A program made the translations under genes and the position numbers. DNA of 64,000 nt from Acidimicrobiales bacterium (GTDB lineage: Bacteria > Actinomycetota > Acidimicrobiia > Acidimicrobiales > Aldehydirespiratoraceae), in contig JAVJSI010000014.1 of NCBI GenBank assembly GCA_040219515.1, forward strand, positions 1 to 64,000, read 5' to 3'. The notes under the pieces were generated by a model, which saw only the letters and a list, made by a program, of their open reading frames with translations, did no database searches and had not been told where the DNA came from. Positions 1-64,000 of the stretch are shown here, one piece after another; position 1 is the first letter of the stretch; every line of letters begins with the position of its first letter.

Positions 1-91
1 CGTGCCGGGGGTTGGCGATTATGGAGGGGCGGGGGTGGGTGGGCGGGTCGCGGCCGGGGTGGATCGAGCTCGATCCACCGTCCGGGCCGAC

Positions 92-1000
92 TCAGGCGTC
101 GGAGTAGCGCTTGCCGATCTCGGCCACGAGGAGCACGAGGACCACGGCCGCCACGGCCAGCGCGACGGGCTGAAACCACTCGTCGCCGGCCGGCCACTCG
201 AGGCCGGTGCCGTCGATCACTTCGCTCTGGTCCTCGGAGATCACGCCGACGCCGTTGGGCCACGGCCAGAGGACCCGCAGCGAGCCGAGCATCAGCCCGA
301 TCAAACCGGCCATCACCGGGTTGAATGCCCGCTCCAACACCCAACCGAGCACGGTGCTGAAGAGTGCCAGGCCGACGACACAGCCGATGCCGACCAGGGC
401 GATGTCCAGGAGTTCGGTGTCCTTCACGGCCTGGATCACGACGGTGTACATGCCGATCATCAACAGGATGAAGCTGCCCGAGATGCCGGGCAGGATCATG
501 GCGCAGATCGCCAGCGCGCCGGCGCCGAAGAGGATGAGCGGTGACGGGTCGGCGACGGGCCCCGACTGAAAGCCGAGCAGCACGAAGACGACCACCGCGG
601 CAACAGCCATGATCAGCCAGCCGGCCGCGGTGCGTTCGGTGAGCATCCCGAGCGCCACGACGATCGAGGCGACGACGAGCCCGAAGAAGAGTCCGGCCAT
701 GTTCTCGGGGTTGTCGTGCAGCTGGGTTTCGATCACCGAGGCCAGCCCTTTGACGGCAACGGCGATGCCGGCGCCGAGGGGAAGAATGAAGAGGAAGTCG
801 AGGGCCCGCAGCTTCTCCCAGCACCCACGGACGTCGCCCTTGGCGAGCGTGCCCAGGGCCCTCGCCCCGTCGCGGATCGTGTCGATCAGTTTCTGGTAGA
901 TCCCGAGGACCAGGGCGATCGTGCCGCCGGAGACACCGGGGACGATGTCGGCGGCACCCATGAGGAATCCCCGGGCGAATTGGGCACCGATCTTTTGCAT
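92..1000 (-). CDS. DUF368 family membrane protein (PopT-like undecaprenyl phosphate translocase)
   Basis: Polytopic membrane protein of about 302 residues. The N-terminus carries the family signature GAADIVPGVSGGTIALVLG, and a second related stretch, GISGSFILLMIGMY, lies in the C-terminal half, giving the internal two-repeat layout of DUF368. Members of this family were recently shown to recycle undecaprenyl phosphate (C55-P) across the membrane for cell wall synthesis; applying that role here is inference. The ATG at 1000 gives M-Q-K-I-G-A-Q; the GTG immediately upstream (1003) sits 8 nt after a TACCCT box and could be a leaderless start. The gene is divergent from the hydrolase at 1053. Confidence 0.85.
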   Translation of the reverse strand: MQKIGAQFARGFLMGAADIVPGVSGGTIALVLGIYQKLIDTIRDGARALGTLAKGDVRGCWEKLRALDFLFILPLGAGIAVAVKGLASVIETQLHDNPENMAGLFFGLVVASIVVALGMLTERTAAGWLIMAVAAVVVFVLLGFQSGPVADPSPLILFGAGALAICAMILPGISGSFILLMIGMYTVVIQAVKDTELLDIALVGIGCVVGLALFSTVLGWVLERAFNPVMAGLIGLMLGSLRVLWPWPNGVGVISEDQSEVIDGTGLEWPAGDEWFQPVALAVAAVVLVLLVAEIGKRYSDA

Positions 1001-1052
1001 CACGGCTGCCGAGGGTACCGTTCGGCCCCATGATGAACGCGGCACGCCGACG

Positions 1053-1937
1053 ATGACCGCGATGGACGACGCCCGGCGCGGTCGGCTCGTCGATGTGGGG
1101 GCGGTGGAGCTCTGGGTCGACGAGCAGGGGCCCGTCGCCGGCCATACCGTGCTGCTGATCGCCGGAGCCGATTCCCCGGGCTTCCGGTGGACGCCTGCCC
1201 TCGTCGATCGACTCGTGGGCGAAGGGCACCGCGTCGTGCGTTTCGACCATCGCGACTGCGGGCGTTCGACCCGGTTCGGCGCCAACGATGCCTACCTGCT
1301 CGACGATCTCGTGGCCGACGTCGTCGGGCTGCTCGATCGGCTGGACATCGATCGGGCCCACGTCATCGGCCGCTCGATGGGCGGAATGATCGCCCAGCTC
1401 CTGGGTATCGACCATCCCGATCGGGTCCGGTCGCTCACCATGTTCGGCTCGAGCCCCGCGCCGGGCGACGAGACCCTCGGCGGACCCGACGACGGGTTCG
1501 TGGAGGCGATGACCGCCCGGCTCTTCGCCGGTCCTCCCGTCGATGCAGCCGGGCAGGTCGAATGGCTTGTCGAACTCGACCGGTTCCTGTGCGGGCCGCT
1601 CTACCCGCTGGATCCGTCGCGGCAACGGGCGCTGGCCGAGGCCGAGGTGGCCACCGGTTGGGCCGCAGAGACGGGACATGGCATCGCCGTGCACTCGAGT
1701 CCCGATCGCCTCGGACGGCTGGGCGTCATCACCGCACCGACCCTGGTGGTCCACGGCACCGCCGATCCGGTGTTCCCGCCGGCCCACGGACGGGCGCTGG
1801 CCACCGGCATCGATGGGGCGGTACTCGTCGAGGTCGACGGCCTCGGTCACGAGGTGCCCGACGCACTGATCGAGGAGCTGTGGCCGGTGCTCGAGCACCA
1901 CCTGCGTTCGTCGGCGGGTTGGACCGAACCCGGCTGA
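1053..1937 (+). CDS. alpha/beta hydrolase
   Basis: Alpha/beta-hydrolase fold protein of 294 residues. The nucleophile elbow is G-R-S-M-G with Ser as the likely nucleophile, the acid sits in H-G-T-A-D-P-V-F-P, and the catalytic His in G-L-G-H-E-V-P. The oxyanion region is LLIAGADSPGF. These features match the small esterase/aclacinomycin methylesterase-like (RdmC) subfamily, but the substrate cannot be read from sequence. I chose the ATG at 1053, beginning M-T-A-M-D-D; the ATG at 1062 is an alternative. A strong hairpin lies downstream at 1962-1997. Confidence 0.85.
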   Translation: MTAMDDARRGRLVDVGAVELWVDEQGPVAGHTVLLIAGADSPGFRWTPALVDRLVGEGHRVVRFDHRDCGRSTRFGANDAYLLDDLVADVVGLLDRLDIDRAHVIGRSMGGMIAQLLGIDHPDRVRSLTMFGSSPAPGDETLGGPDDGFVEAMTARLFAGPPVDAAGQVEWLVELDRFLCGPLYPLDPSRQRALAEAEVATGWAAETGHGIAVHSSPDRLGRLGVITAPTLVVHGTADPVFPPAHGRALATGIDGAVLVEVDGLGHEVPDALIEELWPVLEHHLRSSAGWTEPG

Positions 1938-1961
1938 AGCCGGCGAATCGGCCAAAACGAT

Positions 1962-1997
1962 CAGACGAGACGCCCCGGGGCGGGGACGCCTCGTCTG
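1962..1997. terminator. hairpin terminator downstream of hydrolase
   Basis: Perfect outer arms CAGACGAG (1962-1969) and CTCGTCTG (1990-1997) enclose a second GC stem (CCCCG/CGGGG). There is no T-run, as is common for actinobacterial intrinsic terminators. Confidence 0.6.
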
Positions 1998-2367
1998 TGA
2001 AGCAAGGTCCTCACCACATTCCCGTGACGTGGAATCTTCTCTCTTGAACGCTTCTCCTGGCACCTTCGTAGAGGTGCATCGGGCGCGAGAAGTTCGTGGG
2101 AGCGGTTCCGGTCACGCTTGAACGTGGGTTCGTGTGGCGTTGATGTGGCACGGGGTCCGTTGGCCGGATCGTTTCCGTGCGGTAGTGGCGCCGTCCTTCC
2201 TTCAGGTCACTGATCGGGGCGACGTGTCGAGGCGAGTGCATCGAACGGGTGACGTCGACGAGACCACTTGGTGTGACAAGAGTCACCGTCGCGCCTCAGG
2301 CGCACGAGGTCAAGGACAACCTCGCGCGGTGGTCGTTTGTGAACCGGCGAACGAGCCTCGTCGGGCC

Positions 2368-2373
2368 TACAGT
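2368..2373 (+). promoter_or_regulatory. -10 box TACAGT of leaderless cyclase gene
   Basis: TACAGT ends 6 nt before the ATG at 2380, placing the transcription start at or next to the start codon. No Shine-Dalgarno sequence precedes the gene. Confidence 0.5.
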
Positions 2374-2379
2374 GCTCGA

Positions 2380-5005
2380 ATGGAGAGCTCGCAGGACGGC
2401 GGACGGCTGACGACCTTCCTGATGGGCGACCTCGTGGGCAGCACCACCAATTGGCTCGCCGCACCGGCGCTGATGGAGCAGGCGCTCCGCTTCCACGACG
2501 ATCTGGTGGCCTCGTCGGTGTCGAACGCGGGCGGCGTGGTGTTCAAACACACGGGCGACGGATTCCTGTCCCAGTTCGATGATCCCGACGGCGCGGTCGA
2601 CGCAGCCCGTGCGATTCGTGCCGGGCTGCCGCTGGCGGCACCCGAGCTCGAGTCGTTCCTCCAGGTCCGAATGGCGATCGACACCGGATGGGCGACGTCT
2701 CGCGCCGGCGATTGGTTCGGCCCCGGCGTGAATCGGGTGGCGCGCGTCACCGACCTGGTCACGTCCGTCGGAGTGGTCATGACCCAGGCATCGGCGGAGG
2801 TGATGCGACGAACGGAGCCCGGCGACCACCTGGGCGAGATCGTCCTCCGGAGCCATGATGTCGCCACCGGTCTGGTCGGGCTCGATGGCGCCGATCTGGC
2901 GGAACAGGAACGGCCGTCGAACGGGGGACGGCTGCCCCGGCCGGGATCGTCCTTCGTCGGTCGAGTGGATGAGATGACCCGGGTGCGAAAGCTCGTCGCC
3001 GAACACCGCCTCGTCACGATCGTGGCGACCGGTGGCGCCGGAAAGACCCGTCTGGCGATCGAAGCGGCGGCGGAGGAGCCCGAGGCCGGCTTCGTGGATC
3101 TGGTGCTCAGCCACGACGACGTCGAAGTCGCGCGGCAGGTGGCCGACGGCGCCGGTGTCGACATGGACGGCTTGGCGCCATCCGCCGGTCTCGACGCGAT
3201 CCGACGCCACACGGCGTCACATCTCGGCGACTCGCGACGCCTCCTCGTGCTCGACAATTGTGAGCACGTACTCGCGTCCGCGCGTGATGAGATCGACCAG
3301 CTGCTCGACCGATGCCCGAGACTGCGAATCCTCGCGACCTCACGGGAACGGCTCGACGCTCGTGGCGAACACCTCTGGCTGCTGCCGTCGATGGATGTCG
3401 GTGCGGAGCTGTTCCGTCAACGGGCCGAGGCCCACGGCGTCGAACTCGGTGACAGCCCCGAGGTGGACGCGGCCATCGTCGACGTCTGCAGCCGCCTCGA
3501 CGGGCTCCCATTGGCGATCGAGCTCGCTGCGGCCCGGCTCACCGAGATCGGCCTCGGACAGCTCGTCACCGACCTCGACCACCTCATGGTCTCCGACACC
3601 GCCACCACCGCTGACGCGCTGGGCCGACGACGCACGATGCGCGAAGTGGTCGAGTGGAGCCAGTCCACGCTGGACGAGCCGGCGCAGCGGCTCTTCGAAC
3701 GCGTCGCGCTCTTGGAGGGCACCTTCGGCCCTCCCGATGTGGGTCTGCTGGGCGGCACCGATCCCCGGTTCCTCAGCGCCCTCGTCCGTCGTTCGCTGCT
3801 CGTGCCCGAGCGCGACGGTCTCGACCTTCGCTACCGCATGCTCGAGCCCGTGCGTCAGGTGGCGAAGGCGCTCCTGCAAGAACGTGGTGAGTTCGACAAT
3901 GCGATGACCGTCTTCCTCGACGGCCTTCGCACCGAGTTGAGCTGTGAGTACGGCGGCGGCTACTGGGATTGGACCACGCTCGATCGACTACGGCCGCTGC
4001 TCCCCACGTTGTGGCGAACAACCGAGTGGCTCGAACGTCGAGGCGACGACCGGGAACTCCTGTCGTTCGTCGCCAAGTTCGCCGGCGCCTCCATGGCGTA
4101 CGCCGATGCCGGTCGAGTGGTCGACCTCATGGCGGATCGGATGCATCTGCTGGCCGACTTCCCGATCGAGGAGCAGGCCGAGATCCTCGTCTCGTACGCG
4201 CTGGCTGGTATCGGATCCATGCAGGTCGTTCACACCACTGCTGCGGTGGTCGGGCTCTACCAGCTCGAGCTCGGTGATCACCCCGCACTGTCCTTCGCCC
4301 ATCGCAGTGCGGCGCTGGGTGCGATGGTCCAAGCACAGGCGGAGGGCGAGGACAGTCCGTTCGCTCTGGAAATGCTCGAGCTCGCTCGTGACGCGGCGCT
4401 GCGGAGCGGTGTGCGCTACGAACGGGCCGCGGTGGAGGCGTACCACGGCTGGGCCCATCTACTGGCCGGGCGGTGGAGCGACGCGCTGGAGGCCAGCGAC
4501 CAAGGACTGAGCCACGTGCCAGCGGAGAACGTATGGCACATGATCCTCACTACCAACCGCGGGATGGCACTGGTGCGGCTCGATCGCAGCGACGACGCGC
4601 TGGCGATCGTCACGGGTCACCCCGATCGAGGCCGATACACGTATTGGGGCGACACCCTCGGCTACGTCGAGATCCTCGCGCTCGCCCATCTGGGTCGGCA
4701 TGGCGAAGCCGACCGGCTGCTCCGGACCTCGATCGAGCGGGTGCTCGGTTCGATCCACCCGGGCCATCGCAGTGATCTGATCCTGGTCGGTGCGTGGGTG
4801 GCAGTCCTCCAGGACCGACACGACGATGCCGCCGCGCTGATCGCCCAGCCGGTGACCACACGCGGCCCGCACACGCTGCAACTGTGTCGTGGACTCGAGG
4901 AGCTGACCGGGGTCGCGGCAACTCGCTCGACGGTGGAGGACACCACCGTCGTCGAACACCTGCTGACGCCCCTGCTCGAACAGGAGCTCGAACGGCTGGC
5001 GACCG

Positions 5006-5034
<29 letters not shown>
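2380..5034 (+). CDS. class III nucleotide cyclase-domain protein with NTPase and helical repeat regions
   Basis: 884 residues. Residues about 10-180 are a class III adenylate/guanylate cyclase domain: F-L-M-G-D-L-V-G-S-T with metal Asp17, H-T-G-D-G-F with the second metal Asp, and G-P-G-V-N-R-V-A-R with the transition-state Asn/Arg pair, so it looks catalytically competent. A P-loop, G-G-A-G-K-T (218-223), starts an AfsR/NB-ARC-like NTPase domain with L-L-V-L-D-N-C-E-H as Walker B and a G-L-P-L-A-I-E-L-A motif. The last 350 or so residues look like TPR-type helices. No DNA-binding domain is visible. The fold combination is common in actinobacteria; signal and product (cAMP or cGMP) are unknown. 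It is probably leaderless. Its end overlaps the convergent sdhB by 29 nt. Confidence 0.85.
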
Positions 5035-5776
<742 letters not shown>

Positions 5777-5843
5777 GAGTGATCTCTTTCTCAGCGGGAG
5801 TTCCGGCGCAGCCGCAACTCCGAGCAACGCGGCGCGTTGCCCA

Positions 5844-7766
5844 CTACTTGTAAGACCGTTGGGTCAGCTTGACGTTTTCGAACTCGAGCGGCTCCTTGTG
5901 GAGCTCCTGGGGCTGGTCGGGCCCCTTCCATTCCCAGGCGCTCACGTAGGCGAAGTTCTCGTCGTCGCGCAACGCCTCGCCCTCGGGGGTCTGTGATTCC
6001 TCTCGGAAGTGCCCGCCACAGCTCTCCTCGCGCTGGAGTGCGTCGCGCGCCTTGAGCTCGGCGAACTCCATGAAGTCGTCGACCCGGTTGACCTTCTCGA
6101 GCATCGAGTTGATGCCGTCGGGTGATCCGAGAACCTTCACGTTCTTGCGGAACTCCTCGCGCAGGGCGGGAATCTCGGACAGTGCCTTCTGGAGGCCGGC
6201 CTCGTTGCGGGCCATGCCGATGTACTCCCACACGATCTTGCCGAGCTCGCGGTGGTAGTACTCGACGCCGTGGGTGCCACCCTTCTTCGTGGTCCACTGG
6301 CGGGTTCGGTCGTCGACGGCCTGGACGGCTTCGGTGAATACCGCATCGGTGGTCGGCACCGGCGTGTTGCCGAGCTTCGGGGCCAGGTGATCGCCGATGG
6401 TGTAGGGCAGTACGAAGTATCCGTCGGCGAGGCCCTGCATGAGCGCCGAGGCACCGAGTCGGTTGGCCCCGTGGTCGGAGAAGTTGGCTTCACCGATGGC
6501 GTAGAGCCCGGGCACCGTGGTCATCAGGTTGTAGTCGACCCAGAGCCCACCCATCGTGTAGTGGATCGCCGGATAGATGCGCATGGGAGTCGAGTAGGGA
6601 TCCTCGCCCGTGATCCGTTCGTACATGTCGAACAGGTTCCCGTAGCGTTCCTTGACCGCCTCGGCGCCGTCTCGGGCGATGGCGGCGGCGAAGTCGAGGT
6701 AGACCCCGTTCTTCAGCGGACCCACGCCGCGGCCCTCGTCGACCACGGTCTTGGCGTTGCGGCTGGCGACGTCGCGCGGAACGAGGTTGCCGAAGCTCGG
6801 GTACTTCTCCTCGAGGTAGTAGTAGCGATCGTCCTCGGGGATCTGGTCGGCGGAGCGGGTCTCGTCACGGTCCCGCGGGACCCAGATCCGACCGTCGTTG
6901 CGCAACGACTCCGACATGAGGGTCAGCTTCGACTGGAACTCGTCGCTGGCGGGGATGCAGGTCGGATGGATCTGCGAGAAGCACGGATTGGCGAACAGGG
7001 CGCCCTTGCGGTGGGCCCGCCACGCCGCGGTGACGTTGCACGCCATCGCGTTCGTGGAGAGGTAGTACACGTTGCTGTAGCCACCGGTTGCGAGCACGAC
7101 GGCGTGCGCGGAGTGCGAGTGGACCTCGCCGGTGAGCATGTCGCGGGTGACGATGCCGCAGGCCTCGCCGTCCTTGGTGACGATGTCGAGCACGTCGGAA
7201 TGGTTGTAGAGCGTGACCTTGCCGGTCGCGATCTGCGACGCGAGCGCCTGGTAGGCGCCGAGCAGGAGTTGCTGGCCGGTCTGGCCGCGGGCGTAGAACG
7301 TGCGGCTGACCTGGGCGCCTCCGAAGGAACGGTTGGCCAACAAGCCCCCGTACTCGCGGGCGAACGGGACGCCTTGGGCGACACACTGGTCGATGATGTC
7401 GACCGACACCTGGGCGAGACGGTGGACATTGGCTTCACGGGAGCGATAGTCGCCGCCCTTGACGGTGTCGTAGAACAGCCGGTGGACCGAGTCGCCGTCG
7501 TTGCGGTAGTTCTTCGCGGCATTGATACCGCCCTGGGCGGCGATGGAGTGCGCCCGCCGCGGGGAGTCGTGGTACGTGAAGACCTTGACGTTGTAGCCGA
7601 GCTCGGCCAGCGAGGCGGCGGCCGACGAACCGGCGAGCCCGGTGCCGACGACGATGATGTCGAACTTGCGCTTGTTCGACGGGTTGACGAGCTTGATGGA
7701 GAACTTGTGGTTGTCCCACTTCTCGGCGACGGGACCGTCGGGAACCTTCGAATCGAGCGTGACCAT
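5844..7766 (-). CDS. sdhA: succinate dehydrogenase/fumarate reductase flavoprotein subunit
   Basis: 640 residues. The FAD dinucleotide site is G41-T-G-L-A-G46; the covalent-FAD histidine lies in [11 protein letters not shown]; the motif [11 protein letters not shown] is in the capping/FAD region. It oxidises succinate to fumarate, or the reverse. I chose ATG 7766 over the in-frame GTG at 7769 because AAGGAGG sits 6 nt before it. The start ATG shares its A with the TGA of sdhC, implying coupled translation. The length and G-R-I-W-V-P motif fit the menaquinone-linked Sdh/Frd of actinobacteria and Bacteroidetes. Confidence 0.95.
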
Positions 7767-8590
7767 CACTCGCCTCCTTGTTCGGTGTGGGAATCAAGCA
7801 CCGAGTTGCCGTTCTCGTCCACGAAACCGATCGGGTCGGCGCGGTTGTCCTCGTCGATCAGCCCCGTCTGCACGGCGATCGGGAAGCTGAGGTTGCCGAC
7901 CAGGATGAGGCCGGCGAGGCCCTGGGCCACACCACGACGAAGGCTGTTGTACTTGGGGTTGTTGATGCCGAGGCTCTGGAACATCGACCAGGCCCCGTGG
8001 AAGATGTGCACCGCGAGGGCCACGTTGGCGGCGATGTAGATCAGGGCGATGGGCAGGGCGTCCATCGAGCTGTAGACGTTGTGGTAGGGGTCGCCGCGCA
8101 CCCAGTCGTCGTCGATCCAGCCCCAGGTGAGATCGGCCAGGTGGAAGAGCACGTAGAGCAGGATGATCGGGCCGGTCCAGCGCATGGTGCGGCTGGCGAA
8201 GTTGGCGGCGGTGTAGGTACGTCCGCCGGCGTAGGCGCTGTCGGCCTTGTGGCTCATGCGGCTGAGCGAGTACGCGCTCTGGATGTGGAGCACGAACATG
8301 CCGATCAGGCCGATCCGCAGCACCCAGAGAAGGAATGTGCGAGGCACGAGATGCCCACCGAGGTCGCGCAACGCCTCGGCGTATTCGTGGACCTGGCGCG
8401 GGCCTTCGTAGAGGTGCAGGTTGCCGATCATGTGGATCACGACATAGCCGAGCAGGCCGATACCGGTGAGCGCCATGACGTACTTCTTGCCGATGGCCGT
8501 CTGGTAGATGTTCAACGGCCACGGCAGCGGAGCCGGTCGCCTGCGGACCGGGGCAACGTCGTGTCGCGACGGTGATGTTGCTTGTGCCAT
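7766..8590 (-). CDS. sdhC: succinate dehydrogenase cytochrome b subunit (single membrane anchor)
   Basis: 274 residues with five predicted membrane helices (for example [17 protein letters not shown]). Membrane-embedded histidines ([29 protein letters not shown]) fit ligands for two haems b. It anchors SdhAB and passes electrons to menaquinone. A single fused anchor instead of SdhC plus SdhD is the type B arrangement. ATG 8590 is preferred; an upstream GTG at 8602 is possible. First gene of the operon; the leader has a direct repeat at 8606-8648. Confidence 0.9.
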
Positions 8591-8605
8591 GAAAGCGTGC
8601 ACCTT

Positions 8606-8648
8606 CTTCTCACGGAGTACCCGGACTTCTCACGGGCGGAGTACCCGG
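8606..8648. repeat. direct repeat in the sdh leader
   Basis: CTTCTCACGG-AGTACCCGG (8606-8624) is repeated at 8626-8648 with GCGG inserted in the middle. Lying directly upstream of sdhC, it could be a tandem regulator site or a small slippage duplication that also doubled a TACTCC element on the minus strand. Confidence 0.5.
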
Positions 8649-8696
8649 GCACGGTACTTCCCCCTGGCGTCGTCGGCCCAGTTCAGCCGGGGCCGA

Positions 8697-10802
8697 TCAG
8701 CGAACGGCGGCCCGATAGCGATTCGTCGCGGTGACCGTGGCGCTGGTGAGCTCGAGGTCGACGACGAGCTCGTTCGCCCGCGACGGCACGATGATCTCGG
8801 CATGACCGATGAGCGCACAGTCGTCGGCCGCGATCGTGCCGGTCCATGCCTGGCTCGACTCGCCGACCTCGTCGCCCCGGGAATCGATGGCGCGCACCGT
8901 GACCCGAACCTGTGCGGACTCGATGGGGTCTCGGCGATCGGACACGACATGGACGGCGAGCTCGAGCGAGTCACCCTGTTCGAGCAGCGGTGGCAGCGGG
9001 TCGGCCACCACGATCACCGGCCGACATGCGTCGACCATCGCCTGCCACGCCGGCTTCGGTCGGCGATCGTGATCGAGCACCCCGAAGCCGCCGGTCGGTG
9101 ACGCGTCGGCCAGGTAGAACTGGGCGAAGCCGCCCGTCGGCCGGTATTTCAGCCGGCGCAGCAGCTCGATGTTCGTCTTGACCACCTCCGCCTGCGCGAC
9201 CCGGGTGAGCGTGGCCCAGGCGGTGCCGTCGAGTACCCCGCGTGGGGGAACGAGGTGGTGCAGCGACACCGATCGGGCGCCGGTCTCGGCCGCCACCCGA
9301 TCCCAGTCGATCGACGGCCAACGAGCGTCCTCGAGGACCTCGGCGCGCGGGTTGACCGAGGCGGCGCCGAACGCGGTGACGAAGCGACCCATGCGCGGCA
9401 GTCGGGCCACCGCGGCGGCCAGGTCGGCGGCGCGACCGTCGTGCCAGCCGAACCAGAGATGGCTGGTGGTGCCGTCGAGCGTCGGGAAGTGGGGCGGCAC
9501 GGCGGTGTGGAGCACCACCGGGCGGCTGCCGTCGGTGCGGTTGAGGACCCGGCGCACGGAGCGGTCGAGGACGTCGCGGTTCCACGACGGCGGCTGTTGG
9601 CCGAGGATCGGCGGTGTCGCTGCGGGCTGCTCGGCCCGGCGGAACGGCTCGTCGTGGGCGCACCACACCGCGACGGAGGGATGGTGCCCGAGCAGGTCGA
9701 CGGCCTCGCGAGCCTGTCGCACCGCCTGACCACGGACGCCGCGAGCCATCACGCCGCGGAGCGGGAGCTCCTGCCAGATCAACAGACCGGCCTCGTCGGC
9801 CGCGGCGTAGAGCTCGGGTCGGGCGATGTGGGCGATGACCCGAAGGAGGTCGAGTCCGGCTTCCACGGCCGCGCCGACGTCGCCCGTCACCTGTTGGGGC
9901 GTTGCATCGCCGGGACGGGGAGTGGTGGGCAGCATGCCGGCGCCCTTGAGGAACATCGGCTCGCCGTTGACCCGGAGTACCCAGTTCTTCATGGCGACGC
10001 TGCGGAAGCCCAGCCGGACCTCGCGAGAGTCCATGATCTCGCCGTAGGCGACGACGTCACAGCGCAGGTCGTGGAGGGGCTGGTCGCCGAGCGAGTGGGG
10101 CCACCACAGGGCCGGCGCCGGCACGTCGATGGTCCACTCGACCCGGTTCTCGCCCGCGGCGGCCGAGTGTGTCTGCTCGTGGTCGTGGCCGGCGACCCGG
10201 GTGCGCAGCACGACGGTGCCGCCGTCGGGCGCGTCGAACACGCAGCGCATGGCCAGCCGGGCCCGAGTGGGGTTGGCGTCGAGGCACACGGCGCGGAAGT
10301 GCAGGATTGCGATGGGGCCGGTCTCGTGGATGTGGACTCGGCGCCAGATGCCGCCCGGATTGGCGCCGGCGGCACCGGAGAGCTCGGGGTCCTGGAGCGC
10401 GCCCATCATCGACGACCGGTTGTCGGGGTCGCTGAATCGGCTGCAGTTCACATCGACGGCCAGCACATGGTGACCGGCGGCGGAAAGGAGGTCCGTCACG
10501 TCGAACCGATGGGGCACGAAGTAGCCGTCGGTGTCGCCCACGTAGCCGCCGTCGAGCCACACATCGCCCTGCTGGGCGATGCCGTCGAAGCAGAGGAAAC
10601 GCCGTCGGTTCGCGGGTACGGGTTCGAGGTCGAACGCCGTCCGATGCAGCACCGCACGGGCGTCCTCCAGGCCGGCCTGGGTCGACCAGTGTCCGGGGAC
10701 CGGCACGCTCGTCCAGTTGCGATCGTCGAGTTCGGGTTCGTGGAAGGTGCGCCGGAGCTCTTCGGTGGCCGGTGTGGCCCGCCATGCCCCGGAAAGATCC
10801 AT
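8697..10802 (-). CDS. glycoside hydrolase family 2-fold protein, nucleophile apparently missing
   Basis: 701 residues with the GH2 layout: N-terminal sugar-binding jelly roll (M-D-L-S-G-A-W-R and V-P-V-P-G-H-W), a beta-sandwich, then a TIM barrel. The acid/base region reads H-P-S-V-A-V-W-C-A-H-D-E-P, with E385 in place. The nucleophile motif, usually F-V-S-E-F-G, reads F-V-T-A-F-G, so the expected Glu is Ala477 (codon GCG). The closest families are beta-mannosidases and exo-glycosidases. It may be a binding protein, use another residue, or be impaired. A TAGCCT box 7 nt before the ATG suggests a leaderless transcript. Divergent from the AAA+ gene. Confidence 0.8.
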   Translation of the reverse strand: MDLSGAWRATPATEELRRTFHEPELDDRNWTSVPVPGHWSTQAGLEDARAVLHRTAFDLEPVPANRRRFLCFDGIAQQGDVWLDGGYVGDTDGYFVPHRFDVTDLLSAAGHHVLAVDVNCSRFSDPDNRSSMMGALQDPELSGAAGANPGGIWRRVHIHETGPIAILHFRAVCLDANPTRARLAMRCVFDAPDGGTVVLRTRVAGHDHEQTHSAAAGENRVEWTIDVPAPALWWPHSLGDQPLHDLRCDVVAYGEIMDSREVRLGFRSVAMKNWVLRVNGEPMFLKGAGMLPTTPRPGDATPQQVTGDVGAAVEAGLDLLRVIAHIARPELYAAADEAGLLIWQELPLRGVMARGVRGQAVRQAREAVDLLGHHPSVAVWCAHDEPFRRAEQPAATPPILGQQPPSWNRDVLDRSVRRVLNRTDGSRPVVLHTAVPPHFPTLDGTTSHLWFGWHDGRAADLAAAVARLPRMGRFVTAFGAASVNPRAEVLEDARWPSIDWDRVAAETGARSVSLHHLVPPRGVLDGTAWATLTRVAQAEVVKTNIELLRRLKYRPTGGFAQFYLADASPTGGFGVLDHDRRPKPAWQAMVDACRPVIVVADPLPPLLEQGDSLELAVHVVSDRRDPIESAQVRVTVRAIDSRGDEVGESSQAWTGTIAADDCALIGHAEIIVPSRANELVVDLELTSATVTATNRYRAAVR

Positions 10803-10809
10803 TGCGGGG

Positions 10810-10815
10810 AGGCTA
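10810..10815 (-). promoter_or_regulatory. -10 box TAGCCT of GH2-like gene
   Basis: On the minus strand TAGCCT ends 7 nt before the ATG at 10802. With the TAGGGT of the divergent ATPase gene it forms two back-to-back leaderless promoters in 69 nt. Confidence 0.45.
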
Positions 10816-10858
10816 GCGGCAGGCGCCGGGCGCTTGCCGACGAGTCGGTCGGCCCGTG

Positions 10859-10864
10859 TAGGGT
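10859..10864 (+). promoter_or_regulatory. -10 box TAGGGT of AAA+ ATPase gene
   Basis: TAGGGT ends 7 nt before the ATG at 10872, with no Shine-Dalgarno sequence between. Confidence 0.45.
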
Positions 10865-10871
10865 CGCCGCC

Positions 10872-12290
10872 ATGTCGAGACCCGAGACCCTTGGTGCCCT
10901 CCGAGAGAGCGGGTGGGTGTCCACCCCGATCCGCAAGGAGATCCGGCGCAACGCGATCGCCCGCATCCGCTCGGGCGAGCCCCTCTTCCCCGAGGTGCTG
11001 GGCTACGAGAACACGGTCACACCGCAGCTGGAGAACGCGCTGCTCGCCGGCCACGACATCATCTTCCTGGGTGAACGGGGCCAGGCGAAGACGCGGATGA
11101 TCCGTGGTCTCACCGGACTGCTCGACGAGTGGATGCCGATCGTGGCCGGCTCGGAGATCAACGACGATCCCTACGCACCGATCTCGCGACACGCACGTGA
11201 CCTCGTCGCCGAGAAGGGCGACGACACCCCGATCGAGTGGGTCCATCGCGACGATCGCTACGGCGAGAAGCTGGCCACCCCGGACACCGCCATCGCCGAT
11301 CTCATCGGCGAGGTCGATCCCATCAAGATCGCCGAGGGGCGCTACCTCTCCGACGAACTGGTGCTGCACTACGGCCTCGTCCCCCGCACCAATCGCGGCA
11401 TCTTCGCGATGAACGAGCTGCCCGATCTCGCCGAGCGCATCCAGGTCGGTCTGCTCAACGTGCTCGAGGAGCGCGACGTGCAGATCCGCGGCCACAAGGT
11501 CCGCCTGCCGCTCGACGTCATCCTGGTCGCGTCGGCCAATCCCGAGGACTACACCAATCGCGGTCGTCTCATCACGCCGCTGAAGGATCGGTTCGGGTCG
11601 CAGATCCGCACCCACTATCCGCTCGACGTGGAGACCGAGGTGGCGATCATCGAGCAGGAGGCCGACCTGGCGTCGGCCGACGGGCTCGACGTCGCCGTGC
11701 CGTCGTTCATGACCGAGATCTGCGCCACCCTGAGCCATGCCGCTCGGGCCAGCCAGCACATCAACCAGCGCTCCGGCGTGTCGGTCCGGCTGTCCATCTC
11801 GAACACCGAGGTGATGGTCGCCAACGCCGTCCGACGCTCACTGCGGTCCGGCGCCACCAGCGTGGTGCCGCGCATCGTCGACCTCGACGCGTTGCCTGCG
11901 TCGACGGCGGGAAAGATCGAGATCGAGACACTCGACGAGGGCCGCGACGGTGAGATCCTCGACAACCTCGTACGGGCGGCCGTGCTGGCGGTGTTCAAGG
12001 ACCGCGTGCCGACCGATTCGCATCGGGGGGTGGTCGACGCCTTCGAGGGCGACACCGTCATCGACACCGGCGAGGACGTCACCGACGATGCCTATGCCGC
12101 GATGCTCGAGTCGATCCCCGCACTCCGGGCCCCGGTCGACGCGCTCCTGTCCGAGGAGGATCCGGGCGACGCCGCGTCACCGGCGATGATCGCCAGCGCC
12201 ATCGAGCTCGTGCTCGAGGGCCTGCACCTGTCGAAGCGGCTCAACAAGGACGGCGCCGCCGGAAAGTCCCAGTTCCGGTCTCGCAGCTGA
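10872..12290 (+). CDS. BchI/MoxR-like AAA+ ATPase (magnesium chelatase subunit I family)
   Basis: 472 residues. The P-loop is G-E-R-G-Q-A-K-T, with Ala where Gly normally precedes Lys; the Walker B region is G-I-F-A-M-N-E-L-P-D-L, with Asn instead of the usual Asp; sensor 1 is V-A-S-A-N-P-E-D. The family pairs with a VWA-domain protein; here the VWA gene is at 15148. The pair and sizes match M. tuberculosis Rv0958/Rv0959, from memory. No chlorophyll genes are nearby, so it is more likely a MoxR-type remodelling ATPase than a chelatase. The start is the ATG behind the TAGGGT box; the longer upstream reading frame is antisense to the GH2 gene. Confidence 0.85.
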   Translation: MSRPETLGALRESGWVSTPIRKEIRRNAIARIRSGEPLFPEVLGYENTVTPQLENALLAGHDIIFLGERGQAKTRMIRGLTGLLDEWMPIVAGSEINDDPYAPISRHARDLVAEKGDDTPIEWVHRDDRYGEKLATPDTAIADLIGEVDPIKIAEGRYLSDELVLHYGLVPRTNRGIFAMNELPDLAERIQVGLLNVLEERDVQIRGHKVRLPLDVILVASANPEDYTNRGRLITPLKDRFGSQIRTHYPLDVETEVAIIEQEADLASADGLDVAVPSFMTEICATLSHAARASQHINQRSGVSVRLSISNTEVMVANAVRRSLRSGATSVVPRIVDLDALPASTAGKIEIETLDEGRDGEILDNLVRAAVLAVFKDRVPTDSHRGVVDAFEGDTVIDTGEDVTDDAYAAMLESIPALRAPVDALLSEEDPGDAASPAMIASAIELVLEGLHLSKRLNKDGAAGKSQFRSRS

Positions 12291-12337
12291 CCCATCCCCC
12301 TGTTCCCACCCTCCCGAGACCCCGAACTTGATGGAGT

Positions 12338-12358
12338 TGACCACCGCAGAGGTGGTCA
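12338..12358. terminator. bidirectional hairpin terminator
   Basis: Perfect 8-bp stem TGACCACC (12338-12345), loop GCAGA, GGTGGTCA (12351-12358), between the convergent ATPase and GH1-like genes. Confidence 0.7.
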
Positions 12359-12365
12359 GCCCACC

Positions 12366-13595
12366 TCAATTTGGGGGGAGGGTGGTGGTGGTGGCGTCGG
12401 CGAAGGTCGACGCGGCGGGGCGGCGGGTGCGGTTGCGCCGCAGGAGTCCCCTCGGCGCCTCGAAGCCCTTCTTCCACTCGTAGCCGTCGACGCCCGCGTC
12501 GTGGAAGTAGCCGGCGAGACGACCCTCGTCGGCCGCCTCGAGCACCACGTCGAGGGCCCGCCCGATCTGATCGTCGTGCCAGGCGTCGTCGTCGGTGGGG
12601 ACGCCGTGACCGGCGACGACGATCTCGTGGTCGGGCAGCGCCTCGTGGGTCCGGTGGATCGCCTCGGCCAACTCGCCGGCCTCGGGGGAGAAGCCGCTGG
12701 CGTCTCGTCGACCCTTGCGGGGCCAGAGATCGATGCTGCCCTCGTCGGTGATGCCCACGGGATGATCGTGCACGATGCCGACACAGTCGACCTCGTTGAC
12801 GAACGCGGGCACCTCCTTGGGGGCGCGCCCGTCGATCGCGAGGATGCCCTCGCCGTGGGCCCGCAGCCAGGTGCCCCACAGGAGTTCGTCCCAGCGGCCG
12901 GCGGCCTTTCGGGCTTCCGGCGAGGTCCGGCGGTCCTCGTCGGGAAGGGGGTGGACGGGGTCGGCGCGCCAGGCCGTCATGACGGGCTGATGCCCCGACG
13001 AGAGCAGGCGCACGGCATCGTGGGTGGCCAGTACCGCGCCCTCGACGGCTTCGCGCATCGCCCTCGCGTCGCTGCGTCCCGGCGGTCGAGAACCGAGCCC
13101 GTAGCCCCGGAGCGCCCACCCGATGGGGTCGTCGATCGGCACGAAGCCGTCGGCGAACTCGTCGAGTGCTTCGGCGATCCGGTCGACGTGACGAGTCCAG
13201 AACCGACCCCGCGCATCGGCGTCCCGGTGGCCGCCCTCGTCGTCGAGGTACCAGCCGGGCAGCGAGGTGTGGTGCAGGGTCAGCCAGTTGCGAAGCCCGG
13301 CGTCCCGGGCGGCCGAGAGGATGTCGCGGTAGCGGTCGATGGCGTCGCTGTCGAGCTTGCCTTCGGCCGGTTCGACCCGCGCCCATTCGATGGTGAGACG
13401 CCAGTCGGTGCAGCCCAGCGCGGCGTACTGGGCGACGTCGTCGCGGAAGTCCTCGTGCAGTCCGTAGCCGTCACCCGAGGGAGGTGTGAGCTTCTCGCGC
13501 TCCCACTCGGACCAATCGGCCGTGGGGGCCACGCCTTCGGCCGAAACCGAGGATGACGTGACCCCCCAGCGAAACTCAGCGGTTGGTGAAGACAC
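12366..13595 (-). CDS. glycoside hydrolase family 1-fold protein lacking both catalytic glutamates
   Basis: About 409 residues, with GH1 hallmarks: F-R-W-G-V-T-S-S-S-V-S-A-E-G at the N-terminus, W-R-L-T-I-E-W-A-R-V-E-P, L-T-L-H-H-T-S-L-P-G-W, and Y-E-W-K-K-G-F near the end. The acid/base motif N-E-P is D-D-P (Asp156), and the nucleophile motif T-E-N-G reads A-G-H-G (Gly329). Retaining hydrolysis by the standard mechanism looks impossible. The likely start is the GTG at 13595, overlapping the end of the hydratase gene by 20 nt, so it probably shares its mRNA. An inverted or non-hydrolytic role cannot be excluded. Confidence 0.75.
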   Translation of the reverse strand: MSSPTAEFRWGVTSSSVSAEGVAPTADWSEWEREKLTPPSGDGYGLHEDFRDDVAQYAALGCTDWRLTIEWARVEPAEGKLDSDAIDRYRDILSAARDAGLRNWLTLHHTSLPGWYLDDEGGHRDADARGRFWTRHVDRIAEALDEFADGFVPIDDPIGWALRGYGLGSRPPGRSDARAMREAVEGAVLATHDAVRLLSSGHQPVMTAWRADPVHPLPDEDRRTSPEARKAAGRWDELLWGTWLRAHGEGILAIDGRAPKEVPAFVNEVDCVGIVHDHPVGITDEGSIDLWPRKGRRDASGFSPEAGELAEAIHRTHEALPDHEIVVAGHGVPTDDDAWHDDQIGRALDVVLEAADEGRLAGYFHDAGVDGYEWKKGFEAPRGLLRRNRTRRPAASTFADATTTTLPPN

Positions 13596-14415
13596 CGGCG
13601 TCGAACACCACGCGATCGCCCACGCGGGTCTGGAACAGGGTCTCGTCGCCGTTGTTCCACATGTGCACGTCCAGCTGCTCGCCGGGCATGACCGGTGACT
13701 TGAAACGACCGCCCATCGTGCCGAAGGCATCGGGATCGCTGTCGCACAACGCGTGGAGCAGTGCTCGGCCGGTGAACCCGAAGGTGCAGAGGCCGTGCAG
13801 GATCGGCTTGTCGAACCCGGCCATCGACGCGAACGACGGGTCGGAGTGCAGCGGGTTGCGGTCGCCGTTGAGCCGGTAGAGCAGCGCCTGGTCGTCGCGG
13901 GTGGTGTAGCCGACCACCTCGTCGGCGTCGCGTTCGGGCAGCGCCCACTCGCTCGCCGGTCCGCGGTCGCCGCCCCAGCCGCCCTCGCCGGAGATGAACA
14001 GTCCGGACCGGCTGGTCCACAGCGGCTTCCCGGCGGTGTCGGTGACGGTGGTCTCCAACCGGACCAGGGCGGCCTTGCCCTTGTCGTAGATCGCCGCCAC
14101 CTTGCCCTGGCCGGTGGCGGTGCCCTCGGCCGGCACGGTCTGGTGGATCTCGATGGACTGTTCGCCGTGGAGCAGCGCTGCCAGATTGAAGTCGCCGAAG
14201 GAGGGCATGCCGCCGGCCCCCATCACGACGACCTGCGTGGGAAGCGCACGCTGCGGCGTGTCCTTCGTGTTCTCGGTGGTGAACTCGAGCTCGAATCCGG
14301 TGGGGTCGGTGACGCCCGCCCCGACGCCCAGGGCGTAGAGCAGGCTGTCCTTCGACGTCCATGAGATCTCGGCCGGCTCGCTGGTGTTGCCGACGGCATC
14401 GGGATTGATGGGCAT
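13576..14415 (-). CDS. MaoC-like (R)-specific enoyl-CoA hydratase (hydratase 2)
   Basis: 279 residues, a double hot-dog protein. The C-terminal half has the hydratase 2 motif: Y-R-L-N-G-D-R-N-P-L-H-S-D-P, followed by G-F-D-K-P-I-L-H-G-L-C, with the Asp/His pair expected for hydration of trans-2-enoyl-CoA to (R)-3-hydroxyacyl-CoA. It resembles the hydratase domain of peroxisomal MFE-2 and mycobacterial HtdY-type enzymes of fatty acid or sterol side-chain oxidation. The AGGAG before the ATG supports the start. It lies 16 nt after the TetR gene, which probably regulates it. Confidence 0.9.
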   Translation of the reverse strand: MPINPDAVGNTSEPAEISWTSKDSLLYALGVGAGVTDPTGFELEFTTENTKDTPQRALPTQVVVMGAGGMPSFGDFNLAALLHGEQSIEIHQTVPAEGTATGQGKVAAIYDKGKAALVRLETTVTDTAGKPLWTSRSGLFISGEGGWGGDRGPASEWALPERDADEVVGYTTRDDQALLYRLNGDRNPLHSDPSFASMAGFDKPILHGLCTFGFTGRALLHALCDSDPDAFGTMGGRFKSPVMPGEQLDVHMWNNGDETLFQTRVGDRVVFDAGVFTNR

Positions 14416-14431
14416 TGGTGGTGCTCCTGTG

Positions 14432-15037
14432 TCAGTTGATCGGCGCGGCGAGCGTCGCCATCGCCATGGAGGTGATGCGGTCCTCGAGGAGACCGACGTT
14501 CTTTCGTTCCGCCGCGGCCGTGGTCGAGATCAGACCGATGGCCCCGGCCACCAGAATGCGGGCCTGCTCGGCGCTGAGGTCGGTGCGGACCTTGCGGAGT
14601 TCGTCGTTCCACTCGTTGGACCAGGCGCGGAGCCGTCGGCTCATCGGGGAGCGACGGTCCGACGAGAGGTGGCGCGCCTCGCTGGTCCACACCGAGATGA
14701 GGGCCGATCGTTCGATGGCCACGCGGGCGTAGGCCCGCACATACCCCTCGAGTACGGAGGTGGGTCCGCCGCCACCGGTGCGGGCGTTGTTGTTGGCCTC
14801 GTGCACCTCGTCGGCCGCGAGCTGGATGGCCTCGAGCAGGATCTCCTCCTTGGAGGAGAAGTGGCGGTAGATCGCCGGCCCGCTCACGTCGACGGCCTTG
14901 CCGATGTCGTCCACCCCCGTCGCCGGGTACCCGTGCTGGTGGAACAATTCGATCGCCGCCTCGAGGATCAGCTCACGACGGTTCGAGGGTCGCCGCGTGG
15001 GCGAATCCGGGTCGAGGGCGCGGGCGGCGTCGGACAT
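14432..15037 (-). CDS. TetR family transcriptional regulator
   Basis: 201 residues. The N-terminal HTH shows L-I-L-E-A-A-I-E-L-F-H-Q-H-G-Y, then V-D-D-I-G-K-A-V-D-V-S-G-P-A-I-Y-R-H-F-S-S-K-E-E-I-L, the classic TetR recognition region. The C-terminal ligand domain is unspecific. It is upstream of, and probably cotranscribed with, the MaoC hydratase and the GH1-fold gene, and divergent from the VWA gene. A palindrome immediately upstream of its start (15039-15054) is the likely operator. Control of acyl-CoA metabolism is plausible because of the neighbour. Confidence 0.9.
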   Translation of the reverse strand: MSDAARALDPDSPTRRPSNRRELILEAAIELFHQHGYPATGVDDIGKAVDVSGPAIYRHFSSKEEILLEAIQLAADEVHEANNNARTGGGGPTSVLEGYVRAYARVAIERSALISVWTSEARHLSSDRRSPMSRRLRAWSNEWNDELRKVRTDLSAEQARILVAGAIGLISTTAAAERKNVGLLEDRITSMAMATLAAPIN

Positions 15038-15038
15038 G

Positions 15039-15054
15039 GTTAGTGGACGTTAAC
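15039..15054. promoter_or_regulatory. candidate TetR operator
   Basis: GTTAGTGGACGTTAAC is an imperfect palindrome with outer arms GTTA/TAAC, 2 nt upstream of the TetR start and overlapping a minus-strand TAACGT box. This placement fits autorepression. Confidence 0.45.
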
Positions 15055-15135
15055 AAGCAGCGGGCCCGCCGGGCACGCCCAGCGGGTACCCGCCTGCTCC
15101 TCGACACCGACAGGTGTCGCGAACTCGCAGCGGGT

Positions 15136-15141
15136 TAGGGT
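15136..15141 (+). promoter_or_regulatory. -10 box TAGGGT of VWA gene
   Basis: TAGGGT ends 6 nt before the ATG at 15148; same box and spacing style as its partner ATPase gene. Confidence 0.5.
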
Positions 15142-15147
15142 CCGGGC

Positions 15148-17184
15148 ATGGTCCTTCGCCGTCGTCGCCGTCAACGTCGCCAGCCGCCACACTTCACGTA
15201 CTCGCGCTGGGACGGCTCGCAGACGGGTTTCCAGCTCGATGCCGACCATCTCTTCGACGAGCTGGCCGATGACCTGCTCTACCACGGTGATGTGAACAAC
15301 GCCCTGCGGCAGATGATGCAGGGCGGGATGACCGATCGCGACGGTCGCCAGATGGACGGAATCCGCGAGATGCTCGACAAGCTGCGGGAACGCCGGCGCG
15401 AGCTCCTGGACCAGCACGACCTCGGCGGTGTCTTCGACGAGATCGCCGACGCGCTGCGTGACGTCGTCGAGGAGGAGCGATCCGCGCTCGGGGACATGGT
15501 CGAACAGGCCAACGAGTCCGGCGACGAACGCCGCCAGGAGCTGGCGAGCGATGCCGCCACCATGAAGAACATGGAGCTCGACATGCTGCCGCCGGACCTC
15601 GCCGGCCAGGTGAAGGGGCTCCAGAACTACGAGTTCGAGAGTGCCGAGGCGCAGCAGAAGTTCGAGGAGCTCATGGATCAGCTGCGGGAGCAGTTGATGC
15701 AGCAGCAGCTCGATCAGATGGCCGAGGGCGTCAACAACATGTCACCCGAGGACCTTCAGCGAATGAAGGACATGATGGCCGAGCTGAACCACATGCTGGA
15801 GCAGCGGGCCAACGGTGAGGAACCGGACTTCGAGAAGTTCATGGAGGACTTCGGCGACTTCTTCCCGGAGAATCCGCAGACGCTCGACGAGCTGCTCGAG
15901 GTGATGGCGCAGCGCATGGCGCAGGCACAACAGATGCTCAACTCGATGTCGCCCGAGCAACGCCAGCAACTCCAGGAGCTGAGCAACCAGCTCATGGAGG
16001 ACATGGATCTGAACTTCCAGATGCAGCAGCTCGCCGACAACCTGCGCGAGCAGTTCCCGCAGATGGGCTGGGGTCAGTCCTACGACTTCCAGGGCCAGGA
16101 CCCCCTCGACATGTCGCAGGCGATGGACATGATGGGCGAACTCGGCGACATCGATCAGCTCGACAATCTGCTCCGGGGGGCCACCAACCCGGGCGCGCTC
16201 GCCGAGGTCGACATCGATCGGGCCCGTGACCTGCTCGGCGAGGAATCAGCCGAGTCGCTCGAACGAATGGCCGAGATCGCCCGGATGCTCGAGGAGGCCG
16301 GTCTCATCGAGAACAAGGAGGGGCGCTACGAACTGACGCCTCGCGCCATCCGCAAGATCGGCAACGGCGCGCTCGAGGAGATCTTCAAGAAGATGTCGTC
16401 GGACATGATGGGAAAGCACGAGCTCCACAAGGCCGGCCAGGGTCATGAGCGGGAGTACGAGACCAAGGCCTACGAATACGGCGACCCCTTCAACCTCCAC
16501 ATCGAGCAGACCCTGCGCAACTCGATCGCCCGCACCGGCGGTGGCACCCCCATCCAGCTCCACCCCGACGACTTCGAGATCGAGCGAACCGAACAGCAGG
16601 TGCGCTCCGCCACCGTGCTCATGCTCGACATCTCGATGTCGATGGCCATGCGCGACAACTTCCTTCCGGCGAAGAAGGTCACGATGGCGCTCCATTCGTT
16701 GATCTCGAGCCAGTACCCGCGCGACTTCCTCGGGATGGTGTCGTTCAGCGAGGTGGCCCGCGAGTTCAACGCAGCGAGCCTGCCCGAGCTGAGCTGGGAC
16801 TACGTCTACGGCACCAACATGCAGCACGCGTTCCAGATCGCCCGCAGGATGCTCGCCCGCGAGACCGGCACCAAGCAGATCATCATGATCACCGACGGTG
16901 AGCCGACCGCCCACATCACTCGATCGGGGCAACCCTTCTTCAACTATCCACCGTCGCAGGAGACGGTCGATCTGACGCTCGCCGAGGTCGCGAAGTGCAC
17001 CCGCGAGGACATACGGATCAACACGTTCGTCCTCGATGTCACCCACTATCTACGCGATTTCGTGGAGCAGATCTCGCGGATGAACGGTGGACGGGCCTTT
17101 TTCACGACGAACGAGAATCTCGGCGACTATCTCCTGTACGACTTCGTCGATCACAAGCGTTCCATGGTCCGAGGCCGCCGCTAG
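15148..17184 (+). CDS. VWA-domain protein, partner of the BchI-like ATPase
   Basis: 678 residues. A basic start (R-R-R-R-R-Q-R-R-Q) leads into a long acidic, Met/Gln-rich helical region (about 50-470) likely to form coiled coils. The C-terminal von Willebrand A domain has an intact MIDAS: D494-I-S-M-S, a later Thr in Y-G-T-N-M, and Asp in I-T-D-G-E-P. This is the BchD-like half of an AAA+/VWA machine; the ATPase is at 10872, and both genes have the same leaderless promoter style. The pair resembles mycobacterial Rv0958/Rv0959. Substrate unknown. Confidence 0.85.
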   Translation: MVLRRRRRQRRQPPHFTYSRWDGSQTGFQLDADHLFDELADDLLYHGDVNNALRQMMQGGMTDRDGRQMDGIREMLDKLRERRRELLDQHDLGGVFDEIADALRDVVEEERSALGDMVEQANESGDERRQELASDAATMKNMELDMLPPDLAGQVKGLQNYEFESAEAQQKFEELMDQLREQLMQQQLDQMAEGVNNMSPEDLQRMKDMMAELNHMLEQRANGEEPDFEKFMEDFGDFFPENPQTLDELLEVMAQRMAQAQQMLNSMSPEQRQQLQELSNQLMEDMDLNFQMQQLADNLREQFPQMGWGQSYDFQGQDPLDMSQAMDMMGELGDIDQLDNLLRGATNPGALAEVDIDRARDLLGEESAESLERMAEIARMLEEAGLIENKEGRYELTPRAIRKIGNGALEEIFKKMSSDMMGKHELHKAGQGHEREYETKAYEYGDPFNLHIEQTLRNSIARTGGGTPIQLHPDDFEIERTEQQVRSATVLMLDISMSMAMRDNFLPAKKVTMALHSLISSQYPRDFLGMVSFSEVAREFNAASLPELSWDYVYGTNMQHAFQIARRMLARETGTKQIIMITDGEPTAHITRSGQPFFNYPPSQETVDLTLAEVAKCTREDIRINTFVLDVTHYLRDFVEQISRMNGGRAFFTTNENLGDYLLYDFVDHKRSMVRGRR

Positions 17185-17288
17185 CGATCGCCCCGGGCTC
17201 GAACCGGGCTCAAACCGAGGTCGATCCGGCCGATTGGCAGAACGTGAACGCTCCTGCGGGACACTCCGAGCGAGCCGAGATCGGCTCC

Positions 17289-20200
17289 ATGGCCTGGCAC
17301 CGCCAATTCGCGGCGTACGTGAACGAAGCGATCGCCCGATTGGCGAGATCCGAAGCCGAGCAATTCGAAACGGAACTGCACGAGGTCTTCGCCCAGTTCG
17401 CCGGCCTGCTCGATCTCGTCGTCATCGGCGAGTCGACGATGGACGACGCGGGGGTCCTCTGGTTCGATGCGAACGAGACCGACGCCGCGGCGGTGGCGGC
17501 CGACGGCGATCTGTTGCGACGGTGCCCGGCAGGCGACGGTCCCTTCTCGGTGCTCGGCCGTCCGGGGACGACGCTCCTCGCGGCTCCTGCCCAGAGTGGC
17601 GGATTCTCCCGGTTCACAGCAGCCTCGTTGCGACCTCATGTGGCGGCGAGTGGCGATGTGGTGATCGGGCTCGAGGTCGTGAGTTCGGTCGTGGGCGCCG
17701 CTCGCCAACGCGTCATCGCCGAGCACAATCTGCGTCAACAGGTCGAAACCCAGCGTTTCCTCGGCGAGTTCGCCCACCGCGCCGCCGTTGCGGCCGCGGA
17801 CGACGCGACGCTGCTCGAACTCCTGCAGAGTGCCCGCGACCGCTTCGGAGTCTCGTCGGCCTCGACCCTGGTTCGCGATGGTGACGAGTACCTGCTCGTC
17901 GCAACCACCGACTTCCTCGGTACGACGGTGCTGGAGCCGGGCAGTCGGATCAAGGCCGACCTCAAGCAGCTCGATGACCTGATGTCGGCGGGCCATTCCA
18001 TCCGATCGCTCGGCTCGTTCGACAATCGCCCCAGTTCGCTCCGCGCCGAAGGTGAGGTGCTGAGTGTGCCGAGCGTCGGGCCGGAGGGGGTCGAGGGGCT
18101 CGTCGTGTTCGCCGATGTGAACCGACGGAGCTGGACGGCGGCGGAGATCGGTGCCGCGAAGTCGGTGGCCGGCAGCCTTCAGAAGCTCACGCTCCGAGCA
18201 GAGCGCGAGCGCGAGCACCGTCAGCGTCGAGCGCTCGACGGGCTGGTGACCGACGCGGCCTCCCTGGCGTCGTCGGCCACCCTCGAGACTCTCGACGGGA
18301 TCGTCGACGAGGCGTTGCGCCTCGCGATCGAGCGTTTGGACATCCGGGGTGCCGCACTCTGGGCCGTAGGGCCGGAGCACAGTGTGCGCGTGATGGGACG
18401 CTGGAACGACGGCCGGACGACCCGTCGGCCTGCCACCATCGCGCTGTCGGAGGCAGAGCGCGCCGCCCTCGTGGAGAACGGCCACGCTGTCGTTCGGATC
18501 GCCACGCTCGACACCGATTCGTTGGATCCCGACGATGGTCTCGCGCTCGTCGTCCCGATCGGAGCGGAGCCCGCGGGCCTTGTCGTCCTGGTCGATCCGG
18601 ATCGTCACTGGTCCGGGGAGGACATCGCCGCGGCCAAGGCGCTCGCCAACATCGCCGAGCAGACTCGAGCGCGACTGAGCACCGAGACGATGATACGGAG
18701 CCGGTTGCGCGAGGAGAGGTTCGCCGCCGCGATCGCGTCCCGCTCGGTCGACATCGACCTCGCCAACATCGAAGATCGGGTCAAGGAGATGCTCCGGCTC
18801 GCGTTGGATCACTACGGCGTCGTCGAGGCCTCGATGTGGCGAATCAAGGACGGCCGGATGTCGTGCTGGAACGGAGTCCGTCGCGACGGACACGACCCGA
18901 CGCGGGGAGCCCCGGTGTCGGTCCCCGACCTGAACCGCCTCCGCCACGAGGGTCTCGTCGTCGCTCGGCTCGGCGATCTCCACGACGGCGATGCGACGCG
19001 CCCGGAGGCCGACGACGCGCCGGTCCTGATCGTCGGCCTCGACGACACCGATCGGATCCCCGGAGCGCTCGTGCTGATCGATCCGATGGCGCGCCGGTGG
19101 CAGGACGAGAGCATCGCCTCGGTCCGTGCGTTCACCGACACCCTGAATCAACTCCGGCTTCGAACCGACGTCACCCGGCGCCTCGCCCGGCAGGAGGCCG
19201 TCGATGCCGTGCTCGCCACGGCATCCCGCGATTTCGTGGACACGACCCTCGACGATGCCCCCGAGGCCATTGCCGGCGTACTCGAATCGATGCGGGTCCA
19301 CCTGCGGTTGGCGTCGCTCTGTCTCGTCGAGCTCGACCCGGCAGGCGTGTCGATGCGGTGTGTGGTCGAGGCGGCCGACGACGGCATGGACCTTTTCGGC
19401 GGTTGCTTCCCGGCGTCGCGCGACTCACGGGCCATCGCTCGGATGCTCGACCCGGGTGGGCCGGAGACGTGGAGCTTCGCCGACCTGTTCGACGGCACCG
19501 GCCGCGGGGCACCTTCGGTGGTCGTCGTCCCCTCCGTTCAGGGTCGTGATCTGACGGTGCTCTTGGCTGCGACCGCGCCCGGGAGGCCCCTGGACACCGA
19601 CATCCGGTCGATCCTCGCCGCGCTGATGGCACTGCTCGCGCAGCTTCGTCATCGGCTCCTGCTCGAGTCGAAATCGCGCCGACGGTCCGCGGCCGACCAG
19701 CTGGTCGCCGAGATCGCCCGGGCCTTCGTCGAGCAGCCGCCCTACAACCACGAGCGCGCGGTCGAGCACGGTCTTCGCCTCATCGGTGAGTTCTTCGACC
19801 TCCGAGCAGTCGGGTGGTGGGCGGTGAACGGGGATGGGCCCGCCACCGTCGAGGGCTGGTGGGGGAGTCCGGACCACGAACACGAGATGCTGACCGACCC
19901 CGGGGCTCTGGAGAAGGCGGGTTCGCTGCGCGACGTACTCGCCGCTCTCGGCGAGGCCGGCACCATCGATCTGCCCGATCACACGCCGGGCGGCCGTGGT
20001 CTCCCCGACACGGTGGCGCTCCAGCGCGTGGACAGCGACGGTCCCCATGCGGGTGTCCTGGTCGCATGGACACCGCGCGCCCGCCACCTGATCCCCGATG
20101 TCGACGTCCTGGGTGACGTGTTGGCCCGGGTGGCGAGGCTCATGGAACAGCTCCTGCGGCGAGCCGAGGCCGATCGGGCCGTGGTGCGTCAGCTGCGCTT

Positions 20201-22373
20201 CGAGGATCTGCTCCGTCGTTTCGCGACGAGGATGGTCGATGCGGACGCGGATGAGACGGACCGGATCGACGAGACCCTGGGTCGGCTGATGGCGGAGGTC
20301 GAGGTCGACCACGCGTCGATCTGGCTCTGGCAACCCGACGACGAGGGGTTCCTGGTCGATGCCGTGCACGTGGTCACGCTCGGCGACGCCCGGCCCCTGG
20401 GCGACGAGTTCGTCCACTTCCGCATGCCGGCCGGTTTCACCCTCCACGAGCACGCGCCACACTTCTCGCGAGATGTCAGCATCTGGGATCTGGACGACGC
20501 GCCGGCCGGGATGCAGAGGTTGCTGCGGGAGTCGGTGGCTGTCGGACCCCGTCAGGTCGCGTTCCTCCGGTCCCCGGGGACCGACCCCGAGGGAGGTATG
20601 AGATTCCTTCTCATTTCGCGACCGGGGTCCGTGCCCTTCGGCAGCGACGAGATCGAGTTCTTCCGGTCGGCTCACTCGATCCTCGTCCAGCACGAGGCGC
20701 GCGTCGCCGCGGAGCGGTGGTTCAGCGTTGCGTTCGACTCCTCCCCGATCGGCATCACGCTGCGCGCGGCCGATCATTCCCTGATCCACTGCAACGCCGC
20801 CTATTCGGAGCTGGTCGGGCGATCCGTCGCGCAGCTGCGCGGTACCGGCTTCGGCGAGGTGATGGCGGCCGACACCGCTGCGGTCATGAACGCGCTCTTC
20901 GAGGACGGCTTCGAAGAGACACGCCAGATAGAGACCTCGTACCGTCGCCCTGACGGGACGGTGCGATGGGCGTCGGTTCGCTGCTCGCCCGTGCGACTAC
21001 CCGGGCGGCGCGGGCCGCTGATGCTCACCTATGCCGAGGACATCACCGAGCGGCGGCGCAATCGCGAGACGCTCGAGTACCAAGCGACCCACGACGAGCT
21101 GACTGGCTTGCCCAACCGGCGGTCGCTGGTCGGCGAGATCGCCACGGAGCTCGGTCGGCCGGGCGACTGCGCGGTGCTCGTTCTCGACCTCGACCGATTC
21201 AAGGTGGTCAACGATTCGCTGGGCCACAGCGCCGGTGACCAGCTGCTGATCGCCTGTGCCGATCGGATCCGCCTGTCACTTCGTCCCGGTGACTCGGTCT
21301 GTCGGCTCGGTGGCGACGAGTTCGCCGTGCTGTTGCGTTCGCCCGCCGACCACCATGTGGCCGCGGTCGTGGCCGAGCGTCTGCTCGCACTGCTCGCCGA
21401 GCCCGTGACGGTGGAGGGCGACGAGCTCTTCCCGAGCGCGTCCATCGGCGTTGCCCTCCCCGAGCCGGGCGACTCCACCGAGGACCTCCTCCGCCATGCC
21501 GACACCGCGATGTACCAGGTCAAGGCACGCGGCCGCAACGGATGGGAGGTCTTCGACGGCTCGATGCGTCAAGCCGTGGTCGAACGGGTCCGCACCGAGG
21601 CCGATCTGCGGCGCGCCATCGAGAACGGCCAGCTCGAGGTGCACTACCAGCCCGAGTTCCTCCTCGACTCCGGGACGATCGTCGGCACCGAGGCACTCGT
21701 GCGCTGGCGGCACCCCGAGCGCGGACTGCTGGCTGCCGGGTCCTTCATCAGCCTGGCGGAGGAGACCGGGCTGGTCGTCGAACTCGGCGCCTGGGTCCTC
21801 GCCCAGGCGACCCAGCAGGGTGCCCGATGGTTGCACGACGGGTATGGCGTCATCACCCGGGTGAACCTGTCGGCTCGTCAGCTCCGAGGGGCCATCGTGA
21901 GCGAGGTGGAGGAAGCACTGGCCACGGCCGGGCTTCCCGCCGATCGGCTCTGCCTGGAACTGACCGAGACGGCGATCATGGACGACGTCCAGGAGTCGGC
22001 CCGGATACTCGGTCAATTCCGGGATCTGGGTGTCCAGGTGGCGATCGACGACTTCGGCACCGGCTTCTCCTCGCTCGCCTACCTCAAGCGGTTCCCGGTC
22101 GACATCTTGAAGATCGACCGGACCTTCGTCGATGGTGTCGGCGTCGATCCTGACGACACGGCCATCGTGCGCTCCGTGATCGGTCTCGCCCAGACGCTGC
22201 GACTCGACGTGGTCGCCGAGGGGATCGAGGACGCCACCCAACTCGACGAACTCGTGCGCCTGGGATGCAGTCGCGGTCAGGGGTTCTATCTCGCCCGGCC
22301 GGCCCCCGCCGAGGAGGTCTCGCAGCTGCTGACCGAGAATCTGTCGACCCGGTCGCCGGGCCCGCAGGAGTGA
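17289..22373 (+). CDS. multi-GAF, PAS, GGDEF-EAL cyclic-di-GMP signalling protein
   Basis: 1694 residues. Six GAF-like modules appear at intervals of about 160 residues, starting near 155, 315, 477, 637, 800 and 971, followed by a PAS domain (about 1140-1260). The GGDEF domain has an intact L-G-G-D-E-F (1341-1345) and an RxxD inhibitory site (R-P-G-D) five residues before it. The EAL domain has E1468-A-L, V-N-L-S, L-T-E-T, D-D-F-G-T-G, L-K-I-D, A-E-G-I-E and G-Q-G-F, all consistent with active phosphodiesterase. Both synthesis and breakdown of c-di-GMP look possible. No transmembrane segment seen; cytosolic. An in-frame GTG at 17244 is an alternative start. Confidence 0.88.
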   Translation: MAWHRQFAAYVNEAIARLARSEAEQFETELHEVFAQFAGLLDLVVIGESTMDDAGVLWFDANETDAAAVAADGDLLRRCPAGDGPFSVLGRPGTTLLAAPAQSGGFSRFTAASLRPHVAASGDVVIGLEVVSSVVGAARQRVIAEHNLRQQVETQRFLGEFAHRAAVAAADDATLLELLQSARDRFGVSSASTLVRDGDEYLLVATTDFLGTTVLEPGSRIKADLKQLDDLMSAGHSIRSLGSFDNRPSSLRAEGEVLSVPSVGPEGVEGLVVFADVNRRSWTAAEIGAAKSVAGSLQKLTLRAEREREHRQRRALDGLVTDAASLASSATLETLDGIVDEALRLAIERLDIRGAALWAVGPEHSVRVMGRWNDGRTTRRPATIALSEAERAALVENGHAVVRIATLDTDSLDPDDGLALVVPIGAEPAGLVVLVDPDRHWSGEDIAAAKALANIAEQTRARLSTETMIRSRLREERFAAAIASRSVDIDLANIEDRVKEMLRLALDHYGVVEASMWRIKDGRMSCWNGVRRDGHDPTRGAPVSVPDLNRLRHEGLVVARLGDLHDGDATRPEADDAPVLIVGLDDTDRIPGALVLIDPMARRWQDESIASVRAFTDTLNQLRLRTDVTRRLARQEAVDAVLATASRDFVDTTLDDAPEAIAGVLESMRVHLRLASLCLVELDPAGVSMRCVVEAADDGMDLFGGCFPASRDSRAIARMLDPGGPETWSFADLFDGTGRGAPSVVVVPSVQGRDLTVLLAATAPGRPLDTDIRSILAALMALLAQLRHRLLLESKSRRRSAADQLVAEIARAFVEQPPYNHERAVEHGLRLIGEFFDLRAVGWWAVNGDGPATVEGWWGSPDHEHEMLTDPGALEKAGSLRDVLAALGEAGTIDLPDHTPGGRGLPDTVALQRVDSDGPHAGVLVAWTPRARHLIPDVDVLGDVLARVARLMEQLLRRAEADRAVVRQLRFEDLLRRFATRMVDADADETDRIDETLGRLMAEVEVDHASIWLWQPDDEGFLVDAVHVVTLGDARPLGDEFVHFRMPAGFTLHEHAPHFSRDVSIWDLDDAPAGMQRLLRESVAVGPRQVAFLRSPGTDPEGGMRFLLISRPGSVPFGSDEIEFFRSAHSILVQHEARVAAERWFSVAFDSSPIGITLRAADHSLIHCNAAYSELVGRSVAQLRGTGFGEVMAADTAAVMNALFEDGFEETRQIETSYRRPDGTVRWASVRCSPVRLPGRRGPLMLTYAEDITERRRNRETLEYQATHDELTGLPNRRSLVGEIATELGRPGDCAVLVLDLDRFKVVNDSLGHSAGDQLLIACADRIRLSLRPGDSVCRLGGDEFAVLLRSPADHHVAAVVAERLLALLAEPVTVEGDELFPSASIGVALPEPGDSTEDLLRHADTAMYQVKARGRNGWEVFDGSMRQAVVERVRTEADLRRAIENGQLEVHYQPEFLLDSGTIVGTEALVRWRHPERGLLAAGSFISLAEETGLVVELGAWVLAQATQQGARWLHDGYGVITRVNLSARQLRGAIVSEVEEALATAGLPADRLCLELTETAIMDDVQESARILGQFRDLGVQVAIDDFGTGFSSLAYLKRFPVDILKIDRTFVDGVGVDPDDTAIVRSVIGLAQTLRLDVVAEGIEDATQLDELVRLGCSRGQGFYLARPAPAEEVSQLLTENLSTRSPGPQE

Positions 22374-22390
22374 AAAGTCGAGGCGCGGCC

Positions 22391-22420
22391 TTTACAAGTG
22401 CGGAAACACAGTGCTGTAAT
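22391..22420 (+). promoter_or_regulatory. candidate promoter of whiB-like gene
   Basis: TTTACA (22391-22396) and TGTAAT (22415-22420) are separated by 18 nt, followed by a leader of about 58 nt with GGAGG before the ATG at 22485. This gene therefore has a normal leader, unlike its neighbours. Confidence 0.45.
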
Positions 22421-22484
22421 TACACTCGTGGCAGCAGGCGGAGGGAATCCAGGCTGGATTCCATCGAGTGCCACGGAGGACCCC

Positions 22485-22778
22485 ATGGCCATGCATTCAG
22501 AAATCGAGACCGAAGAAAAGGCGTGGCAGGACTACGCGAACTGCCTTGGTGTGGATCCTGATCTGTTCTTTCCCGAGCGTGGCGCCTCCACTCGTGAGGC
22601 GAAGGAAGTGTGTCGCGGCTGCGTCGTGCGAGACGACTGCCTCGAGTACGCACTGCAAAATGGCGAGAAGTTCGGTATCTGGGGCGGGATGAGCGAGCGT
22701 GAACGACGCCGGATCCGGCGTCAGCGGGCCCTGGCTCGTGCGGCGGCGGCTGCGCAGGCCGACAGCGTCACCGCCTAG
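22485..22778 (+). CDS. WhiB family iron-sulfur transcription factor
   Basis: 97 residues. The four cluster cysteines are present: one in Y-A-N-C-L, then C-R-G-C-V-V-R-D-D-C, followed by F-G-I-W-G-G and a basic C-terminal tail (R-E-R-R-R-I-R-R-Q-R). WhiB proteins bind [4Fe-4S] clusters and the primary sigma factor region 4. Start chosen at the ATG behind CGGAGGA; an open frame extends upstream but has no support. Most like WhiB1/WhiB2 types; subtype uncertain. Confidence 0.93.
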   Translation: MAMHSEIETEEKAWQDYANCLGVDPDLFFPERGASTREAKEVCRGCVVRDDCLEYALQNGEKFGIWGGMSERERRRIRRQRALARAAAAAQADSVTA

Positions 22779-22826
22779 CACTCCCGCAATCTCGCTGCCC
22801 TCATACGTTATTCACTCGCGAACGGG

Positions 22827-22832
22827 TACTCT
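22827..22832 (+). promoter_or_regulatory. -10 box TACTCT of tatA
   Basis: TACTCT ends 6 nt before the ATG at 22839, giving a leaderless start. Confidence 0.45.
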
Positions 22833-22838
22833 CGCGGC

Positions 22839-23021
22839 ATGGTTGCTTTCCTCCAGACCAACGAGTTGCTCATTGTCTTGGCCCTCGCGGTGCTGATCTT
22901 CGGAGGCGCCAAGCTTCCCAAGCTCGCGAGGTCGCTCGGCCAGGCCCAGAACGAGTTCAAGCAGGGTCTCTCCGAGGGCGCCGAGGGCGCCGACGACGAC
23001 GAGTCCAAGTCCACTAGCTGA
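22839..23021 (+). CDS. tatA: twin-arginine translocase pore subunit TatA/E
   Basis: 60 residues: a short N-terminal membrane helix (L-L-I-V-L-A-L-A-V-L), the F-G hinge in L-I-F-G-G-A-K-L-P-K-L-A-R-S-L-G, then an amphipathic helix and an acidic tail (D-D-D-E-S-K). It forms the translocation pore for folded Tat substrates with TatB/TatC, which are not in this window. Short length is usual for actinobacterial TatA. Confidence 0.93.
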   Translation: MVAFLQTNELLIVLALAVLIFGGAKLPKLARSLGQAQNEFKQGLSEGAEGADDDESKSTS

Positions 23022-23032
23022 CCGCCGGTCCT

Positions 23033-23554
23033 TTGACCGGGCCCGACCCGACCGATGCGGCGGGGACCGTGCCCACCTGGGACGAGGTCGCGCGGGACCA
23101 CGCCCGGTTCATGTACTCGGTGGCCTACCGACTTGCAGGGAACCATTCAGACGCCGAAGACGTTGTGCAGGAGTCGCTGCTGCGCGTGAAGCGCGGCCTC
23201 GTCAATTACACCCCAGGCTCCCTGCAAGGATGGCTTGCCCGCATCGTGACCAACGTGTTCCTCGACGAGACCCGGCGCCGAAAGCGACGACCGCAGACGG
23301 CCCTTCCCGACGACCCCGATCGGGTTCTGGTGGGTGCGCCCGGAGCCGACGACGCGTTGGCCATGGAGTCGCTGCCCGATCACCTCCAGACGGCGCTCGC
23401 GGAGCTCCAGGAGGAGTACCGAGTCGCAGTGGTGCTGTGTGATGTGGGCGGCCTCTCCTATCGCGAGATCGCCGATCAGACCGACGTCCCGGTCGGCACC
23501 GTTCGCTCCCGGGTCCATCGGGGCCGCATGCGACTGCGGGAGGTCCTGTCGTGA
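23033..23554 (+). CDS. ECF-type RNA polymerase sigma factor
   Basis: 173 residues. Region 2 runs F-M-Y-S-V-A-Y-R-L-A-G-N-H-S-D-A-E-D-V-V-Q-E, and region 4 has the HTH L-S-Y-R-E-I-A-D-Q-T-D-V-P-V-G-T-V-R-S-R-V-H-R-G. This resembles the SigE/RpoE groups. The first in-frame codon, TTG 23033, lacks a ribosome site; GTG 23069 is an alternative start. Its TGA overlaps the GTG of the downstream anti-sigma gene (GTGA), the usual coupled pair. Confidence 0.9.
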   Translation: MTGPDPTDAAGTVPTWDEVARDHARFMYSVAYRLAGNHSDAEDVVQESLLRVKRGLVNYTPGSLQGWLARIVTNVFLDETRRRKRRPQTALPDDPDRVLVGAPGADDALAMESLPDHLQTALAELQEEYRVAVVLCDVGGLSYREIADQTDVPVGTVRSRVHRGRMRLREVLS

Positions 23555-24372
23555 ACGAGGAGTGGCTCTCGGCGTATCTCGATGACGAGCTCGCACCGGC
23601 CGAGCGGGACGAACTCGAGGCGGCGATCGCGGCCGACCCGGCTCTCGCTGCGACCCATGCCGAACTCACCGATGTCCGCTCGCGTCTCCGCGGCGCATCG
23701 GTGACGATGCCCGACGCGGCGCTCGGTCGCGTGCTCGCCGCGGTCGGGTCCGACGACGCCGGCGCGCCGGCGGCCGTCCTCGCCTTCCCCACCCGTCGAC
23801 GGACACCGACGTTCGCCGCGGCGGCGGCCGTATTCGTGATCATCGCCGGTGTCGTCGGCGGTCTCGGCGGCGCCACGCGGATCCCGGCGCTCGGTGACCT
23901 CGTGGCCCGCCACGAGGTCGCGGCGGCGGTGATCGACGGCGCCGAGATGCCCGACGACATGGGTCACATGGACAAGATGCCGATGGACGACGCCGCAGCG
24001 GCCGCGCTGGTGATGCCGGCCGACTACTCGATGGCCGACGCCTTCCTCGACGGGTCGACGGTGCACCTCGTCTATCGCACCGCCCACGGTGATCCGGTTT
24101 CGGTCATCCGCCAGGACGGCGAGGCGGATCTCGACGCGCTGGGCGACGGTGCGATGATGTCCGACGACGGCGTCGAGATGTGGACCGCGCCGATGGGTGA
24201 TGCGTACGTCGCCGTGGTCGACGGATCGGGCTACTACTGGACCGTGATCAGTACCGAACCTCCTGACGACATGATGGACGTGATGGTGCACGACCTGCCG
24301 TCGCGTTCGCCGTCGATGGGCGAACGACTCCGCGCCGCAGCCGACGCAGTGGTGGATCCGTTCCGGCTCTGA
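23551..24372 (+). CDS. membrane anti-sigma factor with Met-rich outer domain
   Basis: 273 residues. The N-terminal 45 residues (W-L-S-A-Y-L-D-D-E-L-A-P-A-E-R-D-E-L) are a typical anti-sigma helix bundle, here without the zinc HxxxCxxC motif. One membrane helix lies near residues 90-110. The outer part is rich in Met and Asp, notably E-M-P-D-D-M-G-H-M-D-K-M-P-M-D-D, plus later A-M-M-S-D-D and D-D-M-M-D-V-M-V-H. Coupled to the sigma gene by GTGA overlap. The Met/His cluster resembles soft-metal binding sequences, so a metal-linked signal is a reasonable guess only. Confidence 0.8.
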   Translation: MNEEWLSAYLDDELAPAERDELEAAIAADPALAATHAELTDVRSRLRGASVTMPDAALGRVLAAVGSDDAGAPAAVLAFPTRRRTPTFAAAAAVFVIIAGVVGGLGGATRIPALGDLVARHEVAAAVIDGAEMPDDMGHMDKMPMDDAAAAALVMPADYSMADAFLDGSTVHLVYRTAHGDPVSVIRQDGEADLDALGDGAMMSDDGVEMWTAPMGDAYVAVVDGSGYYWTVISTEPPDDMMDVMVHDLPSRSPSMGERLRAAADAVVDPFRL

Positions 24373-24390
24373 GCCGAGGGGAATCGACGG

Positions 24391-24633
24391 TCAGGCGGCG
24401 ACGGTGGCCGCGTCGCGACGGGCCTTGAGGATTCGCCGACGTTGGCGCTCGCTGGTGCCACCCCAGACGCCATGGTCGATGCGATTGCGCAGCGCGTACT
24501 CGAGGCAGCGCTCCTGCACGGGGCAGCCGTCGCAGATGCGCCGGGCGACTTCGACGCCCACACCGTCGGAGGGGAAGAACGTTTCCGGGGGGTGTGTGGC
24601 GCAATTTCCGACTGCCATCCAGCTGGTGTCCAT
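24391..24633 (-). CDS. WhiB family iron-sulfur transcription factor (second)
   Basis: 80 residues. The cysteines are in G-N-C-A-T-H-P and C-D-G-C-P-V-Q-E-R-C, followed by H-G-V-W-G-G-T-S-E-R-Q-R-R-R. GAGGAGA stands 7 nt before the ATG at 24633. It differs clearly from the WhiB at 22485 (about half the residues around the motifs), so they are separate paralogues. Convergent with the sigma/anti-sigma pair. The 245 nt upstream (24634-24878) separate it from the divergent gene at 24879 and hold only promoters. Confidence 0.93.
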   Translation of the reverse strand: MDTSWMAVGNCATHPPETFFPSDGVGVEVARRICDGCPVQERCLEYALRNRIDHGVWGGTSERQRRRILKARRDAATVAA

Positions 24634-24878
24634 GCGAATTTCTCCTCAGGGCCGGCTCTCACGCACTGTGCCCGGTCGCCGATGCCCGCGGTCGGTAGGG
24701 GTACTACGCCCAGATCCGGTGGAAAGTTCCCGTAAAACCCCAATCGACGCGCAACTACCACCGACTGAAGGATGAACTTCACTCAAAGTGGTGGTGAACG
24801 GAAATCCGGGCTCGGGACGGGCCGGATACACTCCGGTGTCTGGCCCCTGTCGCTTCGCCAGATCCGGAGGAATCGTCA

Positions 24879-25160
24879 ATGACCGACACCGCAGCCCTCG
24901 AGACCGAAGAACCGCCGATCGGTCAAGCGACCATCGTCTATCTCGGTCCGACTGCCCCGCACTGGGAAATTCGAGCGGTCTACGGCGAACGCGACGTGAT
25001 GGACGGCTTCCGCGACCGTGTCAACGCCCGACTGCTCCTTCTTCCCCCGCACGACCCGCAGTTTCGCCGCAATCGCGAGCGCGTGAATCGCGACGGCGAA
25101 CGAGAGCGCATCGTCGTCGAATGGGACCTGGGCTATCCGGAGGACGAGGCTTCTTCGTGA
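24879..25160 (+). CDS. small conserved-type protein of unknown function
   Basis: 93 residues, acidic N-terminus, no membrane helix. The central part Q-A-T-I-V-Y-L-G-P-T-A-P-H-W-E-I-R-A-V-Y-G looks like alternating beta strands, followed by a basic Arg-rich helix and an acidic end. GGAGGAAT 5-9 nt before the ATG is a strong ribosome site, which makes it a real gene. I do not recognise a family. It lies 13 nt upstream of the ROK kinase and is probably the first gene of that operon. Confidence 0.7.
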   Translation: MTDTAALETEEPPIGQATIVYLGPTAPHWEIRAVYGERDVMDGFRDRVNARLLLLPPHDPQFRRNRERVNRDGERERIVVEWDLGYPEDEASS

Positions 25161-25173
25161 GCACTCCTTCCTG

Positions 25174-26109
25174 ATGCCGAGCCTTGGCGTCGACTTGGGC
25201 GGCACGAAGATCATGGCGGTGCTTGTCGTCGACGGACGCGTGATCGAGAAGGTCAAGCGCCCGACCCCCCGGGTGGGCACTCCCGCCGACGTGTTGGATG
25301 CGATCGCGTCAGCGATCGGGAAGGTCGATCCCGACCGGCGGGCCGACGCGATCGGCATCGGGGTGCCGGGGCCGGTCCGGCCGGGCACCGGCGTGGTGCC
25401 GGTGGCGGGCAACCTCCCGGGGTGGGACCACGACGTCGATGTCGCCGCCGGTCTGCGCGACCGCTGCGACGGACGAGCCGTGGTCGTCGACAACGACGTC
25501 AACGTGGGCACGCTCGCCGAGGTGCGCGTCGGCGCCGCGGTCGGGGCCGACAATGTGCTCGGCGTGTTCATGGGCACGGGGGTGGGTGCCGCGCTGGTGC
25601 TCGATGGTGAGCTGCGCCATGGCCCCCGCGGCATGGCGGGCGAGCTGGGCCACGCCTATGTCGCTTTCCGCGACTTCGCCGACGTCGAGCTCGGGCGCGG
25701 CGAGTTGGAGGACTATGCCGGTCGGCGGATGATGGAGGCGCGGGCCCGGGCGACCCATCGCGACGGGGCCCCGACCATGCTCGTGGAGCTGGCCGGCGAG
25801 GGTCGCATGAAGTCGTCCACCTGGGAGGCGGCGCTCGCCGCCGATGATCCGGTGGCCGCGACGATTCTGACCGAGGCAACCGAGGCGATGGCGGCCGCCA
25901 TCGCCAGTGCCGTCGCCCTGGTCGACATCGAACTGGTCGTCCTCGGCGGGGGAATGGCCGAGCGTCTGGGCGAATCGTTCCGGCTCGACCTCGAACAACG
26001 GCTGGCCTCGCGCGCGCTCGCCGGTGCCACCGCCGAGATCCGCAGTGCGCGGCTCGGCTCCACCGGCGGCGCGATCGGCGCCGCCCTTCGAATGGAGGAA
26101 GCCGCGTGA
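25174..26109 (+). CDS. ROK family sugar kinase (glucokinase-like), Cys motif absent
   Basis: 311 residues. The phosphate 1 motif is G-V-D-L-G-G-T-K; the catalytic region contains V-V-V-D-N-D-V-N-V-G-T and G-M-A-G-E-L-G-H-A-Y-V. The usual ROK zinc signature, CxCGxxGCxE, aligns with V-E-L-G-R-G-E-L-E-D and has no cysteine. Glucose or another hexose is the likely substrate. Ends with a 4-nt GTGA overlap into ppk, which may place sugar phosphorylation and polyphosphate under one control. Confidence 0.85.
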   Translation: MPSLGVDLGGTKIMAVLVVDGRVIEKVKRPTPRVGTPADVLDAIASAIGKVDPDRRADAIGIGVPGPVRPGTGVVPVAGNLPGWDHDVDVAAGLRDRCDGRAVVVDNDVNVGTLAEVRVGAAVGADNVLGVFMGTGVGAALVLDGELRHGPRGMAGELGHAYVAFRDFADVELGRGELEDYAGRRMMEARARATHRDGAPTMLVELAGEGRMKSSTWEAALAADDPVAATILTEATEAMAAAIASAVALVDIELVVLGGGMAERLGESFRLDLEQRLASRALAGATAEIRSARLGSTGGAIGAALRMEEAA

Positions 26110-28244
26110 CACAGGACCCTCACCTCCCGATCGGGTCGCCCACCTCACCTTCGACGTCCCCCCTGGCGGCGGCCTCGCCGCAGGTCGGTGGCTGGGACGA
26201 CAACGACACCGACTTCCTGAACCGGGAGCTGAGCTGGCTCGCGTTCAACGCCCGGGTGCTCACGCTGGCGATCGACGACGAGGTGCCGTTGCTCGAGCAG
26301 CTGGCGTTCCTGGCCATCTACGCCAGCAACCTCGACGAGTTCTTCCAGGTGCGTGTGTCGGGTCTGGATGATCAGGTCGCGGCGGGCATCCACACCCGCG
26401 CCCCGGACGGCCGCACCCCGCGCGAGCAGGTCGCGGCGGTGCGCGAGGTCGTGACCGAGCTCGGTGCCGAACACGAACGGGTGGTGCTCACGCAGATGCT
26501 CCCGGCACTGCGCGAGCACGGCATCGAACTGGTGGACCATGCCGAACTGACCCCAGCCGAGGTCGAGGAGATCGAGGAGCGCTTCCGCGCCCGGATCTTC
26601 CCGGTGCTCACTCCGCTCGCGGTCGACCCCGGTCATCCGTTCCCCTACATCTCCGACCTGTCGCTCAATCTCGCCGTGGTCGTCCGCGATCTGGTCGACG
26701 GGCGCGACCGTTTCGCACGCGTGAAGGTGCCGAACACGCTTCCTCGTTGGATGCAGCTCGGCGATGCCGACCGCTTCGTGTCGCTCGAGTCCGTCATCGC
26801 GGCCCATCTCGGCAGCCTCTTCCCCGGGCTCGAGATCGTCGAGTCCCATGTCTTCCGGGTCACCCGCAACGCCGATCTCACCCTCGAGGACACCGAGGCC
26901 GAGGATCTGCTCGCCGCAGTCGAGGTCGAGCTTCGTCGCCGTCGATTCGGACGGGCCGTGCGGCTCGAAGTCGCGTCCACCATGTCACCGGAGGTGCTCG
27001 ACCTCCTGCAGCGAGAGCTCGACATCGAGGAGTCCGAGGTCTATCCCACGGCCGCGCCGCTCGACGCCACCTCCTACTTCGAGATCGCCACGCTCGACCG
27101 CCCCGACCTCCGCTGGCCCGACTGGCAGGGGATCACCGAACCCCAGCTCGAAGCCGAGGAGGGTCGCGTCGACTTCTTCGAGGTCCTGCGCAAGGGCGAC
27201 GTGCTGGTCCACCACCCCTACTCGTCCTTCAACGCGTCGGTCGTCGAGTTCATCCGTCAGGCTGCACTCGACCCCGATGTGCTGGCGATCAAGCTCACGC
27301 TCTATCGCACCTCGGGTCAGAGTCCGATCATCGACGCGCTGATCAACGCGTCGGAGCTGGGCAAGCAGGTCGCGGTGCTGGTGGAGCTCAAGGCACGCTT
27401 CGACGAGGCCGCGAACATCGGTTGGGCCCGACGCCTGGAGAAGGCCGGCGTGCATGTCGCCTACGGCATCGTCGGGCTGAAGATCCACTCGAAGATCTGC
27501 ATGGTCGTGCGCGAGGAAGCCGACGGAATTCGTCGCTATTGCCACCTGGGCACCGGCAACTACAACCATCGCACCGCCCGTTTCTACGAGGACCTCGCGG
27601 TACTCACCGCCGATCCCGAGGTCGGCGAGGATCTCGCCGACCTCTTCAACGGGCTCACCGGCTACAGCCAGTCACACGAGTTCCAGCGGATCCTGGTCGC
27701 CCCGCAACACCTTCGGGCGCGCCTCACCGAACTGATCCGCCGCGAGGCCGACTCCGGACGGGGCGCGCTGGTCTTCAAGATGAACAGTCTCGTCGACCCG
27801 CAGATGATCGAGGAGCTCTACGCCGCGTCGCAGGCCGGGGTCGACATCGACCTCATCGTGCGGGGCATCTGTTGTCTCCGGCCCGGGGTGCCGGGTCTGT
27901 CCGATCGCATCCGGGTGCGATCGATCGTGGGTCGCTACCTCGAGCACTCCCGGATCTACCACTTCGCGAACGGCGACGGTGTCGGCCAACCGCTCACCTA
28001 CATCGGCAGCGCCGACCTCATGTCCCGCAATCTCGATCGCCGAATCGAGGTGCTGCTGGAAGTGACCGATCCCGTGGCACTCGGGCGACTCCAGGAAGTG
28101 GTCGACATCAATCGCACCGATGACCGCCTTGCGTGGACCCTCGACGGATCGGGAACGTGGACCCGTCACCGCGGAACGGTCGGCATCGATGGCCAGGAGC
28201 GGTTCCAGCAGCTCGCCCGAGCCCGACGAGCCACCCATGGGTGA
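26106..28244 (+). CDS. ppk1: polyphosphate kinase 1
   Basis: 712 residues, the full PPK1 length. N-domain start F-L-N-R-E-L-S-W-L-A-F-N; the phosphorylated histidine is H461 in L-K-I-H-S-K-I-C; other signatures are H-L-G-T-G-N-Y-N-H-R-T-A-R-F-Y, I-C-C-L-R-P-G-V-P-G-L-S and Y-L-E-H-S-R-I-Y. It reversibly makes polyphosphate from ATP. The GTG start overlaps the ROK stop, and the end overlaps the Nudix gene by 8 nt. The ppk-MutT-type order is also found in mycobacteria. Confidence 0.97.
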   Translation: MTQDPHLPIGSPTSPSTSPLAAASPQVGGWDDNDTDFLNRELSWLAFNARVLTLAIDDEVPLLEQLAFLAIYASNLDEFFQVRVSGLDDQVAAGIHTRAPDGRTPREQVAAVREVVTELGAEHERVVLTQMLPALREHGIELVDHAELTPAEVEEIEERFRARIFPVLTPLAVDPGHPFPYISDLSLNLAVVVRDLVDGRDRFARVKVPNTLPRWMQLGDADRFVSLESVIAAHLGSLFPGLEIVESHVFRVTRNADLTLEDTEAEDLLAAVEVELRRRRFGRAVRLEVASTMSPEVLDLLQRELDIEESEVYPTAAPLDATSYFEIATLDRPDLRWPDWQGITEPQLEAEEGRVDFFEVLRKGDVLVHHPYSSFNASVVEFIRQAALDPDVLAIKLTLYRTSGQSPIIDALINASELGKQVAVLVELKARFDEAANIGWARRLEKAGVHVAYGIVGLKIHSKICMVVREEADGIRRYCHLGTGNYNHRTARFYEDLAVLTADPEVGEDLADLFNGLTGYSQSHEFQRILVAPQHLRARLTELIRREADSGRGALVFKMNSLVDPQMIEELYAASQAGVDIDLIVRGICCLRPGVPGLSDRIRVRSIVGRYLEHSRIYHFANGDGVGQPLTYIGSADLMSRNLDRRIEVLLEVTDPVALGRLQEVVDINRTDDRLAWTLDGSGTWTRHRGTVGIDGQERFQQLARARRATHG

Positions 28245-28713
28245 CGGGCCGCCACCGGTCGACGAGCTTCGCGCCCGACTGGCCGATCAGTATCCCGATG
28301 TCGTCGTGTGGGCCGCCGGCGGCCTCGTCATGCGAGACCACGACGGTGAGCTCGAACTGTTGCTCGTCCATCGCCCGCAGCACGACGATTGGTCGTTCCC
28401 CAAGGGCAAGGTCGACGACGACGAGGCGCTCAGCCACACCGCCGAACGCGAGGTCGAGGAGGAAACCGGCTTTCGGTGTCGCCGACTCCACCGCCTGCCC
28501 GAGGTTCGTTACGTCGACGCAAAGGGCCGAGAGAAGCTCGTGGTCTACTGGACCATGGAAGTACTCGACGGCGAGTTCGTGCTGAACGACGAGGTCGATT
28601 CCCTCGGCTGGTTCACCCTTCCGGCCGCGGAACCGATGCTCACCTACCAACGCGACATCGAACTGCTCGACGCGATCCGTCCGACCGAGCGCCAACTTAG
28701 ACTGCTGGCGTGA
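28237..28713 (+). CDS. Nudix hydrolase (MutT-like)
   Basis: 158 residues. The Nudix box is complete: G-K-V-D-D-D-E, then R-E-V-E-E-E-T-G-F. The substrate is a nucleoside diphosphate linked to another group; neighbours and resemblance to MutT1 (which lies next to ppk in mycobacteria) suggest oxidised nucleotides or diadenosine/inositol polyphosphates. Unlike MutT1 it has no C-terminal histidine phosphatase domain. The ATG at 28237 begins within the end of ppk; GTGA overlap with the next gene. Confidence 0.9.
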   Translation: MGDGPPPVDELRARLADQYPDVVVWAAGGLVMRDHDGELELLLVHRPQHDDWSFPKGKVDDDEALSHTAEREVEEETGFRCRRLHRLPEVRYVDAKGREKLVVYWTMEVLDGEFVLNDEVDSLGWFTLPAAEPMLTYQRDIELLDAIRPTERQLRLLA

Positions 28714-30284
28714 ACGACTCCGGCTGGCGCCCACTCGGGCGACCCGAGCCCAAGCCCGAAGGTGCCGAGGGTTTCGTCGTCACGCCGTTCGTGCGCCTCG
28801 CCCGGGTGCATGCCGCGGCGGCCGCTTCCGACGGCGCCATCACGGCGGCGTTGGCGGGCTCGATCTTCTTCTCGATCAGCCCCGACGAGTCACGCGGACG
28901 GGTGGCTCTCGCCCTCCTGTTGACGATGACGCCGTTCGCCGTGGTCACGCCCCTGATCGGCCCGGTCATCGATCGGGTGGCCGGTGGACGCCGGATGATG
29001 ATTCTCGGCACGCTGGCGGCACGAGCCGTCCTCGCCTTCTTGATGATCCGGCACTTCGACACGCTGCTGCTGTTCCCCGAAGCGTTCGGCATCCTCGTCC
29101 TACAGAAGGGCTATGCCGTCTCCAAGAGTGCCGTGGTACCCCAGTTCGTGAAGAACGAACAGGACTTCGTGAGCGCCAACAGTCGGCTCGCGCTCCTCAG
29201 TTCGATCGCCGGACCGGTCGGGGCGGGAATCGCGGGCGCCCTCAGCGTGGTCGGCGGGCCGGCGATCGCTGCCGCGATCGCCATGCTCGGATTCATCTTC
29301 GCCTCCGTGCTGGCATTGCAGCTGCCGAAGGTCGTGGTCGCGCCGGAGCCGGTGGAGCCGGCCGAGCGGGCCGAGCTCCGTGACGCCAAGATCCTGCTCG
29401 CCGCCACCTCCATGGCCGCGATTCGCGGCGCCGTGGGCTTCATCACGATGCTGTTGATGTTCGAGTTGCGCGGCGGCAAGGAGGCACTCAACACCTCGGG
29501 CGATGGCGCCGCGTTGGGCGGGGCCACGGCGACGGTGCGCGGCATCGACATCACCGGCGACCCCCGGGCCCCGGTATGGCATTTCGGACTCGTCGGTGCG
29601 TTCGCCGTCGTCGGGTCGCTGACCGGCGCTCGGTCGGCGCCGGCACTGCGCCACCGGGCCACCGAGGAACGGATGCTCGCAGGATCGCTCGCGGCCATCG
29701 TCGGTGTCGCCCTTTTCTCGGCGGTGAGCGGCTCCATCTTCGCCACGGCCCTGCTCGCCTTCATCGTGTCGATGGGAACGGTCACCGGAAAACTCTCGTT
29801 CGACGCCCTCGTGCAACGCGACGCGCCCGACGCGAACTACGGGCGATCGTTCGCCCGGTTCGAGGCGCGATTCCAGCTGGCGTTCGCGGCCGGCGCCTTC
29901 GTGCCGGTCATGGTCCGGATGGGCGTGCAGGTGGGGTCGTGGCTGGTCGCCACCGTGCTGGGCGTCGCCCTGTTCTCCTACATCGCCGGTGGACCCGGTC
30001 GGGGCGCCTTCACCCGGCGGCTGCGCACCGAGATCGCCAACGTGGCCGGTTCGCGCGGACGATCGTCCGACGACGACGACGACCCGACGGTGGAACTGCC
30101 CGACGACGACCTCCGACCCTCGCAGCCGTCGCCGCCGGCCGCGGCCGCCGAGATCGACGTGCCGGAGTTCTGGGACGACACGACGCCCTACGTGTCGTCG
30201 ATCGACGGGGTCGAGGTCGACCCCACACCGCCGGCCGACGACCGTGCCCGGGACGACGGTGCCCGAGACGACGAGCGGGATTAG
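28710..30284 (+). CDS. MFS-type transporter with acidic C-terminal tail
   Basis: 524 residues with about ten to twelve hydrophobic helices (for example V-A-L-A-L-L-L-T-M-T-P-F-A-V-V-T-P-L-I-G-P). The motif P-L-I-G-P-V-I-D-R-V-A-G-G-R-R matches the MFS loop 2-3 signature. The last 90 residues are cytosolic, Asp/Pro-rich (D-D-D-D-D-P-T-V-E-L-P-D-D-D). Last gene of the ROK-ppk-Nudix run; substrate unknown. Its TAG overlaps the stop of the convergent DUF2342 gene. Confidence 0.8.
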   Translation: MNDSGWRPLGRPEPKPEGAEGFVVTPFVRLARVHAAAAASDGAITAALAGSIFFSISPDESRGRVALALLLTMTPFAVVTPLIGPVIDRVAGGRRMMILGTLAARAVLAFLMIRHFDTLLLFPEAFGILVLQKGYAVSKSAVVPQFVKNEQDFVSANSRLALLSSIAGPVGAGIAGALSVVGGPAIAAAIAMLGFIFASVLALQLPKVVVAPEPVEPAERAELRDAKILLAATSMAAIRGAVGFITMLLMFELRGGKEALNTSGDGAALGGATATVRGIDITGDPRAPVWHFGLVGAFAVVGSLTGARSAPALRHRATEERMLAGSLAAIVGVALFSAVSGSIFATALLAFIVSMGTVTGKLSFDALVQRDAPDANYGRSFARFEARFQLAFAAGAFVPVMVRMGVQVGSWLVATVLGVALFSYIAGGPGRGAFTRRLRTEIANVAGSRGRSSDDDDDPTVELPDDDLRPSQPSPPAAAAEIDVPEFWDDTTPYVSSIDGVEVDPTPPADDRARDDGARDDERD

Positions 30285-31486
30285 TCGGGCGGGTCGGTGT
30301 CGTCGGCCAGTTCGATCCTGGCGAGCCAGAGGCCCGGCGCATCGACCTCGTTGGGCGTCGGAAGGTGGGAGGGGTCGGCGAAGAGCCGGTTGACCCCCTC
30401 GTCGCCTGCCCGCTCGGCGATGCCGGCGACGAAAGCGGTGCCGCGCTCGTAGTGGGCGCGGTCCAACTCGAGTCCGAGGATCCGTTCGACGAATCGGTCG
30501 CTGGCGTCGGCCTCGACCCGGCGTCGTCGGAGTGCCTCGGTGAGCATCGGATACGAACCGATGAGGGCGCCGCCGGTGCGGTCCATGATGTGATCGACGT
30601 AGCCGGTGATGGCGGCGACGGTCGCCGTGAGCTCGGGTTGAAGTGCTTCCTGGGCCGATGAGCGGACGGCGCCGAGGATGGCATCGGGATCGCCGAGCTT
30701 GTCCTGGAGGTCGGCGAGCGCGTCGGGCCCGGCCGAGATGTCGAAGCCGCCAAACGCCTCGCCGAGGGCGTCGGGGTCGCGCTCGAAGCTACGGGCGTGG
30801 CGGTGCAGAAGATCGGTCAGGCGCTCGCGTACGTGGGGCACGTTGATGACGGCATGGTGAGCCACCTCGTGGAGGCACACCCACAGCCGGAGATCATCGC
30901 GGTCGAGCGACCACTCGTCGCCGAAGTGATCGAGGTTGCGCAGAAGCACGAGGATCGGCGCGTCGGCCGGTCGGGGCACGGGCAGGGAGAAGCCGCCGAG
31001 GGCCGAGCGGGCCAGATTGCCGACCATCGAACCGGTCGTCATCCCGAGCATCATCGGGCCCATCATCTGCGACAACGAGGCCATCATCTGGGCCATGGGG
31101 TCGCCGGCTGGGAGGTCGTCGGGGCTGCCCATCGTGGCGGTCATACCCGCCGCCAGCTCCTCGAAGAGCGGCCGGTAGTCCTCGATCGTCTGGTCGGCCC
31201 ATTGCGACCGGTTGGCCACCGTGACCCGCAGCGGCCCGCTCCGGGCCACCGGAAGGTCGGTAGCACTCTGGACCTGGAGCTCGGCGACACGCACGAGGCC
31301 CTCGAGCGCGATGCGATCCGCAGGGTCGATGTTGGACTCGGACTCGCCGTCGTTGGCGATCGACCGGGCGAGTTGGCGGGCGCTGTCGACGCCACCGCCG
31401 GCCTGGCCCTGCAGCATCTTCATCAGTTCACCGAGGAACGGAACACCGCCGAACGGGTCGCCATCGGGTGGCAGATCGTCGCTCAT
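30281..31486 (-). CDS. DUF2342 zinc metalloprotease-like protein (zincin)
   Basis: 401 residues. Met/Gly-rich region near 120-150 (M-M-A-S-L-S-Q-M-M-G-P-M-M-L-G-M-T), then the zinc motif H206-E-V-A-H210-H in L-W-V-C-L-H-E-V-A-H-H. DUF2342 proteins are universal in actinobacteria, sometimes annotated as F420-biosynthesis-associated, without proven function. In M. tuberculosis the counterpart (Rv3195, from memory) lies next to PDZ and UPF0182 genes, which are also found in this window. TACCAT sits 6 nt before the ATG. Confidence 0.85.
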   Translation of the reverse strand: MSDDLPPDGDPFGGVPFLGELMKMLQGQAGGGVDSARQLARSIANDGESESNIDPADRIALEGLVRVAELQVQSATDLPVARSGPLRVTVANRSQWADQTIEDYRPLFEELAAGMTATMGSPDDLPAGDPMAQMMASLSQMMGPMMLGMTTGSMVGNLARSALGGFSLPVPRPADAPILVLLRNLDHFGDEWSLDRDDLRLWVCLHEVAHHAVINVPHVRERLTDLLHRHARSFERDPDALGEAFGGFDISAGPDALADLQDKLGDPDAILGAVRSSAQEALQPELTATVAAITGYVDHIMDRTGGALIGSYPMLTEALRRRRVEADASDRFVERILGLELDRAHYERGTAFVAGIAERAGDEGVNRLFADPSHLPTPNEVDAPGLWLARIELADDTDPPD

Positions 31487-31492
31487 GACGGC

Positions 31493-31498
31493 ATGGTA
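31493..31498 (-). promoter_or_regulatory. -10 box TACCAT of DUF2342 gene
   Basis: Minus-strand TACCAT ends 6 nt before the ATG at 31486; leaderless start. Confidence 0.45.
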
Positions 31499-31562
31499 GG
31501 TGCGTGACCGCGTCTTTCCGCCTCGCCGCAATCCGTCTCGGCCGCCCGGGTACCGGTTCTCG

Positions 31563-32624
31563 ATGACGCGGGTCGTGGTCACCGGCGCGGCGGGAGCGAT
31601 CGGATCCCGGGTCGTTCGTCGCCTGGTCGAGACGAACGCCGTCACCGAGGTACTCGCCGTCGATCGCGTCGGCACACCGGTGGCACCCGATGTCGAATCG
31701 AAGCGGGTCGACCTCGCCGCCGGGCCGCTCGATGCCATCTTCTCGGGCGCCGATGTCGTCGTGCATCTCGCTTCGGCAACCACGCCGGGTCGGCCCGAGC
31801 CGGCCGCCGAGGAACTCGACCTGGCCATCACCCGGCGAGTGCTGGACGCAGCCGGCGACGCGCACGTGGGTCAGATCGTCATCCTGTCGACGGCGATGGT
31901 CTATGGCGCCTGGGCGGCGAATCCGGTGCCGATCACCGAGGAAGCCGCCGTTCGCCCGAATCCCGATTTCAGTTGGGCCGTGGCCCGCGCCGACGTCGAG
32001 AATCTGGCGGCCGAGTGGGGGAGCCGCCACCCCGACGCGGCGGTCGCCATCCTTCGACCGACCGCGATCGTCACCGACGACGACCTCGGCGAACTGGCCC
32101 GGGTGCTGCACGCCGCCCGGCTCGGCGTCGCCGCCGACGGTGATCCACCCGTGCAGTACTTGCACATCGACGACCTGGCTGCGGCAGTGGTGATCGCGGT
32201 CACCGGCCGTCTCGACGGAGTCGCCAATGTCGCACCCGAGGGTTGGATCCCACCGGACGCGCTGAGCGACCTCGAAGGGCCGAGGCCGCGGCTGCGAGTG
32301 CCGTCGTGGGCGGCGCGCGCGGTGGCCGCCCTCCGTTGGCGATTCGGGGTGTCGCCGGTCCCACCCGGAGTGGTGCCCTACACCTCACACAGTTGGGTCG
32401 TGTCGAGCGATCGCTTGACCTCCATGGGATGGCGAGCCACTCACTCCAACGAGGAGGCATGGGTCGTGAGCCACGACCCGGGGCCTCTCGATCGTCTGCC
32501 CGCCCGTCGCCGGCAGGAACTCGCCTTGGTCGCCTCGATCCTGGTGATCCTCGGCGTGGTGGGCACGGTCGTCGCGATCGTGTGGCGGCTGCGGAAAGGC
32601 TCAGGCCTCGACATCGAGGCGTGA
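31563..32624 (+). CDS. extended SDR (NAD-dependent epimerase-like) with C-terminal membrane helix
   Basis: 353 residues. N-terminal Rossmann motif G-A-A-G-A-I-G-S, then V-V-H-L-A-S-A and L-S-T-A-M-V-Y-G. The expected YxxxK catalytic pair reads W-A-V-A-R, so standard dehydrogenase/epimerase chemistry is doubtful. A single membrane helix near the C-terminus (L-A-L-V-A-S-I-L-V-I-L-G-V-V-G-T-V-V) is unusual for the family and would tether it to the membrane. The end overlaps the convergent HtrA-like gene by 24 nt. Confidence 0.75.
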   Translation: MTRVVVTGAAGAIGSRVVRRLVETNAVTEVLAVDRVGTPVAPDVESKRVDLAAGPLDAIFSGADVVVHLASATTPGRPEPAAEELDLAITRRVLDAAGDAHVGQIVILSTAMVYGAWAANPVPITEEAAVRPNPDFSWAVARADVENLAAEWGSRHPDAAVAILRPTAIVTDDDLGELARVLHAARLGVAADGDPPVQYLHIDDLAAAVVIAVTGRLDGVANVAPEGWIPPDALSDLEGPRPRLRVPSWAARAVAALRWRFGVSPVPPGVVPYTSHSWVVSSDRLTSMGWRATHSNEEAWVVSHDPGPLDRLPARRRQELALVASILVILGVVGTVVAIVWRLRKGSGLDIEA

Positions 32625-33962
32625 GGCCAGTTCGACCCGGCAGCTCACGCGGTCGCCGTCTCGCACGACGATGACGTCGATGCTGTCGCCGGGGTCGTAG
32701 GAGCGCAGGGTGGCGACCATGGCCGCCATGCTCTCGATGACGTGGTGATCGATCACGGTGACGAGATCGCCGTCGACCATGCCGCCGACCGCGGCCGGAC
32801 CCTCGGGGCTCACGAACGTCACGAGTGAACCCGGGTCGTCGATCTGATCCGCGACATTCGGATCGCGGGCGGTGACGCCGAGCCATGGGTGTGTCGCCCA
32901 TCCGAGATCGATGATCTCGTCGGCGACCTCGCGGGCGAGTTCGATCGGGATGAAGGCGGCCGGGGCGTCGTCGGCGGTGGCCGTCGTGATGCCCACGACC
33001 TGACCGTTGACGGCATAGGCCGGGCTCCCCGGTGGAACATCGCCGATTCGACCGTCGAGCTCGACGATGCCGACCATCGGGTCGCCGTTCACCTTCGCGG
33101 AGGTCGACGCTTCGGCGACCACGCGTTGGGTCGAGAGACCACCGTGACGGGTGGCCATGTTGACCTCGTCGCCCTCGGACACCGCTGCATCGACGAGGTC
33201 GACGCCGGGGGAGGAGGTGTCGATGCGGATCACGCCGACTCCGGTGACGACATCGTGACCGACGACGGTGCCGGTCGCCCGGGCGTCGCCCCACGACACG
33301 ACCACCTCGGTGGTGTCGCCGAGGGCGTCGCCGCTGGTGGCGAGATAGCCGTCGCGAACGGTCAGGGCTCCGGCAAGCGGCTCGTCGCCCTCGACCGCGT
33401 AGACGAGGATCGCATCCGGCTCGGCCGGATCGAGATCCGCGGCATCCGTGTCATCCGATCCCGGCTCGGTGGCCACCGGGCCGGGATCGGCGTCGACGGG
33501 CAGCGAAGTGGGTACGGGCGTGGCGGGCGTGGTGGCGTCGGGGGACAGATCGTCGTCGGCGGCGTCGTCGAGTGAGGCGGGATCGGCCGGGGTGGCATCG
33601 GGAGGCTCCGTGTCGAGCCCGGCGTCGGCCGTCGTCGCGTCGGTTGCAGCACTTTCCGTGCCGGGGTCGCGGGATGCCTCGCCACCTTCGGTGTCGATGC
33701 TGGCGAGACCGTCGGCGGGGTCGGCCTCGGCTCGCACCCCGGCATCGCCGGCACCTCGTTGGGAGATCCACACCAGCCCGGTGACCACCAGCACACCACC
33801 GGCGAGCGTGGCGCCGGCCCTCAGACGACGCACCCTCCGACGGACGATGTCGGCCCGGCGGGCGGCCATGGCGACCTCGGCCGGGTGACGCCAGATCCGG
33901 TCGTCGGGCGGCAGGGGTCCACGGCCGACCGGCTCCTCGGCATCGTCTTCCCCGTATCCCAC
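32601..33962 (-). CDS. membrane-anchored HtrA-like PDZ protein with degenerate protease site
   Basis: 453 residues. Cytosolic N-terminus with P-P-D-D-R-I-W-R-H-P-A-E, a membrane helix (about 53-66), a long Asp/Ala/Pro/Thr-rich linker (about 75-190), a chymotrypsin-like domain and a PDZ domain (H-P-W-L-G-V-T-A-R through V-I-V-V-R-D-G). The usual T-N-x-H-V reads A-T-S-G-D-A-L (no His), and the Ser region G-N-S-G-G-P is P-G-S-P-A-Y. It is probably a pseudoprotease scaffold or sensor outside the membrane. GTG start at 33962 lies 8 nt after TACGCT. Confidence 0.7.
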   Translation of the reverse strand: MGYGEDDAEEPVGRGPLPPDDRIWRHPAEVAMAARRADIVRRRVRRLRAGATLAGGVLVVTGLVWISQRGAGDAGVRAEADPADGLASIDTEGGEASRDPGTESAATDATTADAGLDTEPPDATPADPASLDDAADDDLSPDATTPATPVPTSLPVDADPGPVATEPGSDDTDAADLDPAEPDAILVYAVEGDEPLAGALTVRDGYLATSGDALGDTTEVVVSWGDARATGTVVGHDVVTGVGVIRIDTSSPGVDLVDAAVSEGDEVNMATRHGGLSTQRVVAEASTSAKVNGDPMVGIVELDGRIGDVPPGSPAYAVNGQVVGITTATADDAPAAFIPIELAREVADEIIDLGWATHPWLGVTARDPNVADQIDDPGSLVTFVSPEGPAAVGGMVDGDLVTVIDHHVIESMAAMVATLRSYDPGDSIDVIVVRDGDRVSCRVELASRLDVEA

Positions 33963-33970
33963 GAAGGGTG

Positions 33971-33976
33971 AGCGTA
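33971..33976 (-). promoter_or_regulatory. -10 box TACGCT of HtrA-like gene
   Basis: Minus-strand TACGCT, 8 nt before the GTG at 33962. Divergent from the moaE promoter. Confidence 0.4.
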
Positions 33977-34039
33977 CCGATTGGCTTCCGTCTGGGGGGC
34001 GCGGCCCGGTCCCGAGGTTGGCCGGCCCGTCGGTGGCCC

Positions 34040-34045
34040 TACAAT
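34040..34045 (+). promoter_or_regulatory. -10 box TACAAT of moaE
   Basis: TACAAT ends 6 nt before the GTG at 34052. This decides the start: the longer upstream frame would begin before the promoter. Confidence 0.55.
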
Positions 34046-34051
34046 TCTCCC

Positions 34052-34534
34052 GTGCTCAACCCGCCCGCCGACGCCGACGACTGGCTCGCGCTCACCGAGG
34101 CACCGCTGCCGGTGGGTGCGGCCGCCGACTGGGCTGTCCTTCCACGGTGCGGTGCGCTGGTGTTGTTCAGCGGTACCGCGCGCGATCACGCGCCCGGGCG
34201 GGACGGTGTCGAGATGCTCGAATACGAGGCCTACGAGGCCCACGTCGTCCCTCGCCTGGCCGAGATCGTCAGGCGCATGCGCGACGAATGGCCGACCCTG
34301 GGCCGAGTGGCGCTGCTGCATCGCATCGGTTCGGTCCCGGTGGGCGAGTCGTCGGTGGTCGTCGTCGCGTCCTCGCCGCACCGCCCGGAAGCGTTCGCCG
34401 CAGCCCGCTTCGGCATCGACACGCTGAAGGCATCGGTTCCCATCTGGAAGCGCGAGCGGTGGCGCGACGGCGAGTCATGGGGCCTCGAGGCGCAGCACAT
34501 CACCGATGTCGACGGACTCGAGGTCGAGAGATGA
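34052..34534 (+). CDS. moaE: molybdopterin synthase catalytic subunit
   Basis: 160 residues. Matches MoaE: G-A-L-V-L-F-S-G-T-A-R-D-H, L-E-Y-E-A-Y, G-R-V-A-L-L-H-R-I-G, A-H-R-like S-P-H-R-P-E-A-F, and the catalytic lysines in T-L-K-A-S-V-P-I-W-K-R-E. It transfers sulfur from MoaD thiocarboxylate onto precursor Z in molybdenum cofactor synthesis. No other moa genes are nearby. GTG start fixed by the TACAAT box. Overlaps the next gene by ATGA. Confidence 0.9.
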   Translation: MLNPPADADDWLALTEAPLPVGAAADWAVLPRCGALVLFSGTARDHAPGRDGVEMLEYEAYEAHVVPRLAEIVRRMRDEWPTLGRVALLHRIGSVPVGESSVVVVASSPHRPEAFAAARFGIDTLKASVPIWKRERWRDGESWGLEAQHITDVDGLEVER

Positions 34535-34740
34535 ACACCGCCGCAGTGTTCCTGGTCGTCGCGGCGCTCGCTGCGGTGGCCGGCTCGCTGATCCTGTACT
34601 TCGGTCATCGCGTCCGCCGACCGGGTCCGCCGGACTTCCAAGAACAACTCCGTGCGCTCGCTCCGCAGAACCCGAAGCGGCCGGCTGAGCGGCAGAGCGG
34701 TATCGTGCCCTACGAGTCCGGTCCCGAAGAGGAGCACTGA
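34531..34740 (+). CDS. small single-pass membrane protein
   Basis: 69 residues: an N-terminal membrane helix (A-V-F-L-V-V-A-A-L-A-A-V-A-G-S-L-I-L-Y), then a basic, Pro-rich cytosolic tail ending E-E-E-H. The ATG overlaps the moaE stop (ATGA), and the gene ends with the GAGGAG that serves mreB. No family recognised. Position between moaE and mreB suggests only cotranscription; a link to MreB is speculation. Confidence 0.65.
   Translation: MNTAAVFLVVAALAAVAGSLILYFGHRVRRPGPPDFQEQLRALAPQNPKRPAERQSGIVPYESGPEEEH
34729..34734 (+). promoter_or_regulatory. ribosome binding site of mreB deciding a CTG start
   Basis: GAGGAG lies 9 nt before CTG 34744. In-frame TGA at 34738 excludes any earlier start, and the next candidates would delete conserved MreB residues. 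Confidence 0.7.
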
Positions 34741-34743
34741 ACC

Positions 34744-35760
34744 CTGGCAAGAGACCTGGCGATCGACTTGGGCACCGCGAACACGCTCGTGTACGCCCGC
34801 GGCGAAGGCATCGTGCTCAACGAGCCGTCCGTGATCGCGCTCAACAGCAGGAACGGTGAAGTGCTGGCGATGGGCCACGAGGCCTGGCAGATGATCGGTC
34901 GCACACCGAGCTACATCGTTGCCGTGCGGCCCCTTCGCAAAGGGGCGATCACCGACTTCGACGTGACCCAGCGGATGATCCGGCTCCTCCTGCAGCGAGT
35001 CGGCGTCAGCCGACTGAACCGGCCCCGCGTGGTGATCTGCGTGCCGTCGGCCATCACTGCGGTCGAACGACGGGCTGTCACCGAGGCGGCCAAGCGCGCC
35101 GGTGCAGCCGATGCGCGGCTCATCGAGCAGCCGGTCGCTGCGGCGATCGGCGCCGACCTTCCGATCAACGAACCCATCGGCAACATGGTGATCGACATCG
35201 GCGGCGGCACCACGGAAACGGCCCTGATCTCATTGGGCGGCGTCGTCGCGCTCGAAGCGGTTCGGGTCGGGTCGTTCGACATCGACAATGCGATCCAGGG
35301 CTATGTCCGTCGCGAGTACGGGATCGCCGTCGGCGAACGCACCGCGGAGGAGATCAAGATCGTTCTCGGGTCGGCGGCCGTCACCGAGAACGAGGTCAAC
35401 GCCGAGGTCCGCGGCCGTGAGCTCATGAGCGGACTTCCCAAGACCGTCATCCTCACCCCGGGCGAGATTCGCGTGGCGATCGACGAGCCGGTCACCGCAA
35501 TGGTCGACTCCGTGCTCTCGTGCCTCGCCCAGGCGCCGCCCGAACTCGCCCAGGACCTGATCGTGCAGGGCATTCACCTCGTCGGTGGCGGCGGCATGCT
35601 CAAGGGCATGGACGCGCGGCTGTCCAAGGAGGCCGAGGTCGAGGTGCGATTGGTCGATTCGCCACTCGAGGCGGTGGCCTACGGTGCCGGCCGCGTGATC
35701 GAACACTACGAGTCGGTCCAGGCGATGTTCATGGAGGGTGGCAGCAGCTCTCGTCGCTGA
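34744..35760 (+). CDS. mreB: rod shape-determining protein MreB
   Basis: 338 residues, bacterial actin that directs elongation-mode cell wall synthesis. Phosphate 1 motif D-L-A-I-D-L-G-T-A-N-T; connect/phosphate 2 M-V-I-D-I-G-G-G-T-T-E; adenosine site H-L-V-G-G-G-G-M-L. The start must be CTG 34744, giving M-A-R-D-L-A-I-D-L-G, because a stop lies two codons upstream and the conserved N-terminus would be lost otherwise. mreC/mreD do not follow. Its presence favours a rod-like actinobacterium outside Corynebacteriales. Confidence 0.95.
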   Translation: MARDLAIDLGTANTLVYARGEGIVLNEPSVIALNSRNGEVLAMGHEAWQMIGRTPSYIVAVRPLRKGAITDFDVTQRMIRLLLQRVGVSRLNRPRVVICVPSAITAVERRAVTEAAKRAGAADARLIEQPVAAAIGADLPINEPIGNMVIDIGGGTTETALISLGGVVALEAVRVGSFDIDNAIQGYVRREYGIAVGERTAEEIKIVLGSAAVTENEVNAEVRGRELMSGLPKTVILTPGEIRVAIDEPVTAMVDSVLSCLAQAPPELAQDLIVQGIHLVGGGGMLKGMDARLSKEAEVEVRLVDSPLEAVAYGAGRVIEHYESVQAMFMEGGSSSRR

Positions 35761-35770
35761 CCGTTGGTGC

Positions 35771-36373
35771 TCAGTCGACCGGACCGAGGAGTTCGTCGAC
35801 GGCATCGCGCACCTGGCGATCACGGTCGTTGCGGGCTCGCGTCCAGGCCGCCTCCACCTCGGGCCCTTCGAATGCGACGAGCGCAATGACGGCCCGTCGT
35901 CGAATCGCGGGCTTGTCCTGGGTGGCCTGCAGCACTGCGGGTAGGCCGCGGTCGTCGCCGATCGCACCGAGCGCCGCGACGGCAGCCTCGCGGGCGAGGG
36001 GGTCCTCATGACGGCCGGCGACCGCGGCGAGGGCATCGATGACGGCGGGGGTGTCATCGGCTCGTTCCCCGAGTGCCCAGGCGGCCGACTCGACGACCAT
36101 CGGGTCCGGGTCGTCGAGCAGCCGATCGATCGGCGGCCGATCTCGGGGCGCGGCCAGTTCGAGCGCGGCGATACGCACCGCAGGGTCCGGGTCGACCAAC
36201 GCGGCGAGCAGCGGTGCCTCGTCCAACTCGCCCAGCCGTTCGAGTGCCCGGAGCGCGGCGATGCGAACCGGCCCGTTCTCGTCGCTCAGCGCTCCACGGG
36301 CGGTGGCCGGGTCGCCGGTGTGGCCGGCCACCCCCACCAGCCGGCGGCGTTGGGCACTCGACGGCGTCGTCAC
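35771..36373 (-). CDS. HEAT-repeat protein
   Basis: 200 residues of HEAT/PBS-lyase-type helical repeats, for example V-R-I-A-A-L-R-A-L-E-R-L-G, V-R-I-A-A-L-E-L-A, V-V-E-S-A-A-W-A-L-G and A-R-E-A-A-V-A-A-L-G-A-I-G-D. A binding scaffold; partner unknown. The GTG at 36373 lies 6 nt after a TACACT box, so I prefer it to the longer open frame starting at 36415. Convergent with mreB, 10 nt apart. Confidence 0.8.
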   Translation of the reverse strand: MTTPSSAQRRRLVGVAGHTGDPATARGALSDENGPVRIAALRALERLGELDEAPLLAALVDPDPAVRIAALELAAPRDRPPIDRLLDDPDPMVVESAAWALGERADDTPAVIDALAAVAGRHEDPLAREAAVAALGAIGDDRGLPAVLQATQDKPAIRRRAVIALVAFEGPEVEAAWTRARNDRDRQVRDAVDELLGPVD

Positions 36374-36379
36374 GTCGGC

Positions 36380-36385
36380 AGTGTA
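36380..36385 (-). promoter_or_regulatory. -10 box TACACT of HEAT-repeat gene
   Basis: Minus-strand TACACT ends 6 nt before GTG 36373 and argues against the longer reading frame as the real start. Confidence 0.5.
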
Positions 36386-36504
36386 CTCGTGGGGTGGTGC
36401 CCGGTCGCTCGTCACGGTGGTGTCCGGTGAGCCCTCGAAACCCTCAACAAGCCCGCCCCGGTGCCGACGGGATGGAACGGAACCCCTCGCGAAGGAACAG
36501 CTCG

Positions 36505-36960
36505 ATGAGTCACATCGTGATCCACGACGACAACGACGACGTCACTCACTACGTCGAGTTCGACGACGTGCAGGAAGCCGCGTCGTACCTCGAGGAACTG
36601 GTCACCGACGACGAGGGGACCAACGCCCGCCTGTTCGCGCTCGAGCCCGTGCAGTTCGCCGTCAAGTCCTACGTCCGGATCGAGATCGGCGCAGCCGACA
36701 CGACGTCCGCCACCACGGCGACCGCAGCGCAAGTAGTGCCGGCCCGCGCCGACGCGGCTCAGGCGGCCGACGACTACACCGCCGACGAGAACCCGATCGT
36801 CGATGGCGAGGTCTTCACCGACGAACCGGACGACGAGGTGATCGAGTACGTCGAGGCGTCGGTCGTGCCGGTCGACCCGTTCGCACCCGATGAGGTCGGC
36901 ACGCGCCGCAGCGACGAATCCCCGGCCGGTGATTCCCGCCGGGGCCTCTTCGGCCGCTAG
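36505..36960 (+). CDS. acidic protein of unknown function
   Basis: 151 residues, strongly acidic. N-terminal M-S-H-I-V-I-H-D-D-N-D-D-V-T-H-Y-V-E-F-D-D looks like a small alpha/beta fold of about 60 residues; the rest is low complexity (Ala/Thr/Asp), ending in a basic G-L-F-G-R. AAGGAA before the ATG. I do not recognise it. Its TAG overlaps the stop of the convergent membrane gene by 4 nt. Confidence 0.65.
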   Translation: MSHIVIHDDNDDVTHYVEFDDVQEAASYLEELVTDDEGTNARLFALEPVQFAVKSYVRIEIGAADTTSATTATAAQVVPARADAAQAADDYTADENPIVDGEVFTDEPDDEVIEYVEASVVPVDPFAPDEVGTRRSDESPAGDSRRGLFGR

Positions 36961-37352
36961 GCGATCGCCTGCTCGAGCAGGAACCCCGCGGCCAGCACCA
37001 TCACGCCGATGGTCGCCGCGAGCATCACGCCGATGGTGACGATGATGGCGGACAGGACGATGAAGGCACGTACGCGCTCCCAGACCCGTACATAGGCCCG
37101 CCGTCCGACCTCGGGGCGTTCGATGCCGCGCCGCACGATGCCGAGGGCTCGAAGCGAGTCCATGACGATCGACGTGTCGTCGTCCTTCTCGAGACGGAGC
37201 ATGGCGACGATCGACCCGGGCGACCGCGGCGAGAGCCTGGTGTCGATACGCCGCACCACCATGGCAGGCTGAAGCAGCCACGGCAGACGACCGCTGCCGG
37301 AGAAGACTCCCGCCACAAGGACGAGCACGAGCAAGATGAACGAGGAGAGCAC
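36957..37352 (-). CDS. small membrane protein of unknown function
   Basis: 131 residues with an N-terminal hydrophobic helix (F-I-L-L-V-L-V-L-V-A-G-V-F), a central charged region (R-L-E-K-D-D-D-T-S-I-V-M-D-S-L-R-A-L-G-I-V-R-R-G) and a long C-terminal hydrophobic stretch able to form two helices. The GTG start at 37352 overlaps the divergent PDZ-protease start region by 17 nt, so one of the two starts may be further in. No family recognised. Confidence 0.6.
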   Translation of the reverse strand: MLSSFILLVLVLVAGVFSGSGRLPWLLQPAMVVRRIDTRLSPRSPGSIVAMLRLEKDDDTSIVMDSLRALGIVRRGIERPEVGRRAYVRVWERVRAFIVLSAIIVTIGVMLAATIGVMVLAAGFLLEQAIA

Positions 37353-38493
37353 GTCGCCGGAGATAATACCGCCCGCTCAGGGACCGGCGGCGCGCGCCCT
37401 CTCCCGGGTTCGGGCCTCGTCGTTCGCCTGGAAGATGGTCACGGTGGTGATCGCCACGGCGGCCGCGGTCATGCTCAGCGCGGTCATACCCGCTCGCGGC
37501 CTTGCCGCGATCGTGCCGGGTCGGGCGTTGATCGACGACGACACCGTCGCGCAGAAGCCGGGTTCGGCCAACCCGACAGCCACCCGGGTCTCGATCGCGG
37601 CCGATGGTCTCGACGACCCCGATGGCTCGATCCTCTTCACCACCGTGCAGCTCGATACCAGCATCTCCGTCTTCGATTGGCTCAGCAGCGAGGTCGACGA
37701 CGACATCGACCTTCGGCGGCGCAGCGACGTGCTCGGCGACAGGACCGACGTCGACAATCGTGAGATCAACCTCGAGATGATGCAGGTCTCGAAGGACAAC
37801 GCCGTCGTGGCGGCGCTGGAGTACCTCGGTATCCCCGTCTTCGACGAGACCGGGCTCGGCATCGACACCGTGCGCGACGACGGCCCGGCTCAGGGTGTGT
37901 TGGTCGCGGGCGATGTCATCGTTGCTGTCGATGGTGTTCCCATCACGGGGTTCGCGTCGCTCCAGGATGTCCTGGCGACTGCGGCGCCCGGCGACGTCGG
38001 GGTGATCACGGTGGAGAAGTTCGACACGCTCGAACGCCGTGTCGTCGAACTCGCGTGGGGCGAACACCCCGACCGGCCCGGCGATGCCTACATCGGTGTG
38101 AACATCGTGCCGCGGCAGGAGGAACTCCCGCTTCCCTTCGAGGTCGAGATCGACTCGGGCAGCATCGGTGGCCCCTCCGCAGGCCTCGCGTTCTCCCTCA
38201 CGATCCTGGATCTGCTGACCGATGGCGACCTCACCGGTGGACTCGACGTCGCGGTCACCGGCACCATCGCGATCGACGGCACCGTCGGTCCCGTCGGCGG
38301 TTCGGGGCAGAAGGCGGCGGCCGCGCGTGACGCCGGGGCGGCAGCCTTCATCGTGCCGCTCGACATGGTTCCGATCGCCGCCCCCCACGCCGGCGACATG
38401 CCGGTGATCGGCGTCTCGACCCTCGAAGAAGCGCTCGGTGTCCTGGCCGATCTGGGCGGCGACCCCGCGTCGCAGGAACTCATCGTCCGCTGA
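37336..38493 (+). CDS. PDZ-Lon-like (S16) membrane protease
   Basis: 385 residues. One N-terminal membrane helix (V-T-V-V-I-A-T-A-A-A-V-M-L), a PDZ domain around 175-230 (D-G-P-A-Q-G-V-L-V-A-G-D-V-I-V-A-V-D-G), then a Lon-type proteolytic domain with the Ser281 (G-P-S-A-G-L) and Lys326 (Q-K-A-A-A-A) dyad 45 residues apart. YlbL/Rv3194c family; likely acts on envelope proteins on the outer face. In mycobacteria the homologue adjoins UPF0182, which follows here after one gene. The ATG lacks a clear ribosome site; a start nearer the helix is possible. Confidence 0.87.
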   Translation: MNEESTSPEIIPPAQGPAARALSRVRASSFAWKMVTVVIATAAAVMLSAVIPARGLAAIVPGRALIDDDTVAQKPGSANPTATRVSIAADGLDDPDGSILFTTVQLDTSISVFDWLSSEVDDDIDLRRRSDVLGDRTDVDNREINLEMMQVSKDNAVVAALEYLGIPVFDETGLGIDTVRDDGPAQGVLVAGDVIVAVDGVPITGFASLQDVLATAAPGDVGVITVEKFDTLERRVVELAWGEHPDRPGDAYIGVNIVPRQEELPLPFEVEIDSGSIGGPSAGLAFSLTILDLLTDGDLTGGLDVAVTGTIAIDGTVGPVGGSGQKAAAARDAGAAAFIVPLDMVPIAAPHAGDMPVIGVSTLEEALGVLADLGGDPASQELIVR

Positions 38494-38551
38494 GGGTCTC
38501 GGCGCGACCGCGCGGTGAAGGGGGATACCCACGTGGTGGCCCTTGCACTCA

Positions 38552-38557
38552 TACGAT
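38552..38557 (+). promoter_or_regulatory. -10 box TACGAT of DivIVA-like gene
   Basis: TACGAT ends 7 nt before the GTG at 38565; leaderless. Confidence 0.5.
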
Positions 38558-38564
38558 CGGGCTT

Positions 38565-40490
38565 GTGAATTCGCCTGCAGATGAGTTCGACCCGGCGTAT
38601 CTCGAGTCGGCGTCGTTCGAAGTGGTTCGCCGGGGTTTCGATCCCACGGCGGTACGCGGCGAGCTTCAGCGCGCCGCCCAGGAGATCCGACGCCTGCGAA
38701 TCGACCGCGATGCACTGGCCGGTCGCCTCGCCGAGTTCGACGGTGTCAGCCCCGAGCGCATCGAGGCCCATCGGGTTGCCGAGGCGCTCGGCGTCGAGGC
38801 GACCCAGGTGATCGAGGCCGCGCACTCCGCCGCCCGGGACCGGGCCGATCGGGCCGAGCGCGAGGCCGAGGCCGTGCGCGACGAAGCCATCGCGGCGGCG
38901 GAGGCCACTCGCACCGAAGCCCAGGCTGCTCGCGAAGCGACACTGGAGGCCGCCCAGCGCGAAGCCGAGGCGTTGGTCGAGGACGGGCGGGTGCGCGGCC
39001 GTGACATGGTCGCCGAAGCCCAGACCGTGCGCGAGAGGATGCTGCGCGACCTGGCTCGCAAGCGCCAGACCGGTCGGGCCCAGGTCGAGCAACTCCGCGC
39101 CGGCCGGGACCGCCTGCTCGAGTCGTTGACCATCACCCAGCAGAGTCTCGACACCGCAGTGGTCGATCTCGTGAACTCGGTACCCGAAGCGCGTGCCGCG
39201 GCCGAGCGAGCCGGACTCCGCGTCACCTCCGAGGCCACGCCGACGACCGACGAGTTGGAGGCGGAGATCCAGGCTGCCCGTCTCGTCGGCCACCCCCTGG
39301 TCGACGACATCGTCGACAGTGGGAACGTCGAGGACACCTTCACCACCGGCGAGATGGAAGCGCTGACCCACCTCGATGTCCTGGCGGGCGAAGACGAGAT
39401 CGACGCGCCGGCGGCGCCCGTCGCTGTCGAGGCCGAGAACGAGGACGACGAGGACATCCAGGCCGACGCTGCCGATGACGCCGAGGCCACGGACGCCGAC
39501 GAGGGACCCGATGTCACCGCCGATGACCCCGAAGGCGACGTCGCCGTCGCCGTCGCCGAGGTCGCCGCCGAGTTCGAGGAAGAGTTGACGCCGGCCGAGT
39601 TCGCCGCCCAGTTCGAACCCGACCCGGCCGAATTCGCCGCCGAGTCCGTGGTCGACGACACCGAGGGCGACACTCCCTACGATGTCGAGGCCGAAGACGA
39701 CAGTCCTGAAGAGGACAGCCCCGACGACGACACTCCCGACGACGACACTCCAGAAGACGACAGTGCCGAGGACGTGTTCGCGAAGCTCCGCTCGGCCCAG
39801 GAGTCCACCCCCGAACCCGAGCCCGAGCCCGAACCCGAACCGGAGCCCGAACCCGAACCGGCGCCGGAACCCGAAGGGCTGGACGAGGCCCGGGCCGCTG
39901 CGCGCAGGCGAGCGGCGGACACAGCGGCGAAGGCGATGAAGAAGGTGCTGGTCGAAGAGCAGGGCACCCTGCTCGACGGCATACGGCGCAGCGGCGCCGA
40001 CGCAGTGGGCGTGGTCATCGACGACGCCGCCGCGCATCGGTCGCCCTACGAGAAGGCGGCCGCTTCGGCCCTGAAGGACCTGGCAGGCGAACTCGGTGGG
40101 TCCAAGCGCATGGGGCTCGGCGACGCCAACGCCCAGCTCGAGACGATCGCGCTCGCCCCGGTGCGGCAACGGTTGCGAGAGGTGGCCGACCGGATCGAGG
40201 ATCCCGACGAGCTGTCCGACACCGTTCGGGCGCTCTACCGAGAGTCGCGCAGCCGGCGCATCGACGAGGCCGCAGCAGCTGCCGCGGTCGCCGTCGACGG
40301 CTTGGTCGCGCTTGCCACGGTCAGCGGCTCGGTCGTGTGGAACATGGTGGACGGCGGGCCGTGCGGGCCGGACTGCGCGGACAACGCGCTCGCGGGTGCG
40401 GTTCCCGTCGGCGAGGAGTTCCCCACCGGCGACCGACATCCTCCCGCGCACCCGGCGTGCACGTGCTGGCTCGAACCGGCCGACGACTGA
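38565..40490 (+). CDS. DivIVA-like coiled-coil protein with phage Mu F-like C-terminal Cys/His motif
   Basis: 641 residues. Residues about 15-50 (S-F-E-V-V-R-R-G-F-D-P-T-A-V-R) match the DivIVA N-terminal membrane-binding motif; a long Ala/Glu/Arg coiled coil follows to about 210; then an acidic segment (about 270-410) and an E-P dipeptide run. The last 190 residues fold separately, ending with C600-G-P-D-C604, then F-P-T-G-D-R-H-P-P-A-H-P-A-C632-T-C634-W. That spacing is typical of the C-terminus of Mu F-type (SPP1 gp7-like) phage head proteins. No phage genes are nearby. GTG start behind a TACGAT box. Confidence 0.8.
   Translation: MNSPADEFDPAYLESASFEVVRRGFDPTAVRGELQRAAQEIRRLRIDRDALAGRLAEFDGVSPERIEAHRVAEALGVEATQVIEAAHSAARDRADRAEREAEAVRDEAIAAAEATRTEAQAAREATLEAAQREAEALVEDGRVRGRDMVAEAQTVRERMLRDLARKRQTGRAQVEQLRAGRDRLLESLTITQQSLDTAVVDLVNSVPEARAAAERAGLRVTSEATPTTDELEAEIQAARLVGHPLVDDIVDSGNVEDTFTTGEMEALTHLDVLAGEDEIDAPAAPVAVEAENEDDEDIQADAADDAEATDADEGPDVTADDPEGDVAVAVAEVAAEFEEELTPAEFAAQFEPDPAEFAAESVVDDTEGDTPYDVEAEDDSPEEDSPDDDTPDDDTPEDDSAEDVFAKLRSAQESTPEPEPEPEPEPEPEPEPAPEPEGLDEARAAARRRAADTAAKAMKKVLVEEQGTLLDGIRRSGADAVGVVIDDAAAHRSPYEKAAASALKDLAGELGGSKRMGLGDANAQLETIALAPVRQRLREVADRIEDPDELSDTVRALYRESRSRRIDEAAAAAAVAVDGLVALATVSGSVVWNMVDGGPCGPDCADNALAGAVPVGEEFPTGDRHPPAHPACTCWLEPADD
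39810..39875 (+). repeat. Glu-Pro dipeptide repeat in DivIVA-like protein
   Basis: About eleven near-consecutive Glu-Pro dipeptides encoded by CCCGAA/CCCGAG hexamers, interrupted once by Ala-Pro; probably a stiff spacer between coiled coil and tail domain. Confidence 0.8.
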
Positions 40491-40542
40491 TTCACCGCCT
40501 CGACTCTTACTGGCGCCGACCGGCCGATAGTCTCCTGAAACG

Positions 40543-43500
40543 ATGCGCGCCGCCGATGACCTGCCCCGCCGCGAAACCAGCCGTCTGAGCGGTCGCGCCC
40601 GGGTGGTGGGCGTGGTGGTCGTCGTCGCGCTGCTGTTCCTGGCCGCCTCGCTGTCGGGTATCGCCGGCTTCTACACCGACTACCTCTGGTTCGACTCGCT
40701 CGGTCGCGCGTCGCTGTGGCGTCAGGTCCTGGGTGCGAAGGTGGCGCTCACCGCGATCTTCGGTGGCCTGTTCTTCGTCTTCATGTGGCTCAACCTGTTC
40801 CTCACCGACCGAGCGGCCCCCACGTTCCGCCCCGCCGGTCCCGAGGAAGAACTGCTGGCCCGCTACCACGACATCGTGTCCGGTAGGAAAGGACTCCTGC
40901 GCACCGGGGTCGCTGCCGTGTTCGCGCTGGTCGCGTCGGCCGGCGTCTCGAGCCATTGGGAGGAGTGGCTGCTCTTCACCAACCGGCAGGACTTCGGCAT
41001 CGACGACGAACAGTTCGGTGTCGACATCGGTTTCTACGTCTTCCAGCTGCCGTTCCTGAGCTTCGTGGTCGGGTGGGCCTTCGCCAGCTTCGTCATCATC
41101 TTCATCCTCACTGCGATCAGCCACTACCTGAACGGGTCGATCCGGGTCACTGCGGTGGCCGGCAGCCGGGCCACGCCCGCCGTGAAGGTGCACCTGTCGG
41201 TCATCCTCGCCGTCCTCGCCCTCATCAAGGCCGCCGACTACTGGCTCGACCGCTACGAACTCACCGTGTCCGATCGTGGCGTCGTCGATGGCGCGCTCTA
41301 CACCGATGTCAACGCACAGCTCCCGGCCATCTACCTGTTGATCGCCATCTCCTTGTCGGCGGTCGTGCTCCTCGTGATCAACCTGCGGCTCCGGGGCTGG
41401 ACCATGCCGGTACTGGCCGTGGGCCTCTGGGCATTCACCGCCATCGTCGTCGGCGGGATCTATCCGACGTTCGTGCAGCGGTTCCAGGTCGAGCCCAACG
41501 AGACCGCCCGCGAGGCCGAGTTCGTGGCCCGCAACATCGAAGCCACGACGTTCGCCTTCGGACTCGACGCCGTGCAGGTGCAGGAGTTCGACTACACCGA
41601 CGAACTCACGGCCGACCAGATCCGCAACGCCCAGGCGACGGTGGCCAACGCCCGTCTCCTGGATCCGGTCGCCGTACACCCCACGTTCGAGCGCGAACAG
41701 ACCGAGCGCGACTTCTACCGTTTCGTCGGCGTCGACACCGACCCGAGTGATCCCGAGGTCGGCATCTCTCTCGACACCGACCGCTACATGGTCGACGGCG
41801 AGTTGCGTCAGGTCGTACTCGGTGCTCGAGAGCTCAGTCTCGACGAAAACCTGAGTTGGGAACGCGAGCACGTTCGTCTCACCCACGGCTACGGCCTGGC
41901 CATGGCGACGGCCAACACGCCCACCAGTTCGGGGAGTCCCGACTTCATCGTGTCGAGCCTGCCGACGGCGGTGGATGACTCGTTGGCGGTCACGATCGAG
42001 CAGCCGCAGATCTATCACGGCGAGGATCTCGGCGGCTACGCGCTGGTCGACACGACCGTCCAGGAAACGGACTACGTCGACAGCCAGACCGGTGCCGATG
42101 TGCCGTTCGAATACGACGGCGTCGGTGGCGTCGAGATGGGCTCGTTCCTCCGCAAGGCAGCATTCGCGCTGCGCTTTCAGCAGATCGATCCGCTCATCTC
42201 GAACTTCGTCGACGGTGACACCCGCATCATCTACAACCGTGATGTCCACAATCGAGTCGCGGCGCTGGCCCCGTTCCTCGACTTCGACGCCGACGCCTAC
42301 CCCGTCATCGTCGACGGCGGCATCCACTACGTGATCGACGCGTACACCACCACCGACCGCTTCCCCTACAGCCAGGAGAGCGAGAACGGCCGTATCAGCG
42401 AAGGCGGTCTGTCCGGCACATCGTTCAACTACGTCCGCAACTCGGTGAAGGCCGTGGTCGATGCCTACGACGGCACGGTTCGGTTCTACGTGATGCCGGT
42501 CGACGACCCCATCATCAGGGCCTGGCAGGACGCGTTCCCCGATCTGTTCTCCGACTTCGACGAGATGCCGACCGAACTGCGAGACCACCTTCGCTACCCG
42601 CAGGACCTGTTCCGAGTGCAGACCAACATGTTCGCCCGCTACCAGGTCGAGGATCCCGCGGCGCTGATCATCAATCAGCTTGCGTGGGACGTCGCCCAGG
42701 ATCCCGGACGTACCGTCCGCGCCGGTGGCACCGAGGAGACCAACACCGATGAGTTCGGGGTCCAGACCACCAGCGAACGTCGTGTCAAGCCCTACTACTC
42801 GCTGATGCAGCTTCCCGGCGAGGACGAGGTGTCCTTCGTCAACCTCCGCACGTTCGTGCCCTTCGACGAGGCCGATGAACGCAAGGAGCTCGAGGCGTTC
42901 ATGATCGGCGAGACGAGATCCGACGGGTCGTCGCGCCTCGTCAGCTACGAGATGAACAGCGCGGCGGCACCAGGTCCCGTGCTCGTGGCCACGAGCATCG
43001 CCCAGAACGAGGAGATCGCCCAGCTCCTCACCCTGCTCAACGACACCGGCTCGAAGGTCGAGTTCAGCGACGTGTTGTTGCTGCCCATCGACAATGCGAT
43101 TCTGTGGGTGCGGTCGCTCTACGTGGCCGCCGACGGCACCAGTGTGCCGACACTCGAGAAGGTGATCGTGTCGGTCGGCGAAGGCGAACAGCTCGCCATC
43201 GGCTCGACGCTGGCGGAAGCCCTGTCCAATCTGTTCCCCGGCGAAGAGTTCGGCGACATCCTCGATCGCACCGCCGGTGGCATCGTCCAGCCCGATCCGG
43301 TCGAGCCGGACGAGCCGGTCGATCCGGTGGAGCCGGTGGATCCCGTGGAGCCGGTGGAGCCGGTGGATCCGCCGACCGACGACGGTCAGCCCGAGACGCT
43401 CGAGGACCTGATCGTGGAGATCGACGAGCTCTGGCGGCAGTCCAACGACGCCCTGGCGCAGGACCCGCCCGATCGAGTCGCGTCGGCCGAGGCGCTCGCC

Positions 43501-43587
43501 CGCATCGACGAACTCCTCGCGCTCAGCCGTTCCTTCACCGACACCGAATTACCGGAGCCCGTGGATCCCGGCGAGGTCGAGAGCTGA
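40543..43587 (+). CDS. UPF0182 family membrane protein
   Basis: 1014 residues. About seven membrane helices in the first 320 residues, beginning V-V-G-V-V-V-V-V-A-L-L-F-L, with the family signature G-F-Y-T-D-Y-L-W-F-D-S-L-G near residue 45, then a large extracytoplasmic domain (Y-Y-S-L-M-Q-L-P-G-E-D and F-V-P-F-D motifs). A Pro-Val-Glu/Asp repeat and a C-terminal helical segment end the protein. Universal in actinobacteria, function unknown. ATG 40543; its stop overlaps the CTG of the next gene. Confidence 0.93.
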   Translation: MRAADDLPRRETSRLSGRARVVGVVVVVALLFLAASLSGIAGFYTDYLWFDSLGRASLWRQVLGAKVALTAIFGGLFFVFMWLNLFLTDRAAPTFRPAGPEEELLARYHDIVSGRKGLLRTGVAAVFALVASAGVSSHWEEWLLFTNRQDFGIDDEQFGVDIGFYVFQLPFLSFVVGWAFASFVIIFILTAISHYLNGSIRVTAVAGSRATPAVKVHLSVILAVLALIKAADYWLDRYELTVSDRGVVDGALYTDVNAQLPAIYLLIAISLSAVVLLVINLRLRGWTMPVLAVGLWAFTAIVVGGIYPTFVQRFQVEPNETAREAEFVARNIEATTFAFGLDAVQVQEFDYTDELTADQIRNAQATVANARLLDPVAVHPTFEREQTERDFYRFVGVDTDPSDPEVGISLDTDRYMVDGELRQVVLGARELSLDENLSWEREHVRLTHGYGLAMATANTPTSSGSPDFIVSSLPTAVDDSLAVTIEQPQIYHGEDLGGYALVDTTVQETDYVDSQTGADVPFEYDGVGGVEMGSFLRKAAFALRFQQIDPLISNFVDGDTRIIYNRDVHNRVAALAPFLDFDADAYPVIVDGGIHYVIDAYTTTDRFPYSQESENGRISEGGLSGTSFNYVRNSVKAVVDAYDGTVRFYVMPVDDPIIRAWQDAFPDLFSDFDEMPTELRDHLRYPQDLFRVQTNMFARYQVEDPAALIINQLAWDVAQDPGRTVRAGGTEETNTDEFGVQTTSERRVKPYYSLMQLPGEDEVSFVNLRTFVPFDEADERKELEAFMIGETRSDGSSRLVSYEMNSAAAPGPVLVATSIAQNEEIAQLLTLLNDTGSKVEFSDVLLLPIDNAILWVRSLYVAADGTSVPTLEKVIVSVGEGEQLAIGSTLAEALSNLFPGEEFGDILDRTAGGIVQPDPVEPDEPVDPVEPVDPVEPVEPVDPPTDDGQPETLEDLIVEIDELWRQSNDALAQDPPDRVASAEALARIDELLALSRSFTDTELPEPVDPGEVES
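43294..43370 (+). repeat. D/E-P-V repeat region in UPF0182 protein
   Basis: Tandem GA(T/G)CC(G/C)GT(G/C) units encode alternating D-P-V and E-P-V; extended linker near the C-terminus. Confidence 0.8.
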
Positions 43588-45239
43588 GTCGTCGCGAGCT
43601 CCTCGCCGAGCTCTACGGCGCGGCTGCCGCCGGCATCGCCGATCGACTCGATGTCATGGTCGCCGCGGCGACGCGGTCGCCGCGGCTACCCAGGTGGTCC
43701 GAGCGTGACGCGTGGCTCATCTGCTATCCCGACCAGTTCGGCTCGTCCGGACTGCGTGGGGTGCGAGAGGTCGCGCGGGAACTGGCGCCGGAGATCAACG
43801 GCGTGCACGTTCTGCCGTTCCACCCCTCGTCGAGCGACGGTGGTTTCAGTGTGCAGGACTACGCCATGGTCGACCCCGCGGTCGGATCGTGGGACGACGT
43901 CAGTGCACTCGCCACCGACACACGGTTGATGGCCGATGCCGTCATCAACCATGTCTCGGCCGAGGGCGTGTGGTTCCGTGCCCATCTGGCCGGAGATCCC
44001 GACGTCGCCGACTTCTTCCGCGTGGTGGCACCCGGCACCGATCTCACCTCGGTGACCCGGCCGCGCCCCGGTCCACCGGTGACCGTTTTCTCCCGCGCCG
44101 ATGGCACCGCCGCCGACTACTGGACCACCTTCAGCGCCGACCAGGTCGACCTCGACTATCGATCGCCCGACGTGCTGCTCGCCGTGTTCGCCGCCGTGTT
44201 CCGCCTGGTGGTCGCCGGAGCCTCGGCCGTGCGCCTCGACGCGGTCGCCTACATCGGCAAGGACCCGGCGACGAGCTCGATCCACCTTCCTGGGGCGCAC
44301 ACGGTGGTGGCGTTGTTGCGATCCTGCCTCGATGAGATCGACCCCGGGGTGGTGCTCATCACGGAGACGAACGTGCCCCACGCCGACAACGTCGGCTACC
44401 TCGGCAGCGAGGCCCGCCCCGAGGCCCACGCCATCTATCAGTTCACCCTGGCACCCCTGATCCTGCACGCGCTGCACACCGGCGACGCCGGCCCGCTGAT
44501 GCGGTGGGCCGCCGGCATCGAGGCGCGGCCGCGCACCAGCGCGCTGAACTTCCTGGCGAGCCACGACGGCGTGGGCGTGCGCCCGGCCAAGGGCTGGTTG
44601 TCCGCCGAACAGATCGCAGACCTTGCGGCTCGCTGTGTCGAGGCCGGCGGCGTGGTGAACGAAGCGGCCACCGTTGCGGGCAACGAGCCCTACGAACTGG
44701 CGGCGACGTGGCGATCGCTGTGCGAGGTGGGTGAGGGCGGACCGTTCAGCACGGAGCAGATCGCCGACCGGATGGTGGCCTCGCACTCGCTGGCGTTCGC
44801 GCTCGCCGGTGTCCCGTTGGTCTACGTGCACTCCCTCGTTGCCTCGGTCAACGACCGGACCCGGTTCGAGGGCAGCGGGGTGCCGAGAGATCTCAACCGC
44901 GGCCGGTTCGACTCGCCGGCGGCGTTTCGCGAACGGCGGGAAACCGACCCGGTCGGCGGCATCGTCTGGCCGAGACTGCGCGAGATGTTGGCGTGGCGCG
45001 GCGCGTCGCCAGCGTTTCATCCCGAGGCCGGGCAACGGTTGATCGACTCACCCGACGGCGTGGTCGGCGTGCATCGGTCCGCCGGTGACGACGCCGCCCT
45101 CGTGCTCGTCAACCTCTCGGGTGAAACCCAGTCGGTCTCCGCCGGTGACGGTTGGTGCGACCGTAGTGACGGCCGGGCGGTGCGCGCGGTCGTGGAGCTG
45201 GCCCCCTGGACGACCCGCTGGCTTGTGTCAGCACCCTGA
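43584..45239 (+). CDS. GH13 sucrose phosphorylase-like enzyme (GH13_18)
   Basis: 551 residues. Alpha-amylase barrel: D-A-V-I-N-H-V-S (region I), nucleophile Asp219 in V-R-L-D-A-V, acid/base Glu261 in I-T-E-T-N-V-P, and H327-D328 in L-A-S-H-D-G-V. N-D-R-T and P-R-D-L-N-R near the C-terminus match the sucrose/glucosylglycerate/sucrose 6-phosphate phosphorylase subfamily, which releases glucose 1-phosphate. Which acceptor is used cannot be told. CTG 43584 forms CTGA with the UPF0182 stop; the only other good start, ATG 43656, would remove the conserved N-terminal helix. Confidence 0.88.
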   Translation: MSRRELLAELYGAAAAGIADRLDVMVAAATRSPRLPRWSERDAWLICYPDQFGSSGLRGVREVARELAPEINGVHVLPFHPSSSDGGFSVQDYAMVDPAVGSWDDVSALATDTRLMADAVINHVSAEGVWFRAHLAGDPDVADFFRVVAPGTDLTSVTRPRPGPPVTVFSRADGTAADYWTTFSADQVDLDYRSPDVLLAVFAAVFRLVVAGASAVRLDAVAYIGKDPATSSIHLPGAHTVVALLRSCLDEIDPGVVLITETNVPHADNVGYLGSEARPEAHAIYQFTLAPLILHALHTGDAGPLMRWAAGIEARPRTSALNFLASHDGVGVRPAKGWLSAEQIADLAARCVEAGGVVNEAATVAGNEPYELAATWRSLCEVGEGGPFSTEQIADRMVASHSLAFALAGVPLVYVHSLVASVNDRTRFEGSGVPRDLNRGRFDSPAAFRERRETDPVGGIVWPRLREMLAWRGASPAFHPEAGQRLIDSPDGVVGVHRSAGDDAALVLVNLSGETQSVSAGDGWCDRSDGRAVRAVVELAPWTTRWLVSAP

Positions 45240-45468
45240 CGTCCGCTGCGTCGCCTCGGTGACATCTCGTTGTGTTCGATTCCGACACAATGAAATTCGT
45301 TCCGGGGCGGCGATCCGGGAACGCCGGTGTGGGGCGCGGCGGCCTCCACCGGTTTCTCGTGACATCGGGTCTCTCTCCGGAGAGGCCCGATCTCGCGTCC
45401 ATCGCTGCGCACTCGGCGTCCGATCCCCCGACTACCGTTGTGCCGAACCATCCCTGGAGGTTTCTGCC

Positions 45469-46116
45469 GTGCACCGTTCCCCCACGCCCGCCCGCCCGCC
45501 CGAGCGTCGTTCACGTCCGTTCCTGCTCGTTGTGCTCGCCCTGTTGGCGCTGTTCGCGGCCGCCTGCGGCGACGATTCCGGGGATGCGGGCAGCGGCGAC
45601 GGCGCGGGTGGCGAGACCACCGATGACACCTCGTCCTCCACCACACTGCCGTCGACCACCGCGCCGATCCCCGAGAGCGGTGAGGCACTCGACGTGATCC
45701 AGCTCAACATCGTGGAGTTCGGTGACGAGACTGCGGCGGGCTTCATCGAGATCGTGAACACGGGGGCCGAGAGCGTCTCCCTCGCCGGCGTCAATGTCTG
45801 CCAGTCCACCGTTTGCGTGGATCTGGCCGATGTCGCCGAGACCCTCGGCGCCGGCGAGGCCCTCCAGGTGCCGGCCGAAACGGTCGGGGGTCTCAATGTC
45901 GCCGGCGGTGAGGTGTCCGTGCACAGCGGCACCGACACCGCGTCGGCTGATGCGCTGCTGTCCTACGTGCAATGGGGCAGTGGCGGCTACGCCACCGCGG
46001 CGGTCGCGGTCGAGGCGGGCCTGTGGCCGTCGGTCGACGACTTCGTCACGCCCGACCCGGCCTACACCTCGATCGAATCCGGCGGCTTCGCGGCCGACCC
46101 CGAGGGCTGGAGCTGA
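45469..46116 (+). CDS. lipoprotein with lamin-tail-like domain
   Basis: 215 residues. Basic N-terminus, hydrophobic stretch F-L-L-V-V-L-A-L-L-A-L-F-A-A-A-C and lipobox Cys at about 33, then a Ser/Thr/Gly linker, then a beta-rich domain (G-F-I-E-I-V-N-T-G-A-E-S-V-S-L-A-G-V-N-V) resembling LTD domains of secreted proteins. GGAGG stands 8 nt before the GTG, and a TACCGT box at 45433-45438 could be its -10. The 229 nt upstream (45240-45468) hold no other gene; a TTGTGT/ACACAA inverted repeat lies at 45270-45290. Confidence 0.8.
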   Translation: MHRSPTPARPPERRSRPFLLVVLALLALFAAACGDDSGDAGSGDGAGGETTDDTSSSTTLPSTTAPIPESGEALDVIQLNIVEFGDETAAGFIEIVNTGAESVSLAGVNVCQSTVCVDLADVAETLGAGEALQVPAETVGGLNVAGGEVSVHSGTDTASADALLSYVQWGSGGYATAAVAVEAGLWPSVDDFVTPDPAYTSIESGGFAADPEGWS

Positions 46117-46123
46117 CAGCCGC

Positions 46124-47650
46124 TCAGTCGGCGAGCGTCGCGGCGAGCCGATTGCGGCGATCGTCGTCGTACCAGCGGGTGTCCAGACGGAGGGCCTCGC
46201 CGGCGTCCACGAGATGGCCGTCGGCACCGCGGATGGCGATCTGGTCGAGCCGGATCAGGCTCGGGTGCAGGACCCCCATCGCGTGACACAGGGCGCGAAG
46301 GTCGTGGCGGAATGATCGGATGTAGCCCGCGGCACGGACGGACTTGTCGGTGGGGTCGAGGCCGCGGGTGAGGCGCGGTGACTGGGTGGCCACGCCGGTC
46401 GGGCAGTGGCCGGTGTGACACTTCTGGGCCTGGATGCAGCCGACCGCCAGCATCGCTTCGCGGCCGACGTTGATCAGATCGACCCCCATCGCCATCGCGA
46501 TTGCGGCGTCGGGTACGAACCCGAGCTTTCCTGCACCGATGAAGGTCACGTCGTGGTGCAGGTCGCGACGGGCGAACGCATCGAACACGACGGGGAAGGC
46601 GTCGCGAAACGGCAGGGCCACGTGGTCGGAGAACACGAGCGGCGCGGCACCGGTACCCCCTTCGCCGCCGTCGACGGTGACGAAGTCGGGCCCGCGGTCC
46701 TTCGTCGCCATCTCGGCTGCCAACTCGTCCCAGAACCGCGGGTCGCCGACGGCGCTCTTGACCCCGACGGGCACGCCAGTGGCGTCGGCGATGCGCTCGA
46801 CGAAGTCGATGAGACCGGCGATGTCGTTGAAGTCCACGTGTCGGCTCGGACTGTGGACGGTCACACCCACCGGCACACCGCGAGCCGCGGCGATCTCCCT
46901 GGTCACCTTCGGTGCGGGGAGCACACCACCGAGGCCGGGCTTGGCGCCCTGACTCAGCTTCACCTCGATGGCCTTCACCTGGGTGTCGGCCATGGACTCG
47001 AGCAACGCATCGATCGAGAAGCGACCATCCGCATCGCGGGCGCCGAAGAGACCGGTGCCGATCTGGAAGACGAGATCACCGCCGCACCGGTGATGGCTGC
47101 TGATGCCCCCCTCGCCGGTGTTGTGGAGGCAACCCGCCAGCGACGCACCACGGTTGAGCGCCTCGACGGCCGGGCCGGAGAGGGAGCCGAAGCTCATCGC
47201 CGAGATGTTGATGATCGAGGCCGGTCGGAACGCGCCGGGTCGACCATTGCGCTCGCCGATGACCTTGGCCGAGGCGAGGTCGCTCAGCGGTTCCCGGTGG
47301 GCGACGCCGGCCCCGGTCTCGTCGTCACCGAGAGGAAACGGCGCGTGGCGAAAGATCGGGTAGCCGGGCGCGTCGAGTCGGTTGTCGGTGCCGAAGCCGA
47401 AGTAGGAGTTCTCCCCTTTGGCGTTCGAGTAGACCCACCGACGCTGATCCCGGCTGAAGGGCCGTTCCTCGTCGTTGTCGGTGACGATGTACTGCCGGAG
47501 TTCGGGTCCCAGCCGTTCGAGGAGGTAGCGGAAGTGGCCGACCACCGGAAAGTTGCGGAGGATCGCGTGACGGGTCTGCGTCAGGTCGTGGATCGCAATG
47601 ACGACGAGCAGGCCCGCCAGCGCGAGAAGGGTCCACAGCCACCAGGACAT
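46124..47650 (-). CDS. FMN-binding glutamate synthase-like protein, membrane anchored
   Basis: 508 residues. An N-terminal membrane helix (W-T-L-L-A-L-A-G-L-L-V-V-I-A-I) precedes the GltS FMN/2-oxoglutarate barrel: F-V-T-V-D-G-G-E-G-G-T-G-A-A-P and the cluster motif C-I-Q-A-Q-K-C-H-T-G-H-C-P-T-G-V-A for a [3Fe-4S] centre. No glutaminase domain, so ammonia or another donor would be needed; many such proteins have no proven glutamate synthase activity. TAGGTT lies 8 nt before the ATG. Confidence 0.88.
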   Translation of the reverse strand: MSWWLWTLLALAGLLVVIAIHDLTQTRHAILRNFPVVGHFRYLLERLGPELRQYIVTDNDEERPFSRDQRRWVYSNAKGENSYFGFGTDNRLDAPGYPIFRHAPFPLGDDETGAGVAHREPLSDLASAKVIGERNGRPGAFRPASIINISAMSFGSLSGPAVEALNRGASLAGCLHNTGEGGISSHHRCGGDLVFQIGTGLFGARDADGRFSIDALLESMADTQVKAIEVKLSQGAKPGLGGVLPAPKVTREIAAARGVPVGVTVHSPSRHVDFNDIAGLIDFVERIADATGVPVGVKSAVGDPRFWDELAAEMATKDRGPDFVTVDGGEGGTGAAPLVFSDHVALPFRDAFPVVFDAFARRDLHHDVTFIGAGKLGFVPDAAIAMAMGVDLINVGREAMLAVGCIQAQKCHTGHCPTGVATQSPRLTRGLDPTDKSVRAAGYIRSFRHDLRALCHAMGVLHPSLIRLDQIAIRGADGHLVDAGEALRLDTRWYDDDRRNRLAATLAD

Positions 47651-47658
47651 CGCCCGCC

Positions 47659-47664
47659 AACCTA
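47659..47664 (-). promoter_or_regulatory. -10 box TAGGTT of glutamate synthase-like gene
   Basis: Minus-strand TAGGTT, 8 nt before the ATG at 47650. Confidence 0.4.
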
Positions 47665-47690
47665 GCGCCCGGCGTCGCGTGCGAGCGGCG

Positions 47691-48206
47691 TCAGCGAGTT
47701 CGCTGGATCTCCCAGAGGTTCATGGTCTGACCGTGGACGAGTCGCTCCTCGGCCAGGCGGAACCCGAGCTTGTGGAGCGTCGCCTCGCTGCCCGTGTTCT
47801 CTGGATGCGCGACGGCGTGGACGAGATCGCCGGGGAAGCGGTCCCAGAGGTCGAGGAGGATGGCGTGGCCGGCCTCGGTGGCGTAGCCGTCGCGCCAGAA
47901 CCGGCGCGTGAGGGTGAACCCGAAGTCGACAGTCGCACCCTCGACGTCGAAGAGGCGCTGCAGTCCGGACTCGCCGATCAACGCGCCGGTCTCGGCCTCG
48001 CGGATGGACCACAGTCCCCAGCCTTCGGCCCGCCAGCACCGCTCGTTGGCGGCGAGCGCGGACTTGGTCTGGTCGCGGGTGCGCACCCCGCCGTCGACGT
48101 ATTCCATCACCGCCGGGTCGGCGTAGAGGGCACCGACCTCGTCGAGGTCGGCCGTGCTCAGCGGGAGCAGAATCGTTCGCTCTGTTCGTAGCAGTGGCGC
48201 GCTCAC
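47691..48206 (-). CDS. GNAT acetyltransferase (RimJ/RimL type)
   Basis: 171 residues. R-T-E-R-T-I-L-L-P-L start, G-L-W-S-I-R-E-A-E-T-G-A-L-I-G-E-S-G-L, then F-W-R-D-G-Y-A-T-E-A for acetyl-CoA binding and N-T-G-S-E-A-T-L-H-K-L-G-F. Acetylates an amine on a small molecule or protein N-terminus; substrate unknown. GTG start. Lies between the glutamate synthase-like gene and a divergent dioxygenase. Confidence 0.9.
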   Translation of the reverse strand: MSAPLLRTERTILLPLSTADLDEVGALYADPAVMEYVDGGVRTRDQTKSALAANERCWRAEGWGLWSIREAETGALIGESGLQRLFDVEGATVDFGFTLTRRFWRDGYATEAGHAILLDLWDRFPGDLVHAVAHPENTGSEATLHKLGFRLAEERLVHGQTMNLWEIQRTR

Positions 48207-48246
48207 TCTCTGATCGTGTCACTGTTGGGAGCGAAAGGGGAGCGCG

Positions 48247-49065
48247 ATGACGATCGAGGTCACGAAACTCAACGGCTACTTCGGTGCCGAGGTCGGCGGC
48301 ATCGACATGGCCGACGTCGATGATTCGACACGCGACGAGCTTCGCAAGGCGTGGCTCGACCACAAGGTCCTGGTCCTGCGCGACCAGGCGGTCACCATCG
48401 ACGAACACATCGCCTTCGGTCGGTTGTTCGGTGAGCTCGAGGTGCATCCGTTCACCGAAGGCATCGACGGCTACCCCGAGATCGTGAAGCTCGAGGCGGG
48501 CGGCGACAGCGGCAAGACCTTCGTCGCCGCCGGATGGCATTCCGATGTCACCTGGCGGGCCGAGCCGTCGATGGGGTCGATCCTGCGGGGCCGGGTCGTC
48601 CCTGCCGTCGGCGGCGACACGTGCTTCGCCGACGCGACCGCGGCCTACGAGCGGATGCCGCAGGATCTCAGGGACACCGTCGACGACGCCTACGCGATCC
48701 ACGACTACGCCAGGGTGTTCGGCGCCCGGGTGGCGCCCGAGGAGCAGGCGGCGATGCGCGAGAAGTATCCGCCGCAACGGCATCCGGTGATCCGCACCCA
48801 CCCGGAGACGGGCGCCCGGGGGATCTACACGAACATCGGGTTCACCTCCCACATCGACGGGATGGACGCCGACGAGTCGACCCGGACCCTTCGTCGACTC
48901 GAGCGCCAGATGATGGATCCCTCGATCCAGATCCGGGTGCGCTGGCGACCCGACACGTTCGTGATGTGGGACAACCGGGCCGTGCAGCACGCGGCCAGCA
49001 CCGACTTCCTCCCCGCCCACCGGATCATGGAGCGCGTCACCGTCATCGGCGACCGGCCCTTCTGA
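48247..49065 (+). CDS. TauD/TfdA family 2-oxoglutarate/Fe(II) dioxygenase
   Basis: 272 residues. The iron triad is H98-x-D100 (G-W-H-S-D-V-T-W) and H248 (V-Q-H-A-A-S), followed by the 2-oxoglutarate-binding Arg in A-H-R-I-M-E-R-V. It hydroxylates a small organic compound, often breaking C-S or C-O bonds after hydroxylation. GGGGAGCG precedes the ATG. First gene of the long plus-strand run to 57636. Confidence 0.9.
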   Translation: MTIEVTKLNGYFGAEVGGIDMADVDDSTRDELRKAWLDHKVLVLRDQAVTIDEHIAFGRLFGELEVHPFTEGIDGYPEIVKLEAGGDSGKTFVAAGWHSDVTWRAEPSMGSILRGRVVPAVGGDTCFADATAAYERMPQDLRDTVDDAYAIHDYARVFGARVAPEEQAAMREKYPPQRHPVIRTHPETGARGIYTNIGFTSHIDGMDADESTRTLRRLERQMMDPSIQIRVRWRPDTFVMWDNRAVQHAASTDFLPAHRIMERVTVIGDRPF

Positions 49066-49103
49066 TCGTGGCCGCTGACGGTGCACCGCGGGGAGCTGCG
49101 GTG

Positions 49104-50333
49104 ATGCCATGGGACGCGGCCGTACCCGACCCGGTCGGCGCGATCGCGGCGGACCGGGCGGCCCTGGGCGACACCTTCACCATGGTGAGCGGTGGGATGA
49201 CCTACCTGTTCCTTTTCTCGCCGGCCGGGGTGCGGGCCTTCTACGAGATCGAGGAATCGGTGGCGAGCAAGGGCATCGCCGACATGCGGATGTTGTCGAG
49301 AAAGGTGCCGGCCGACCTGTTCCTGGATCGCCGGACGATCCCCCACGAGATGTTCACCCGCGAGTTGGCTGCAGCCTTCGCGGACGAGGTGACGGCCGCG
49401 CTCGCGACGGAGCTGGCGCTACTCGGGGAACAGGGGGAGGTCGAGGTGTTCGACTTCACCCGACGGCTGGGCCACCGTTTCGGGCTGGCCAGCTGGGGCG
49501 GGCCGGGCGCGGCCGCGGAACCCCGCTTCCAACCGCTCGTCGAGGCGCTCGACGAGCTGGACGCGTCGGCCGCGTTCGTGACCCCCGAAGCCATGGCGGC
49601 GATCGCCGCCAACGACCATGCAGCGGAGCGCGCTGCGCTCGAGACGATTGCGTCGATCTACGAGCCGATCGTCGCCGACTACGACGCCGCGCCCACCGAC
49701 GGCATGTTCGGCACCATCGTCGGGCGCTGGGTGGACGCGCCGCAAAGGGTCCAGGGCATCGCCCACGACGTTGCGCTGGTGCACCTCGGCTCGATGTCGA
49801 ACCTCTTCGCCGCCGTCGGCTGGTCGATCGTCGATCTGGTGACCCGTCCGGACCTCGTCGAACGAGTCCGCGACGGCGACCGAGATCTCGCCACCCGCGC
49901 GGCGTTGGAGTCGATCCGCCTGGCGCAACGGTCGATCATGCTGCGCGAGGTCCTGCGGCCGACCAGGATCGAGGTCGACGGTACGGTGCACGACCTCGAG
50001 CCCGGCATCACGCTGGCCACCCTCTTGCCGTTGACCAACACCACCTCGGCGGCCGGCCTGGCGACCCATGACCCGCAGCGGTGGAACGGTCGACGCCTCG
50101 GTGACCACGCGGACCTGGCCGCCCGCGAGTTGGTCACCACGTTCGGGCACGGTGCGCACACGTGCCCGGCCCAACCGTTCTCGCTGCGGGTGATCGTCGA
50201 CACGCTGGTCGCGTTGGTGGGCACGTACGACCTCGAGCTGCGCGATCTCGACCCGCGGCCCCGACGAGGACAGATCGGCGGCGTGGCGAGGAGCGAGGAG
50301 CCGTGCCGGCTCGCCTATCGGCTGACCGCCTGA
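49104..50333 (+). CDS. cytochrome P450
   Basis: 409 residues. ExxR motif E269-S-I-R272 and haem-thiolate C354 in F-G-H-G-A-H-T-C-P-A, followed by Q-P-F-S-L-R. The expected I-helix acid/alcohol pair is not obvious. Soluble bacterial P450, substrate unknown; family closest in feel to CYP51/CYP7-like sequences. Starts at ATG 49104 behind GGGGAG; GTGs at 49101 and 49068 are alternatives. 38 nt after the dioxygenase. Confidence 0.85.
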   Translation: MPWDAAVPDPVGAIAADRAALGDTFTMVSGGMTYLFLFSPAGVRAFYEIEESVASKGIADMRMLSRKVPADLFLDRRTIPHEMFTRELAAAFADEVTAALATELALLGEQGEVEVFDFTRRLGHRFGLASWGGPGAAAEPRFQPLVEALDELDASAAFVTPEAMAAIAANDHAAERAALETIASIYEPIVADYDAAPTDGMFGTIVGRWVDAPQRVQGIAHDVALVHLGSMSNLFAAVGWSIVDLVTRPDLVERVRDGDRDLATRAALESIRLAQRSIMLREVLRPTRIEVDGTVHDLEPGITLATLLPLTNTTSAAGLATHDPQRWNGRRLGDHADLAARELVTTFGHGAHTCPAQPFSLRVIVDTLVALVGTYDLELRDLDPRPRRGQIGGVARSEEPCRLAYRLTA

Positions 50334-50386
50334 CGGATCGGGCCGCACCCGGTACGCTGAATGGGGTCGAAGAGAGGACACCATCA

Positions 50387-51679
50387 GTGGCTGATCCGGT
50401 GGTTTCACCGGCTGATCGCGAGGCCGAGGCCGAACCGCGAAGGGGCCCGCTCGACACTGCTGCCGGTGGCTACCTCCTCAGTCGTACGTCGGGTATCTCC
50501 CCATTCGAGATCCTGGCCGCCGGGCCGCGGGCATCGCGCTTCCTGCTGCGTTCGGCCACGAGAGGCCTACGGGGCGGCGACCGTGAACGGCCCGAGATCC
50601 CGACACGCATCCCGACGTGGAGCACTGCGTTCGGGGTGTGGGCCGACGAACTCGTGCTGGCCTTCATGGCCACCACCCGACTGTCGGCGTCCGACGACGA
50701 TTTCGCTCGGATCTCCGACGAGGTCACCGATGCGCTGGCGGCACTGGAGAAGGCCGGAGCCCTCGACGACCCGCGGGTTCTTCATCCTCGGCCGGAGGCG
50801 CCGACAGCCCGGATCGCGCCGGCTCGCTATCGCGGTCTGCGCTTCGAGCACCTCCAGTTCATGAGTGGCTACACGCCCGCGGTGCCGCTTCCCGGCACCA
50901 CCCGCTGGATGTCGGTGACCACGAACCAGACGGTGCACGCCTATGTGCTGCGCCACCCCACACCGCGGCCGTGGGTCGTGCAGCTCCACGGGTTCGGCAT
51001 GGGCAAGGAGAGCGACGTCGTTGCGCTGCGGGCCCGTCACCTGTTCAGCGATCTCGGTGTCAACGTCATCCAGCCGGTGTTCCCGGGCCACGGTCCGCGG
51101 GCCGAGGTCGGCGGCGAAGACGCGCTGACCATGGACTATCTGAACAACGTCCACGCCGTGAGCCAGGCCATCTCCGACGTGCGACAGGTCATCTCGTGGA
51201 TCGAGGCGACCGATCCCGACGCCGGACCCGTCGCCGTCCACGGTGTCTCGATGGGTGGCTATCTCGCCGCCCTGCTGGCCGGTCTCGACGAGCGTGTCGG
51301 GTGCGTCATCAGCGGGGTGCCGACCGTCGACCTCTCCTGGGTGATGAACCGCCATCTCCCCGAGGACGACCGGGTGCTGGCCGACGAGTACCGGCTGCTG
51401 GGCGAGCGGGCGGCTCGCATCCACTCGGTCGTGTCGCCTCTGGCCCTCGACCCGCTGGTTCCCCACGATCGCCGGTTCGTCTATGCCGGTGTGGCCGACC
51501 GAATGGCAACGCCCGGCGAGGCGTATCGCCTGTGGGTGCACTGGGAACAGCCATCGGTGCTCTGGTATCGCGGCGCCCACGTCGCGTTCGCGTGGTCGCG
51601 CGAGGTGCGGTCGTTCATCGATCGGGCCCTGCGGTCGTCGGGCTACGCGAGCGTCACGCGCGAGCGGGCGGCGTCGTGA
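50387..51679 (+). CDS. alpha/beta hydrolase with N-terminal extension
   Basis: 430 residues. After about 190 residues of helical N-terminus comes an alpha/beta-hydrolase core: W-V-V-Q-L-H-G-F-G-M-G, nucleophile elbow V-H-G-V-S-M-G-G, and late acid/His in Y-A-G-V-A-D-R-M and Y-R-G-A-H-V-A-F. Role unknown; a lipase or acyl-transfer role fits the following WS/DGAT gene, which it overlaps by GTGA. GTG 50387 with AGAGAGGA upstream; TACGCT at 50352-50357 may be a promoter. Confidence 0.82.
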   Translation: MADPVVSPADREAEAEPRRGPLDTAAGGYLLSRTSGISPFEILAAGPRASRFLLRSATRGLRGGDRERPEIPTRIPTWSTAFGVWADELVLAFMATTRLSASDDDFARISDEVTDALAALEKAGALDDPRVLHPRPEAPTARIAPARYRGLRFEHLQFMSGYTPAVPLPGTTRWMSVTTNQTVHAYVLRHPTPRPWVVQLHGFGMGKESDVVALRARHLFSDLGVNVIQPVFPGHGPRAEVGGEDALTMDYLNNVHAVSQAISDVRQVISWIEATDPDAGPVAVHGVSMGGYLAALLAGLDERVGCVISGVPTVDLSWVMNRHLPEDDRVLADEYRLLGERAARIHSVVSPLALDPLVPHDRRFVYAGVADRMATPGEAYRLWVHWEQPSVLWYRGAHVAFAWSREVRSFIDRALRSSGYASVTRERAAS

Positions 51680-53061
51680 AGCGGCTGTCGGGTCTGGACA
51701 CTGCGTTCCTGACGTCGGAGACGAAGCAGTGGCCGGCCCACGTGGCCTGCATCACCATCTTCGACCCGGCCGAGATCGCGGGCGGATTCAGCATCGATGT
51801 GCTGAAGCGCTCTTTCGCCAGCCGTCTCAACCAGCTGCCGCCGCTGCGGTGGCGGGTCATCGAGTCCCAACTCGGGCTGACGGCGCCGCACTGGATCGAA
51901 GACCCCGAGTTCGATCTCGACTGGCACATTCGCCGGATGCCGGTGCCGTCGCCCGGTGGTCGCGAGGATCTGGCGTCCACCGCCGAGGACATCTATCGGC
52001 ATCGTCTCGACCGCCGTCGTCCGCTCTGGGAGCTCTGGGTGCTCGACGGGCTGGCCGAGGGTCACGTCGCCCTGCTCTGGAAGATCCACCACGCCTGCAT
52101 CGACGGCATGGCCGGCGCCGGCATGCAGGAGATGATGTTCGACTCGGATCCCGACTGGCGTCCTCCCGATGTCATCGAGGACGACGGATGGCGGTCCGAG
52201 AAGTTCCCGTCGGCTGCCGCGATCGCGCTCAGTTCGTTGCCGGCGATCGCCCGCTCGCACGTGCGCGCCTCGAAGGACATGGTGTCGATGATCCCGCGGC
52301 TGCCCCATGTCATTCGCAGCACCGGGGCGGCCATGCCTCAGGCGGTCCCCCGCACCCGGTTCAACGGGCCGGTCGGGCAGAAGCGGGCGTGGTCCTACAC
52401 GACGGTGTCGCTGAGCGAGATGAAGACGGTGAAGAACGCGTTCGGGGTGAAGCTCAACGACGTCTACGTGGCGATGATCTCGGGCGCACTCAAGCGCTAC
52501 CTCACCGACCGCGACGAGCTGCCGACCGACTCGCTCGTGGCCTCCATACCCGTGAGTGCCCGCCCCGATGGATCGGGCGGTACCGGCAACATGATCTCGG
52601 GCATGACGGCATCGCTCGCCACCGACCTCGACGACCCCGGCGCCCGACTGAAGGCGATCCACGAGAGCACCAGCGCATCCAAAGAGATGCAGGAGGCCAT
52701 GGGAGTCGACATGATGATGAGCCTCGCCGACGTGCCACCGCCGGCGATGATGGCGCTGGCCGCGCGGTTCTACGGCAAGACCCAGCTGGTCAAGCGAATC
52801 CCGCCGATGTTCAACGTCGTGATCTCCAACGTGCCGGGACCGCGCGAGCCGCTCTACAACCAGGGCGCACCGATCAAGGCGTTCCAGTCGATGGGCATCG
52901 TCTACGACGGCGCCGGACTGTTCATCGGCGCCATGAGCTACATGGACCAGATGGACATCGGCATTCTCAGCAGCGCCGACATGCTCGACAAACCCTTCGA
53001 GTTGGCCGACGACATCGCCGAGGAACTCCAGGCGCTGCTCGCGGTGGCGGGCGAGGCGTGA
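51676..53061 (+). CDS. wax ester synthase/diacylglycerol acyltransferase (WS/DGAT)
   Basis: 461 residues. Start L-S-G-L-D-T-A-F-L, catalytic motif H138-H139-A-C-I-D143-G, and C-terminal P-P-M-F-N-V-V-I-S-N-V-P-G-P. Transfers acyl groups from acyl-CoA to alcohols or diacylglycerol, making storage lipid. Common in lipid-storing actinobacteria. Joined to both neighbours by GTGA overlaps, so one transcript. Confidence 0.93.
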   Translation: MKRLSGLDTAFLTSETKQWPAHVACITIFDPAEIAGGFSIDVLKRSFASRLNQLPPLRWRVIESQLGLTAPHWIEDPEFDLDWHIRRMPVPSPGGREDLASTAEDIYRHRLDRRRPLWELWVLDGLAEGHVALLWKIHHACIDGMAGAGMQEMMFDSDPDWRPPDVIEDDGWRSEKFPSAAAIALSSLPAIARSHVRASKDMVSMIPRLPHVIRSTGAAMPQAVPRTRFNGPVGQKRAWSYTTVSLSEMKTVKNAFGVKLNDVYVAMISGALKRYLTDRDELPTDSLVASIPVSARPDGSGGTGNMISGMTASLATDLDDPGARLKAIHESTSASKEMQEAMGVDMMMSLADVPPPAMMALAARFYGKTQLVKRIPPMFNVVISNVPGPREPLYNQGAPIKAFQSMGIVYDGAGLFIGAMSYMDQMDIGILSSADMLDKPFELADDIAEELQALLAVAGEA

Positions 53062-53873
53062 CCCTCCGCACGGTTCTCACCACCGGTGCCAATGGCGGAC
53101 TGGGGCTCGCCACGGTCATCGAGATGGCGCGCCGTGGGCATCGTTCGGTGGGCACCGTGCGTTCCGACGCGAAGGCCGCGGAAGTGACGTCGGCCGCCCG
53201 GGCCGAGAGCGTCGATGTCGAGGTCGAGATCCTCGACGTCACCGACGCCGAGGCGGGAGCGGCTCTGATCGAGGCGGTGAAACCCGACGTGCTCGTGAAC
53301 AACGCGGGCTACATGCTCTATTCGGCGGTCGAGGAGGTCGAGGACGACGACGCCCGGGCCCTGCTCGAGACCATGGTGGTGGCGCCCATCCGGCTCGCCC
53401 GTCAGTCACTTCCCCACATGCGGGAGCGGGGTTGGGGCCGCATCATCCAGATCTCGTCATTGTCGGCCCGGGCGAGTTTCCCGCTCATGGGCTGGTACCA
53501 GGGGGCGAAACACGCACTCGAGGGCGTATCCGACGCCCTTCGCCTCGAGGTGGCGGCCGACGGCATCGCGGTCTCGCTCATCGAGCCGGGGGTGTTTCGC
53601 AGCGAACTCTCCGAGGAGTTCGTCGACCTGGAGGCTCACCGTGGCTCTCGTTACGAGAAGGCCTATGCCGCATCCCAGGAGATGTTCGGTCGTCTGGATC
53701 GGTTCATGACCGAACCCGAGACCGTGGCCAAGGTGATCGCGAAAGTGGCCGAATCGCGGGCGCCGAAGGCCCGCTATCCGGTCGGACTCGACGCCCAACT
53801 CCAGGTGCTCACCGGCACGCTGATGCCGACCGGTCTGCGCGACTTCGCCATTCGCAAGACATCCGGTCTCTGA
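53058..53873 (+). CDS. short-chain dehydrogenase/reductase
   Basis: 271 residues. T-G-A-N-G-G-L-G cofactor motif, N-N-A-G, catalytic S-S-L-S and Y-Q-G-A-K. Resembles 17-beta-hydroxysteroid/retinol-type dehydrogenases; substrate could be a fatty aldehyde or sterol. GTG start overlaps the WS/DGAT stop. Confidence 0.88.
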   Translation: MTLRTVLTTGANGGLGLATVIEMARRGHRSVGTVRSDAKAAEVTSAARAESVDVEVEILDVTDAEAGAALIEAVKPDVLVNNAGYMLYSAVEEVEDDDARALLETMVVAPIRLARQSLPHMRERGWGRIIQISSLSARASFPLMGWYQGAKHALEGVSDALRLEVAADGIAVSLIEPGVFRSELSEEFVDLEAHRGSRYEKAYAASQEMFGRLDRFMTEPETVAKVIAKVAESRAPKARYPVGLDAQLQVLTGTLMPTGLRDFAIRKTSGL

Positions 53874-53880
53874 CACGGGA

Positions 53881-54645
53881 ATGGGTATGAGCAACACCAG
53901 GCTGGACGGGAAGATCGCGCTCGTCACCGGGGGTGGTGGCGGGATCGGTGAGGCCCTGGTCGTGCGCCTGGCCGCTCGCGGCGCCCACGTGGTCGTGGCC
54001 GATGTCGACCTCGACCGGGCCGCCGAAGTGGCTGCGGCGGTCGACGGGAGCGCGTCGTCGTTCGACGTCGCCGATCGGGCCGCATGGGACCTCGCGGTCG
54101 CCGATCTCGTCGCCGAGCACGGTGGACTGGATCTCGTTGCCTTGAACGCGGGAGTGATGAGTCGCCCCAAGGGCGTCGACATGGCGGGTGACGATCCGCT
54201 CGAGTGGATGGCCCGACGCTACGACCTCGTGCGTTCGGTCAACCTCGACGGCGTCGCCTACGGGGTGATGGCGACCGTTCCGCATCTGGCCGCCGGGGGT
54301 GGCGGAGCCATCAGTGTGACGTCGTCGATGGCCGGGCTCGTCGCCCAACCCGAGGACCCGGTGTACTCGATGACGAAGCACGGCGTGATCGGGTTGGTCC
54401 GCAGTCTCGGCTCCACCCTCGCGGCCCGAGGCATCATGATCGGCACGGTGTGCCCGGCAGGGGTCGACACCTCGATGGTGCCACCCGACTTCCGGGCGGC
54501 CGGCTACTCGTTCGCGCCGCCCGACCATGTCGCCGGCGCGCTGGAGACGATTCTCGATTCGCCGGTGGGCGATGCCGGCGTGGTGTGGGTCACGATGAGC
54601 GTCGACGAACCGATCTGGCGCTACGAATTCGCCCCGCTGCGCTGA
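53881..54645 (+). CDS. short-chain dehydrogenase/reductase (paralogue A)
   Basis: 254 residues. T-G-G-G-G-G-I-G cofactor motif, D-V-D after beta 2 suggesting NAD(H), S-S-M and Y-S-M-T-K catalytic residues. The unusual core L-N-A-G-V-M-S-R-P and C-terminal R-Y-E-F-A-P-L-R recur almost unchanged in the SDR at 56881, so the two are duplicates with probably related substrates. Confidence 0.88.
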   Translation: MGMSNTRLDGKIALVTGGGGGIGEALVVRLAARGAHVVVADVDLDRAAEVAAAVDGSASSFDVADRAAWDLAVADLVAEHGGLDLVALNAGVMSRPKGVDMAGDDPLEWMARRYDLVRSVNLDGVAYGVMATVPHLAAGGGGAISVTSSMAGLVAQPEDPVYSMTKHGVIGLVRSLGSTLAARGIMIGTVCPAGVDTSMVPPDFRAAGYSFAPPDHVAGALETILDSPVGDAGVVWVTMSVDEPIWRYEFAPLR

Positions 54646-54688
54646 TGCCGGGAGTGGAGCGCGCAGCAGCGGGCGATTGACTGACTGC

Positions 54689-55516
54689 ATGAACTTCGGC
54701 CCGATCGTCAGTCCCGAGTGGCTCGCCGAGCACCTCCACGACGAGGGCCAGGTGATCGTCGACGTGCGCTGGACGCTGGCCGACGGCCCTCGACGAGATG
54801 CCTACGACGAGGGCCACATCCCCGGTGCGGTGTTCGCCGACCTCGATGTCGACCTCTCCGGCGCCGCTTCGGCGGGGGCCGGTCGCCATCCGCTGCCGAC
54901 ACCGCTGGCGTTCGGCGAGGCCATGGGCCGGCTCGGCATCGGTGATCGCACGCGCGTTGTCGTCTACGACGACGCCGGCGGCATCATCGCGGCCCGGCTC
55001 TGGTGGATGCTCGACGTGCTGCGCCGCGACGTCGCCGTACTCGACGGTGGCATCCAGGCCTGGGACGGAAAGCTCTCGAAGGCCCGCATGAAGGCCGACG
55101 ACGCGCAGTTCACCCCGCGGCCGTGGCCGGAGAACGCGCGGGCCTCGGCCGACGGCGTGGCCGCCGCGCTGGCGGCGGGTGCGGTCGTGCTCGACGCGCG
55201 GGCCCCCGAGCGCTACGCCGACGGCGGCGCCGTCGACCCGCGACCCGGCCACATCCCCGGTGCTCGCAACGCCCCGGTGGCCGACAATCTCGACGGTGGC
55301 CGATGGAAGTCGCCCCGCCGGCTCCTCGAGGTCTACGAGGCGCTCGACGCCGATGGCGAGGACGTCATCGCCTACTGCGGCAGCGGCGTGACCGCCTGCG
55401 CCGACCTGCTGGGCCGCCGCCTCGCCGGCCTCCCCGACGGGCGGCTCTACCCGGGCTCGTGGTCGCAGTGGGGGGCCGACGACGACCGCCCGGCGTCCAC
55501 CGGCTCGAAACCCTGA
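54689..55516 (+). CDS. thiosulfate/3-mercaptopyruvate sulfurtransferase
   Basis: 275 residues, two rhodanese domains. Inactive N-domain (V-D-V-R-W, G-H-I-P-G-A-V), active C-domain with C230-G-S-G-V-T-A, the loop typical of 3-mercaptopyruvate sulfurtransferases. Transfers sulfur to cyanide or thiols. ATG 54689 chosen; TTG 54677 would add four residues. Confidence 0.9.
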   Translation: MNFGPIVSPEWLAEHLHDEGQVIVDVRWTLADGPRRDAYDEGHIPGAVFADLDVDLSGAASAGAGRHPLPTPLAFGEAMGRLGIGDRTRVVVYDDAGGIIAARLWWMLDVLRRDVAVLDGGIQAWDGKLSKARMKADDAQFTPRPWPENARASADGVAAALAAGAVVLDARAPERYADGGAVDPRPGHIPGARNAPVADNLDGGRWKSPRRLLEVYEALDADGEDVIAYCGSGVTACADLLGRRLAGLPDGRLYPGSWSQWGADDDRPASTGSKP

Positions 55517-55530
55517 CGTCCACGACTAGG

Positions 55531-55550
55531 CTTGTGAAGTAGATCACAAG
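55531..55550. promoter_or_regulatory. palindromic operator upstream of ndh (Rex- or Crp-like)
   Basis: Perfect arms CTTGTGA (55531-55537) and TCACAAG (55544-55550) around a 6-nt spacer. It matches the Crp consensus TGTGA-N6-TCACA exactly and the actinobacterial Rex consensus TTGTGAA-N4-TTCACAA with one mismatch. A TAGGCT -10-like box (55527-55532) overlaps its left edge, so binding should repress. Confidence 0.65.
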
Positions 55551-55591
55551 CTCCGGTGATCGTCACCGGATGCTCGAGACGAGGTGCGGAC

Positions 55592-56884
55592 ATGGCCGCT
55601 CGACGACATCGGGTCATCGTGGTGGGCGCCGGCTTCGGCGGGCTCGCAGCCGCCCGCGCAATGGCCGATCTCCCGGTCGACATCACCATCGTCGACGCCC
55701 GCAACCACCACACGTTCCAGCCGTTGCTCTATCAGGTGGCGACGGCGGGGCTCGACGTGGACGACGTGTGCCACCCGGTGCGCGGCGTGTTCCAACGCCA
55801 ACGAAACGCTCGGGTGCGGCTCGGTCGGGTCACCGGGATCGACCCGATCGAGAAGCTCGTCGAACTCGACGACGGTGCGGCCACACTCGCCTACGAAACG
55901 CTGGTGTTGGCCTGTGGGGCGGTGACGGCGACGTTCGGCGTCACGGGGGTCGACGACCATGCTTTCGGATTGAAGAGCGCGGCCGACGCAATCGCCGTGC
56001 GGGCCCATGTGCTCGAACGTTTCGAGGCGGTCGATGCCCGGCCAGAACTCGCACGCGACGGCGCGCTCACGTTCACCATCGTCGGCGGCGGGCCGACCGG
56101 CGTTGAACTCGCGGGCGGACTCGCCGAGCTCGTCCATCGGGTGTTGCGCCGTGACTTCCCGTCCCTCGATGTGGCCATGGCCCGCATCGTGCTGATCGAA
56201 GCAGCCGACCGCGTGCTCGGGACCTTCCACCCGTCGCTCTCGCAGCGGGCGCGCCGAACGCTCGAACAACTCGGCGTGGAGGTGCTGACGCACACTGCGG
56301 TCGAGGAGGTGACGGCGACGTCGGTGCGTTTCGCCGACGGCACGGAGCTGGCGACCCAGACGCTCGTGTGGGCCGCCGGCGTGCGGGCCAACCCGATCGG
56401 CGAGCACGGACCGTTCGAGACCGGTCCCGCGGGGCGGATCGTGGTCGACGAGTCGCTGGCGGTGCCCGGCCATCCCAGCGTCTACGTCATCGGCGATCTC
56501 GCCGCGAGCCCGACGGCCGACGGTCGTGCCCTTCCCCAGGTCGCGCCGGTGGCGGTGCAGGGCGGTCGCCATGTCGCCGCCGTGCTCTCGGCTGCGCTCG
56601 GCACGGCCGACGACCCCGGGCCGTTCGTGTACCGCGACAAGGGCTCGATGGCGACGATCGGGCGTCACGCCGCGGTGGCCGAGCTGCCCAACGGTTGGCG
56701 CCTCGGCGGACCGCTCGGGTGGGCGGCCTGGCTCGGCCTGCACCTCGTGATGTTGATCGGCTTCCGCAATCGCGCCAATGTGCTCGTGAACTGGATGTGG
56801 AACTATCTGACCTTCGACCGGGGGAGCCGAGTGGTGGTGCCCTCGGCCGAGATCCTCGCCGCCCGACCGGAGACGCCGCGTTGA
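55592..56884 (+). CDS. ndh: type II NADH dehydrogenase (NDH-2)
   Basis: 430 residues. FAD site V-V-G-A-G-F-G-G-L-A-A-A, NADH site I-V-G-G-G-P-T-G-V-E-L-A-G, then V-Y-V-I-G-D-L-A and Q-V-A-P-V-A-V-Q-G-G; C-terminal hydrophobic helix (W-A-A-W-L-G-L-H-L-V-M-L-I-G-F) for membrane attachment. Passes electrons from NADH to menaquinone without pumping protons. GAGG 7 nt before the ATG. Operator palindrome at 55531-55550. Its stop overlaps the following SDR by TTGA. Confidence 0.93.
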   Translation: MAARRHRVIVVGAGFGGLAAARAMADLPVDITIVDARNHHTFQPLLYQVATAGLDVDDVCHPVRGVFQRQRNARVRLGRVTGIDPIEKLVELDDGAATLAYETLVLACGAVTATFGVTGVDDHAFGLKSAADAIAVRAHVLERFEAVDARPELARDGALTFTIVGGGPTGVELAGGLAELVHRVLRRDFPSLDVAMARIVLIEAADRVLGTFHPSLSQRARRTLEQLGVEVLTHTAVEEVTATSVRFADGTELATQTLVWAAGVRANPIGEHGPFETGPAGRIVVDESLAVPGHPSVYVIGDLAASPTADGRALPQVAPVAVQGGRHVAAVLSAALGTADDPGPFVYRDKGSMATIGRHAAVAELPNGWRLGGPLGWAAWLGLHLVMLIGFRNRANVLVNWMWNYLTFDRGSRVVVPSAEILAARPETPR

Positions 56885-57636
56885 CCGAGACCGACCGAGA
56901 CGGACTGGTCGCCCTGGTCACCGGCGGCGCCGGCGGCATCGGCCGAGCCGTCTGTGCGCGGTTGGCGGCTCGGGGGTTCCGCGTCGTCGTCGCCGATGTC
57001 GACGAGGCCGCCGCGTCGCTCGTGGCCGCCGAGATCGGCGGAGTGGCCATGGGTTTCGATGTGGCCTCGCACGAGGAATGGGCGCAGGCCGTGGCCGGCA
57101 TCGTCGCCGACCACGGCCGACTCGATCGCGTCGTGCTGAACGCCGGGGTGATGTCGCGACCCAGGGGGACCGCCATCGACGATGGCGATCCGATCGACTG
57201 GATGCGTGAACGCTACGAGCTGGTCCGTGGCGTCAACCTCGACGGCGTCGCCTTCGGTGTGCTCGCCACGGTCGACGAGGTGGCCCGCCACGGTGGGTCG
57301 ATGGTCGTGACCGCGTCGATGTCGGGTCTCGATCCCCGGCCGGGAGACCCGGCCTACTCCATGACCAAGGCCGGGATCATCGCGCTCGTCCGGGCGCTCG
57401 CTCCTTCGCTGGCCGAACGGGGGGTGACGATCGGCGCGGTCTGCCCGGCCGGCACCGACACCCCGTTGATCCCGCCCGACGTTCGCCGGTCCGAGGTCGA
57501 ACTCGCTCCCCCAGAGTTCATCGCCGAGGCGCTCGAGTTCGTGCTCGATCAGGCGCTCGACGACACCGGCGGCATCTGGGTCACGCTCGGCGTCCACGAC
57601 CCGTTGCGACGCCACGAGTTCCCGTTCGTACGCTGA
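56881..57636 (+). CDS. short-chain dehydrogenase/reductase (paralogue B)
   Basis: 251 residues. T-G-G-A-G-G-I-G, S-M-S and Y-S-M-T-K motifs. Shares with the SDR at 53881 the stretches L-N-A-G-V-M-S-R-P, V-N-L-D-G-V-A and the H-E-F-type C-terminus. TTG start in a TTGA overlap with ndh; no other start keeps the nucleotide-binding motif. Last gene of the plus-strand run. Confidence 0.85.
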   Translation: MTETDRDGLVALVTGGAGGIGRAVCARLAARGFRVVVADVDEAAASLVAAEIGGVAMGFDVASHEEWAQAVAGIVADHGRLDRVVLNAGVMSRPRGTAIDDGDPIDWMRERYELVRGVNLDGVAFGVLATVDEVARHGGSMVVTASMSGLDPRPGDPAYSMTKAGIIALVRALAPSLAERGVTIGAVCPAGTDTPLIPPDVRRSEVELAPPEFIAEALEFVLDQALDDTGGIWVTLGVHDPLRRHEFPFVR

Positions 57637-57643
57637 GCGCAGG

Positions 57644-58267
57644 TCAGCGCACCCGGATACGGGGGTCGGGCGCGCCCCGGCGCATGGTGGTGAGGAACTG
57701 TTCGAGCGGCGCCGGGTCGGCGACCTGGGGTTCGTCGTCGCCCGGCGGGTGGGCCCAGAACTCCTCCCACGAGGGGAAGAGGTCGTGGAAGGCACCGTCG
57801 TAGGGTTCGCGGTCGGGCCAGCGCATCTTGGTGTCGCCCACCGGTGGTCGGTTCAGATCGGTGGCGTACCAGTAGCAGGGCAGGCGCCGGCGAAAGAGCC
57901 AGTCGCCGTCGATGCGCTCGTAGTCGTCCCAGTAGAGCATCTGCATGATGACCCACTCGTCGCCGGTCTCGTGCTCGTTCTTCGAGTAGAGGACACCATG
58001 GGCATGGTCGGCATCGTCGAACTCGATGACGTGATTGCCGATGTGGTGCGCAGTGCCGGTGAACTGGAGTCGAAGGGTGTCGTCGAGCCAGCGCTTGAGG
58101 TGAGCCCGCCCGGTGAGGTCACGGCTCACGCGGATGTCGGGAGCGAACAGGTTCACATGCGCATCGAGATCGCGCATGTCGAGCGAGACGGCGTATTTGG
58201 CTGCCAGCTGACGGATCGCGTCGAGCGACTCCAGCCGGTCGACGCGGGCTTCGAGATCGGCGGTCAT
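57644..58267 (-). CDS. SnoaL-like/NTF2-fold protein
   Basis: 207 residues. A cone-shaped NTF2-like fold is suggested by L-A-A-K-Y-A-V-S-L-D-M-R-D-L-D-A-H-V-N-L-F-A-P-D, H-H-I-G-N-H-V-I-E-F, and W-L-F-R-R-R-L-P. Relatives act as isomerases, dehydratases or ring hydroxylase small subunits. It is 23 nt downstream of the amidohydrolase, same strand, probably one operon. Confidence 0.8.
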   Translation of the reverse strand: MTADLEARVDRLESLDAIRQLAAKYAVSLDMRDLDAHVNLFAPDIRVSRDLTGRAHLKRWLDDTLRLQFTGTAHHIGNHVIEFDDADHAHGVLYSKNEHETGDEWVIMQMLYWDDYERIDGDWLFRRRLPCYWYATDLNRPPVGDTKMRWPDREPYDGAFHDLFPSWEEFWAHPPGDDEPQVADPAPLEQFLTTMRRGAPDPRIRVR

Positions 58268-58290
58268 GCTCGTCGCCGAGTCGGCGCCGG

Positions 58291-59550
58291 CTACCAGTTC
58301 TCGGGGTCGGCGACGACGGACTCGGGCACGGGGTGCCGGTAGAGCTCCGACGCGTTCTCCCAGGTGATGCGACGCCGGTCGTGCTCGGGCAGCCAGCCGA
58401 TCTCGCGTTCGACGATGTCCTGGGTGCGGGGCCAGGTCGAGTCGCAATGGGGGTAGTCGGACTCGAGGAGGATGTGGTCGACGCCGATGCGCTCGCGTTG
58501 ACCGAAGGCCGAGGGGTCCTCGACGGCACAGAAGTAGAAGTTGCGGCGGAAGACTTCGGACGGCGTGAGCTCGTCGGTCCACGTGCCGTACATGTCGTGG
58601 TAGCTGAGCATGTGGTCGAGCCGGTCGATCAGGCCGGCCACCCAACCGATGCCGCCCTCGGACAGGCAGATCTTCAGGTCGGGGTGACGCACCGGGGCCA
58701 TCGAGTAGAGCCAATCGACGGCGGCGTAGATGGCGTAGGCGAAGAACAGTACGCCGACGACGTCGGGCGGCGCGTCGTCGGATGTTGCGGGCGACGCGCC
58801 GGCCGAGCCGATGTGGAGGTTGATGACCGTTTCGGTCTCGGCGCAGGCCTGGAGGAACGGCTCCCAGTGGCCGGAGTGCAGGCTCGGGAGCCCGAGCTTG
58901 TCCGGGGCCTCGGAGAAGGTGACGGCCTTGAAGCCGCGCTCGGCGTTCTCGCGGATCATGTCGGCCGCGACCTCGGGGTCGAGGAGCCACGGCAGCTGGC
59001 ACGGGATGATGCGGTCGGGGTAGGGGCCGGCCCACGACTCGAGGTGCCAGTCGTTCCAGGCTCGCACCGAGGCCATGGCCAGTTCCTGATCGTTGGTGAC
59101 CGTCTGGAGGCGCTGGCCCGCGAAGCCGGGCAGGAACGAGGGGAAGTTCACCGAGGCATAGACCCCGTTGATGTCCATGTCGGCGATGCGTTCGTGGATG
59201 TCCCAGGCGCCCTTGCGCATCTCGTCGAAGCGGGTCGGTTCGAAGCCGTACTCCGAAACCGGCCGACCGACCACCGCGTTGAATCCGACATTGGGCAGCT
59301 CGTTGCCGTCGTAGAGCCAGGTCTGTCGGCCGCCATCGGTCTCGACCACCCTCGGGGCACGGTCGACGAGGTGGGCGGGGATCCGTCCCTCGAACGTGTC
59401 CGGCGGCTCGACCACGTGGTCGTCCGCGGAGATCACCAGGTGCCGGCGCGGCGCTCGTTCCGGCTCGGGGAGAAACGTGACGGTCCGGTCGGCACCGGTG
59501 GCGGCCGTGGTGAACGACAAGTCGCCGGCGAGATCATCGATGCTGCGCAT
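58291..59550 (-). CDS. amidohydrolase family 2 (ACMSD-like metal enzyme)
   Basis: 419 residues. TIM-barrel amidohydrolase 2 features: I-S-A-D-D-H-V-V-E-P-P (metal site near residue 40), L-H-I-G-S-A-G, G-I-G-W-V-A-G-L-I-D-R, and L-L-E-S-D-Y-P-H-C-D. Relatives do decarboxylation or hydrolysis in aromatic/terpenoid breakdown. GGAG 6 nt before the ATG. Divergent from the GntR gene, its likely regulator. Confidence 0.87.
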   Translation of the reverse strand: MRSIDDLAGDLSFTTAATGADRTVTFLPEPERAPRRHLVISADDHVVEPPDTFEGRIPAHLVDRAPRVVETDGGRQTWLYDGNELPNVGFNAVVGRPVSEYGFEPTRFDEMRKGAWDIHERIADMDINGVYASVNFPSFLPGFAGQRLQTVTNDQELAMASVRAWNDWHLESWAGPYPDRIIPCQLPWLLDPEVAADMIRENAERGFKAVTFSEAPDKLGLPSLHSGHWEPFLQACAETETVINLHIGSAGASPATSDDAPPDVVGVLFFAYAIYAAVDWLYSMAPVRHPDLKICLSEGGIGWVAGLIDRLDHMLSYHDMYGTWTDELTPSEVFRRNFYFCAVEDPSAFGQRERIGVDHILLESDYPHCDSTWPRTQDIVEREIGWLPEHDRRRITWENASELYRHPVPESVVADPENW

Positions 59551-59679
59551 GGGGTACTCCGAACGGGTGGGTGTGGGGCCGATGCCAAGTGACACACCGA
59601 GTCATCTTCTATATGTTTTGTGCTTTGCACCGAACTGTCAACCCGACGATCCTGGCGGACCGAGAACGATGACCACCCG
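59551..59679. promoter_or_regulatory. divergent promoter region between amidohydrolase and gntR
   Basis: 129 nt with an AT-rich patch (59605-59625), far from the local average. It holds TATAGA and TTGACA (59636-59641) on the minus strand with a wide 22-nt spacer, and a small palindrome GTGC-TTT-GCAC at 59620-59630. Probable GntR operator and two promoters. Confidence 0.4.
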
Positions 59680-60522
59680 ATGAGCACGCCCGCGTCACCG
59701 TCGAACTCGGACCCGCTGCTGGCCGTCCCCTCCATACGAGGTGACCGGTCGGCCGAGGAGAAGTATCGCGCACCGCACGTGGCCGACCTGGTGGTGGCCG
59801 AACTTCGACGCCGGATCCTCGACGGCGAACTCGACGACGGTGACGAGCTGCCCCGGCAGGAGGATCTGCTCAAGGAGTTCGGTGTCTCGAAGCCGTCGAT
59901 GCGCGAGGCGTTGCGCATCCTCGAGTCCGAAGGGCTGCTGTCGGTGCGACGGGGCAAGGTCGGCGGTGCGGTCGTGCACCGGCCGGGCCTGGACAACGCG
60001 GCCTACGTGCTCGGTACGGTGCTGCGTTCGACCGGCGCGCCGGTCGACGACGTCGCCAGGGCGCTCAATCAGCTCGAATCGCAGTGTGTGGCGATGTGCG
60101 CGGGTCGAGACGACCGGGCCGAGACGGTGGTCCCTGCGTTGCGCGATGTGAACGCTCGGGCGGCCGCGTGCATCGACGATGTGCGCCAGTTCACGATCGT
60201 GTCGCGGGAGTTCCACGAGGCGCTCGTCCAGCTCTGCGGCAGCCCCACTCTGACGTTGGTCGTGGGGGCTCTCGAGTCGGTGTGGACGGCGCACGCCGAT
60301 GCCTGGGCCGAACTCCACGACGGCCAGGGTGACTTTCCCGATCGTGCCTATCGCCAGCAGGGAGTCGACGATCACGAGGCCCTGATCGACCTGATCGAAG
60401 CGGGCGACATGGCCGGCGCGGCGGCGGAGAACCAACGCCACCTCGCGTGGGCGCCGGTCTATGCGCTCGACCCCGAGAACGTCGTCTTCCCCGGCCTGTT
60501 GGCCGAACGGCCCGACAAGTGA
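59680..60522 (+). CDS. GntR/FadR-type transcriptional regulator
   Basis: 280 residues. wHTH: V-V-A-E-L-R-R-R-I-L-D-G-E-L, L-P-R-Q-E-D-L-L-K-E-F-G-V-S-K-P-S-M-R-E-A-L-R-I-L-E, V-R-R-G-K-V-G-G. C-terminal FCD effector domain with metal-binding-type His/Asp residues. Likely senses an acid substrate of the adjacent enzymes. GTGA overlap with the dioxygenase gene. Confidence 0.92.
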   Translation: MSTPASPSNSDPLLAVPSIRGDRSAEEKYRAPHVADLVVAELRRRILDGELDDGDELPRQEDLLKEFGVSKPSMREALRILESEGLLSVRRGKVGGAVVHRPGLDNAAYVLGTVLRSTGAPVDDVARALNQLESQCVAMCAGRDDRAETVVPALRDVNARAAACIDDVRQFTIVSREFHEALVQLCGSPTLTLVVGALESVWTAHADAWAELHDGQGDFPDRAYRQQGVDDHEALIDLIEAGDMAGAAAENQRHLAWAPVYALDPENVVFPGLLAERPDK

Positions 60523-61331
60523 GCGACACCGCCACGGTCGCGTCGGCCGTCGAACAGATCGCCACCGACGGGTGGACGATCCTTCCCGACGTGATCGACC
60601 CCGAGACGGTCGCCGGGCTGAGGGATCTGGTCGACGCGACGATGGCGAGAGACCGGACCCCGTTCGGAGCGAACGCCTTCCTGGGGAGCCACACCCGGCG
60701 GGTGTTCAACCTGTTGGCCCACGACGCCGGGTTCGGGGCGGTGCCCATCGATCCGACGGTGCTGGCCGTCGCCGAGGCAGTGCTCGACCCCGATCTGCTG
60801 CTGTCGTCGTTGACCGCGGTCGAAACCAATCCGGGGCAGGAGGCGCAGCCGTTGCACGCCGACGACGGCTCGATCCCGCTGCCACGGCCGCATCAGCCGT
60901 TGGCGCTCGTGGCGCTGTGGGCCCTCACCGATTTCGACGAGATGAACGGCGCCACCCGCTTCGTGCCGGGTTCGCACTCCGACCCCACGCGTCCGCGGCC
61001 GGGGGAGTCGGCCGAGACGGCGATGGCCGAGATGCGAGCGGGCAGCGTGCTGGTGTACAACGGTTCGCTCTGGCACGGCGGCGGGGCCAACCGGTCCGCC
61101 GATCGCCGCGTGTTCATCGTCTGCAACTATTGCGCAGGCTGGTTGCGGCAGGAGGAGAGCCAACTGCTCGCCCTCGACCGCGAGTACGTCGCCACGCTCC
61201 CGCCGCGTCTCCGGCGGCTCGTCGGCTATGGCGTCTATCGGGGACTGCTCGGCCATGTGGCCGGCGAGGACCCGGGCTCATGGGTCGACGACGAGGTCGA
61301 GACCGACCTCGTCTGGAAGCGGATGCGCTGA
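60519..61331 (+). CDS. phytanoyl-CoA dioxygenase (PhyH) family protein
   Basis: 270 residues. Iron triad H113-x-D115 (L-H-A-D-D) and H186 (L-W-H-G-G-G), plus the 2-oxoglutarate Arg a few residues later. F-V-P-G-S-H-S is the PhyH signature. Hydroxylates a small molecule, not necessarily a CoA ester. GTG start overlaps the gntR stop, so regulator and enzyme are cotranscribed. Confidence 0.9.
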   Translation: MSDTATVASAVEQIATDGWTILPDVIDPETVAGLRDLVDATMARDRTPFGANAFLGSHTRRVFNLLAHDAGFGAVPIDPTVLAVAEAVLDPDLLLSSLTAVETNPGQEAQPLHADDGSIPLPRPHQPLALVALWALTDFDEMNGATRFVPGSHSDPTRPRPGESAETAMAEMRAGSVLVYNGSLWHGGGANRSADRRVFIVCNYCAGWLRQEESQLLALDREYVATLPPRLRRLVGYGVYRGLLGHVAGEDPGSWVDDEVETDLVWKRMR

Positions 61332-61353
61332 CCTCGCCGACGTCGAATGCCGG

Positions 61354-61611
61354 TCAGGCGGGTGCGGGATTGCCGGTCGCCTTCTTCCATCCGGCCGATG
61401 TTCCTCTGCGAGCCACGACTCGCGCCGCGCCGACGAGGAGCCCCGAGAGCGCAGCCCACGCTGCCGCTTCGGTCCAGCTCACTTCTTCGTCGGCGGGATT
61501 GATCGGTGGCGTGTGTTCTCCGCGCCAGATCGACGATGCCAGCTTTCGGGCCGCTGCGGCCGCGGCAATGGTGGCGCCGGTTTGGAGGAGTGGGTAGATG
61601 AGCTTCTTCAC
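61354..61611 (-). CDS. DUF4235 membrane protein
   Basis: 85 residues, two hydrophobic segments (A-T-I-A-A-A-A-A-A-R-K-L and A-A-A-W-A-A-L-S-G-L-L-V-G-A-A-R-V-V), start K-K-L-I-Y-P and R-K-L-A-S-S-I-W, the DUF4235 pattern. Common small actinobacterial membrane protein of unknown role. GTG start. Confidence 0.8.
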   Translation of the reverse strand: MKKLIYPLLQTGATIAAAAAARKLASSIWRGEHTPPINPADEEVSWTEAAAWAALSGLLVGAARVVARRGTSAGWKKATGNPAPA

Positions 61612-61723
61612 GATGTTTCTCTACCCACCGAGTCGGCGAGCGAAACGACCGGCGCCCGCGCACCGACATGAGGGTTGCGGACATCAGGGTTGGGAGCCCG
61701 CGGAACGGGGAAGAGCCGACGGC

Positions 61724-62749
61724 ATGGGTTCAGAGACCGAGTACGCAGACGAGACCGGCGCCTACGAGCGAGACACCGACTACATCGACACGCGGATCAC
61801 ACGGGACGCGGCCGACGGCTGGCCGGTGGAAGCCGGGAAGTACCGCCTCGCGGCGGCCCGCGCCTGTCCGTGGGCGAATCGGGCGCTGATCGCCCGCCGC
61901 CTCTACGGGCTCGAAGACGCGATGTCGCTGGCCCTCGCCGGGCCCACGCACGGCGAGGAGTCGTGGACCTTCGATCTCGATCCCGGCGAGAAGGACCCGG
62001 TGCTCGGTATCCATCTGTTGAAGGAGGCCTACGACAACCGGGGTGCGGATGCGGGTAGCGGCGTGACCGTGCCGGCGATCGTCGACGTCGAATCGGTGCA
62101 GGTCGTCACCAACGACTTCCACCAGATCACCCTCGACTTCGGGCAGGAATGGGTCGAGCATCACCGGCCGGGCGCCCATGACCTATTCCCGGAGGGCGAC
62201 CGCGACGAGATCATGGAGGTCGCCCAGGGCAACTTCGAAGACGTGAACAATGCGGTCTACGAGGCCGGGTTCGCCACCGATGCCGGCGCCTACGCAGAGG
62301 CCTACCAGCGGCTTTTCGATCGCCTCGATTGGCTCGAGGAGCGCCTGTCGACCCAGCGGTTCCTGGTCGGTGACACCATCACCGAGGCCGACCTCCGTCT
62401 CTGGCCGACCCTCGTCCGCTTCGACGCGGTCTACCACAACCACTTCAAGTGCAACCGCAACAAGCTGATCGAGATGCCCGCGCTGAGGGGCTATGCCCTC
62501 GACCTGTTCCAGACCGCCGGTTTCGGCGACACGATCCATTTCCCGCAGATCAAACAGCACTACTACGAGGTGCACCGGCAGGTGAACCCGTCGGGCATCG
62601 TGCCACTCGGTCCGGACCTCGCCGTGTGGGGGGCCGCGCACGAACGAGAACATCTCGGTGGCCGCCCCTTCGGTGACGGCACCGCGCCGGACCCGGTTCG
62701 CGACCACGAGCGGCCGCCGGCCGACGCCAATCCCGTCTGGGGCCGATGA
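61724..62749 (+). CDS. xi-class glutathione transferase family (glutathionyl-hydroquinone reductase-like)
   Basis: 341 residues. Catalytic Cys48 in R-A-C-P-W-A-N-R-A, then V-T-V-P-A-I-V-D (thioredoxin-fold cis-Pro) and a C-terminal GST domain with I-T-E-A-D-L-R-L-W-P-T-L-V-R-F-D-A-V-Y. Actinobacteria usually have mycothiol, so the co-substrate may be mycothiol; no thiol genes in the window settle this. Confidence 0.9.
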   Translation: MGSETEYADETGAYERDTDYIDTRITRDAADGWPVEAGKYRLAAARACPWANRALIARRLYGLEDAMSLALAGPTHGEESWTFDLDPGEKDPVLGIHLLKEAYDNRGADAGSGVTVPAIVDVESVQVVTNDFHQITLDFGQEWVEHHRPGAHDLFPEGDRDEIMEVAQGNFEDVNNAVYEAGFATDAGAYAEAYQRLFDRLDWLEERLSTQRFLVGDTITEADLRLWPTLVRFDAVYHNHFKCNRNKLIEMPALRGYALDLFQTAGFGDTIHFPQIKQHYYEVHRQVNPSGIVPLGPDLAVWGAAHEREHLGGRPFGDGTAPDPVRDHERPPADANPVWGR

Positions 62750-62840
62750 CGTTTGGTCAGCCGGATGGCCCGGCCGGATCGAAGGATCCCCCCAGCGCCA
62801 GATCCCGAGGTTGAGAACCGACGTCCGTGCCCTCGACCGC

Positions 62841-64000
62841 TCAGCGGTAGCGCGTCTCGACGTCGGCGGCGATCTCGCCCTTGGCGATCTTGCCGCCGCT
62901 CGAGCGGGGGAGTTCATCGAGCACCACGAGCGCCTCGGGGCGGATCTCGATCGCGGTTTGACGCTCGTCGAGATGGGCCAGCAGGTCCTCGAGGGTGAGC
63001 GTGGCGCCCTCGATGAGTTCGACGTAGACGCAGACCCGTTCGCCGAAGATCTCGTCGGGGATGGCGACCGCCGCGCTCAGCCCCACAGCGGGATGGGTGT
63101 TGACCTCGTCCTCCACCTGCGACGCCGAGATGTTCTTGCCCCCGCGGATGATGAAGTCCGAGATGCGACCGGTGACGGTGAGGTAGCCCTCGTCGTCGAT
63201 CGTGCAGAGGTCGCCCATGAGCATCCAGCCGTCGGCGGTGAACAAGCCGGCGTTGGCCTCACGGTCCAGGTACCCGAGGCAGGTGGCCGGGCCGCGGCAG
63301 GCGGGCCGGCCCTCGCCGGGAATGTCGAGTTCGGTGACCCCGTCGGCGTCGAACAGGCGGACGTGCATCTCGGGCACGAGTCGTCCGGCGGTGCGTAGCC
63401 GGCGCTCGAGCGGTTCGGCCGGCATGGTGCCCGACAGCACTCCGGTCTCGTTGGATCCGTAGAACTGGAGCACGGTGCAGCCGCTGCGGGCCTCGAACTC
63501 GGCGGCCCGATGCTCGGGCACGGCCTCGCCGCCGGTGAACATTGCGTTGAGCGAGCTCAGGTCCCGTTCGTCGAACGTCGCTTCGTTGAGCATCATGAGG
63601 AACTGGGTGCTCACGCAGCCGAGCATGGTCACGCGGTGCTCCTCGATCAGCTCCAGTGTGCGTTGAGCCGAGAACCGGCGGCTGATCACGGTGGGTGCGC
63701 CGAGCACGATTGGCGTGTAGTGCGCCGTCCACAGCCCGAAGCCGAACGGGGCGGGCACGAGCGACATCACCACCTCGTCCGGGCTGAGTTCGCCGTGGCG
63801 CATGGCCACCTTGTGGAAGTACAGCCAGCGGTTCTGGAAGTGCAGCACGCACTTCGGGAGGCCGGTGGTGCCGGAGGTGGAGTTGATGAACGAGAGGTCG
63901 TCGGGACCGATGCGGCGCTCGTCGATGTCGGTGGCCGACGGTACGTCGTGCGGCGCCCCGTCGACGATGATGGCGCCACTCGGGTGGGCCTCGAAGACGG
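62841..64000 (-). CDS. acyl-CoA synthetase (AMP-binding), 5' end outside window
   Basis: About 386 C-terminal residues present; the frame stays open to the window edge. The adenylate motif is S-T-S-G-T-T-G-L-P-K, followed by F-Y-G-S-N-E-T-G, Y-L-T-V-T-G-R-I-S-D-F-I-I-R-G-G-K-N-I-S and the C-terminal Lys in S-S-G-G-K-I-A-K-G. Activates a carboxylic acid to the acyl-CoA by an AMP intermediate. Convergent with the GST-type gene; 91 nt between them, nothing seen. Confidence 0.92.
   Translation of the reverse strand, partial: VFEAHPSGAIIVDGAPHDVPSATDIDERRIGPDDLSFINSTSGTTGLPKCVLHFQNRWLYFHKVAMRHGELSPDEVVMSLVPAPFGFGLWTAHYTPIVLGAPTVISRRFSAQRTLELIEEHRVTMLGCVSTQFLMMLNEATFDERDLSSLNAMFTGGEAVPEHRAAEFEARSGCTVLQFYGSNETGVLSGTMPAEPLERRLRTAGRLVPEMHVRLFDADGVTELDIPGEGRPACRGPATCLGYLDREANAGLFTADGWMLMGDLCTIDDEGYLTVTGRISDFIIRGGKNISASQVEDEVNTHPAVGLSAAVAIPDEIFGERVCVYVELIEGATLTLEDLLAHLDERQTAIEIRPEALVVLDELPRSSGGKIAKGEIAADVETRYR

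Follow-up and report, generated by a model that had tools for sequence, protein, structure and literature searches.

The window, by which we mean the whole stretch of 64,000 nucleotides analysed here, carries on its forward strand a gene (38565..40490, GTG start, 641 aa) whose product joins a DivIVA-type N-terminal part, an acidic linker and a C-terminal domain very probably related to the MuF proteins of phage heads. The open reading frame is present exactly as the first-pass annotation had listed it, and the terminal motif reported there, C-x3-C and then F-P-T-G-x-R-H-P-P-A-H-P-A-C-x-C-W, stands in the protein as written. The gene also lies where it had been placed, between a PDZ and Lon-type (S16, SepM-like) protease gene upstream (PDZ-Lon, 37336..38493, forward strand) and a UPF0182 gene downstream (40543..43587, forward strand), UPF0182 being a membrane protein by general knowledge and not by a transmembrane prediction. 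Farther upstream are MreB (34768..35760, forward strand) and a HEAT-repeat protein (35771..36415, reverse strand), and beyond MreB positions 28710-34531 hold an MFS transporter, a Zincin_2 metallopeptidase (PF10103), a PDZ protein and MoaE. Mycobacteria have a similar grouping of zincin, PDZ-Lon and UPF0182. The absence of phage genes nearby, another claim of the initial description, was borne out by ten neighbouring ORFs compared with the PHROGs at E ≤ 1e-5: none matched a phage structural family, and the two with any match (the PDZ protein and MreB) met only PHROGs of unknown function. Since the fusion gene does not stand beside portal or terminase genes, it does not qualify by its gene context as a phage MuF protein. 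Its own genome, of 4.02 Mb, contains one full match to the fusion protein and a second, weak one (E 1.7e-4) to residues 4-215 on contig C12.

The N-terminal DivIVA-type domain (38586..38744, forward strand, residues about 8-60) includes the stretch SFEVVRRGFDP..V and is followed by a predicted coiled coil (38745..39209, forward strand, residues about 61-215), delimited by eye from the sequence without a coiled-coil program. The N-terminal 258 residues can be aligned across orthologues, and the R-G signature of DivIVA is present in the fusion family. The DivIVA-like N-terminus first proposed is real, as six of seven orthologues scanned pass the PF05103 cut-off with 38.6 to 63.1 bits, but residues 1-258 of the window protein taken alone remain below the curated 28 bits (18.8 bits, E 0.0016). 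The PF05103 scan of orthologue L056 gave no match; among further orthologues, L110 passes with 54.8 bits and L105, at 23 bits, fails. Searched against the PDB, a 22-row N-terminal alignment that includes the window protein matches DivIVA (2wuj, E 1.9e-12, over profile positions of about 2-54), Wag31 (6lfa, E 1.2e-6) and several GpsB entries, as well as a designed helical bundle (E 4.4e-8) through its coiled-coil part. Judged from sequence, the N-terminus of the fusion protein is a DivIVA domain, degenerate in the window protein and clear in its orthologues. The strongest DivIVA match of the genome lies elsewhere, on contig C11 at 49492 (E 8.2e-19), with a weaker one on C12, so the fusion protein is probably not the main DivIVA of its host. 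Alongside these DivIVA-like genes the genome has two strong MreB matches.

An acidic low-complexity linker (39300..39866, forward strand, residues 246-434) follows, with 73 aspartates and glutamates, only 2 lysines and arginines and a net charge of -71. Whole-protein matches to NCBIfam and PHROG families (SslE, DarA, TonB, tail fibre and others) were set aside, as they fell mostly on this acidic, PE-rich stretch. The C-terminal domain, about residues 441-636, consists of a MuF-homologous four-helix core (39885..40319, forward strand, residues 441-585), delimited from AlphaFold2 helices and residue tallies, and of the MuF Cys/His tail (40338..40472, forward strand, residues 592-636), which reads W592...C600-G-P-D-C604...F-P-T-G-D-R-H-P-P-A-H-P-A-C632-T-C634-W. 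Residues C604, H629, C632 and C634, with C600 in the window protein, form a putative zinc site, for which there are no metal-binding data.

The relation of this domain to MuF proteins emerges mainly from its orthologues. The HMM comparison with PF04233 (curated cut-off 29.6 bits), suggested at the outset as a check, failed on the window protein, which has no match even at E ≤ 10; scanning its own genome with PF04233 returned nothing, nor did a direct NCBIfam scan of its domain. The portal family PHROG 2662 matches the window protein at E 1.4e-4. PF04233 itself is reached only through orthologues: 16 of 30 diverse orthologue domains match it at E ≤ 1, the best at 3.4e-5, a less significant value than the 7.5e-7 given by a 30.3-bit match; the highest score among those shown is 20.9 bits (L050), and none of these attains 29.6 bits. 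PHROG 2662, annotated as portal protein, is matched at E ≤ 0.01 by 24 of 30 orthologue domains, the best at 6.9e-15, and in this best member (L051) the alignment runs over profile positions 486-708 of 717 and spans the whole domain of about 210 aa.

The reverse search gave a consistent result. A profile of 80 cellular domains, all starting before model position 31 and reaching position 205, which excludes shortened and tail-less domains by design, recovers phage MuF proteins with up to 71 bits. All five of the phage proteins so found that were scanned pass the PF04233 cut-off, and one is a portal-MuF fusion. In a separate search, the portal of Brevundimonas phage Strzyga scored 50.5 bits, and gp33 of Streptomyces phage mu1/6 is a weak match at 11 bits; the BFVD entry Q1WDG7 is, we assume, this same gp33, and its length (723 aa) agrees. 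Aligned by hhalign with 52 viral domains, the cellular profile reached a probability of 99.7% (E 9.6e-27, columns 56-219). Once the tail had been cut from both, the 61 columns directly preceding it reached 67.7% (E 4.9e-5), compared with 0.1-0.5% for five controls run with these cellular helices (reversed, column-shuffled, DivIVA coil, UPF0182 and PDZ-Lon). These E-values apply to single one-to-one comparisons. As the viral domains were picked by the tail pattern PPxHxxCxC, their 52/52 agreement at those positions holds by construction; W592, C604, N607, G611 and F619 lie outside the pattern. From these comparisons, we hold the DivIVA and MuF homologies of the fusion protein with high confidence.

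Not every phage MuF protein is close to the cellular domain, because the orthologue-domain profile A1 had no match at E ≤ 10 in the ORFs of six loci (L124, L128, L136, L137, L138 and L145), some of which are phage-type portal or MuF loci from genomes of the class. Two of these, L136 and L137, are 4.4 kb contigs of genome G099 whose phage-type portal match extends as far as the C-terminal end of PHROG 2662; the same genome also carries a DivIVA-MuF gene (L139). The outcome of searches in viral sequences depended on the query. A first scan of viral contigs with a window-led alignment confirmed none of 99 stretches, and phage tblastn found no match with L041, one weak record with L051 and 23 records at E ≤ 10 with L075 (best 8e-3). 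Better matches came only with a tail-only alignment led by L075, which gave 290 stretches in the viral scan, with 121 relatives, of which 80 were kept. A plasmid search returned no match. When the domain alignment was compared with PDB sequences, 15 weak matches at E ≤ 1 came up, the best being ZorA (E 0.0021); they were judged chance helical similarities and discarded.

AlphaFold2 modelled a 209-aa construct starting at residue 433 with a pLDDT of 95.3 and a pTM of 0.91, placing helices at construct positions 9-53, 56-77, 87-111 and 115-153. Of the 50 best matches in the BFVD, 30 carry a name, and 28 of these belong to head, capsid, portal, MuF or minor structural proteins. A phage head morphogenesis protein ranks first (E 3.8e-4); query TM-scores do not exceed 0.63, and only 2 of 358 matches have E ≤ 0.001. 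For a tail-less family member, modelled with a pLDDT of 92, the 50 best included 28 named entries; 14 of these were portal, head, capsid or minor structural proteins, none of them significant (best E 0.074). In this comparison by structure prediction, also recommended initially, viral minor-capsid, MuF and portal models are nearest, but PDB fold matches were generic helical bundles only and no solved structure helps. As far as models can tell, the expectation of a fold common to the MuF proteins of phage minor capsids and portals is met.

The tail is conserved in orthologues of many families. The 80 cellular domains, which were selected for extending into the tail, all have C632 and C634, and 75 have H629. 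The frequencies of other tail residues in cellular and viral rows are respectively 75/80 and 47/51 for W592, 72/80 and 52/52 for C604, 72/78 and 26/40 for N607, and 66/80 and 43/52 for F619. The C-x3-C spacing is particular to the window lineage; most members have C-x2-C, and those outside the class C-x4-C. Four helix residues are nearly invariant, both in tail-bearing members (K459 80/80, Q466 72/80, R474 76/80, R559 74/80) and in tail-less ones (Q466 and R559 17/17, K459 and R474 14/17). They look specific to the cellular family, with the reservation that only 5-6 viral rows align at K459, Q466 and R474; at R559, where 36 do, six have an arginine. Because these residues persist where the tail is missing, we infer that the helical core bears a binding surface and that the phage tail is becoming optional.

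The position of the gene was surveyed, as had been advised, in a neighbourhood table of 80 loci that leaves out the short loci L002-L032 and L060-L102. The domain is present in 67 of these loci, from 65 genomes, and the survey upheld the expected slot: UPF0182 follows the gene on the same strand in 67/67, at most 200 bp away by open-frame ends in 64, and PDZ-Lon lies upstream in 52/67, within 300 bp in 41. The DivIVA part is fused to the domain in 63/67; of the four others, L039 has an apparent frame break, and L114, L116 and L265 have no DivIVA match in the table. The HEAT-repeat protein belongs to the same neighbourhood in many loci, and MreB was found in 28/67, many loci being too short to reach it. 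MreB linkage was dropped as a functional clue, since MreB occurs in 275 of the 296 phylum-sample genomes and its nearness is uninformative.

Of 61 near relatives, 54 have the domain; it also occurs in 174 of 247 genomes from the class Acidimicrobiia and in 42 of 296 genomes of the phylum sample, 15 of these 42 being outside the class (14 of the 15 were examined with wide flanks, G524 being left out). These counts are lower bounds, because two genomes first scored negative (G040 and G052) carry a tail-less copy. All 42 phylum-sample carriers have UPF0182, compared with 197/296 overall (hypergeometric 7e-9, relatedness being ignored). For the 60 of 65 loci with a long enough domain and UPF0182, the distances of the two proteins are correlated (Spearman 0.55, Pearson 0.80, matched in none of 2000 permutations). 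Among seven congeners, median dN/dS is 0.17 for the helical part (21/21 pairs) and 0.15 for the tail (19/21 pairs, two having no usable dS). The domain is thus under purifying selection, its divergence tracks that of UPF0182, and it is inherited in one fixed gene slot.

The Cys/His tail has been lost in several lineages while the key helix residues were kept. It is absent in frame from 22 of the 67 domain-bearing loci, many of which had been picked for a short match; in an unselected sample of near relatives, the match ends before the tail in 10 of 54 genomes. One more match of that sample, in G018, is a fragment at a contig edge, and stop codons occur in some matches. Stages of tail decay can be followed within one genus, where the tail of L144 could still be read but for a stop codon where it begins, L140, L141 and L143 seem by eye to have eroded remnants, and L142 has no readable tail. 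At L155 (about 6739-6915) a MuF tail stands in an open frame, and a frameshift or assembly error is suggested because the upstream part is not readable as the domain. Genome G072 has paralogous DivIVA-MuF genes (L121 and L122), both tail-less and each directly upstream of a UPF0182 copy. Likewise G052 carries UPF0182 at two loci, both preceded by a MuF-domain gene, of which one (L266) ends before the tail and the other (L265) has its DivIVA side cut off by the contig end.

UPF0182 was also sought in 19 genomes, 18 without a domain match and one (G075) with a marginal one (8.7e-4), and was present in 16. The 15 UPF0182 slots examined, from 14 genomes without or with marginal domain match, fall into four kinds. 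PDZ-Lon adjoins UPF0182 with nothing between in seven (L255, L256, L258, L259, L262, L264 and L268), no family member lies upstream of UPF0182 in four (L257, L261, L263 and L267), and three keep the helical domain without its tail (L265, L266 and L269). The last, in genome G047, holds a DivIVA-only gene (L260:974-1975, an open frame of 333 aa) from which the MuF domain is missing, and is a natural separation of the DivIVA and MuF halves.

Our best explanation, which we rate as slightly better than an even bet, is a chromosomal DivIVA scaffold that bears a domesticated phage MuF domain behind an acidic linker and docks a cell partner, likeliest UPF0182 with PDZ-Lon. By homology, the DivIVA end would bind the membrane and, like other DivIVA proteins, oligomerise at the poles or at sites of growth, and the linker may keep the C-terminal domain away from the membrane. 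In phages, the MuF domain ties its protein to the portal ring. In the cell it would now dock another partner, an inference without binding data, and the likeliest candidate, UPF0182 together with the PDZ-Lon protease, could thereby be positioned in the envelope. UPF0182 is the best guess since it is adjacent in every tabulated domain locus, but it occurs without the fusion gene in many genomes, and its docking by the MuF domain is for now a tentative idea that we would not yet back. Polar or envelope placement is likewise inferred from DivIVA homology and gene neighbourhood; it has not been shown, and there are no localisation data. We consider it reasonably probable that actinobacteria acquired a phage portal-docking domain early in their history, joined it to DivIVA beside UPF0182 and made it into an envelope adaptor, and that the tail is being shed in several lineages while the helix surface stays fixed. 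The proposal of the first-pass annotation that a phage head-morphogenesis fold was recruited to a DivIVA scaffold is in this respect supported by the orthologue scans, the profile-profile comparison and the structure models.

Other readings of the same data deserve consideration. The MuF domain might have kept a DNA binding like that of SPP1 gp7 and tie the nucleoid to a DivIVA-coated membrane. The nearly invariant positions of the helices do include several basic residues, and a title in the reference list of PMC6316719 describes gp7 as a portal-targeted DNA-binding protein. The domain as a whole is however acidic (net -12 in the window protein, median -9 and range -21 to 2 over the 80 cellular domains) and follows a linker of net -71; because of this acidity we regard a DNA tether as unlikely. 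A little less plausible still, a cellular MuF copy could serve as a decoy for the portals or heads of phages, or as their sensor, blocking assembly or triggering a membrane response. It would fit the homology to portal-associated domains and the occurrence of phage-type portal genes in class genomes. This role is not excluded, but it fits the conservation pattern poorly: the slot is fixed, divergence tracks UPF0182, selection is purifying, and the tail common to phages is repeatedly lost. Moreover, no defence family was identified among the neighbours, and the window protein has no PADLOC match, orthologue L041 giving only weak ones read as coiled-coil similarity.

A DivIVA protein that gained a zinc knuckle by convergence, without descent from MuF, is what the lack of a direct PF04233 match in the window protein and the generic PDB fold matches would suggest. 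The first-pass annotation had named such an unrelated knuckle as its own refutation; this reading is contradicted, since PHROG 2662 spans about 210 aa in the best member and tail-less columns align to viral MuF. The homology runs through the helices even with the tail removed, and the portal and head proteins that make up half of the named entries for the tail-less model point the same way, albeit without significance; we give convergence very little weight. Weaker again, and in our opinion hardly tenable, is prophage debris or a chance fusion in one genome, which has phage homology alone on its side. It would have to account for the same fusion in 63/67 loci, ten neighbouring ORFs without a phage structural family and dN/dS values of 0.15-0.17. 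The domain is not prophage debris because it is widespread in the class and beyond, sits in a fixed slot beside UPF0182, diverges in step with it and is under purifying selection.

We return to the domesticated adaptor on a DivIVA scaffold, for which no prior description was found in the open-access literature. The search there found no report of a DivIVA-MuF protein and, among papers naming PF04233 (Phage_Mu_F) or PF05103, none naming both families; subscription journals and preprints were outside its scope. MuF toxins were described in 2017 as occurring only in temperate phages and the prophages derived from them, with 96% of the muf genes of bacterial genomes tied to prophages or remnants (PMC5576092), and MuF fusions were reported in the same year in phage and mobile-element proteins (PMC5512222). 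SPP1 gp7 binds the portal, enters the procapsid and is dispensable but aids the start of infection (PMC6316719), and the DivIVA of Actinomycetota, with its membrane-targeting N-terminus, coordinates polar growth (PMC12585849, PMC6644302). Many environmental actinobacteria hold, at one fixed spot, a DivIVA-type scaffold whose C-terminal domain is otherwise familiar from phage heads, and this suggests that a phage part was taken over long ago for a task in the cell. If true, a domain that has been described as almost exclusive to phages would here be put to cellular use and passed on by vertical inheritance. A class-wide MuF-DivIVA protein under purifying selection would add a case to the domestication of virion parts, offer a handle on MuF domains as docking modules and point to a little-studied neighbour system, that of UPF0182 and PDZ-Lon.

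The closest known relatives of the C-terminal half are the phage MuF proteins (Mu F, SPP1 gp7; PF04233) and the portal-MuF fusions (PHROG 2662; the Strzyga portal), which have the same helical domain followed by the tail. Phage MuF and the cellular family share in this tail W, C-x2-C, N, G, F, G and P-P-x-H-x-x-C-x-C. Unlike its phage counterparts, the cellular gene is chromosomal, stands beside UPF0182 instead of portal and terminase, is fused to DivIVA and encodes a domain below the PF04233 curated cut-off. The A-R-T-E stretch of the aligned viral consensus is absent from the cellular family, and K459, Q466, R474 and R559 are nearly invariant only in the cellular set, with few viral rows at the first three. 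The MuF polymorphic toxins of temperate phages likewise use MuF as a module of multi-domain proteins (PMC5576092); in these, MuF precedes a C-terminal toxin, whereas in the fusion protein MuF is itself C-terminal, no toxin domain was found and the chromosomal slot is fixed. With DivIVA, Wag31 and GpsB the fusion protein has in common an N-terminal membrane-type domain and a coiled coil, to which it adds the acidic linker and the phage-derived domain, and it is not the strongest DivIVA match of its genome. Encapsulins and other domesticated phage head proteins offer a further parallel, as there too the cell reuses a part of the phage virion; encapsulins differ in having the HK97 major capsid fold and in serving as nanocompartments.
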